A DNA stretch of 64,000 nucleotides from Amphiura filiformis (lineage: Eukaryota; Echinodermata; Ophiuroidea; Amphilepidida; Amphiuridae), in contig NC_092646.1 of assembly GCF_039555335.1 (NCBI RefSeq), positions 22,194,258 to 22,258,257 of the forward strand, given 5' to 3'. Every line of letters begins with the position of its first letter. Within the stretch, counting starts at the first letter, position 1. Of the stretch, positions 1 to 64,000 are shown piece after piece. A program made the position numbers and the translations under genes. The notes beneath the pieces were generated by a model. The model was given only the letters and a program-made list of their open reading frames with translations. It ran no database searches and had not been told where the DNA came from.

Positions 1-3
1 CAG

Positions 4-13291
<13,288 letters not shown>

Positions 13292-13300
13292 GATTTAAGA

Positions 13301-13306
13301 AATAAA
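13301..13306 (+). promoter_or_regulatory. Polyadenylation signal of the membrane-protein gene
   Basis: AATAAA lies 9 nt after the stop codon, followed by an A-rich stretch. Confidence 0.4.
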
Positions 13307-13890
13307 AAGAAAACTAAGCATGATAAGGGGCTGTGCAATGATTATGTGGCCCGGGAAGATAAATTTCCTATTAAAGTGGAAAAAATTGCTCAATCCCTCT
13401 TGATGTGCCCGAAAATCCAGGCGGCATTGGACACGTGACACGTGACGTACGAGGCTGGCGAAAATACAAGGCTGATAGCCCCATTCAAAATACACGGTTA
13501 GCAGTTATAAATTGAAAAAACAACATACTTACAGTGTGGTACATTGTCGTACCCCAACGGTTTTAGAGTAAGATAATTTTGCTTTGACATCACATATCAA
13601 ATTTATAATATTGTTTGTGAAGACTTCATGATTATGTGTTAATCCAATAGCGACGTCAAAAATGGCGATATCGCATCCACCACCGCCTGCGAAAATCCTT
13701 AATTCGGGTCGGAGGGGAGCATGACATGGCGGTGTTTGCATTCAAATATGAGACAAAATAATAAGGTCGACATAAAGAAATCCCAAAGGGGTATCCGCCC
13801 ATTGTGAATTTTCTCTGGAGGGGGAAACGCCCCATACTTTCGTTTTGATAATTATTATATGAACCGAAAGTCCTATGGAAATATGAATGC
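13307..13890. other. Intergenic stretch, no gene seen
   Basis: Begins at the end of the membrane-protein gene. The words GGGGCTGTGCAATGATTATG and CCCGGGA resemble an element fragment also seen near 15544 and 63430. I find no coding exon. Confidence 0.45.
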
Positions 13891-13893
13891 GAT

Positions 13894-14209
13894 TAGGCCT
13901 AAAAATATTGTTTGATTGGCGTAACATTAAAAAATTAGGGTAGGTAGGTAGGGATCTTTTTTAGAAATTTTTTTAGTATATTCAAGGATATTCTTTGTGA
14001 TTAAATGTTACTCAAGTTACCAATGCAACTTTTAAAGCTGTAAATGGCATTTAATAAAAGCCTTGGATCTTTTTTCTTCTTTTTTAAATTAAATTTCTTA
14101 TTTCCATTTTATTTTTTATTTTTTTGCAAAAAAAGAAGAAATAAAGTCTAGGGTCGGGCCTAATTTTAGGGTAGGTCGGGTTACGCCAATCATACGATTT
14201 TTAGGCCTT
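13894..14209. mobile_element. MITE with TAGGCCTAAAAA ends
   Basis: TAGGCCTAAAAATATTGTTT and TTGATTGGCGTAAC on the left mirror GTTACGCCAATCATACG and ATTTTTAGGCCTTA on the right. A half copy lies at 63775-63860. Confidence 0.75.
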
Positions 14210-14389
14210 ATTTGCTTCCATGATTGACTCATTTCATATAAGATCAATGTATTAATATGAAGAAGAGCGCTACATTGTTTTAGTTAAATGGCACTTACCT
14301 TTTCATGGTCTGATTTCCAAACTTGAACAGGACTATTGAATAGGCATAGCCGCTGTAAGGAGCCTCAGTTGTGAGCAGATAATTTTGTT

Positions 14390-15075
14390 TTAAGGGTGGT
14401 CTTAACCCTGGAATTATGGAAACTTTTAGGCCTCATAACTTTTAAATTGTTGGTCTAAAGTATATAAAAGTAAACATATTTAGAATGGCAAAGACTTGAT
14501 AAATTCATCTGTGAGGTCAAATTTAGGCCAAAATGCTTATTTTGGGACCAAATCCCCCAAAACGTTGTTTTTGGCCGACTTTGTTTTCATTCAACGTAAC
14601 AAAAAATTCTTCGGCAATTTTTTTATTATTATTATTAATTGTTAGGAACCGGTTTTTTTGTTGGTTTTGTTGTTGTTGTTGTTGTTGTTGTTGGGTTTTT
14701 TTTTACCAACTTTGAGAAATTTGTAGCAAAAATGGCCAAAAAACGCTTAATTTTCAAAAATAAATCATAAATCGCCTAAATTTCAAATATGTTTGGTGAA
14801 GTTGATCAAAATTCAAAAAATTTTAAAAAACGGATCCTAAATATTTTTATCTAGTTTTAAAAAAAAAAAATTTTGGTCCAAGAATTTTTTGTTAGATTGA
14901 ACGAAAAAAAAAACGTTTTGGGGGATTTGGGGCAAAAAATTAGCAATTTGGCCCACATTTGACCTCACAGATGAATTTATCAAGTCTTTGCCATAAATAT
15001 GTATACTTTTACCAACAATTTAGCAGTTATTAGGCCCGAAAGTTTACATAATTCCAGGGTTAAGACCACCCTTAA
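14390..15075. mobile_element. Long palindromic element with TTAA ends, copy 1
   Basis: TTAAGGGTGGTCTTAACCC on the left mirrors GGGTTAAGACCACCCTTAA on the right. The arms stay palindromic for about 300 bp each (for example GGCAAAGACTTGATAAATTC). TTAA at both edges suggests TTAA-targeted, piggyBac-like mobilisation, which is inference because no transposase is present. Other copies: 24837-25548 and 46113-46310. Confidence 0.8.
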
Positions 15076-15540
15076 AGCACTTTTCTTTTCACTTTTATTG
15101 TGTTATATTTATAGAGTGCCTACATTGTATAAAGCATAAGTGTGTGCCAAAATGTAATTATTGTGTGTAAATGCTTCGTAGAGGCTGTTGTATACTTTTA
15201 TACGTGACGCCAAAACAGGCCATAAGTTTTAGTAACCCAGAAATATAGTTGAATTATGGATATTGTGTTTCGCTATAAAAGGTTATTAGGCCCGAAAGTT
15301 TCCATAATTCCAAAGTTAAGCACTTTTCTTTTCACTTTTAATGTGTAATATTATAGAGTGCCACATTGTATAAAGCCTAGTTGTGTGCCAAAAATGTAAT
15401 TATTGTAGTAGTGCTCGGTGGTGTAAATGCTTCGTAGAGGCTGTTGTATATACTTTTATACGTGACGCCAAAACAGGACATAATCTTTAGTCACCCGAAA
15501 GTATTCAAATAAGTTGAGTTACGGATATTGTTTTTCACTA
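15030..15540 (+). repeat. Tandem duplication of about 255 bp
   Basis: The sequence from TTATTAGGCCCGAAAGTTT through GCACTTTTCTTTTCACTTTT, TTCGTAGAGGCTGTTGTATA and GTGACGCCAAAACAGG occurs twice in a row. Each unit starts with the end of the TTAA palindrome, so the duplication followed that insertion. Confidence 0.8.
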
Positions 15541-15879
15541 GGGCTGTGCAATACTTATGAGCCCGTGACATTTCAATGGCTCAAAATAATGTACTTAAAA
15601 TCAGTTGCTAAAAAACAAAAAAACAATGAGACTGAAGTGTCAAGTGTCATAATTTGTCTCCTACAAGAATAATGTTATTATTAATTATATTATAGCAAAT
15701 GTCAAAAATTTGTACATTTCTGGTAAAAAACATATTTTGTTGAATGTATATATATAAAATGTTAATACATGTACATAAGTTACAATGTTCAGTATAAATG
15801 TATTTCAGATGATTCTGGAATCATCTAGACACAGTGAACGAAGGTAGAAGAGTTCAAATATTAAGGGATGTGGTATGAA

Positions 15880-16475
15880 CGTTTGGACAGTATTTATTGT
15901 GGGACATTAGAGCACATCAGACATATCGAATTGCATTTTGAATACGAAGAATGTCCTGATGATATCAAATAATTTTGACTTTTGAAATTCGCAATGTAAT
16001 ACACATTTTATGGCAAATGATTAAAATTGATATTTTTGATATTTAACAGTACTCGAAGTAAACTTTATAAATCTGATGATTTATACTTAAAGTGTATGTA
16101 CGTGGGAGCCGACGATCAACTGACAATTTTGACCTTTCGTATAGAAGATTTGGATTTTTTTCCCAAAACACCAACAAAAATAGGTCTTTGGGGGGAAAAG
16201 TCCATATCTTCAAGCTCCCAGCTACATACACTATAAGAATATATCATTAGATTTATAAAATTTACTTCGAGGACTGTTATATATCAAAAATGTGAAAAAT
16301 ATCAAATTTTAATATTTTGTCATAAAATTTGTATTATATCGTGAATTTCAAAAATGAAAATTATTTGATATCAGAAAGACATTCTTCGTATTCAGAATGC
16401 AATTCGATATGTCTGATGTGCTCTCATGTCCCACAAAAAATACTGTCGAAACGCTCAAAACGCTCATATTCGTAT
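15880..16475. mobile_element. MITE of the AGAGCACATCAGAC family, intact copy
   Basis: GTGGGACATTAGAGCACATC on the left mirrors GATGTGCTCTCATGTCCCAC on the right. The arms continue through CATATCGAATTGCATT and beyond for more than 200 bp. No coding sequence. Confidence 0.8.
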
Positions 16476-16664
16476 ACTCGTATGAGATAAAGGCCTAAAA
16501 ATAAAAATGTACAGTAGCATACTAGCGGGCCAGCTATAGTATAAATGTTAACAACATAATTATGGCGGATGTAAAATGTTTGGAGTATTATAATTTAGTA
16601 AATTCAAGTTTATATGAGTATTATTATACTATTAATTTATTACATGAAATGTAACTACCAATTG

Positions 16665-17180
16665 GTAGATTGAAAAATGCCATCTGGTCTAACCATGACA
16701 TCACCAGATCGCTGAAAGTAAGGATCTACCAGTCGCTCATCCTCCCTATTGCCACCTATGGGTCAGAATCCTGGGCGTTACATGAATCCGATCGACACAG
16801 ACTGGATGTGTTTGAAATGCGATGCCTTAGGGCAATGCTTGGAGCTTCACTACTTAACAAAATCCGCAACAATTCCATCAGACAGAGTCTCAACATCACT
16901 AGCTCCATTAATGATGTTATCTGCCGGAGACGTTGAAATGGGCTGGGCATATCTTCAAGCTTCTTCAGGATGCCTCTACATCGGCTTCCCCACCAAGCCT
17001 ACATTAATGACTTCAGCAAGAAAAGACCACCAGGTCGTCCACCAACCAGATGGAAGGACCAAATTCAGAGGGACTTGGGAATGACCCCACATGAAGCAAA
17101 GACACACGCAACAGACAGAACTGAATGGAGGAGGCTTACTCGGCAGAGGGCAAAGGGCCACACCGGGCTGAGCAGATAAG
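16665..17180 (+). mobile_element. LINE C-terminal fragment, RTE-like
   Basis: The plus strand encodes LKVRIYQSLILPIATYGSES, then RLDVFEMRCLRAMLG, and after a frameshift KKRPPGRPPTRWKDQIQRDL. These are typical closing blocks of RTE-like polyproteins. At least one frameshift; not functional. Confidence 0.8.
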
Positions 17181-17790
17181 TCAAGTAAGTCAAATTAAGT
17201 AACTACCAAAGTAGCTGTATACTCTGCTGTATACATGTGTAAAATTAAAATAAACAGTTCACGAATGTGTATCTATGTCAGTGTTTTGTGTTCGATTTGG
17301 TTTAAAATGTTGTTCAAAGTGGAACAATTTGACCCGGGTAATTTGAAACCACTTTGATTAAGATCTGAGCCAGTTTGATCTTTTACCCCTGTGGATACCA
17401 AAACTTGACTTTTGACCTTTATGGCTATCAAGAACTGTACATCGTCGATAGGTCAAACTATACTTTTCTGAATAGTAATGGAGAGTGGAATGAATTGGTA
17501 TGTGTTTCTTTAGTCAGAATCGACCGATTTTGAAATTTGAGCCCTGCATTAGCTGTCATTTTTGTTTTATGTAAATTAGCATTTTCCGCCATTTCCATTT
17601 TTCTCCTTGTTTGGTATATATGTTGTTAGGGATGTCTTTTAGAAATACTTACAACAAAAAGCATTTATGTTCCAATTTTGTATTGAGCAAACGTAAATTG
17701 GCTTGGAAGCTATTACAGAGCTGAACATCACATTTCTCCATCATAGACGTCAAGTCGCTGCAGCAACAGTCCTCTAGTACAAAATGCACA
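17181..17790. other. Intergenic stretch with part of a dispersed repeat
   Basis: Sequence at 17388-17560 (AAGAACTGTACATCGTCGAT, GGTCAAACTATACTTTTCTG) matches an arm of the palindromic element near 58590-58740. Otherwise I see nothing. Confidence 0.5.
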
Positions 17791-17794
17791 CAGC

Positions 17795-18055
17795 TTGTGC
17801 CCACCAGATCTGAAGGCACTGCTACCAAAGCCATTTGTAGTCAGAAGTACCCGCTCCAGCTTGTCCATGCCTTGTCATGGTCTCACAGTACCAGTTTCTA
17901 GAACCATATCTACTGGCAGGACCTTCATCCACACTGCAGTTTACGTTTGGAATAGCTTACCAGATGGAGTAGTCGGAGACGTAACTGACAACGGCACACC
18001 ATCCTCCAAGAGCAGAGTGCATTATAAGCATATCATTTCATGTACATGTATCTGA
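17795..18055 (+). mobile_element. LINE 3'-terminal coding fragment
   Basis: The plus strand encodes an 86-residue frame with RSTRSSLSMP, GRTFIHTAVYVWNSLPDGVV. The pattern R-S-(x)n-F/T-x-A-x-x-x-WN-x-LP-x-x-V is the usual C-terminus of CR1/L2-like ORF2 proteins. Confidence 0.6.
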
Positions 18056-18534
18056 TGCTTAAGTTACTGTACCCCTTCACTCATGTTGTTCCTAAGCTGC
18101 TGTGAACCACCGATTGGCCCATGTGGTTTTTCTTTATAGTGCCTAGGTTCCTATATTAGTTCTTGACTTGTGTCACTCCTCATGGGCTATTGTTAAATCT
18201 AAAAGGAAGACCCATGTCGAAGGATTTTTTTCTTCAGTAGACCCATGTCTAAGGATTTTTCGTGGAAAACCTTGTACGTGAGTACCCCCCCCACCCGCTT
18301 ATGATATGGACATTTTATTTTGAACACAAATTCTGTAATCACTATTTTGACGGTTTCGCCTACCATGGTCAATGAGTAAAATATCGGTTTAGTTAAAAAA
18401 AAAAGTTTTCCTAATGTAGGCCTACATCTACAAATCTGATCTATTTAGTCATTATTTTGGATCCCATAATTTGAATGTCCAAGGGGGGGGGGCGTTGGTC
18501 ACAATATTTTTGGCAGGCTGAGAGGGGGAAAGCG

Positions 18535-18536
18535 AT

Positions 18537-18615
<79 letters not shown>

Positions 18616-18617
18616 TT
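18535..18617 (+). repeat. (TTTA)n microsatellite
   Basis: About 20 units of TTTA, followed by CAATCAAT-rich sequence near 18675-18720. Confidence 0.95.
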
Positions 18618-18819
18618 ATTATTGTTTTGTAACTCACCTCTAACATTTCACGCACTCACTTGCACCGGCTCAACAAATCAATCAATCAGTTGATTTATCA
18701 ATCAATCAATCAATCAAACAAACAATGAATATGAATAATTATATGATATTCAATTTTGATCAATAGACGTATCAAACCATCAAACAATAAATAAATGTAA
18801 GCACTTACAATTAATATTA

Positions 18820-19400
18820 TCTACTGCTGGTTGCAATAGTGATGCATTACTTAAACTGCATTGAAACTACATATATCAACTGCTGATAATATCAGTAATG
18901 TAGTACGTATGCCGTATAGACCCTGATGCTATCCACTGCTGATAACATTAACAGTACATTAGTGATGAATATTTTCTACTGCTGATAGTAAAAGTAGAAG
19001 TAATAGTGGTGGTGAATCACTTATCATTGAAACTAACTATATTCAGTGGCGTAGCCAAGGAGGAGGGGAAAGGGGGGTACCTGCTCTGTTAGAAGTCTTG
19101 TTAACCCATGTGTGATGCTGTCCGCCCTCGTTTTAGCCAATTTTTGACCATTTTCATCCATCAAAGTTTGCCCCCCCCCCATGAAAGTCGCCTCCCCCCC
19201 CAACCTCACCCCTTTGCACACCTTCCAAAAAAGTGCTGGCTACGCCACTAACTATATTGCTGATAAAATGCCAGTGATGCTACCTACTGCTGTTAGCATA
19301 ATAAGCCAGCAAAACTATCTACTATTAAATTAAAAACTATTGATATTACAATAGATCATTAATGATATCTGCTGTAGATAGTCAACAGTGTTGATTATGG
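18820..19400. repeat. Degenerate array of CTACTGCTGATAAT words
   Basis: Words such as CTACTGCTGATA, CAACTGCTGATAATATC and CCACTGCTGATAACATTA recur about every 60-70 bp. The array is split by the hAT-like insert at 19044-19250. Confidence 0.55.
19044..19250. mobile_element. hAT-like MITE with 8-bp target duplication
   Basis: CAGTGGCGTAGCCA at the left mirrors TGGCTACGCCACT at the right. ACTATATT flanks it on both sides (19036-19043, 19251-19258). 207 bp; no transposase. Confidence 0.85.
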
Positions 19401-20088
19401 AAGACTTGCTTTATGTTTTTGTGATAGAAAAGTCTTGGGAATAGTAAAGTTATCAAAAGTGTTGATTAAAAAAAGGGTTTTTTTTTTTTGTTATTGTTGG
19501 TTTTTGTGATTGAAAAAAGAAAATGTTGAAAATTGTCAATACGGGTCAACCTTTTTAATAATTTTAATTTTCTTTTAAAGAAAATGGAAAAAAATTACAT
19601 TACATTTGTAGTTCTTGAGTGTGCGCCACAATTATTTCGTTCCATATCTTGACTTCCTTGTATTCACATTTGCCCACTGCATTTAACGCCCAGTAGAGTG
19701 AATAAAAGATTGATTCACAGACAAGTTTCTGGGTCGGCCATAATTAAATATGCAAGTTTATTATTAGTATTATCATATTAATTAAGGTTGCTTTTAATGG
19801 GAAGATTTTTTATCATAAAAATTAATAATTATATTAGACAATTCTGAGAGACGAGTTATGGAACAGTAGTACGGCGTTTTGAAAAAAGGTTTCAAGCGGA
19901 ATCTAAAACGGCCAGAAAGAACCATGTTATAACTTAACAATTTACTCGTTGATAAAGTTTGTGAGACACATGCCCTGCGGGGCTCTAATATATTGGAACT
20001 CCATTATTTGCAAGTCTTCACTATGGAAAAGACCAACAAATAAAAATAAATGTGCAAAATACTTTTTTATATAAATCCTGCTGAATAA
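19401..20088. other. Intergenic stretch upstream of the first receptor unit
   Basis: AT-rich sequence with poly-T runs near 19485. No gene or element recognised. Confidence 0.5.
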
Positions 20089-20567
20089 CGAATCTGCCGC
20101 ACAACTCCGTACTCACCTTTTAACGAAGACCATGTTATGGTAAATACAGAGTTTGTATTTTGAAATCAAAACAGGAAAAAGTATCCATTCTAAGTTTGTA
20201 ACGGAATGCAATTCGGTTTATGTTAAGATTAGCATCAACATGATATAGGTTTAATAGTTTTGAGGAAACTGGGTATATTATTATAAAATCTGCATGTATG
20301 TGGGCAAAATGGGACTATTATTTTAGCAAAATGGGCGCACTCTGATAGGTAACACCTACTAGACTGAATTCTTCGGCCTCTACTGCGCATGTTTATTGTG
20401 TGATGCTTGTCTAGTGACCAGAATGTTGATGATTGAGGTTGGCAATATGCGACCAACACGGGCACCTGACATATTTAAACGCAAATCACAGTCTGCGGAA
20501 ACACAGGCATCTGACTTTATAATATTTAAACGCAAATCCAGAAATTCTGAAACTGAGGACTTTTTCC

Positions 20568-20618
20568 ATTGGTTCGAGTGGAGATCCAGACTTAGAGAGG
20601 CTGCTGATCATTATATAG
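20568..20618 (+). promoter_or_regulatory. Core promoter of receptor 1
   Basis: An inverted CCAAT box (ATTGG at 20568-20572) and a TATA box (TATATAG at 20612-20618) precede the leader exon. Both are unchanged in copy 2 and lie at the same distance from the leader donor. In copy 3 the TATA region is replaced by TTTTATGG and spacing is altered. Confidence 0.55.
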
Positions 20619-20639
20619 GAAGCGGTTGCTGTACTTCTA

Positions 20640-20679
20640 ACCTTATCACCATTGTTATAAAAAGTGGACGATATAACAG
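20640..20679 (+). other. Noncoding leader exon of receptor 1
   Basis: The block CTTCTAACC through GTGGACGATATAACAG is kept in all three receptor copies and always ends at a GT donor. After splicing to 21419 the receptor frame meets TAA only a few nt before the junction, so this exon is untranslated. The exact start is inferred as about 25-30 nt after the TATA box. Confidence 0.6.
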
Positions 20680-21058
20680 GTACAATTTTATAACTTTTGT
20701 TATCCAATGTATATCTAAATGTTTTATACTAAAATAATGAGCGGTCTCTCTCTAAGAGACTGGTCGAAGCACGCTTTTTAATACGGAATAAATGCTAACC
20801 TCATCGTGACATCATTCAAACAGCAAAGATCATTTCGCATTGAAAAAGCGTTATCCGACGGATCTGCAGTCGACCATTCTGCTAAGGGTGTTTCTAGTAA
20901 ATATATTGAATTTTGTGCACATGGTCTTATATAAAGTTTCGTTCATTTTAGAATAATGGGAGTTTTTATGACGATAACTTACTTTTTAGCCGAAGAAAAT
21001 GGTTTTTAGTTAATGCTATTTAACTGACTAAGAATGAGAATAACCGATATAAATATAC

Positions 21059-21261
21059 TACCGTAAAACCTCGTCTACAAGTATATAGAGTGCTTCTGAT
21101 GAAAGCTAAATTAATCCAGGCGCCATTATGGAATTTGAGCAAATAAATTACAGATCTAAGCATATACAAACAAGTATTATTGTAAGACCAATCTATTGTT
21201 TTTGCATATTTACGCATGTATATTAATTTAGCTTTCATCAAAAACACGAGATTTTACGGTA
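21059..21261. mobile_element. TACCGTA MITE in the leader intron of receptor 1
   Basis: TACCGTAAAACCTCGTCTAC on the left mirrors CGAGATTTTACGGTA on the right; inner arms AAGCTAAATTAAT and ATTAATTTAGCTTTC also mirror. The orthologous insert is in unit 2 (31558-31775), so it predates the duplication. Confidence 0.75.
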
Positions 21262-21451
21262 TCCTCTATCGTGTCATAGAAGATAGGCAGGTCCAATACT
21301 CTTGGGATTCATTTGTTCCATTTAAATGTATACCACGGCGAGAGTGAAACAATTTATTTTACTTTATTTTGATATAATTTTTATAAATTTCCCCAATATT
21401 TTTTTTTAAATATTTTAGGTTCGAAACGCCCACAAACAAACTATTGATAGC

Positions 21452-22606
21452 ATGAAACGGGGAAGTGTTAATAACACCACCGACACCATGGTAAGTGAAT
21501 TGGCATGGACGTCAAATTCATCAGATTCGGCAAATTCAGACGAATATTTACTCGATTCACAGCTGCCGATTTTATACACTTACATCGCACTAACGATATG
21601 TACGTCTTTGGTTGGTACTACGGGAAACATTGTTGTTATTTTAGCCGTTGTAACGTCAAAAAAACTTCGCGTCTTGCAAAATGTCTTCATAGTCAATCTA
21701 GCCGTAGCGGATCTTTTGGTCACTGCACTGGTGAATCCCTTCGCCATAGTGGGTGCTTTAGATATGGGAAAACTTTTCTACCGTCTGCCAGCATTATGTG
21801 AATTTCTTGCAACATTAACCGTCACTAGCTGTTGTTGTTCCATCTGGAGTATAAGCGCAGTTTCCCTAAATCGGTATTTCTACATATGCCACCGAGTGAT
21901 TTATGCAAAGATATACAACCAACGCACCGTTCCTTTTATGGTAACTGGGTTGTGGCTCATTGCCTTTCTTTTAGATTTACCAAACTACCTTGGATGGGGT
22001 GATCATATATTTGAAACCCGTCAATTTATTTGTAACTATGATTACTCCTACAATTTCACATACACTCGTTATTATTTAATCGCGTTGGGAGTCATAGTGC
22101 CAGTTTGCATAGTATGCTTTTCGTACTTTCGTATTTTCATGACATTTCGCGGTTCAAGTCGCCGAATGCGACAACACGCCACGAATCCATCGTCAAATCA
22201 AAATCTAGAGAAACCTCAAACAGCTGACAGACGTGTACTAAAAACTGTCGGCATAATTTGTATTGTGTTCTTGGTAATGTGGACACCGTACTCTATAAAC
22301 GTCGTCTTTGACTTACATTATCAATTTTGGTGGTTTCTCCTGTCTGCCTTCATGGCATTCACCAATAGTTCTGTTAATTTTTTGGTCTACGCCATAGATA
22401 CGAACTTCCGGCAAGCCTATTCGGAAATATGGAAGGGATTTGTATCCAGATGCGATTGTTTGGTGACGAAAAGTGAACCAATTCTGACAACTGGGAGAAA
22501 GAAGACGGGACCTGATACAAATATTGACATAACTGAATCGCCGGGAAAAACCAATGTAGCATTCGAGTCTACAGTGACCTCAAATGTCACACCAAATTAC
22601 TTATAA
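21452..22606 (+). CDS. Melatonin-receptor-like class A GPCR, copy 1
   Basis: 384 residues with seven hydrophobic helices. Landmarks: GN58-59 in helix 1, LAVAD with Asp87 in helix 2, Cys116 and Cys194 for the extracellular disulphide, NRY (140-142) in place of DRY, NRYFYICH as in melatonin receptors, Trp168 in helix 4, Pro217 in helix 5, MWTPY (276-280) in helix 6, and NFLVY (309-313) where most receptors have NPxxY. The N-terminus carries Asn-X-Thr/Ser sequons; two Cys after helix 8 (SRCDC) could be lipid-modified. The coding part is one exon (from 21419). The ATG at 21452 is chosen because the spliced leader brings an in-frame TAA. The ligand is unknown. It could instead be an orphan rhodopsin-class receptor merely close to the melatonin group. 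Confidence 0.9.
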   Translation: MKRGSVNNTTDTMVSELAWTSNSSDSANSDEYLLDSQLPILYTYIALTICTSLVGTTGNIVVILAVVTSKKLRVLQNVFIVNLAVADLLVTALVNPFAIVGALDMGKLFYRLPALCEFLATLTVTSCCCSIWSISAVSLNRYFYICHRVIYAKIYNQRTVPFMVTGLWLIAFLLDLPNYLGWGDHIFETRQFICNYDYSYNFTYTRYYLIALGVIVPVCIVCFSYFRIFMTFRGSSRRMRQHATNPSSNQNLEKPQTADRRVLKTVGIICIVFLVMWTPYSINVVFDLHYQFWWFLLSAFMAFTNSSVNFLVYAIDTNFRQAYSEIWKGFVSRCDCLVTKSEPILTTGRKKTGPDTNIDITESPGKTNVAFESTVTSNVTPNYL

Positions 22607-22790
22607 AACAAGAATTTGTCTTTAAAAAAGACAAGTTCACGGATCAGGTGTATAGTACTTTGAGCTAATTTGGTCTAACATTTTTAAATGTTAGACCAAA
22701 GTAGCTCAATAAAATAGCTTTAAAAAGCTTATTAAATAAAGTAGCTTATTAAAATATTCATATCTAACCTACTCTTTACTTTAATACAAC

Positions 22791-22796
22791 AATAAA
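22791..22796 (+). promoter_or_regulatory. Polyadenylation signal of receptor 1
   Basis: AATAAA about 185 nt after the stop; the surrounding sequence is conserved at 33191 in unit 2. Confidence 0.5.
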
Positions 22797-23286
22797 TAAG
22801 TGATATGAGGCTTCATAATGATATCTGCGTCTTGACTCTGGAAAACATTTTTTTTAAACCTCATTTTGCATTTAGGTTTTTAAGCCACCTACAGGATCTC
22901 ATTTCGCATAAAGGTTTTAAGCCACCTACAGGAAACAAATTTGGCTATAACTTCGAAGAAAATTGTATCAAAATGTCCACTATTATTGCATGTTGGCAAT
23001 ATCTTAAATTGGTTGAATATAATTTTCTATACATATGCAAAATGCCTTATCACTAACGTAAACAAATTGCTTAGTCTTGCTAGCTTTTGTCAGGGATATT
23101 TGTCTCATAGCCCTGCTTTTATGAACACAAATCATTACTTTGTAACAGAAAATATATTATACAGGTTTATACACACATTGCTGGGTTAATACAAGAGTCA
23201 ATAAACATTCAATTAACTATAGATAATGGACTTAGTTTTGTGCAATGTAGTTATATTGAACTTTTTCTGAAGTAAATCGCCCGTTG
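22797..23286. other. Noncoding sequence downstream of receptor 1, shared with unit 2
   Basis: The words AAGCCACCTACAGG occur twice close together. The block is nearly identical to 33200-33690. Open frames here are short and not preserved in length between the copies. Confidence 0.6.
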
Positions 23287-23875
23287 GTGACCCGGCAGCA
23301 CAAATGAGCCGTAAATTCCCTAAATTGTATTCTGAGTTACGGTGTAAAATGTGTACGAAGGTCGTATTCATCGGTAACTTAAGCTGGCCCGACATCGATC
23401 TCATTTTTATAGTAAAACACTAATCAATTATCCTATTGTTGAAGTGGATAATAAGCTTCTACCTTAGATGGCTATAGAACTTTTAATAGAGCTGGTCTTT
23501 GTTGGCTTCTGCTAACTCCTGTTCAAGTGGTGGGTTACCAGGCATTGCATTTTGTATAGGTATGCATAACCAACAATTAACAATGAGAGAACTTTCTTAA
23601 ACCTCGTTGACTTGGGGATGATTTGAAATGACCGCCAATTATGACTGTTTGATATTTATTGCCAGCAATGTGGAAAAAGAGACACACGTAGAAACGAAAA
23701 AAGCTATAATTTTGTTGAAGGAGCAAAGTTTAACTAACCATAACTCCGCTTCTGGATATCGTTTGAAGTCAAATGATATACCATTTTTAAGTTAATGATG
23801 TTTATTTTTTAAACACGAAATAAAACAAAATTGACCGGGGGAGGAATTTACGCCCCATTCGCCGTGAACGGTCAC
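23287..23875. mobile_element. GTGACC-family MITE with empty site in unit 2
   Basis: GTGACCCGGCAGCACAAATG on the left mirrors CATTCGCCGTGAACGGTCAC on the right. The flanks are GTTG and ATTG. Unit 2 reads straight through as CCCATTGTAGC near 33690, so the insertion came after the duplication. It is an inverted relative of 7269-7797. Confidence 0.85.
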
Positions 23876-24836
23876 ATTGTAGCTTGCTGCATATTTTTTT
23901 ATACAGATAGGCCTAATCACAAAGTAAACATTCAGTATACTTACCATGACCTGCCCAACTAGCTTTGAATAACCAATCGGTTATGTGTATTGTCAGCATG
24001 TGATGGTTATAAGCCAATTGCAAACATGTTTATAAAAAGGCTAAAAATTTCCTACACTGAAGAGACTCACTGCCAGATTTTAGGGCTAATTTAGTCCTTG
24101 TCATGTGGGGCAGTATTAGATAAAGGCATACAAACTAGGGTATGAGATATTAGGAATTATTTGATTATTATCCTAGCCTCTTAACCATAGGGTTGGTGCG
24201 CTACAATACCTATTCAAGACACAGGATATGGGATAAACTGTGCATATGAGATGTCGGGGAAAGTGGCATCATTTCACTGCCGTGAAAAAATTATGAGTAT
24301 TTTGATGACTTTTCAAAATACAAACCAAACCTGCGGGGCAAGCTAGTCACAATGGGATAGCTTCATAAAATTGTTCAGAGGAAAAAGCTCCAAATTATGA
24401 ATCTCTGTACCCCAGCTCTATCCTTTATAATTCAGATACTAGCCTCGCATGCATGCATGGATGGTGGTGTGTTTATCTATTTTTGTCTTGTTTTGAAATA
24501 TAATGCTTAGCACTCTTCTTTTATTTCAGTGCAGCAGACAGTAAAGTTCAATTTATTATATTAAATTGAAAAGTATGGAGTTGATTGGACAAAATAGAGG
24601 TGTGGTTGCTTGGTTCTAAAAATATCCATGAAAAGAAAGGGGTGTTATATGTTTCTTCCATGACCAATGCCTCCAAAACTGCCAGACAAACCTGTGGAAT
24701 TAAGAAATTTTAAAAGTATAAATTTGACATGAAATTAACAAGAAAAACATCAAATCCCCAAAACATGGCTGATTTAATACATGAAATTATACTGGTACGG
24801 ACAAATGCACAGATTTTACAACAAAAGATTGAAGAT
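23876..24836. other. Noncoding duplicated sequence
   Basis: Matches 33691-34630 of unit 2 with small indels. No coding exon; several landmarks (GGGGCAGTATTAGATAAAGG, GCATGCATGG) are shared by both units. Confidence 0.6.
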
Positions 24837-25548
24837 TTAAGGTTGGTCTGAACCCTGGAATTATGTAAACTTTCGGGCCTCATAACTGCTAAATTGTTGG
24901 TCTAAAGTATATAAAAGTATACATATTTAGAATGGCAAAGACTTGATAAGTTCATCTGAGAGGTCAAATTTGGGCCAAAATGGCACTTTGGCCCAAAATC
25001 TAAAAAATTGGTTTTTGGCCCACTTCTTTTTGTGCACCGTAACAAAAAAATTCTTGGGCCAAATTTTTTTTGAAACTAATTTTTAAAAACTAGATCAAAA
25101 TATCTGGGACACGTTTTTTCATTTTTTTGAATTTCGACTAACTTTGAGAAATTTGCGCCAAAAATGGTCAAAAAATGCTGATTTTTCAAAAAAATCATAA
25201 AAAAGCCCGATTTTGGCACAAATTTCAAATATTTTTGGTGAAATTGGTCAAAATTCAAAAAAATGAAAAAACGGGTCCTAGATATTTTGATCTAGTTTTT
25301 AAAAATTAGTTTCAAAAAACTTTTGGCCAAGAATTTTTTGTTACGGTGCACAAAAAGAAGTGGGCCAAAACCGGTATTTTTAGGATTTTGGGCCAAAAGT
25401 GCCATTTTGGCCCAAATTTGACCTCTCAGATGAACTTATCAAGTCTTTGCCATTCTAAATATGTATACTTTTATATACTTTAGACCACCAATTTAGAAGT
25501 TATGAGGCCCGAAAGTTTCCATAATTCCAGGGTTCAGACCAACCTTAA
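24837..25548. mobile_element. Long palindromic element with TTAA ends, copy 2
   Basis: TTAAGGTTGGTCTGAACCC on the left mirrors GGGTTCAGACCAACCTTAA on the right, palindromic over nearly its whole 712 bp. Unit 2 lacks it (34622-34650), which confirms the insertion. A short stretch after it repeats sequence from about 24400-24425, as if a template switch happened on integration or repair. Confidence 0.85.
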
Positions 25549-26190
25549 AGCGCAGTGCAGTGAATCTCTGTACCCCAGCTCTATCCTTACTTTCAAATTT
25601 GAAGTCTTGGTGGATGTTGACTTGCAACTGAGGACAGTTAGTGAACCTAATGGGCAGTGAGCAATCCATGGTATGACTTGTTCTACATTGGTCTCTATCA
25701 TTTATTAAAGAGGTATATTAGAAGACAGCATTTGACGAGACAGGTAGCAGGTGCCATGCTAATTACTTGGGAAATCTTAGTAGCATTGGAAAAATGTCAG
25801 ATTGATTCACCTCCATAAACTCCTCCTGGTTTTGTTAAATCTTAGGGCAAACAAAAAAAGGTCTGTCTCAAAGCTTGCGCGTGCATTGTAAAATCGTGAG
25901 ATTTGAAAAAAAGAAATGCTGAAATTTGTTTTATTTAAAAAAAAAACGTTTTCGGAAAAATTCGGTAAAAATCTCAAAATACCATATCCGGAATTTCGCA
26001 TTTCGTATTTGTCTTCAAACCACCACTCGTGAGCTTTGAGACGACCTTTTTTTTTCTTTTTTTTTTTTTTTTTTGCCTTATAATTTTATATGATACAGTC
26101 AATTTTAATGGGAAATATGGGTTGAAACATGCATGGAAATGTGTAACACCAGTTTAAGGTACTAGGAGTCTGTGAAATTGACGTGCTACA

Positions 26191-26619
26191 TATGTGACGT
26201 GTCATGTCAAAAGGAGACACTTTTGGGCAGGATCTTAAATGGAGATATAGCCAAAAATCTGCCCGGGGGTGATTTTTTCACAATTTGTGTTTGTTGCGAA
26301 TTTATGATGCTTTTTATGTTAAAAATATTGCCTGATAGTTTCAGACCGGAATATAAATGGCATCTTGTATTTTTTGAGCCATTTTTCAAGGTAATTCCTA
26401 CTCTCAACATTGTCAATAATATTTTTAAAGGCCGATATCTCAATTTCTTATTTTATAATACCATAACTTACGAACTCAATATCTTCGCTTAGGAATGTCC
26501 GATTTCATTGGGGAAAACGGTGTTGTGGAGCAAAATATCTGTATATTTAAGATATGTAAAAACCTCAAAATTGATAACCTGCCCAAAAGTGTCTCCTTTT
26601 GACATGACACGTCACATAT
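26191..26619. mobile_element. Inverted-repeat element with near-perfect 40-bp ends
   Basis: TATGTGACGTGTCATGTCAA and AAGGAGACACTTTTGGGCAG on the left are mirrored at 26578-26619. The interior is AT-rich; an open frame of 106 codons crosses it but has no recognisable domain. Unit 2 lacks this region. Confidence 0.8.
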
Positions 26620-27100
26620 AATCCATGCAGGGCCTAGATTTCAACGAGAATCACAGAATTAATGATTCACATAAGATTCTGTTGCAAGAATCAACTTCTC
26701 TCATTGTATCATACAGTAAGTGCAGTGACTATGATGGATTTTGATGCTCGCAAACCAAGATGAAATCTAGGCCCTGCCATGGATATTATGTAGTTTTGCA
26801 TGGTACTTATTTCATGTAAGCATGGTAAGCTAATCCTAATCCTAATCCGAATTCTAATCCTAACCCTAATTTTGTGTAAGTTTTTGAGTTCAAGACGCAA
26901 GCTTCATTCTCAAGACGCTAGCTAACGACTATCATATCTATTCACACATCTGGCTTCTTTAGACGAAATCATTACATACATACATACAAATTATTTATGA
27001 CACGCTGTTTCATAGATATCACAGCGTGTGTGATGATACACTATATAATAAATAACAAAACAAAAATAAAAGCAAGCAAATATTATGGAACAAAAGAAAA

Positions 27101-27682
27101 TCATTGTGTGAAAAGGTGTGTTTTAAGTCCTTTCTTAAACATTTGAAGTGATGCCACAGAGCGCAGAGCAGGTGGTAAAGTGTTCCACAACCGAGGAGCA
27201 ACATATGTGAATGATCTGTCGGCAGCAGATTGAAGAGTGCGAGGTGTGTAAGTTTGTTCAGTGAGTCTGGTAGTGTCAGTTGAAGATCGTAAGCCAGTTC
27301 GTGCAGGTGAGTACAGAGACAAGTTGCAGGCAAGGTATGATGGAGCAAAGCCATTTATGCACTTGAAAACAATGACAAGGATTTTGAATGTTATTCTGTT
27401 CTTGATTGTAAGCCAGTGGAGCTCTTTGATGAACGGTGTTGCATGATCACGCTTCTTTGCACAGAAAATTAGTTTTGCCGCCCAATTTTGCAGTCTCTGA
27501 AGTCTCGCGATGTCAGTTGCATTTGCTCCAAGTAGAACTGCATTTGCATAGTCGAGACGAGAAAGAATTAACGACCTAACGATGTGGTGGCATGTGTCTC
27601 TGTCTAAGAACCGGCGTATACGTGTTATGTTACGAAGATGGTAAGTGACATTACTACACAAGGTTGTAATGTGGGTTGACAT
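27101..27682 (-). pseudogene. LINE ORF2 C-terminal part, after the frameshift
   Basis: This continues the reverse transcriptase with HHIVRSLILSRLDYANAVLL, RLQRLQNWAAKLIF, LHWLTIKNRITFKI, and ends PRLWNTLPPALRSVASLQMF and KTHLFTQ. These are the thumb and C-terminal blocks of L2/CR1-like elements. The frame overlaps the upstream one around 27625-27682. Confidence 0.85.
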
Positions 27683-29955
27683 GGAAAGCTGACCATCAAA
27701 GAGGACACCCAGATTACGAACAGTGTCAGAGGGAATGATAACATTGTTATCAATTTGAAGATGAATATTTGATGGTAACTTGCACCTATTGAAGCAGCGA
27801 TAAAAAACTCCGTTTTGTTATCGTTCAGCATCAACATGTTGTTAGTCATCCACAGTTTTATCTCGCTAATGCAGTTTGAGAGTCTTGACAGAGCACATTG
27901 AATGGAAATCGGATCAGAAGGATTGAAATTTAAAAAGAGCTGAATGTCGTCGGCATACATATGGTAATGGATTTGATGCTTCCTGATAATACGACCAACC
28001 GGGATGATGTAAATTCTGAAAGATGCTGGACCAACGATGGAACCATGTGGAAGGCCATAGTACATCTGATGAGGATCAGAAAAAGTACCATTGATACAAA
28101 TTTTGGTGGTTCTGTTGGTAAAATATGACTTGTACCAGTCTAGTGCAGTTCCGCTTAGGCCGATTTCATTAGCCATACGATGAACCAAAACACTATGCTC
28201 TACCATGTCAAATGCAGCTGACAGATCTAGTAAAACCAAATACACAGCTGGCTGGTTGTAAAGGTACTGCATGATGTTAGTCTTGACGTGGAGAAGCGCT
28301 GTCTCTGTACTATGCAGAGAGCGATAGGCCGACTGGTATTCTTCACCAAGATTGTACTTATCAATATGAGCATTGATGCATCTGAAAACATATTTCTCGA
28401 TCAGTTTTGAAATGAACTGAATATTTGCGACAGGACGATTGTTTTTCATAACATTTGGATCCAGGGATTGCTTCTTTATCAATGGGTTAATAATAGCTTG
28501 CTTGAGTGCGTCTGGAAATACCCCTGTGGTAAGAGAAACATTAATAATACGGTGGATTACAGGTACAAAAACAGACATATTTTGCTTGATATACCAAGTG
28601 GGTATTGGATCCAAAATACTACTTTTGTTAGCAGACTTATTGATAAGATCAACAACATCATCTTCATTAACAGGATCATAATGTGCAAGATTACAAGAAA
28701 CAGTGTTATCATATAATACATCAACAACATTCTTAATTCTACTCTGTTCAATCTTCAATTCTCTATGGATATTAGCAACTTTTTCAGAGAAAATATTGGC
28801 AAACTCGTCAGAGAGCTCCTTTGCGGAGCCATGGTCTGGCAGAACCTTTTTACTGCTATTTAAGAGACCTTTTACAAGCTTAAAAACAGATTTGCTATCT
28901 GCGTTTTCAAACTCAGATTTGCAGTAGGTTATTTGAGCAGTTTCAATCATTGAGTTAACAACATTGTTTTGAGCAATATACAACTCGTGGTGAGCCTCAG
29001 ACTTGCTTTTTCTCCATCTTCTTTCAAGCCTTCGTCTTTCACGACGAGCTTTGTGAATGTCTTGGGTATACCACGGTTGTCTGACTCTGGCTCTACAAAC
29101 TTTCCTAGTATTGGGAGCATGTGTATCAAGAGCATCTGTAATGATCTCATTGTATTTGCTAGTGACTAGGTCACTATTATTAGATTCAGAAACAAGCATT
29201 TTAAATTTGCATACAAGATCATTGTTCAGCGATGTCTGGTCCATGTTCCGAAAATTACGACAGTTCCTGACTTCTTTCACATCAGTTGGCTTGTCCAGGT
29301 TAAGTGTACAAAAAATAACATGATGGTCTGATAGGCGAGTGCCAGTAAACGTATCCCTAAACAAGCCATCTTCAGGATGCGAAAAAATCAAATCCAATGT
29401 ATTACCATACTTGTGGGTGGGACCAGACACATGTTGGCAAAAACCAGCACTTTCAAAGGATGTTATGAAGTGCTTGGCATCATAATCATCAGGAGTGTTA
29501 ACATGGACGTTGAAATCGCCGAGCAAGATCATTTTAGTACTTAAAGAATTTAAGTAGATTAGAAAATCTTCAAAATCGCTTAAGAAATCAGATGTTTTTA
29601 ATTGATTTGCAGAAGTTGGTCGTGGCCTATATACAAGAGCGTAAATAACTTTCCTTTGTTTGTCGGATATAAGAGCATGTTCAAAGGTACCAGTAGAGGT
29701 ACTGAAATCAGATGGCATAAGTTTCAGTTTCAGGGCATCTCTGAAAATAACTCCCAGACCTCCACAATGATTGGCTGCAACTCTCGGAATATTAATAAAA
29801 GAGTACCCTGGTGGGATAGATTCGCCAGATACTGCATCATCATCGTCTCGGCCAAGCCATGTTTCAGTAAGAAACAGAGCATCCAATTCATGTTCAAGGA
29901 TTAAATCAGCGCATGTTAGCTCATGTTGTTGTCTTGTTCCGCACGGATTGAGCAT
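27625..29955 (-). pseudogene. LINE ORF2: endonuclease and reverse transcriptase (frameshifted)
   Basis: The N-terminal part is an AP-like endonuclease (DALFLTETWL, LLGDFNVHV, RLSDHHVIF). The reverse transcriptase follows with NNRPVANIQFISKLIEK, LDLSAAFDMVEHSVL, GLPHGSIVGP and the catalytic YADD at residues 667-670 (27946-27957). The true protein leaves this frame near 27790, where one base is missing, and continues in the frame of 27101-27682. One break in an otherwise open frame means the copy is fairly young. GSIVGP in place of the usual GS(V)LGP is a minor variant. Whether it can still move others is unknown. Confidence 0.9.
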
Positions 29956-30009
29956 TCCATTGGCATATATTTAGGTATGGACCAACAGAGATATTTGACA
30001 AATTGACGG

Positions 30010-30660
30010 GAGATAAATATCATTTACGGGAGATATTTATCATTTTCTATCCCGGTATCCAAAGATTTTCGTCTCATATCAAACTCGTGCATAGCACATT
30101 CACTTGTATCGATCCCGGGTATTGATTTTAGTATCTCTGATGCACCAAGTAATTATTAGCATGGCGATGTCGGTGTGCAGCACATCTCTTGTTTATTCAT
30201 TCCTCCGATTCAATATGTCAGGGTTTATTTATCAAAATAGCTTGACAACACATTTAATATTCATGCAAATTGATATAAAGGATGATGTAGAGATGCTGTA
30301 TCAACATGATCAAGCTTGAAATAGTGACTGTTTGCCATGCCCATGTATTTTCACACAAATAAAAACACATAGGAATATGGACTATGGTTCAGTTCAGCTT
30401 GCAAATATAGTATTTAAAACAGGATTTCAATATATATTTCCAGAGAAGGCAGGCATTTGCTGTAAATACAAGATCATAGTATATTAACAGTATTGTTAGA
30501 AAGGGGTGTAGTGGATATCGCACAAAGGTTGAAAAACACTGAACTTGTTCAACTTGCTCATTTTGTTCAAATTATTTGTAATTGGAGTGAATCTACTCAA
30601 TTTGACAGAATTTTATGTAACTAGACGTAAAGATTTTACTAGACATTTGCGCGCACATTT
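30010..30660. other. Tail of duplication unit 1; no gene
   Basis: From about 30230 the sequence matches unit 2 (34977-35158 and 36134-36640). This provides the empty site for the 974-bp insert of unit 2: one TA at GGAATATGGAC near 30373. Confidence 0.6.
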
Positions 30661-31207
30661 GATTACATTTTTTTACACAGAAGTTTGTAACCCATACCTA
30701 AATATAAAAGTCTGAAATGTGCTACCCGAATCTGCCGCACAATTCCCTACTCACCTTTTAACTAAGACCAACCCCGGGCGTAATGTAACGGTAAATACAG
30801 AGTTTGTATTTTGAAATCAAAGCATGAAAAAGTATCCAATCTATGTAACGGAATGTAATTCGGTTTAGGTTACGATTAACATCAACATGGTATAGGTTTA
30901 ATAGTTTTGAGGAAACTGAATATAATATCTGCATGCATATGAGCAAAATGGGACTATTATATATAGTAGCAAAATGGACGCACTCTGATAGGTAACACCT
31001 ACTAGACTGAATTCTTCGGCCTCTACTGCGCATGTTTATTGTGTGATGCTTGTCAAGTGACCAGAATGTTGATGATTTAGGTTGGCAATATGCGGCAACA
31101 CAGGCACCTGACATATTTAAACACAAATCACAGTCTGTGGAAACACAGGCATCTGACTATAATATTTAAACGCAAATCCAGAAATTCTGAAACTGAGGAC
31201 TTTTTTC

Positions 31208-31259
31208 CATTGGTTCGAGTGGAGATCCAGACTTAGAGTGGCTGCTGATCATTATATAG
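31208..31259 (+). promoter_or_regulatory. Core promoter of receptor 2
   Basis: ATTGG near 31209 and TATATAG at 31253-31259, in the same arrangement as in unit 1. Confidence 0.55.
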
Positions 31260-31279
31260 GAAGCGGTTGCTGTACTTCT

Positions 31280-31319
31280 AACCTTATCACCATTGTTTAA
31301 GAAGTGGACGATATAACAG
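31280..31319 (+). other. Noncoding leader exon of receptor 2
   Basis: CTTCTAACC through GTGGACGATATAACAG, then a GT donor at 31320. It would splice to the acceptor at 31932-31933, with the same in-frame TAA as in copy 1. Confidence 0.6.
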
Positions 31320-31557
31320 GTAACATTTGACATGAATTTTATATTATACTAAAACAATGAGCGGTCTCTCTAAACGTGTTTCTAGTAAATATATTGAATT
31401 GTTGTGTACATGGTCTTATATAAAGTTTCGTTCATTTTAGAATAATAGGAGCTTTTATGACGATAACTTACTTTTTAACCGAAGAAAATGGTTTTTAGTT
31501 TTATTAAACTTTTATTTATTGACTGACTAAGACCGAGAATAACCGATATAAATATAC

Positions 31558-31775
31558 TACCGTAAAACCTCGTCTACATGTATATAGAGTGCTTCTGATG
31601 AAAGCTAAATTAATCCAGGCGCCATTGTGGAATTTGAGCAAATAAATTACAGGTCTAAGCATATACAAACAAGTTTTTTTGTAAGACCAATCTATTGTCT
31701 TGGCATATTTACGCATGTATATTAATTTAGCTTTCATCAAAAACACTATATGCTTGTAGATGAGGTTTTACGGTA
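31558..31775. mobile_element. TACCGTA MITE in the leader intron of receptor 2
   Basis: Same insertion as 21059-21261. It keeps slightly more of the right terminal repeat (ATATGCTTGTAGATGAGG), so this copy is closer to the ancestral element. Confidence 0.75.
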
Positions 31776-31966
31776 TCATCTCGTGTCATAGAAGATAGGC
31801 AGGTCCAATACTCCTGTGATTCATTTGTCCCATTTAAATGTATACCATGGCGAGAGTGAAACAATTTATTTTAAAGTACTTTATATTGATATAATTTTTA
31901 TAAATTTCCCCAATATTTTTTTTTATATTTTAGGTTCGAAAGGCCCACAAACAAACTATTGATAGC

Positions 31967-33124
31967 ATGAAACAGGAAAGTGTTAATAACACCACCGACA
32001 CCATGGTAACAAGCGAAGTGACATGGACGTCGAATTCATCAGATTCGGCAAATTCAGACGAATATTTACTCGATTCACAGCTGCCGATTTTATACACTTA
32101 CATCACACTAACGATATTTACGTCTTTGGTTGGTACTACGGGAAACATTGTTGTTATTTTAGCCGTTGTAACCTCAAAGAAACTTCGCGTCATGCAAAAT
32201 GTCTTCATAGTCAATCTAGCCGTAGCGGATCTTTTGGTCACTGCACTGGTGAATCCCTTCGCCATAGTGGGTGCTTTAGATATGGGAAAACTTTTCTACC
32301 GTCTGCCAGCATTATGTGAATTTCTTGCAACATTAACCGTCACTAGCTGTGGTTGTTCTATTTGGAGTATAAGTGCAGTTTCCATAAATCGGTATTTCTA
32401 TATATGCCATCGAGTGATTTACACAAAGATATACAACCAGCGCACCGTTCCCTTTATGGTACTTGGGTTGTGGCTCATTGCCTTTCTTCTAGATTTACCA
32501 AACTACCTAGGATGGGGTGATCATATATTTGATACTCGTCAATTTTTGTGTAACTATGATTACTCATACAATTTCTCGTACACTCGTTATTATTTAATCG
32601 CTTTAGGAGTCATAGTGCCACTTTGCATACTATGCTATTCGTACTTTCGTATTTTCATGACATTTCGCGGTTCAAGTCGCCGAATGCGACAACACGCCAC
32701 GAATGCATCGTCAAGTCAAATTCAAGCAAAATCTCAAGCAGCTGACAGACGTGTACTAAAAACTGTCTCCATAATTTGTACTGTGTTCTTGGTAATGTGG
32801 ACACCGTACTCTATAACCGTCATCTTTGACTTACATTATCAATTTTGGTGGGTTCTCTTAGCTTCCTTCTTGGCGTTCACCAATAGTTCTGTTAATTTTC
32901 TGCTCTACGCCATAGACAGGAACTTTCGACAAGCCTATATGGAGATATGGAAGGGATTTGTATCCAGATGCGATTGTTTGGTGACGAAAAGTGAACCAAT
33001 TATGCCAACTGGGAGGAAGAAGACGGGACCTGATACAAATATTGACATAACTGAATCGCCGGGAAAAACCAATGTAGCATTCGAGTCTACAGTGACCTCA
33101 AATGTTCACGGATCAGGTGTATAG
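31967..33124 (+). CDS. Melatonin-receptor-like class A GPCR, copy 2
   Basis: 385 residues, nearly the same as copy 1 across all seven helices. It keeps NRYFYICH, both extracellular disulphide cysteines, MWTPY and the F-for-P NFLLY motif in helix 7. Substitutions cluster in the N-terminus (one added residue, MVTSEVTW), helix 5 (LCILCYSYF) and helix 6 to 7 (SITVIFD, VLLASFLAF), places that can alter ligand or coupling preference. The C-terminal residues differ (SNVHGSGV) because a short palindromic block in copy 1 is absent here. Same promoter, leader exon and polyadenylation signal as copy 1. The frame is intact, so it is probably functional. Confidence 0.9.
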   Translation: MKQESVNNTTDTMVTSEVTWTSNSSDSANSDEYLLDSQLPILYTYITLTIFTSLVGTTGNIVVILAVVTSKKLRVMQNVFIVNLAVADLLVTALVNPFAIVGALDMGKLFYRLPALCEFLATLTVTSCGCSIWSISAVSINRYFYICHRVIYTKIYNQRTVPFMVLGLWLIAFLLDLPNYLGWGDHIFDTRQFLCNYDYSYNFSYTRYYLIALGVIVPLCILCYSYFRIFMTFRGSSRRMRQHATNASSSQIQAKSQAADRRVLKTVSIICTVFLVMWTPYSITVIFDLHYQFWWVLLASFLAFTNSSVNFLLYAIDRNFRQAYMEIWKGFVSRCDCLVTKSEPIMPTGRKKTGPDTNIDITESPGKTNVAFESTVTSNVHGSGV

Positions 33125-33190
33125 TACTTTGAGCTACTTTGGTCTAACATTTAATATTCATATCTAACCTACTCTGCACTTTAATACAAC

Positions 33191-33196
33191 AATAAA
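33191..33196 (+). promoter_or_regulatory. Polyadenylation signal of receptor 2
   Basis: AATAAA about 65 nt after the stop, in the block conserved with unit 1. Confidence 0.5.
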
Positions 33197-33199
33197 TAA

Positions 33200-35157
33200 G
33201 TGATATGAGGCTTAATAATGATATCTGCGTCTTGACTCTGGAAAACATTTTTTTTAAACCTCATTTTGCATTTAGGTTTTTAAGCCACCTACAGGATCTC
33301 ATTTCGCATAAAGGTTTTAAGCCACCTACAGGAAACAAATTTGGCTATAACTTTGAAGAAAATTGTATCAAAATGTCCACTATTATTGCATGTTGGCAAT
33401 ATCTTAAATTGGTTGAATATAATTTTCTATACATATGCAAAATGCCTTTCACTAAAGTAAACAAATTGTTTAGTCTTGCTAGCCTTTGTAAGGGATATTT
33501 GTCTCATAGCCCTGCTTTTATGAACACCAATCATTACTTTGTAAAAGAAAATATATTATACACATACAGGTTTATACACACATTGCTGGGTTAATACAAG
33601 AGTCAATAAACATTCAATTAACTATATATAATGGACTTAGTTTTGTGCAATGTAGTTATATTGAACTTTTTCTGAAGTAAATCACCCATTGTAGCTTGCT
33701 CATAGTTTTCTATACAGATAGGCCTAATCACCTATGTACACATTCAGTATACTGACCATGACCTGCCTACCTAGCTTTGATTAACCAATCAGTTATGTGT
33801 ATTGTCAGCATGTGATGGCTATAAGTCAATTGCAAACATGTTTATAAAAAGGCTAAATATTTCCTACACTGAAGAGACTCACTGCCAGATTTAAGGGCTA
33901 ATTTAGTCCTTGTCATGTGGGGCAGTATTAGATAAAGGCATACAAACTAGGGTATGAGATATTAGGAATTATTTCCTAGCCTCTTAACCATAGGGTTGGT
34001 GGGCTACAATACCTATTCAAGACACAGGATATGTAAGGGATAAACTGTGCATATGAGATGTGGGGGAAAGTGGCATCATTTCACTGCCGTGAAAAAATTC
34101 TTTTGATGACTTTTCAAAATACAAACCAAACCTGCGGGGCAAGCTAGTCACAACGGGATAGCTTCATAAAATTGTTCAGAGGAAAAAGCTCCAGATTATG
34201 AATCTCTGTATGCCAGCTCTATCCTTTACAATTCAGATACTAGCACCGCATGCATGCATGGGCGGTGGTGTGTTTATCTATTTTTGTCTTGTTTTGAAAT
34301 ATATTTAGCACTCTTATTTTATTTCAGTGCAGCAGACAGTAAAGTTCAATTTATTATATTAAATTGAAAAGTATGGAGTTGATTGGACAAAATAGAGGTG
34401 TGGTTGCTTGGTTCTAAAAATATCCATGAAAAGAAAGGGGTGTTATATGTTTCTTCCATGACCAATGCCTCCAAAACTGCCAGACAAACCTGTGGAATTA
34501 AGGAATTTTAAAAGTATAAATTTGACATGAAATTAACAAGAAAAACATCAAATCCCCAAAACATGGCTGATTTAATACATGAAATTATACTGGTACGGAC
34601 AAATGCACAGATTTTACAAAAAAGATTGAAGATTTAGTTACCTTACTTTCAAATTTGAAGTCTTGGTGGATGTTGACTTGCAACTGAGGACAGTTAGTGA
34701 ACCTAATGGGCAGTGAGTAATCCATGTGTTGATTTGTTCTACAACTTCTCTCATTGTATCATACAGTAAGTGCAGTGACTATGATGGATTTTGATGCTCG
34801 CAAACCAAGATGAAATATAGGCCCTGCCATGGATATTATGTAGTTTTGCAGGTCGATCCTTCATGTAATTATTTCATGTAAGCTAACCCTAATCCTAATC
34901 CGAATTCTAATCCTAACCCTAATTTTGTGTAAACTTACATGAATAACCGGTTTCCAGTACTATTAAAAAACATCAGTATCAAAATAGCTTGACAACACAT
35001 TTAATATTCATGCAAATTGATATAAAGGATAATGAAGAGATGTGAATCATTATGTTTGTGGAAAGACAGAAATGAAAATGTATTAGATGCTGTATCATCA
35101 AGCTTGAAGTAGTGACTGTTTGCCATGTATTTTCACACAAATAAAAACACATCGGAA
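33200..35157. other. Noncoding part of duplication unit 2
   Basis: Matches unit 1 without the GTGACC MITE, the TTAA palindrome and the 26191 element. A short degenerate telomere-like run (CTAATCCTAATCC, CTAACCCTAAT) lies at about 34878-34922, as in unit 1 at 26829-26870. Confidence 0.65.
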
Positions 35158-35159
35158 TA

Positions 35160-36133
35160 GGGGAGACCGGGGCGTGCCCGCCCTATTTTCTTCAATCTCG
35201 CCTAGAGAGGACAATTCTCGTGTTAGAAGTCTATAGTTTTAATATTTTTACGCTGTATACTATAGCTAAATACTACCACATTTGTAAAGACATTGAGCTT
35301 TCAGTAACGGCAGGAGGAGGGAAAATAAAAATCACGATGACAGGGCGGACTTGACACGTACTGGGGCAAGTCCGCCCCTATGGTGGGGTAAGTTCGCCCT
35401 GATAAAAAGAAAAGGTTATAATATTGCAAAACAATTATAAATTTAATGCAAACGTTTCGTAAAGGGTATATTAGGCACTCACTCTCTTCCAAAGAGTCTA
35501 CTAAATTTATTGGAGGGGTATAATGTAAGCTAATAAATGTAGGGGTCCAAAATGAGCAAAACCTTTATTTACAACTTCGGCATTCATGGTTTCAGGGCAT
35601 AATGTACCTTTTAACTTTAAAAAATATGCTTGCATGTAGTGTTACTCTTCTTAAAGGTATTATTATCAATATTTTGCATAATACGCCGATGGGGCGAATC
35701 CGCCCCGGGAGTCCGCCTGGGGAAAACACAGGGCGGACTTGCCCCTTCACATACAGGGCGGACTTGCCCCAACACTACTTTTTTTCTTTACCTCGTGTTA
35801 TGCCTACTAAACACAATATGTCGATCTTTTAATTGCATAATATGTTGGGCAAAACGTTCACCTTCCAAATAAATATAAGAACGAAACCCGTCTCTGCAAG
35901 GTCTTGAGATTATTACAATATTACTAATTTCAAAAATGTAAACTTCCTTGACTCAAAAACGTTTTTTGACGATAATTTCTGTGGCGAGATGTGTCGGACT
36001 GTCTTTTTCTTGGGTAGTTAGATATGACGTGTGCCAGCTAATTACATCATCATTGTACTTTTCCAGCATTCACGAGATCAGAAACATGGGGTGGGCGGAC
36101 TTGCCCCGAGGGCGGACTTGCCCCAGTCTCCCC
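35160..36133. mobile_element. 974-bp fold-back element with GGGCGGACTTGCCCC words
   Basis: GGGGAGACCGGGGCGTGCCC on the left mirrors GGGGCAAGTC...GACTGGGG at the right end, with TA on both sides (35158-35159 and 36134-36135). The word GGGCGGACTTGCCCC or its inverse occurs at least eight times within about 250 bp of the two ends. Unit 1 has the empty site with one TA. The interior is AT-rich and noncoding, in sharp contrast to the GC-rich words. Confidence 0.85.
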
Positions 36134-36271
36134 TATGGACTATGGTTCAGTTCAGCTTGCAAATATAGTATTTAAAACAGGATTTCGATATATATTTCTA
36201 GGGAAGACATGCATTTGCTGTAAATACAAGATCATAGTATAACAGAATTGTTAGAAAGGGGTGTAGTGGAT

Positions 36272-36488
36272 ATTTATTATTTTGCCTGGGGAAACCCCAT
36301 CAGTGTAAGCACTGTTTTTCAGGGGTGCCCAGGGGTCAAACAAAATACATCAAAATATTTTAAAAACACATACATTAAAATTAAATATGAGAAATACAGA
36401 TAATGACATAGAATTGCACATACAATATACTTTATAAAAACACTATGTAAAAATACATTTAAATACCCATGCCAGCTGGGATTATATT
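36272..36488 (-). mobile_element. Short LINE 3' fragment
   Basis: Unit 1 reads GTAGTGGATATCGCAC; unit 2 has about 217 bp inserted between GGATAT and AGATAT. The insert starts with TTATTATTTTGCCTGGGG on the plus strand, like the 3' tail of the LINE at 38031. It has no coding frame. Confidence 0.5.
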
Positions 36489-36640
36489 AGATATCAAACA
36501 AAGGTTGAAAAACACTGAACTTGTTAAACTTGCTGTAAAATTGTTCAAATTATTTGTAATTGGAGTGAATCCACTCAATTTGGCAGAATTTTATGTAACT
36601 AGACGTAAAAATTTTACTAGACATTGCGCACAATTTTTTG

Positions 36641-38020
36641 TTTAATTTCAGATTATTAGCTCAAAAGGAAAGTGACTCTTGATATTTGATGGACAAGTGT
36701 GTGTAAAACATGCAAATTATGCAATTTGACCCTATTTTGGCACTGGTTGTTTTGGGGGCTAAAAAGGAAGATGCAGTTATTGCTTTATTTTTTCTTCTTT
36801 TAGGAATTTTTAGGGGGAGGGGATGTAAATTTACATGGATGGTAGCTGTCCAGGGTAGCTGTCTGATTCAGCCCATGCAGGATCTTTTTGCAAACAGTAC
36901 ATACATGATAGATTATAATTAAAATGTTATAAATAAAAGACCATTATGCCTATACTTAATGCGGACACTGTGTCAAGCATGCTTTTTGTAGAATGACATG
37001 ATCGTGATCTACCTTTGACCTGACCTAGCCTAGCACCGACCATGTACAAAGGCTGTGATTGGTCAATTTTTAAACAGTCAGGCTTATACTCCATAGTGTG
37101 TATATGGGCGGGGTATATGGTCACTGTGTTGTACGCTTGACGCAAATATCTGTGCGTACCGACAACAAAGTGGGCTCAGGTGATCGCGAGAATGATATTT
37201 TTTTTTATTATAGTACAGATTAGCACTTGTTCAGGGCATAGCTAGGGGATCACATTACAAAATCCACCAGTCCTAATCTTGTTCATTGGTCACTTAGCGC
37301 CCCCCGCCCCTTGATGAACTGGAACTAGTTCTAGTACAGATGTTTTGAAAAGTAACATACTGCAGTTAATGTCCATTTTCCGATACACAATACACAGTGC
37401 TCTCACCATTGACGCGTGACCTCTACAAATAGTGTATGTTAGAAGTATATATAGGCACAGTATTGTTACCTTGCGTTTGCTTTATAATCGTTCACCCAAC
37501 TGAAACTATAATACCAGAAAATATAATACTATAAAACAGAAACATGTGTAGTGTGGATTTAACCAGAGAAGATCTGATGTAACATAGTTGAGCTGTTTTC
37601 AATGAGTGTTATCTTGGTTTAATAGCTTTGTCCTGCAAAGGTCGTGGTGAATTCTACTGTAGACATGACTGCATCATGAAACCTATTGAATTCATCGAGA
37701 CTTCAATGCATGTATAAGTAGCTTAGAAAGGTCAAAATCTAAATTGTGCACATATGGTGATTACCTCATTAACTGTTTAATTACAGTTGTTGTTGGATAA
37801 TTAAGTTAATATTACCAGGTGCTCATTTCCTGCATTGATTTTGAATAGTTCTTAATATCCTTGACTAGCATATTATTTTAGTATCATTAATGGAATCAAT
37901 TGAAGGGAATTCTCTGGCCACTAAGTAGCCCTTGCCACACCATAAACCATTAGCAACACTCATAGACTTGCTAATTAAGGAGCACCCCTCTTACAAGGTA
38001 ATGGTTAGATCAAAAGAATT
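36641..38020. other. Intergenic stretch, no gene seen
   Basis: Includes a weak 70-codon frame at 36710-36922 without recognisable features. I see no intact element. Confidence 0.45.
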
Positions 38021-38030
38021 ATGTCCGACC

Positions 38031-38955
38031 CTTTTTTTTTATTTGTGAAATCTTTATTGAGGGATTTAAACTACTTCAGTGGCAAGCACTGCTTTCCAAG
38101 CAGGCCCTCATACAATGATATTTACAATATTTTTACAGAATATTTACAAAATAACATGATATTTAGTAATTTATACAAAAACATCAAAAATAAGTGTGAA
38201 AGAAAATAAATGTATCTCAAGTACATGAACGATATAAATCTAAAAATACATACAATATAAATAAATGATTATAATTCAGCAGTAGTAGTGATGCTTGTCT
38301 TGAATTGATGCAAAGACATAGTTTCAAGGTTTACACGACATGATGGTGGCAAATTGTTCCATAAGTTTGCAGCTCTTACAATAAATGTACGTCTACCACT
38401 GTTAGAATTATATTTAGGCACGATCAATGTGTTTGAAGAATGACTCCTTGTAATGTGATCATGAGCATTATGAACAAAGTCAAATTGATTACATAAATAT
38501 TCAGGACACATATTTTTGATACATTTAAAGGTTAGAAAAATCATGTGATTAGACCATCTATCAGAAAGTTTAATCCAATTTAAAGAATTTAACATTTCAT
38601 CTACTGGTGTTCTGATATCAGCAAAGAGAATTGTTCTAGCTAATCTGTTGCGAAGTACTTGAAGCTGATATTGATTGGTTGCAGAACAATTAGACCAAAC
38701 ACTGCTGGCATAGTCGAAATGTGGAATTACAAGAGCATTAGAGAGCATAACTAAGGTTTTATAAGGAAGGAAATACTTTGCACGTTTTACAACACCAATT
38801 CTCTTGGAAACATTTCCAGATACATAATCAATGTGTAATGACCAAGACATATTACTATCAAACTTAATACCAAGATATTTGAAAACATCAACTCTTTCAA
38901 TAATTTTGTCATCAAATGTGAGAGTTATGTCATTGTAATTATGTTGACCTATTTA
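38031..38955 (-). mobile_element. 5'-truncated CR1/L2-like LINE
   Basis: The minus strand encodes VDVFKYLGIKFDSNMSWSLH, then ALVIPHFDYASSVWSNCS, LQVLRNRLARTILF, LNWIKLSDRWSNHMIF and RTFIVRAANLWNNLPPSCR, ending at 38269. The 3' tail has AATAAAG and a run of nine A. The frame of 193 codons is unbroken, so the insertion is fairly recent. The RT catalytic region is missing. Confidence 0.85.
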
Positions 38956-39039
38956 TCCAACTATAATTACAATTAGACGACATGTAGTTTTAAACGTTTC
39001 TTTTATATAATTTAAATGTTTATTTTCCGTTACTAAAGT

Positions 39040-39453
39040 AGTCAGGCTCTCACTCACACGCGAATGGGAAATAGTGTTCACTTTATGTTTGATACGGTTT
39101 CTAGATTTACAAATTTACAAATATAATGCTATAAATTAAATGTTGGGATTTTGGCCGCCATTTTGAATTTTTGAATAACCGGGAAGCCATTTTGGATTTT
39201 GTAAACTGCCTAAATGACTTTCGCATGTCTACTAACATATATTTAGACACCGAAATCACCACCATTGGCCTTAAAATACATTTTTAGTAATTTTGACCCC
39301 ATTGTAGGAGCAGGCTCCGGAAAAGCACTTTGGACACACTTTTAATTATAGTGGACTGAGGGAGCGTATTCTACGCAAAATTTCAGTCTAGAAACCGTAT
39401 CAAACATAAAGTGAACATTATTTCCCATCCGCGCGTGAATGAGAGCCGGACTA
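39040..39453. mobile_element. Inverted-repeat element with AGTCAGGCTCTCA ends
   Basis: About 65 bp at the left (GGCTCTCACTCACACGCGAA, TTCACTTTATGTTTGATACG) are mirrored at the right. Noncoding interior. Confidence 0.75.
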
Positions 39454-39879
39454 ACAATTTGCACAAAATTATTAACTCTCTACGTGCTATCTATAAAGTC
39501 CAAGTTTTGTTTTCCCCAAAATATCCAGAGCTACTTTAAGAACCACTGAACCAATACTAGGCTTGTTTGTACTCATTTTAATGCGTTTTTCTTGCATGCT
39601 AATTCCAAATATGGTCATGAAAATTTACATTATTGTGGAATTTTTGAATGTAAAAAACTTGTCGTTAAATCGACGCCCGCATGGAAAGAGTTAATAATGG
39701 GCTTACCTGGGACTAAGGGTATAGTGACTGACAGTGTAATACTAATCATGCTAATGGGACATATTTAAAAGCAAACCCGGATAGTTATGTGACGAATTTT
39801 GCTTTGGTTCGACTGGAGCTCCACACTTAGGAAGGGTGCTGATCGTTTTATGGACACTTTGTATGACGTGATTGCTGTA

Positions 39880-39925
39880 CTTCTAACCTTTCTACCGTTG
39901 TTGTAAAAGGTGGACGATATAACAG
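39880..39925 (+). pseudogene. Leader exon of the receptor pseudogene (copy 3)
   Basis: CTTCTAACCTTTCTACC through GTGGACGATATAACAG, followed by GTACGATTTT as in copy 1. The TATA box seen in the other two copies is missing: TTTTATGGACACTTTG stands in its place. Confidence 0.55.
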
Positions 39926-40000
39926 GTACGATTTTACATGATTTATATCATTATATTGATAACAACCTTTTAAATCTAATCTGTACTATCAAAGCATTGT

Positions 40001-40278
40001 GCTATTCCATTTTAAATCCACACTACCCCTGTGGAAGATTTTGGAAATATCTTCCACACGGGGAGTATGCATTTCAAATGGAATAAACACATTAAGCAGC
40101 TCTGTTTGAATTTCATACACCCTCTGAGAAAGATTCGACCTGAATCTGACCCCGAGGGAGAGTGAGTTTCAAATGGAGCTGCTAATGTGTGTAAATTACA
40201 TTTGAAATTCATACTCCCTCTGTGGAAGATATTTCCAAAATTTTCCACAGGGGTAGTGTGGATTTTAAATGGAATAGC
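40001..40278. mobile_element. MITE with GCTATTCCATTTTAAATCC ends
   Basis: The left arm GCTATTCCATTTTAAATCCA and CCCTGTGGAAGATTTTGG is mirrored at the right, ending GGATTTTAAATGGAATAGC. 278 bp. Inserted in the leader intron of the third receptor copy. Confidence 0.85.
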
Positions 40279-40502
40279 CGATTATATATATTATATTATA
40301 CTCAACTAGTAAGTTGTTTTTAGTAAATATACCGAGTTTTGAGCACATCGTTTACAGCAATTCTTATACATAGAGAGATTGCGATGTCTGATCGTACGTA
40401 TCGAACGCCCGTGTAATCTATACAAACTCCCTCTCATGTGACGGGATTTTGAATAGATTGCACGTGCATCCGATACTACATTTGGAAATCGCAATCTCTC
40501 TA

Positions 40503-41560
40503 GTATATCGTCACCCTCATAACCAAAGTGCCTAAGTCATTATTACATGTTTTTCATTTGCAATTTTGATTTTCTGAGTAATAAACCCATAATTAATAAA
40601 AATTTCCAGCTGCATTCTTAATTAACTTGTGGAATACAGTGGCGAAGATTTCTTTTTGACATTGGGGGGGATGGGGTTGGAAAAAATCTTAAAGTATAGT
40701 GAATGCAGCACCTTTTGGCGAAATAATAAGTTGATGGTACAAATGCGCGCGAAGCCCACGAAAAATTTTGCTATTTTGAAGCTAAACTGATGAAATATGG
40801 TGCAAAAGTGGAATAAATGCGCGCGAAAATTTGCACTTTTGGGGCTAAAATGGTCAAATATGAGGTTAATTTGGTCAAAAAACCATATTCAGGTGTCAAC
40901 ATTGGGGGATGATTGTATGGACCATCCCCCCCTGGCAAAATACTGGGGGGGGTATAAATCCCCCCCCCACCATCCCGCCGGGATCTACGCCTATGATCAA
41001 AAGAGATGAATGCCACAAGTTAATTAGACTATGCCATAGTCGAATTTTATTAAAAATATGTTATTATTAGTCATGATGAACCCATTTCGTTGAACTCAAA
41101 ATTATACTGATGTTTATTAAAATTAAAGTATTCAATAGTAAAATGGTCATAAAGAGTTAAAAATATTAGACGATTAGTGACAATAAAAGTAATTGAATGC
41201 AACATTATCTTGCATAATTATAACGGCTCACTTTAATACTGAACAATTCTGATTTTGGAATCTACCAGTTTATTGATAGCGAACCCCGAAATCACTTGGG
41301 AAGCTAACAGAGGGAGTAGGGTGACTGATCAGATGTGAAAATCTATCAATTGTGCACACATTAAATCAGAGTTTTAAGCTTAAATACAATATCCAGAGTA
41401 TGCACAATGGGCAAGTGGACTACGGGGTAGTCTACAAGTTAATGAAGAATGCGACTGGAAATTTGATAAATCATGGTTTTATTACTCAGAAAATCAAAAT
41501 TGCAAATGAGAAACATGTAATAATGACTTAGGCACTTTGGTTATGAGGGTGACGATATAT
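40503..41560. mobile_element. 1.06-kb inverted-repeat element in the leader intron of copy 3
   Basis: GTATATCGTCACCCTCATAA and CCAAAGTGCCTAAGTCATTA on the left are mirrored at 41462-41560. The interior has a G-rich insert (about 40625-41000) with CAGTGGCGAAG and CTACGCCTATG near its ends. This block accounts for most of the longer leader intron in copy 3. Confidence 0.75.
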
Positions 41561-41620
41561 CAAATTTACCGCACCTCAAATGTCGAATTACAATTTTCTT
41601 AATATTTCTCATTTTTTCAG

Positions 41621-42690
41621 GTTTTGAAGCGCACTCAAAAAACAACTGATAACAATAACATGAAAGAGGAAAGTGTAACATCACTAATATCATGGTAACA
41701 AGGGACGTGACATGGACGTCGAATTCATCAGATTCAGCAAAATCAGACAAATCTTTATTCGATTCTCAGTTACCGATTTTATACACTTACATCGCATTAA
41801 TGATATTTATATCTTTGATTGGTACAGCGGGAAACATTATTGCTATTTTAGCCGTTGTAACCTCAAAGAAACTTCGCGTCTTGCAAAATGTTTTCAAGTC
41901 AATTTAGCCGTAGCGGATCTTTTAGTCACTGCACTGGTGAATCCCTTCGCCGTTTTGGGAGCTTTAGATATGGGAAAGCTTTTCAACCGTCTGCCAGCAT
42001 TATGTGAATTTCTTGCAACATTGGCCATCACCAGCTGCTGTTGTTCCATCTGGAGTATAAGTGCAGTTTCCCTAAATCGGTATTTCTTCATATGCCATCG
42101 AGCGATTTACACAAAGATATACAACCAACGCACCGTTCCTTTTATGGTAATTGGGTTGTGGCTCATTGCCTTTCTTCTAGATTGACCAAACTACCTTGGA
42201 TGGGGTGATCATATATTTGATACTCGTTAATTATTGTGCAACTATGATTACTCATACAATTTCTCGTACACTCGTTATTATTTAATCCCTTTAGGAGTCA
42301 TAGTACCACTTGGCATACTATGTTATTCGTACTTTCGTATTTTTATGAAATTTCGCGGTTCAAGTCGCCGAATTCGACAACACGCTACGAATGCATCGTC
42401 AAGTCAAAATCAAGAGAAACCTCGAGCAGCTGACAGACGTGTACTAAAAACTGTCGCCATAATTTGTATTGTGGTCTTGCTAATGCCGGGCACCGTACTC
42501 TATAACTGTCCTCTTTGACTTACATTATCAATTTTGGTGGGGTCTCCTAGCTTCCTTCTTGGCATTCACCAATAGTTCTGTTAATTTTCTGGTCTACGCC
42601 ATAGACAGGAACTTCCGACAAACCTATTCCGAGATATGGAAGCGATTTGTATCAATGCAGCATTCGAGTAATCGGTGACCTTAAAGGAGT
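41621..42690 (+). pseudogene. Melatonin-receptor-like GPCR pseudogene, copy 3
   Basis: Aligned to copies 1 and 2, this copy has a 4-nt loss in the N-terminus, a 1-nt loss in helix 2 near 41895 (TTTTCAAGTC), TGA for Leu at 42183, TAA for Gln near 42228, a 1-nt gain near 42488 that destroys MWTP, and a deletion of about 110 nt in the C-tail. Helices 3 to 5 remain readable in two blocks (41900-42182 and 42234-42480). The TATA box is also lost. It is in the same orientation about 9 kb beyond copy 2, as expected from an older duplication. Confidence 0.9.
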
Positions 42691-43024
42691 ATTTCGTGAT
42701 CCTAGCATCCTCTTTTTATGACATTTTTCAGTGCATATCCACGAAAAAAGCATATTCCCAAAATTTCAGTTGATTCCGATATTTCGTTTGCGAGTTATGC
42801 ATGATTATGTGTATTACACTGCTCCATAGACAATACGTTGTAATTTCGTTCTGGTGCACCAGAACGAAATTCAAATTTCACGATATCTTTGCTAAACGAA
42901 TTAATCTGCAAGAAATATTTTGTACATAAACATTATGTAGCCAGAGGTTTCCAGTGATATAAAAATCTCAACTTTTTTGAGAAAAGTGGGGGATGAGGCT
43001 GTGGATCACGAAGTGCCCCTTTAA
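42681..43024. mobile_element. MITE with TTAA target duplication in the tail of copy 3
   Basis: AGGAGTATTTCGTGATCC at the left mirrors GGATCACGAAGTGCCCCT at the right, flanked by TTAA at 42681-42684 and 43021-43024. Intact copies 1 and 2 have TCAA at the equivalent place. A short inner palindrome GTTCTGGTGCACCAGAAC sits near the centre. Confidence 0.8.
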
Positions 43025-43299
43025 ATGCCATCTAAAATTATTTATAAGACACTGAGATCGGTGAAGAATTTGAACATAAAATTCAATATAGTTTCTCATT
43101 TTTTCAAACACGTTTTCGGGGATAATAAAATACCTTTATAACCAGATTATAGCCAGAACAAGGTATTTTTCATATTAACTTTAAATAGTCTATATTTTTA
43201 ATTTTAGCATAATCTAACAGTTGATATTGTTGTTGCAAATTGTGCGCGCAGTAATAAAACAATAATTGGTTTTAAATATTTTGTTTTTCTGATGCGTTG

Positions 43300-45060
43300 C
43301 GGTCAATATCCTCAGCTGCAACACTAAGATTGCAACACCCCTCCTTCACATCCTTGACCCTCAGCTACATGTACAAAACTAAGTAATTATATTTATAGTA
43401 CCTTTCGTCACATCCTTGATCCTCCCCTAGTATCACTAAGAGATTATATTAATACCCTCCTTCACATCCTCAGCTACAACAGTAAGAGATTCTAATACCC
43501 CCTATACATCCTTAATCCTCAGCTACAACAATAAGAGATTATAACACCCTCCTCCATCACATCCTTGATACTCAGCTACAACACTAAGAGATTAAACTAC
43601 CCTCCTTCACATCCTTGATCGATCATCAGCTACAATACTATGTGATTATACCTCCGTCACATCTGTGATCCTCAGCTACAACACTAAGAGATTATAATAC
43701 CCTCCTCCACATCCTTGATCCTCAGCTTCAACCCCGGGGCTTCAACACTAAGTGATTACAATTAAACCCTCTTGCACATCCTTGTTCCTCAGTTACAACA
43801 CTAAGATTATACCAATACCCTCCTTCACATCCTTGATTCTCAGTTACAACACTAAGGGCTTATAATACCCTCCTTCACATCCTTGATCCTCAGCTACAAC
43901 AATAAGATTATATTAATACCCTCCTACACATCCTTGATCCTCAGCTACAACACTAAGTGATTATAATACCCTCCGTCACATTCTTGATCCTCAGCGACAA
44001 CTCTAAGAGATTATAATACCCTCCTTTGGATCCTTAATAATCAGCTACTACACTAAGTATTTATAATACCCTACATCAAATCCTTGATCCTTAGCTGCAA
44101 CACTAAGAAATTTTAATACCCTCCTTCACATCCATCCTCAGCTGCAACACTAAGAGTTGTGTTATAATCACAGTGTTGCAGCTGAGAATCAAGGATGTGA
44201 AAGAGGGTATTAATATAATCTTATTGTTGTAGCTGAGGATCAAGGATGTGACAGAGGGTGTTATAATACACTTAGTGTTGTAACCGAGGATTAAGGATGT
44301 GAAGGATGGTATTATAATCATGAAGGTACATGTATTACAATCACTTAGTGTTGCAACCGATGATCAAGGACGTGAAGGAGGATGTTATAATCACAGTGTT
44401 GCAGCCCAGGATCAAGGATGTGAAAGAGGGTATTAATATAATCTTATTGGTGTAGCTGAGGATCAAGGATGTGACGGAGGAAAAATCACATAGTATTGTA
44501 GCTGATGATCGATCAAGGATGTGAAGATGGGTATTATAATCTATTTGTGACGGTGGGTATTGATATAGTAGTGTTGTAGCTACGGATCAAGGATGTGAAG
44601 GAGAGTATTACAATCTCTTAGTGTTGTAACTGAGGATCAAGGATGTGACGGAGGGTGGTATAATCTCTTAGTGTTGTAAGCATATCTATGTATCATTGGA
44701 TGTAAAGGAGGGTGTTATAATCTTAGTGTTGCAGCTGAGGATCAAGGATGTGAAAGAGGGTATTAATATAGTCTTTTTGTTGTAGCTGAGGATCAATGAT
44801 GTGACGGAGGGTGTTATAAAATCTTTATGTTGTAGCTGAGGATCAAGGACGTGACGGTGGGTATTAAAATAATCTTAGTGTTGTGGCTGAGGATCAAGGA
44901 TGTGAAGGAGGGTATTATAATCTCTTGGTGTTGCAGCTAAGGATCACGGATAAAGGAGGGCATCAATATAATCTTAGTGTTGTAACTGAGAATCAAGGAT
45001 GTGCAGGGTGTATTATAATCTATTAGTGTTGTAGCTATGGATCAAGGATGTGGAGGAGCG
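43300..45060. repeat. Inverted pair of 50-bp tandem arrays (fold-back structure)
   Basis: From 43300 to 44150 about 17 units of CACATCCTTGATCCTCAGCT-type sequence, with CAACACTAAGAGATTATAAT, run in one direction. From 44155 to 45060 about 18 units run as the reverse complement. The turn is at 44140-44170 (CTAAGAGTTGTGTTATAATC). Units differ by substitutions and small indels. No open frame and no clear target duplication. Confidence 0.9.
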
Positions 45061-45061
45061 T

Positions 45062-45590
45062 ACATTTCCCTCCAACTTTCGCATTGAAATCTCCTGTGAC
45101 CATGGTGACGATGGTTATGTCTCTCGTATTTATGTCATCTATCGCCTTCTGGAGATCATCATAGAAGGGCTTGATCTCTTCCAGGGTCTCTTCTTCTGTT
45201 GATGTTGAGGTGGGCGCATATCGCATATTCATTGGCGAATGATGATAATTCGCCCAGTAACCGGGTTGTGCCCAAGGACACATCTGGGAACATCTGAATT
45301 CGCTATGAAAGCAACTCCGTGTTCTCTTCTGGTGTCCTTTCCAAGTAGTAAACTATGTCGTTGTTGGGTGTGGTGAAGTGGCCCTTTCCTGTTCATCTCA
45401 TTTCAGAGATCGTTTTCTGTCAATTTTCATTGGTTCATTGTTCTCACGTTCCAAGTTCAGAACTTTAAAGTTGTTTTCCAAAGGTTTCGTCTGGCATCAA
45501 TATACCACGGAACCATCGACTTCAACAGCACCTCCAAATGGCTTTAATGTTGAAGGCTTGAAGCGTCATGGGTACAAAACATGATGCCAT
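45062..45590 (-). mobile_element. LINE endonuclease fragment, RTE-like
   Basis: Across several frames the minus strand reads TWNVRTMNQ, then RREHGVAFIANS and, after 45283, RYAPTSTSTEEETLEEI, LQKAIDDI and GDFNAKVG. These are the ordered blocks of an AP-like LINE endonuclease. The match stops next to the end of the inverted 50-bp arrays. Confidence 0.75.
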
Positions 45591-45691
45591 CTGTCCTCTC
45601 TTCCCAGTACCATTCGAGACACCTTCCGGCCTGGGGGTCTCATTTTCCAGTGTCGATGTCATGCTTCATCTCGTATCCGACTGAATGACTA

Positions 45692-46097
45692 GGAGTCTTT
45701 CGGTGAGATCCTAGACACCGAAAAAAGGGGGTCTTTCAGTGAGAAGGCCCCAAAAAAGGGGGTCTTTCCGTGAGACTGGGGACAATCTTACAAAACAGGG
45801 GGGTCATTCAGTGAGACTGGGAAAAATGTTGGGTCAAAATATAAAAGTTGATACTAAATTTTCAAAAATTTATCAAAATTTATCAAAATTTGAAAAATTT
45901 AGAAAAATTTAAAAAAAATAATGGAAAAAACGGGGTTATTCAGTCAGAAATTATCCTAAAATTTTTGAAAAGGGGGGTCTTTTGGTGACACGAAAAGAAA
46001 CGAAGGGGGTCATTGCGTAATAGGTAGTTGAAAATGGGGTCGATGTGGCCGCACATCCCCGTCACCCATTTTTAGTGAGTGCCCCCCCCCCCCCGGG
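45692..46097. mobile_element. G-rich insert with 9-bp target duplication
   Basis: GAATGACTA flanks both sides (45683-45691, 46098-46106). The interior repeats GGGGGTCTTTCAGTGAGA-like words, and the right end is a poly-C run before CGGG. Similar to the insert at 11729-12230. Confidence 0.65.
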
Positions 46098-46112
46098 GAA
46101 TGACTAACTTAT

Positions 46113-46310
46113 TTAAGGTTGGTCTGAACAGTCTCATATCCCTGGTCTGAACCCTGGAATTATGGAAACTTTTGGGCCTCATAACTGCTAAATTGTTGGT
46201 GTAAAGTGTCTAGTTTATCTAGTTTTTAAATGAGCATTTTGGCCCAAATTTGACCTCACAGATGAACTTTGCCATTCTTAATATGTATACTTTTATATAC
46301 TTTAGTTGGT
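46113..46310. mobile_element. Internally deleted TTAA palindrome, copy 3
   Basis: TTAAGGTTGGTCTGAAC, CCCTGGAATTATGGAAAC and CCTCATAACTGCTAAATTG match the family ends. Most of the arms are missing and the right end is degraded. Confidence 0.7.
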
Positions 46311-46389
46311 TCAGAAACAGTATTGGCTTACGCATGCTATTGCTTAGGTAATTGTTTACACGCAAAAAGTGTGACGTTTTGGTACATTC

Positions 46390-46527
46390 TACTAGTGTCA
46401 TTCAAAAAGTTCTACCTCCATCGTCACATCTCTGTTATCTTACATATCAGGCAGTTAAAATTACACATGAATATTATCTTGGCAACAGAGATGTGATAAT
46501 GGGGTAGAACTTTTTGAATAACCCCCA
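46390..46527. mobile_element. Small mariner-like MITE fragment
   Basis: GTCATTCAAAAAGTTCTACC on the left mirrors GGTAGAACTTTTTGAATAAC on the right, with CGTCACATCTCTGTTATCTT inside. The ends match the longer element at 54203-55499. Confidence 0.65.
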
Positions 46528-46549
46528 TACATGTATTGCAGTGGGAGAC

Positions 46550-46735
46550 AATTTCATTGTAATTGTAGGTGTCGGGATATGCCGAGATTTTGTATATGTT
46601 TTTGTATCAAAATTATGTACTGATTGTCTGAACAAGGTATTAAATCTTACACGTTTTTATTTTGTAAAATAGATTTTAATTGATTATGATCGGTAATCAA
46701 TATCGGATGTGGCATGTATCTGAATGACCCTTTAA
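46550..46735 (+). repeat. Dispersed repeat, inverted copy at 52905-53090
   Basis: GATTTTAATTGATTATGATC, TTGTCTGAACAAGGT and GAGACAATTT are found as the reverse complement at 52905-53090. The two copies face each other across the first coiled-coil gene. Confidence 0.75.
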
Positions 46736-47364
46736 GTAGGTCGTATCATTATTATATTATGAATGGAGTTAATCATTAAACATGATACTTTATTGACTTA
46801 CATGGTATCATAATCATTAACAATTCATGATTCATTTATGCAACTGACAAGTGGCTGAGTTAACTGTTTCAGCAGTTAATCAAACATTAGCATAACCGAT
46901 CAGCTTTCCATCAGTTGCCTGATGAAGTCTGATGGTTTCAGACGCAACGTAGCAAGTTGCAAAAAATGCGAGTTCCAGTATTTGATTTAATTCAAAACTT
47001 TGTGTTTCCATCATAATTATTACCATGCATTATTTCCATTTGGAAGACGTCATAGAACTTAGAAAACGGAGAAATTAATTAATGAGAACGGCGTCAGAGA
47101 CATTTGGCATGGCATAGATTGGATGCGGTGATTTTTGTAATCGCTCAAATTTGAGAAGTGGAACATGGATAAGATAGAATCTTTAACCAGACGAAGTGAC
47201 ATCTGAATATCAGCTTATATATCGGTATGTTTACATAATCGACTGCTGGATGTACCATGTCACACCAATTCAAACCTTTAATAATTTGAGTTTAAAATAA
47301 TCTTACTTTGCCGTGACTTTTTATATCCTCGATAGTCATTTAGAATGAAAAACTTTCTCTTTGT

Positions 47365-47370
47365 CACGTG
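47365..47370 (+). promoter_or_regulatory. CACGTG E-box upstream of the first coiled-coil gene
   Basis: CACGTG lies 22 nt before the chosen ATG. It may sit in the 5' UTR or the proximal promoter. This is a sequence match only. Confidence 0.3.
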
Positions 47371-47391
47371 GTGCGAATAAATGAAAATAAA

Positions 47392-48453
47392 ATGGCGGAC
47401 ACAATGACGTCATCAATCGAAAAACTGCCATTTTCCCCATCGCTAAGGAGATCTTGGCAATGTCGTGAACAAAGATCTAATCGAATTTTGGATCGAGTAC
47501 AGACTAGTAATAACAGACTTGGTACTCTATGTCAAGAACAATTACAAGAATTGGACAGGAGGCAGGTTCGAGCCTTGTACCAAACCGATAAAGCCAAAAG
47601 ACGTTTGCAACAAGAACTCAAAGAAAATGGTGTAGATGTTACTCTGGTGGCTCCTAGAATGAGAAACAGGTCTCGAACCCATATGCAACAGCCTTCGGGT
47701 GAAACACAAATGACTGTGTCGAAAACAAAAAGAGTTAACGTTAGTAACGATGACGAAGATAAAAGTGTGTTTGAAAGCTCTAGTTCTAGTGAATCAGACA
47801 ATGATGACGACGTTTTTGGTGATGATGATAGTAATGACAATAGTGACATTAAAGATGATGTTATTCAACCTGTTTTGGAAGCATGGAAACCTCCTCGCCA
47901 TATGAGAGCGCCAGAAAGTCGCACACAATCCGCTCGGACGAATGTATCTGTCAATTCACGGTCAAGCCATTCACGAAAATCGGTTAGTTATATGAATGCA
48001 TTGCAGGAAGCGAAAGAGGATTCGCCGAAATTGCCAACGAAGACAAAATGGTCACAGGTTCGAGCCCACACACGTGCTAATAATAGCGCTCTTAGCAACA
48101 ATGGAAGACCAAAATCGTCACACCATAAACTTTTAGAACGTTCTCAAACATGTCCGAGTATTCCATGTGCCGACATGACAGAAGCCAATGGTGTGTCATC
48201 AAGGATAAAATACGCTTATCAATTCCATTCATTAATGTCTGACGAAGCTTCAGGTAGTGAGCGCCAAACTGTACTTGCAAAATTGAGGAATGATTCCGCC
48301 TCACCTCGAACATGTCGAGCGCGTGTGCGATCAGCGCTAGAACATACAACATCGAGGTACTTCATACGATATGATCAGACTCTGCAAAATGAAAGAGTGT
48401 TGGAGAAGGTTGAGCAATTTTTACAGCGTCATCAGGACACTGAAGAAAAATGA
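47392..48453 (+). CDS. Coiled-coil, Ser/Asp-rich protein (first of a convergent pair)
   Basis: 353 residues in one open exon. I choose the ATG at 47392 (AAAATGGCG, good context), since the frame extends upstream only to a GTG. Residues about 18-77 form a charged helical region (QEQLQELDRRQVRALYQ, AKRRLQQELKE). Residues about 117-148 are a Ser/Asp/Glu run. PVLEAW follows, then a basic Ser-rich middle and a C-terminal helix ending LEKVEQFLQRH. I recognise no catalytic or membrane segment, so a cytosolic or nuclear structural role is possible. The N-terminal helix faintly recalls vertebrate CCDC190, too weakly to name it. The architecture resembles the convergent gene at 55700-57022. Confidence 0.75.
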   Translation: MADTMTSSIEKLPFSPSLRRSWQCREQRSNRILDRVQTSNNRLGTLCQEQLQELDRRQVRALYQTDKAKRRLQQELKENGVDVTLVAPRMRNRSRTHMQQPSGETQMTVSKTKRVNVSNDDEDKSVFESSSSSESDNDDDVFGDDDSNDNSDIKDDVIQPVLEAWKPPRHMRAPESRTQSARTNVSVNSRSSHSRKSVSYMNALQEAKEDSPKLPTKTKWSQVRAHTRANNSALSNNGRPKSSHHKLLERSQTCPSIPCADMTEANGVSSRIKYAYQFHSLMSDEASGSERQTVLAKLRNDSASPRTCRARVRSALEHTTSRYFIRYDQTLQNERVLEKVEQFLQRHQDTEEK

Positions 48454-48572
48454 CGCTGACGAAAACGTGAAAATGTTTTGGATTTAAGAATCTGTTTTTA
48501 CGTTGTCCCAGCATAACACATGGGGACAAGAGGGAGGACATACAGACTTCGCACATGGGGCATGCGTTTCCC

Positions 48573-49230
48573 CAGCAAACACAAAACGTTTTCGACATCA
48601 TTCGCAAAAGGTTATAAAAGGTTGTCAGAAAACGTTTAAATGTCGGGTTATATAAAGGGTATATATTAAGGGTATAATAATATAATCTACTGCTCAGCAA
48701 ACACAAAATGTTTTACAGAAAACGTTTAAATGTCGGGTTATATAAAGGGTATAAAAGCGTTTTAATAACATTCCAAAAACATTTTTGAAAACTTGATACA
48801 AAATATTCTGAACAGAATGTTATCAGGGGGTTGAAAATATATTTTGCGAAAAATGTTTACCCAAAATATTTGCAATAACGTTTTAAAATCGTTTTCATGA
48901 CCTTTACATAACCCGACATTTAAATGTTATTAACACGTTTTGATAAAAACATTTTAAGAACATTTCTGTCTTTGCTGGGTGCAAATATTTTAACATAATG
49001 TTATTAAGTGTTGACAAAATATTTGGCAACAATGTTTGCAAATATAGTTTACAATAGCATTTTGAAAACATTTTAAAAATATTGTTGTAGTGTGTTTTCA
49101 TACAAAACGTTTTAAAACGTTTTCATGACCTTTATATAACCCGACATTTTAATGTTATTAAAACGTTTTATTTAAACCAAAAGCCAAAATATAACTTATA
49201 TAAAACGTTTTAAAATTTTTGTGTTTGCTG
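48573..49230. mobile_element. MITE with CAGCAAACACAAAACGTTTT ends
   Basis: The left end mirrors the right end AAAATTTTTGTGTTTGCTG. Inner words (AAACGTTTTAAAACG, GACATTTAAATG) recur in both directions, and a second copy of the terminal word is nested at 48693. It begins about 120 nt after the coiled-coil stop, so it may supply the transcript's 3' end. Confidence 0.8.
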
Positions 49231-49402
49231 CCCCCCCCCCCCCCTTCCCCCTGGCTATGCAGCTGCACATTACCATAGCAATAAGCAAATCGTTTCTTTT
49301 ATACGTTTTGCTATTGGGTTAATATTAATAATAATTGGGGTTTTGCTATTGGGTTAATAATCATTGGGGTTTCTTTCAAAATGTCTGTCGGAATGCATTA
49401 TA

Positions 49403-51156
49403 CAGTCTAAACGCAGGACAACCGATCTTTTGTTCTGCTTAGTCGCGCTAAAAGTCGATCGATACATGTTAAAATCAACACAATTCCGAGATACACCTTT
49501 TTGCTATGAAATTTATTTTCTCGGTCAAATATAAAGCAAAATTTTTTTTTTCTTCAGTCATGTCAAATAAAAACATAGTGCTTGGATGAACATTTTTTTT
49601 AAAAATCCTGGTGTTAAAATTAAGCATCAAATTGTGTCTTTTAGTGTGATATTTTTGATTTTTATAGGCCTTTAGTTCGCCCGTGAGCTTTTTACAGAAT
49701 TCATTTTTAGCGTCTCAAACTAATATAGTTTGCTAAAGAAAGATATTTCCCACCTCTGTAAAGCACATCGTGTGGGTCTATATATTATAGTTTTGTCAGA
49801 ATTTCCGTTTTTATTTTACCCTTTTCCCTTTATGCTCCGAAAATGTCAAACTTAGTACTTTACCTCGAGAGCAACCAGCAAAAATAATCGATATTTCAAT
49901 TGTTGTCAACCCAGGTCCCTTTTCCATTGAAAACCAGGATTGCCTGACCAGCGATTTGGTAGCCCAAATCCCCAATTCTGGTAAATGAGGTGGATTTTGG
50001 AAATTTGCTCCCGTGATAGCCTGCAATTTCAATTTATAGGGGCTATGGATTCCATGATTATGAAAACCATTTTGTCTGTTTGTTTGTTTGTTTGTTTATT
50101 TATTTACCTAGGATGAGGTCCATGGGAAAATCCACTGTCCAAACCTAGAAAAATTCGCGTGTTATTAGAGGGGATTTTAATTTTCTGTCCCTCCTATCTC
50201 CAGGTGAATTTTGAATGACCCCCCCCCATCGCGGGTTGGCATTTTCATTACACCCTTCAGACTTGCGTTCGGGTTTGTGTAGGCCTATTTGTCATAATTT
50301 AGCGCTATAGGACCTACTTTCTAAATGTATAGCTATAGCCGTGCTATATAAATATTATAAGGTACCGGTATGTAATATTATGTAGGCCTATGGGGGTGGG
50401 GTGGGTACTCAACACATTTTAACCATGACTTACAATGCAAGGCTCATTGTTACCATAAATGATTTTTCCTTTAGGTCATTATAATAGGTTGTTATAAACT
50501 TCCGTATTTAACCTTGTATTGTTTTGGCTGCTTCATTATGACTTTCGGTGGGTTTAAGCAATTTCAAACAAACAAAAAACAAAAGGCACTATACCGAAAC
50601 GCTAGGTAATTTCTTTGCTATATTGAAGTTCTGGCAAAACTGTATCCAGGCCGGGCACCCAGAGATATCGATCCACAATGCTAGTATTTCACTCGTGGAT
50701 TTTAAATTTATTTTCAGCTGGTAGTCAAAAATTATGACAAAACTATGATATATCGCTCACGGTGATGTGCGTTAGAAAGTTGGGAAAAATCCTTCTTTAG
50801 CGAACTATATTACTTTGAAAAGCTAAAAGGTTGATCCAAAAAAAAGGCTCACGGGCAGAGTTGAAGCCTATCAAAATCGAAAATCTTACACTAAATGACT
50901 GAATTTCACGACTAAGTTTAACACTAAGATTTGAAAAAAAAATACAGTATCAAGCATTACAGTTTTTCCTGACATTTACTGAAAAAATGAAAATTATTGC
51001 TTTTCATTTGGCCGAGAAAAAAAATTTTACACTGAAAAGGTGTAACTCAAAATTTTGTTCATTTGAATACCAAATTCGATCGTTTGTATTGCCTTATTAA
51101 ATGACTGAGTGAGCCTTGCAGAACAATAACAATCGGTTGTCCAGCGTTTAGACTGT
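49403..51156. mobile_element. 1.75-kb mariner-like fold-back element
   Basis: CAGTCTAAACGCAGGACAAC on the left mirrors GTTGTCCAGCGTTTAGACTG on the right. Arms match for several hundred bp (TTCTCGGTCAAAT, GCCCGTGAGC, TTTTAGTGTGATATTTTTGA). TA flanks both ends (49401-49402, 51157-51158). CAGT ends with TA target sites are typical of the Tc1/mariner group. No transposase frame is present in the centre. Confidence 0.8.
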
Positions 51157-51829
51157 ATACTTTATAGAACGATGAATTTGATTATGACCGGGGATTATGA
51201 CTTTGATTTCAGGCAACATAATCTATAGTTGCTATGTTTCAAAATGTATTATTATGTCACCGCAATATCAATATCTATTGAATTATCGGAGGATTCTGGG
51301 CGTCGTGCACGTTCAATAATATTCCTAGGTGTCATTGAACTATTGCATTTGAATTTATTGATATTTTCTAATTATTTTTTCAAGATCATCGGATACAGGC
51401 TATATCAAAATGATTGGTATCCCTCAGTTTAGAAGGTTATTGAAAAGAAAGCTTCATATGAAATGCTATTTTGGATCCTCTTGAAATGAAATTTATATAA
51501 TGTTGCATTCTTATCCATATAATACAACCGTGACTGATGGGTACCAATCGTTTTGATATGATATAATACAGTGGACCTCTGCCAGGAAAACTTTTTTTAT
51601 CAATTTTTTTATTTAAGATTACGAAGGGTTAGACCCCTTATACGTTCCCGGGATACGTTCCACAAAAAGTAATTCATGCTGACTAATAAACTTTTTTATC
51701 AGCATTAACATTTTACCAAAGTATTTTAATATTTTAAAATACTATAAAAACATTATTTTAAAATCATCATCATGTTTATTAAACAATTCTGCAAAGAAAA
51801 CTATATAACACAGAAAACTTTTCTATGTC

Positions 51830-52870
51830 ACAGATGGGTCACTTGACTCATTTGCAGTGAGTAATTTCATTTGAAACGCCTAACTAGGTCAAATAACACG
51901 CGTACACGGTAACCAAGAGCAATGACTCACATATAATGAGTCATTGCAATGTTCCCCAGTTGCATTGACCCACGTATGGTGAGTAAATGTACCTGTATAT
52001 ACTTTACATGAGTCAATTGACCCGGTGTAAAAATATAATGAGTCGGTTCCGATATTTGACTTGCTTAAAAAAAAGCAAATGGGTCCAGTCCGAATTTGAA
52101 AGCGAGGCTAAATTTCCGCCATTATGTTTTGTGTGTTTAATTGGCTGCAGTCGGTGTGGGTGATTACGAACATCAAAATCATCATTTTCTTCAAGAATGT
52201 TCTCACTTTTGGGTGTTCAATATAGACCAGCAAGATAGAGCTTTGTGTTTATTATACAGCTGAACTACAAATATCAGTACGCTTCCTCAAGTGGAAACCG
52301 AGTTAAGTTTACTGTACGCTTACAATGATACAACATAGTTTACTGTGGTATTATAGGGTCAGATGTCATTAAACTCTGAACTGGCATGCCAGTGATTGAA
52401 GAAATAGAAATTCTGGTGTCTGCAATCACCGCGACTGCATTCAAGTTGACCAAACACGCAAAACAAAAATAGCGGAGGATCACGTAATGTGAAAAACTGG
52501 AAAATTTTGGCGGAAATGAGGCTGAAACACATAACACGTATGTGAGTATTCATGTGTCCGCCTTGTGACCCCTTTTCGATTTTGTGAGTCAAATGACACA
52601 CTTGAAGTGAGTCAATCAACTCATTTAGTGGGTCAAATATGTCATGTGACCCACTCAAGGTGGGTCAAGCCGTGACACAATGATCCACTAAGTATGTCAC
52701 ATGACTCACTGACCACTAAATGAGTTGGTTGACTCACTTCAAGTCTATCTTTGACTCACTTGAACCACTAAATGAGTTGGTTGACTCATTTCAAGTGTCA
52801 TTTGACTCACATAAATAATCGTAAAGGGGGTCACCAGGCGGACAAAATGAATTTTCACTTAGATGAGTCA
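51830..52870. repeat. Fold-back repeat dense in TGACTCA words
   Basis: At least a dozen TGACTCA or TGAGTCA heptamers, plus TGACCCA variants, lie in two blocks (51830-52045 and 52570-52870). Between them, inverted matching sequence (CTAAATTTCCGCC, TGCAGTCGG; inverse near 52420-52530) shows a fold-back structure. TGA(G/C)TCA is the consensus of AP-1 factors, but here it may simply be the repeat word. Confidence 0.7.
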
Positions 52871-52904
52871 CATGACCCACATGACCTATCTGAATGGTCA
52901 TTGA

Positions 52905-53090
52905 CATTTATGTGGCATCCGATATTGATTACCGATCATAATCAATTAAAATCTATTTTACAAAATAAAAAGTGTACGATTTAAGACCTTGTTCAGACAA
53001 TCACTAGCCCTATATACATAATTTTGATACAAAAATATACGAAATCTCGGCATCCGTACAGCTATCAAATTGTCTCCGCACTGCATTGTA
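52905..53090 (-). repeat. Inverted partner of the repeat at 46550-46735
   Basis: GATCATAATCAATTAAAATC and the flanking words match 46550-46735 on the other strand over about 180 bp. Confidence 0.75.
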
Positions 53091-53431
53091 TACAGGCTAT
53101 ATCAAAATGATTGGTACCTACATGTATCAACATTGGATACTTCCTGGGCCTCAAGGAAGAACAGATGATGAATTGTCTTTTCAACTGATTGAGTGTCCCA
53201 GGTTAAAGAAGAAATAAAACAAACAAACAAACTCATGAAATGTCCAGAATGTATAGTTTATACAATAATCTAGTGAAGAAACTGATGGTGCCCTTGGAAA
53301 TTAAGTTTTGCAGAGTGGTCAAAATTCAAAATTGTTCAAATTGTGTTAAAACCAATACCAAAGTATTCTTCTGGTAATAACGATTCAGGAAATGTATAGT
53401 AAATTTGATCCATCTGCGGCTTATCAGTCTA

Positions 53432-53639
53432 CAGTCTGTCCACTTAGAAGTACAAACCAAATCTGTGGCATCGGGGGTCGATGCTTTGCGTCACACGCGA
53501 GCGTGACGCGACGCGTAAAGAGCGTGGTGCACAAATCGCGCAGCAGTTGGCGCACCAAAGAAGCATTGCGCTGAAATAATTATTCTCATACCTCCAATAT
53601 CCGAGGTCTATTTACTTTGTACTTCTATGTGGACAGACT
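53432..53639. mobile_element. Short MITE with CpG-rich core
   Basis: CAGTCTGTCCACTTAGAAGT on the left mirrors ACTTCTATGTGGACAGACT on the right; TA borders the left side. The core (GCGTCACACGCGAGCGTGAC) is far richer in CpG than the surroundings. Confidence 0.7.
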
Positions 53640-54202
53640 ATGGGTTATTGGTAAAAGGTCGCAGGTCAACATTTGGGATCCACGTGGGTCAAAACTTTCC
53701 TCCAATTTTGATGAAAATAGTCGAAAAAGAATCACTTGTATTGATATAGCAATCCAAACAAAGAATAGTTTGCACTATCTAGGATATTTAGTTACCAAGG
53801 AAGCGCAGCAAAATAGGTCACAATCAATAGAGCATAATGGGTTCTGGCCCTTTTCGCTGCGTTACCTGCATACAAGATATGGTGCGGTTTTGGATTATTA
53901 TAAAAGACAAACAATTTGAGACCATTTTATCAATATCGGAGGATATTTTCTATTTTGACCTGTATGCCCAAATGTTGACCTTCCATCTTTTCGCAAATAA
54001 CTCCAGACTGCCATGTCGTAGATATGTCAAAGTATACATTTTCTTAACCCTTCTTGTGACAGGAATATTTTAGAATAGGTTTTAACCAAATCTGAACAAT
54101 TCTTCGTAAACTTGACCTATATATATCTCGGAATGACCAAGGGTGTACCTTGTCTAAGATTGACTAATGCTAAATCTTTAAGTTGTGACAAATTTGCAAG
54201 TA

Positions 54203-55499
54203 CGAGGGTCATTCAAAAAATTCTACCTTCATCGTCACATCTATGTTACTCTTAAATCTTGGCTACAAAATAAAAACTTGTTTGATGAAAATGTGATTTT
54301 GAGTTGTTTGGAGATATGTTGGTGAAAGCTAATACAGATTTGGTACGTCGGAAACGGTTACAAACTTAACCCAAAAGTGTAACAAGCATCATATTGTAGC
54401 TTTGGATAAATAAAATGTTTTTAAGATGCGGTTGTCCAACTGCTCACTCACAGGGTTCGCAGGTTTTTGCCGCAGGTGGAAAAAACCGCGGTTTTAACCA
54501 CTTGGCAAAAACAGTTTTTGCCAGTTTTTGCCGGCAAAAATGGCAAAAACTAAAAAAGTGATTTATACTTCAGTTTTTTCATCTCAAAACAAATAATTAA
54601 ATTACAAAAACAAGTTCCCGAGTGTAACAAGGCCAGATTTTGTAATTATAAGCAATATATTAAGAAATTAAAGGCATGCGTTTTCATTGCTCAAGGCAGT
54701 TAACCGAAATGTGGCATGTATCAAATTCAAAACTTTTTCATTTTAAGGACTTAATGAGACAAAAAATATGTTGAATGATTCGTTAAAAGTTGTGTGTTAC
54801 TCTTTATGAGCTTTCTGTGTCACTTTTTATTATTTGAGTGACTATATGTGAGTTTTTGCCAGTTTTTGCCATTTTTGCCGGTTTAAACCAGGCAAAAACT
54901 GGCAAAAACAGTTTTTGCCAGGTTTTTGCCACTTTGCCGGCAAAAACAGGTTTTTGCCGGCAAAAACCGAACCCTGCTCACTCAGAATTAATATTTTGTG
55001 ACTATTTAAAATAAAACGCGTTTTATAGAAGAAAACATCGAAGGCTTCAACAGACATGTTAGTGAAATTTGCAAGATTACAAATGGACTACTTTTAAGGG
55101 TAATTCGTAATTACGTCTTTATTTTAAGTAGTGGAGAAATATGATGAGCAGTTTGTTAATAAACCTTAACAAAATACAATAAATGTGCATGCGACTTAAC
55201 GGACTTATTTTATTTTAGCTTATAACCCAATTAATACGATTTGAAAAGTGCTCACCCGATCGAAGTAAGGCAACCTTTACATGCTTTATAATCAATATTA
55301 TGCTTTCTTTTTCTGACCGTTTCCGAAGTACCAAATCTGCATTCGCTTTAACCAACACATCTTAACAACCAAACATTACATTTTAATCAAATAACTTTTA
55401 TTTTGTAGCCAAGATATAAAAGTATAATCATGGGTAATTTAACTTCCATAAGATAACAGAGATGTGACGATAGAGGTAGAACTTTTTGAATGACCCTCG
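54203..55499. mobile_element. Mariner-like element with CGAGGGTCATTC ends, carrying a nested insert
   Basis: CGAGGGTCATTCAAAAAATT on the left mirrors TTTTTGAATGACCCTCG on the right, with TA on both sides. Long arms match (TCTTGGCTACAAAATAAAA; TTTGGTACGTCGGAAACGGT). The hAT-like element at 54451-54976 lies inside. It ends 200 nt beyond the stop of the minus-strand coiled-coil gene and may contain its polyadenylation signal (AATAAA on the minus strand near 55400). Confidence 0.8.
54451..54976. mobile_element. hAT-like element with TTTTTGCC words and 8-bp target duplication
   Basis: CAGGGTTCG at the left mirrors CGAACCCTG at the right; CTCACTCA flanks both sides (54443-54450, 54977-54984). Near each end GGCAAAAAC and GTTTTTGCC recur in both orientations more than ten times. 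The interior is AT-rich and noncoding. Confidence 0.9.
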
Positions 55500-55699
55500 T
55501 ATAGACTGTTGTCCGGAAGTGTATCTCTTTGAAGGAAACGTGCGTTATCATATTCTTTCTTCCGAATTGCCATTGATTGCTTATGGCGAATGTGGACGCA
55601 CCGGGTACGCACCTAGTGATAATTATTCTAATTACATACTTTCTGAACATACCGAACTTTTTTTCGTATATCTGGCCTCAAATGAGCTTGGATTCATCA

Positions 55700-57022
55700 T
55701 CATATTATGACATCATCCTTCCTTCCATTTCTTTTCAAGAAGTCGTCAAGTTTGGACATAATCATATTGTTTTGTCTATTCTGATTAACTTTACTCAAAT
55801 ACAACAATGTCTTTTGCCCTTCTTCTTTCGTCAACGTCGGCGTCATGGAGACTTTTTTCAGTGTCTGTAAAATATTTTTATTAGCACTTTCATCTGGAAT
55901 CAAAGTTGGCATTCGATAAGCTGGGACTGAATTTGCACCAAAAGAAGTCAGCGGTCGTTGAGTTGCAGAATTATTCACCTTGAGGTTAAGATTCAGAAAT
56001 GCTGCGCGAGGAGACATTTTGGCGCGGAATTTTCTTTGTTTGCGACAAATTTCGGCTCGGGATGTCATGCACAATGGACGCTCGCCCGGTGGAAGGTTGT
56101 GAAAACATTTCGCGTGGTGTTCGTGGTGAACTGCACCTATCGGAGTGTTAGGTCGCTGGTTGGGAATTTTTACCTTCTCAATTTTAACAACTTCTGCTTC
56201 AATAGGTTTGTCTTCAAAATATTCCATCGATCTTTGTAAAAGACTCCTGCCTGGGCGATAAGCTTGAAGTCTTTTCATAACCTTGTCATCTGGAAGCGAC
56301 ATGCGTCTCTGTTGATGTGAAGGCGTTGTCACGCGGTCACTTGTCTCCCTCGCTAGTCTAGTGTTAGTTGTTCCATTCCGGCGAATGTTCTGAAGTATTT
56401 CTTCTTCCATTGGATCTATGCTTACTTCTGCCTCATTCGCATGTTTTGAAAATGAAGATATCGACACCTCTGGATGAAACTTTTCCGCTGAATCACCACT
56501 TCTGTGTTTCTCATCCATCCCACCGCTGCCACCACCAACAGATGGCACAGACGATGAATCATGTTCTCCAAAATCTCCCCAAGCTCCCACCGTAGGCACA
56601 ATAGACTCGTCATCTTCATCTTCACTTCCATCATTGCTCTTCTCCCGATTCTTTGTCAATTCATTCGATTCTTGTGATATTTGCAAACTGCCCAGACGCT
56701 TAGTAATTTCAGATGGCATTACGGGTAGACTCATCCTTCTGGACATCGCGCATTTCTTTTGAGTCCTACGATTGTCATCCTCGCAAAGGTCTGCAACAGG
56801 TACGGTCAATTGACCATCTTGTAGCGACTTGAGGTCCTTGATATATTCCTTCTGCTGTTGTTTGATTGTACTGATAACAAATGATTGTTCTTTGTTTAGA
56901 GCAGATATGTTGACTTGATTCACGCGACGCAGATGGATGAAGTTGCTACGTAATTTTTGTTCACTGCGGATAGGACGCTTCCAGTTCTTATGTTTTTCTT
57001 GTTTTGCTGGTCGCGGCATCAT
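55700..57022 (-). CDS. Coiled-coil, Ser/Asp-rich protein (second of a convergent pair)
   Basis: 440 residues in one exon. The first of two Met codons (57020-57022) is chosen; an in-frame TAG lies 36 nt upstream and an acceptor (TTTCTTTCAG) before that. Residues about 17-70 are a charged helical region (EQSFVISTIKQQQKEYIKDL). Two RRMSLP boxes, each followed by (I/V)xKRL (residues 95-110 and 229-242), form an internal repeat and are possible basophilic-kinase sites. Between them lies a Ser/Asp/Glu run with PTVGAW. A Cys/His-containing stretch (HHAKCFHNLPPGERPLC) precedes the C-terminal helix MSKLDDFLKR. No membrane helix. Family unknown; the layout mirrors the protein at 47392-48453. Confidence 0.8.
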   Translation of the reverse strand: MMPRPAKQEKHKNWKRPIRSEQKLRSNFIHLRRVNQVNISALNKEQSFVISTIKQQQKEYIKDLKSLQDGQLTVPVADLCEDDNRRTQKKCAMSRRMSLPVMPSEITKRLGSLQISQESNELTKNREKSNDGSEDEDDESIVPTVGAWGDFGEHDSSSVPSVGGGSGGMDEKHRSGDSAEKFHPEVSISSFSKHANEAEVSIDPMEEEILQNIRRNGTTNTRLARETSDRVTTPSHQQRRMSLPDDKVMKRLQAYRPGRSLLQRSMEYFEDKPIEAEVVKIEKVKIPNQRPNTPIGAVHHEHHAKCFHNLPPGERPLCMTSRAEICRKQRKFRAKMSPRAAFLNLNLKVNNSATQRPLTSFGANSVPAYRMPTLIPDESANKNILQTLKKVSMTPTLTKEEGQKTLLYLSKVNQNRQNNMIMSKLDDFLKRNGRKDDVII

Positions 57023-57502
57023 AACAGTAGTCCCGGGGTATATGTAGTAGCACTAAATTTTTAATCGTGCCCTGAAAGAAACAAAAATGTAGTTTTCTTA
57101 AATACGGTTACGAAAGTACAATTGAATCAAATTTGAATTGTATATAAATCAAGCAGAGTGGACAATGCTAATGTAGTTTTTCGGTATAATTATTACATTT
57201 TGTTGCAAACACCACAGGTTGCGAACTCATATAAAGTCTTCAGTTGGAAAATGGTGGACTCATGCAGGATGGTGCCTGTTCTCCGAAGCGGAGCAAGACT
57301 CGTGTCCATGGTGTCCGGGTGCTGATTACATTTCAGGGGATATGACATTGGTAGCTATTGGCAGACCTGCAGAGGGGCAATTAGCATGACCCGGATATGC
57401 AACTTTGACCTGAAAAACCCCAAATCTGCACATTTTTTTCAGTTCCCTACCTAACGTCCCGATTACGTTTGCGAGTAATTAGAGCTATCGTAGATATTTT
57501 TA

Positions 57503-60241
57503 TAGGCCAATCAAATTAAAAAAATCACCCACCACTAATTATTGTAACATAAATCATTTAATCACCGTTCATTTCAGAAAAGTAAAAAAACATATTAAAG
57601 ACCCCGAAAGTTCAAGTAGTGGAACAGTGCCTAATTTGCATAAATCCAAAATGGCCGCTTATGCAGGGGTGAAATTTCAAATTTGGTAAATTGTTGTTAA
57701 AACCATACCAATGCATTTCTTTCGTCATAAGGATTCAGAAAAAGTATAGTTTGACCTATCTCCGATATACATTTTTGTCAAAATTTGGATTCCAGAGGGA
57801 CAAAAAATGAAAAAATGCTCTGATTTTAATAAAAATGGTTTCATACTTGCAGAAACATTTCAAAGAATATTTTGCCATATCTCAAGTGGTTTGTTACCTT
57901 CGTAACATGGCAAAGAAGATCAAAATCCATTGAGCCCTGTTGACATTGACCTTGATGTACACCAGGCACAAAAAGAAACTCGTCAGTTATATTCATCCTT
58001 GCTGTTCAATAAATTGATAATTTTGGATTATTCTGAAATATACATTTTGTTAATTGGACTTTTCTTTCTCATTTGACACCCTGTTCGTGAACATTGAGCA
58101 AGAATTGACCAAGATATGCGCCTCAAACTCTCAAACCCCAAAATGAAAAGTTGTAATTTTAACGATTCAATTGTGCCTGTTACACTGTGTGATTTATTGA
58201 TTGGTCTGTGGTGCTTGTGTGCGATACAACGGTGCGTTCCCATTGAAAATCGTTGAAAATGCAACTTTTGATTTTGGGGTTTGAGGCTTTGGAGGCGCAC
58301 ATCTTGGTCAATTCTTGTTTGTTTTTCACGAACAGGGTGTCAAATGAGAAAGCAAAGTCGAATTCACAAAATGTATATTTCAGAATAATCCAAAATTATC
58401 AAGTTATTGAACAGCAGGGATGAATGTAACTGACGAGTTTCTTTTTGTGCCTGGTGTATTTTGTGATGTTACGGTACCTATGTAACAAAACATCCAAAAC
58501 AATGCAACTTTTCTCATTTTGATTTATATTTGCCAAAGGAACAATTTGCAAATCTGCAAATTGCAGCATATTTCCATTGTAAACGACTGTGGACCCCAAC
58601 ATTTGGCCTTTGACCTTATTGTCTATAACTCAAGAACTGTATGTCGGAGACTGGTCAAACTATACTTTTTTCTGAATCATTATGATGAGAGCAAGACATT
58701 GGTATGGTTTTAAACAAGATTTCACCAAATTTTCACCCCCTGCATAAGCGGGGACTGCTCTATAATCCGAAGGTTCTATAATCCGAAGGTTCTTTAGTCC
58801 GAAGGTTCGCTAGTCCGAACACGTGTTCATAGCATTCGTTAGTCCGAATTTTAAAAGAGGTTCTCTAGTCCGAAAAAAATTGAAAAGAGGTTCTTTATTC
58901 CGACGATTCTTTATTTCGAAGGTTCTATAGTCCGAATTTTAAAAACGGTTCTCTAGTCCGAATATGAAAATAGTCTCTATAGAAAAAATTTAAAAAAGGG
59001 TTCTATAGTCCGAATATGAAAATAGTCTCTATAGTCCGAATTTTAAAAGGGTTCTATAGTCCGAATATAGAAATAGGCTCTATAATCCGAATTCAAAAAA
59101 AGGTTCTCTAGTCCGAAATTGTAAAACGGTTCTATAGTCCGAAACGGATACCGTGTTCTTTAGTCCGAATCAGTAAAAAGGTTCTATAGTCCGAATATTT
59201 AAAACATTAACATATACTGCGCCCTCTAGCTAGATAATACTAAAGAGTATATATGGCAAACGGGCGCACACCATCAAATCACGATGTAATGACGATGTAA
59301 TGTAGATGGATTCCGGTAAAAACAAAAATCTTTTTAGAGATATTTTGGCCTTTCTGTGGAAAAACGAGAGGCATGTTATAGCTTAAATAAATATTTGAGA
59401 TCTATACATGAACTTGGATCGCCCAACAAGTTGCATAACACAATTTTTTAATAAAGTAGGCCCTCGGATTGAAAAATGGCCAGAAACGGGTATTCAGGGT
59501 CTACCCTGAACGGGTCAAAAATGAAAAAGGGATAAAAAATGAAGAAAATATCACCAGAATAAAGGTGAACGTTAATGTATGCTACGAAAAATATCCAGAG
59601 AAACCAACCATGTTAAACTTCAGCGGATTTATATTTAACAAGTGATTATTTGACACTGAAACAAATGATAAAAATAAAATTCGGACTATAGAACCCGTTT
59701 ACCAATTCGGACTAAAGAACACGGCATCCGTTTCGGACTATAGAACCGTTTTGCAATTTCGGACTATAGAACCTTTTTTTTAAATTCGGACTATAGAGCC
59801 TATTTCCATATTCGGACTATAGAACCCTTTTTAAAATTCGGACTATAGAGCCTATTTTCATTTTCGGACTACAGAACCGTTTTTAAAATTCGGATTAAAG
59901 AACCTCTTTTATTACTCGGATTAGGGAACCTTTTTGGAAATTCGGACTATAGAACCTTCGAAATAAAGAACCGTCGGAATAAAGAACCTTCGTAATAAAG
60001 AACCGTCGGATTAAAGATCATTCGGACTAAAGAACCTTCGGAATAAAGAACCTTCGGACTATAGAGCTTCCACCGCATAAGCAGCCATTTTAGATTTATG
60101 CAAACTTGATTAGGCATTGTTCCTTGGACGTTTGGGGACTTTTGATATTTTCTTTAATTACTTTTCTGAAATGAATGGTGATTAAATGGTTTCTGTTACA
60201 ATGTGGTTTAAGCCCTGATTTTCCTGAATTTGATTGGCCAA
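57503..60241. mobile_element. Palindromic element with GGCCAATCAAATT ends, split by a nested insert
   Basis: GGCCAATCAAATT at 57505 is mirrored by AATTTGATTGGCC ending at 60240. The arms match throughout (ATTTAATCACCGTTCATTTC, GAAATTTCAAATTTGG, GGTCAAACTATACTTTTTCT), with the centre near 58190 (CACGAACAGGGTGTCAAATG on the far arm). The right arm is broken at 58750-60074 by another element. Related arm pieces lie at 17388-17560 and 53330-54100. Confidence 0.8.
58750..60074. mobile_element. Fold-back element with arms of TTCTATAGTCCGAA repeats
   Basis: The left arm (58750-59208) holds about 20 units of GGTTCTATAGTCCGAA with variable spacers. The right arm (59678-60074) holds a similar number as the reverse complement, and the order of variant units is mirrored (for example CGAAACGGATACCGTGTTCT on the left). 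Ends are GGGGACTGCTCTATAATCC and its inverse GGACTATAGAGCTTCCACC. GCATAAGC flanks both sides (58742-58749, 60075-60082). A unique noncoding centre of 470 bp lies between. It interrupts the outer palindrome, whose other arm gives the empty site. Confidence 0.9.
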
Positions 60242-60272
60242 ATACAGTATGCATACAGCATGCATAAAGTAT

Positions 60273-60517
60273 ATCCCAGCAAACACTAAACGGGTTATTA
60301 AGGGTATAAAAACGTTTGAATAACTTTTCAGTGAACATTTTTTTAAATGTGATACAAAACATTTTAACATATTATTAAGAGTTTTTGCAATAACATTTTG
60401 ACAATGACAAACATTTGTTACTGAAACTACATGTAGTATATGTTATTAAAACGTTTTGACCAAACACGTTTATAACGTTTAAAACGTTAGTTAAAACACG
60501 TTTGTGTTTGCTGGGAT
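60273..60517. mobile_element. Short MITE with CCCAGCAAACAC ends
   Basis: TATCCCAGCAAACACTAAAC mirrors ACGTTTGTGTTTGCTGGGATA. A complete small relative of the 48573-49230 element. Confidence 0.85.
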
Positions 60518-60999
60518 ATAGCATAGACTGCAAAACCTGTGTCCTCGATTTGTAAACATGTGTAAAATCTAAACACCAATATCAAATTTCTGAACATGTG
60601 TAGCATTTAAACATGTTTAAAAATCGAGAAAAATGTGGTGTCTAGAATGGTGTTTAATCTCCAGTTTTTGCAGTGTAATATACCGAGAAAAAAGATGACA
60701 GAAACCTTCTAACAAAAATGCACATGTATGTATATAACCGTCCATTGTGTATATTTAATTATCATTTTTATTTATGTTAGCAATGTTTCTTAAAACTTAC
60801 TTACCTCTATCTAAATTGAGCTGATGTAGCTTTCTGAAATTATCCAAAACAGTTTGGTTCTTCAAGACAATCATTTGCGAATCTTCCTCATATCCCCGGG
60901 CTCATATCCTTCCCCAACAAGCTATCCATAAGTGTGTAAGCACAGTAGGGGTGCGCGTTTGAAATGATCCTCTTTTCTGATCAGACCATGATCAGACCA

Positions 61000-62490
61000 A
61001 GCCTTGCATTTGCATAGATAGCCTTCATCTCGAGAGCCGGGACTTAAAATGTGCACAAAAATCCGCCCAAAATTAGAGTCCGTCAGAAATCAGTTATGGA
61101 GTGCAAACTTGCATGGTCTAAAAGTATATTTCTGTAAATTCTTATCCACAAATGCTTAATTTTTGACAAAAAAAGAGAAGAGTAGAATTATGAAGAGTCA
61201 CAAAATCGCACCATGGACGATAGTTCGAAGTCGCCTAATTGGACAACCATGTCGCGGGTTTGGCAACCCTCTATAGGCCTAATATTATCATTTATGATAA
61301 GTTCAATAATTCTGAAGAGAGGAAAGTTTCAATTTTCGGATTAAAAACTTCACCGCAATTGATCGCCGCCGCGGTATATGGGTAATTTAACTTAAGGGTA
61401 CGTGGGAAGCACTCGACGTAGGCCTACCTGGAGCTGTGCCTACCGAAGTACGACAGTCGAGTCGAGTCTAAGTTGTGTAAAGTACTTTTAAAAAAACCGG
61501 GTAGATTAGATGTAAGCTGATCCAAAACCATATAGGCGGCGGAAGCGACGAGGACGGGGGAAAGGAGCCCTCCCCCCCAAAAAAAAAGTCATAATAGAGG
61601 AAAAATAAAGCATCTTGGCACGAAAACACCGTGCTCGCATTGGCACATCAAACAACAAAATAATTTTTATTACGATTTGAGTGAAGAATAAATGAGTGAA
61701 ATAAATGAGATATATAAATCAATAATAAATATATATATACCCATCTTGGTAGTAGAATACCAAAGGTGGAAACGGGGTGCAGCTGCCCCACCCTAACCCC
61801 GTGAGAAGTCTTGTCCCATCCTTGCCCCCTGTGTGATGCTGGCCACCCTGATATTTAGGATTTGTAGGCCTTTTTTGTATTTTAGCCCATTTTAAGCCCA
61901 TTTTTGACCACTAATTTTCGTCAAAGCCCCCCCTTAAAAGTTGTCTTGTCACTGATAATACCCGTCTATTGAGTACGAGCATCGAAATAATTTATTTTTA
62001 GATGGTACAAGCCCTACACTGATTAAGACATGTACCCTTAAGAATATTCACTGTCCCACTTAGAGCGCTCCAATGGTTGATGCGCATGATCGATTAATAG
62101 ATAAACTTGAAACCGTTTCATTCACAGACAAAAACATAATGCATTTATTGATCGCATAAAGTAACTTTATATTCTTAGAAAGTAAAAATAGATTTGTTAA
62201 AAAAAATAGAAAATGCCCATATTGACCTTGTAAATCCTCTGTATTCTTTTCTAAACTAAAAATAGGTTTTTGATTTTGATTTTAATCCCTCAACAATATC
62301 ATTCTTAAATACAAAAACTGTATTTATAAATAATATATCTATTTCCGAGGTCTAAAAATCTTTAAAAATAGTTCTCAAACAACTGAAAAGGAAGTGCAAC
62401 AAAAAAGCGATAATAAACCCTTTCAAACGGTATACAGAGGGGTACAAGGTACGACAAATGTAGGCACAGAATAGGTACAGTTTGATACCT
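61000..62490. other. Intergenic stretch with G/C-rich tracts
   Basis: Contains poly-G and poly-C runs (about 61555-61585 and 61920) and the word GGCGGCGGAAGCGACGAGG, like fragments of the GTGGCG-ended elements. No exon recognised on either strand. The promoter of the minus-strand coiled-coil gene may lie near 61000-61400. Confidence 0.35.
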
Positions 62491-62502
62491 CACACCTGCA
62501 AA

Positions 62503-62881
62503 CAGGGGCGTCGCTGATTCGGGGGGGTGTACAGCATGTTTTGCCGACGGAAATATGTTGTGAATTGTAGACCCAAGCCAGGACGGCGCTCAAGAATGTA
62601 AAAAGTGGGTGGGGGGGGAGGGAGGGAGGGGTTGGGGTAGGAGTAAAAAAAATTCGACTAATTTTTTTTTAAATAGTAACTACTATAACATTAACAATAG
62701 CTCTATTACGTAACAACAGCAGAATTTCGTAACACATTTATATTTCATATATATAGGTTTGACTATATTTGCCGACAATAACAAGGTTTTGACGACAACA
62801 GTCAATTTTTGCCCACAAAATTGAGTATTAGGGGGTGTTACACCACCATACCCCCCCTCTCTCTCTCTAGCGGCGGCCCTG
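62503..62881. mobile_element. hAT-like MITE with 8-bp target duplication
   Basis: CAGGGGCGTCGCT on the left mirrors AGCGGCGGCCCTG on the right. CCTGCAAA flanks both sides (62495-62502, 62882-62889). 379 bp, noncoding. Confidence 0.8.
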
Positions 62882-62899
62882 CCTGCAAAAACATTTTAA

Positions 62900-64000
62900 C
62901 CAGGCTGAACAATACAAAAGTATACATGTAACTGGCGTAACTTCTGTGGGTTTTGCCAACGATTTAACCATATTAACAGTATGGGCGTTTACTCGATGCA
63001 TTTATGAAATTGAAATAAACCAGGGTTTTAATGTGCACACCCGGGACTCTACCAAACCAATCTTTTTAACTTCCTTTTAGCTAATATGTCTGGTGTACTC
63101 TCAGCTCCCACAAAAAATACTGTACAAACGATAATATCAGATTCCTTAAGTAAGATCATACAAATAATAATCATAATTATATGCAAATGTTCAAAATGGT
63201 ATGTTCTTAAATTGGATATGCATCAATTGCAGTGCAATAGCAGTCACTCTAATTAGGAATACTTGGTAATACCAAAACACCAAGTTAAAGAGAGAAGCCA
63301 TTATCTGCTATATAGACAATCAAACTATCACTTGACCATAGATTTGCAGCCAAAATTGGACTACCCCCCACCCCCATTAGCTTTCCCCACCTGCAATTTT
63401 ACCACTCTTTACTGCTTCCCCAGGCAAGGCTCATAATTATTGCACAGCCCCCTATCCCCTGGTTGGTAGGCCTACACCTCGGGTATGGGCACAGAAGTGG
63501 TTTGAATTCTGTGGGTATGGCGAAATTTTCCTACACATTCAGAGTCGCCCATTTAGGTAACCCCCATTTGAATCACACTGCCTGTGTGGAAGATTAAGGT
63601 CATGTCTTCCATAGGGGGTGTGTGGATTTCAACTACAGTCAAAAATCAGCACAGGTTTTTAGTATGGTACTTCATTCATGTACCTGTTTCATCTTTTATT
63701 TCCACAATATACAAAATAAAAACAGTACTAGTATGTCACATTCACTGTTAACTATGAAAATTACAGTTACATGCAGGCCTAAAAAATACTGTTTGATTGG
63801 CATAATCCAACCTACCCTAAATATACTGCCATTGTCAGCAAGTATCAATATTTTTATTTATTTTTAGGGAGGAAAAGAAAAAAAAAAAAAATAATTTGAT
63901 ATATATTATGGGGAAAAATGGTCTAAAAATAGATCAAGGGTAATTGGTGACCGTTTGAAGTTAAAAAGGGGTTAAAATAAAGAAAATGTGTATTTTACCC
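62900..64000. other. Repeat fragments at the window end, no gene seen
   Basis: A fragment of the AGAGCACATCAGAC family lies at about 63085-63135, a fragment of the TTCCATTTGAAATCC family at about 63540-63640, and a half copy of the TAGGCCTAAAAA family at 63775-63860. I see no coding exon. Confidence 0.5.

Follow-up and report, generated by a model that had tools for sequence, protein, structure and literature searches.

Sea urchin TU elements have long inverted arms, ~15-bp tandem repeats and 8-bp target duplications, and are very like the element described here in layout. Duplications of 8 bp are also made by members of the hAT, P and Merlin superfamilies. In Aedes aegypti, the MULEs Muta1 and Muta5, assigned to the Phantom group (PMC6446971), make 8- or 9-bp duplications; Muta1 has a 10-bp end motif followed by nine 12-bp repeats with 3-4-bp spacers, that is, a period of 15-16, and Muta5 an 8-bp end motif and nine 15-bp repeats (PMC5225508). 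The authors who described Muta1 class it as a type 2 Foldback, subterminal repeats of 9-15 bp were found in 10 of 12 long-TIR Aedes MULE families, and both Muta1 and Muta5 have non-autonomous relatives that vary in word number and differ in their centres (PMC5225508). In root-knot nematodes (Meloidogyne), the Mutator/Foldback family Tm1 ends in two unlike 7-bp sequences and carries tandem repeats of ~14 bp, whose number differs between the two arms; a 1080-bp member, a paralogous empty site and a mean arm identity of 93% are described for it (PMC3169594). Fold-back arms have evolved in different superfamilies, P among them (PMC3573991; PMC3169594). Galileo belongs to the P superfamily; the THAP domain of its transposase binds at sites within the tandem repeats of the arms (PMC3688188). 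Target duplications measure 7 bp for Galileo in D. mojavensis and 8-10 bp for Tetris, and the internal repeats are ~210-220 bp long (PMC3573991; PMC3688188; PMC4079207).

In the window (the whole 64-kb stretch of DNA that was analysed; G+C 36.8%), positions 58750-60074 hold a fold-back element of 1325 bp, made of two mirrored arms and a 476-bp centre, with GCATAAGC on either side (Table 1). The element is very probably a non-autonomous fold-back DNA transposon of the cut-and-paste kind; its insertion struck one copy of a local repeat and gave rise to an 8-bp target duplication, and a MULE transposase is the likeliest partner. The arms consist of one word in two spacings and in mirrored order, and there is no long reading frame. 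Long inverted arms with internal tandem repeats, the defining trait of the fold-back structural class, are present, and the element is otherwise an ordinary member of this known class. Its word, the 16-bp GGTTCTATAGTCCGAA, was not found in the literature searched. The earlier note had likened the element to Drosophila FB and MULE-derived elements, an apt analogy, and had not recognised the word; the word is indeed unfamiliar, but its layout was already known from Muta1, Muta5 and Tm1.

Table 1. Features of the fold-back element and of the two copies of its target repeat that lack it (window positions).
Feature	Position	Strand	Remarks
Paralogous empty site, one GCATAAGC	57541..57774	-	197/246 columns (80%), 23 gap columns, none at junction
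Second, more distant empty copy, continuous; octamer reads GCATTAGC	17389..17575	+	135/193 columns (70%) to joined flanks
Target duplication, left copy GCATAAGC	58742..58749	+	Identical to 60075-60082; once in empty paralogue 57541-57774
Left terminal 7 bp, GGGGACT	58750..58756	+	3/7 positions equal to GGTGGAA of other end (counted by eye)
Left arm, 19 words	58750..59199	+	
Outer zone of left arm, four contiguous words, period 16	58756..58819	+	
Irregular left block, 69 bp: two words, spacers of 13, 10 and 14 bp	58820..58888	+	Only one right-arm word aligned
Two tight left words, head to tail	58889..58920	+	Aligned with right-arm words 6 and 7
Inner zone of left arm, 11 word-and-spacer units, period 26 (25 in one)	58921..59199	+	
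Centre, 476 bp	59200..59675	.	No second match in window; no long reading frame
Right arm, 18 words	59676..60074	-	
Inner zone of right arm, 11 word-and-spacer units in mirrored order, period 26 (27 in one)	59676..59956	-	
Outer zone of right arm, seven contiguous words, period 16	59957..60068	-	
Right terminal 7 bp, GGTGGAA read inwards	60068..60074	-	
Target duplication, right copy GCATAAGC	60075..60082	+	Matches left copy

The two copies of GCATAAGC stand directly at the borders of the element and agree at 8/8 bp; at these fixed borders the chance of an 8-bp match is 2.6e-5 by base composition, and 10 of 200000 random places gave one. Comparison of the window with itself matched 57541-57774, on the opposite strand, to the sequence on both sides of the element (58635-58751 on the left, 60075-60202 on the right). 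When the flanks were joined with one octamer kept and aligned to the paralogous copies, they matched 57774-57541 in one alignment with a single octamer, which establishes an insertion, an 8-bp duplication and the exact ends. Both ends are thereby fixed by an empty site that is paralogous, not allelic. Since the paralogues run through the junction, the target was a copy of a local repeat that gained the element and a second octamer. That the flanks are a local repeat, with two copies lacking the element in the window, is new. Against the transposon reading stand the facts that the copies of the target repeat are paralogues and not alleles, and that self-comparison of the 64-kb window found one copy of the element and the Pfam scan described below no transposase. 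The earlier note had placed the element at 58750..60074, which is right to the base, with 8-bp flanking duplications that are borne out by GCATAAGC on both sides and its single occurrence in the empty paralogue; both paralogous empty sites also support its description of a mobile fold-back element. The target is an old interspersed repeat, found at 57541-57774, 58635-60202 (interrupted) and 17344-17579, with parts at 53328-53400 and 53997-54089; two of its copies lie ~1 kb apart in opposite orientation.

Matches to GGTTCTATAGTCCGAA with at most 3 mismatches number 33 in the window against 0.38 expected; all except one, at 17504, lie inside the element (32/33), 16 per strand. Word counts in Table 1 come from a looser cut (at most 6 mismatches), at which the two opposed arrays of about 20 copies described in the earlier note become 19 and 18; the left inner-zone word at 58973 is badly corrupted, with 6 mismatches. 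The arms, 450 bp on the left and 399 bp on the right, align (58775-59199 against 60065-59676) with 80% identity over 427 columns; counted block by block, identity is 44/48 in the three outer words, 90/110 in the next block and 184/197, plus two gap columns, in the eight inner units; right-arm words 6 and 7, those aligned with left 58889-58920, are its last two tight words. Folding the element as a single strand gives -367.3 kcal/mol, a value that at such length, without a shuffle control, merely illustrates the pairing of the arms. Both arms switch from a period of 16 in the outer zone to 26 in the inner zone, a less usual trait that adds about one helical turn. The spacers between two words of the inner zones (n=20) are mostly A/T-rich, and 18 are exactly 10 bp long, with one of 9 and one of 11. 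No similar case of an arm with two spacings was met in the passages on related elements that are cited here. In the irregular left block, 33/35 positions of 58840-58874 equal those of 58928-58962, which makes local duplication of inner units the probable origin of this piece. No further match to the centre (tested as 59205-59675) turned up in the window at E 0.01, in keeping with the unrelated centre of the earlier note, which had also seen no transposase; the element holds no stop-free frame above 61 codons. Having no recognisable coding, the element would be non-autonomous and moved in trans.

The element resembles Muta1 and Muta5 in its duplication of 8 bp (8 or 9 bp there) and in having a tandem short word, with a period of about 15-16, behind a short end motif. 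Its 7-bp ends and period-16 subterminal words are of a kind that is common, not universal, in MULEs of the Phantom/Muta group. The likeness is one of layout; the element lacks a transposase, its arms of 450 and 399 bp compare with 145 and 151 bp, and it has a second zone of period 26. With Tm1 it shares composite tandem-repeat arms, unequal word number, unlike 7-bp ends and a paralogous empty site, but duplications of 9 bp are the commonest in Tm1 (PMC3169594) in contrast to 8 bp here. Kinship of the word with Tm1 motif C, suggested by eye by a shared TTC and TCCG, was not significant (2073 of 5000 shuffles reached the score). Galileo and Tetris of Drosophila also have long inverted arms with internal tandem repeats and non-autonomous copies, but their internal repeats are ~210-220 bp long against a 16-bp word, and the 8-bp duplication, confirmed by the empty site, differs from the 7 bp of Galileo.

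The variant units of the two arms occur in mirrored order, as had been claimed. The arm-arm score is 526, against 336 +/- 25 (largest 458) after shuffling the 18 right-arm units, and none of 2000 shuffles reached the observed value. The 11 inner units alone gave a score of 411, and the largest shuffle reached 379 (0/2000). Among these 11 units, identity is 0.864 in register, 0.749 off register and 0.747 within an arm; permutations gave 0.759 for the in-register value, and 0/200000 reached 0.864. Spacers alone (6/200000) and words alone (641/200000) pointed in the same direction. The mirrored partner is the best single match for only 6/11 left inner units, because other units resemble them too. 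The mirror is also incomplete, in that left 58820-58888 aligns with one 16-bp right-arm word and the outermost 7 bp differ (GGGGACT / GGTGGAA). An outer-to-inner trend in arm identity was not significant (Spearman 0.23, p 0.51). The higher identity in register (0.864) than within an arm (0.747) implies that the units had diverged before the arms came to be copies of one another. The earlier note had read the mirrored order as arms copied whole or kept alike by gene conversion; descent of one arm from the other fits, but gene conversion is not indicated by this order on its own in the one copy compared, because any ITR with internal repeats shows it if one arm descends from the other. One arm would then be an inverted copy of the other, and after this copying the outer zone of each arm may have gained and lost words separately, as suggested by the unequal outer-zone word numbers and the 33/35 local copy at 58840-58874.

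A second inverted array in the window (43308-45062) served as a control for the order test, and 137/1000 shuffles reached its score, so that its order is not mirrored; since this array fails while the element passes, the test separates both cases. The control array holds 16 + 17 units of a ~50-bp word (anchor count), is nearly centreless, has no direct repeat of at least 5 bp near the ends taken for it, and adjoins what appears by eye to be LINE endonuclease sequence. It looks like ordinary inverted satellite or minisatellite DNA, and the tandem words of the element might suggest that the element too is such DNA and was never mobile. This reading is extremely improbable: the arms are bordered by an exact duplication of 8 bp and their units are in mirrored order, both of which speak against it, and the empty paralogous site refutes it unless that site is a deletion product. 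Mirrored order would likewise result if the fold-back had been made in place by replication template switching within an older insertion, but the arms stop no more than 7 bp short of either end of the inserted segment and for this reason most simply came with the insertion, which makes such an origin very improbable.

By analogy to described elements, the arm words are probably transposase-binding sites. A transposase encoded elsewhere would bind the repeated words, the many sites would raise its affinity for the ends and promote their pairing, and the enzyme would cut at the short end motifs. An alternative that contests this binding-site part alone is that the word arrays have no function, having arisen by slippage and unequal exchange, and travel with ends that suffice by themselves for movement. 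The differing word number of the outer zones and the local copying within the left arm fit such an origin, and the 2013 Galileo paper calls repeat binding untested in Foldback and Phantom elements (PMC3688188). However, 18/20 measured inner spacers are exactly 10 bp long and binding sites do sit in the tandem repeats of Galileo (PMC3688188); functionless arrays are rather unlikely. The change of spacing from 16 to 26 bp makes it possible to ask cleanly whether the short words of fold-back arms bind transposase. A period of 16 bp corresponds to about 1.5 helical turns and one of 26 bp to one full turn more. The predicted binding word, set at 16 bp near the ends and 26 bp inside with a switch in both arms, could form a landing array of two registers, in which one multimeric transposase would grip the inner words for capture and the outer words for cleavage. 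This idea is improbable; if true, it would be a new architecture of a transposon end.

Assignment of the transposase to the MULE superfamily, with Phantom/Muta as the most likely group, is the somewhat favoured analogy. The 8-bp duplication fits the MULE Phantom/Muta range of 8-9 (8-10) bp; confidence is kept modest because the P superfamily, too, has fold-back arms and duplications of 8 bp are not confined to MULEs. The element could be of the same kind with a different partner, namely a transposase of P (as in Galileo), hAT, Merlin or any other group that duplicates 8 bp of target, or of sea urchin TU, which contests the MULE part alone and is quite possible, if short of even chances. TU, with its ~15-bp tandem repeats in long inverted arms and its 8-bp duplications, lends weight to such a partner, as does Galileo, whose fold-back arms belong to the P superfamily. 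The 7-bp duplications and ~210-bp internal repeats of Galileo count against it, as does the frequency of a short word behind a short end motif in Aedes MULEs (PMC5225508).

Among the window's open reading frames (stop-to-stop, at least 75 aa, n=117), 47 were scanned with Pfam, mostly longer ones and some in inverted-repeat elements, and no transposase match was found; the 70/117 left out often overlapped scanned ones, and short exons would be missed. Beyond receptors and the LINE, the scan gave three weak matches below Pfam cut-offs, none a transposase. Rfam and tRNA scans of the window returned nothing. The viral contig collection held 0 matches for the paired word and 0 for the single 16-mer. 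In the prokaryotic contig collection, four bacterial loci carry TAGTCCGAA, twice each in L001, L003 and L004 and five times in L002. The sequence around the matches was inspected in L001 (160 bases), L002 (296 bases) and L003 (141 bases); these three loci hold short AGTCCG-like repeat runs without the full 16-bp word and were judged unrelated. The L002 locus (5359-5591, at the end of a Cytophagaceae MAG contig) has two arrays that face each other, one with a 15-bp unit (AGTCCGAAGGGAATT-like) and one with a 21/14-bp unit (CGGACTATCGACTT-like); this inverted repeat pair was also judged unrelated to the fold-back element. Short forms of the word had a lone match in the PMC full texts searched, a human CFLAR esiRNA, which is a coincidence. 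The element is fully bounded and has an empty site nearby, so its word and ends can be used for finding the family and its transposase.

The window also contains two full genes and one partial gene for rhodopsin-type receptors and a LINE with endonuclease and reverse transcriptase, contents that suggest animal DNA. A segment that carries a rhodopsin-type receptor gene is present in copies at 20089-23286, 30727-33691 and 41655-42653, which are 87-96% identical by piece, the third matching in part, and form a local gene family. Inverted-repeat elements whose ends begin with TA (by eye) occur at 40504-41559, 49399-51159, 54201-55501 and 39039-39453 and are likely Tc1/mariner-type relics or MITEs; none of the other inverted-repeat elements of the window that were inspected by eye has ends in common with the fold-back element. 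A palindromic family of ~700 bp with ends TTTAAGG(G/T)TGGTCT... is represented by near-complete copies at 14386-15079 and 24836-25551 and a fragment at 46143-46305. A 117-bp tandem repeat occupies 7893-8477 in five copies (96% matches), and an open frame runs through the array on both strands.
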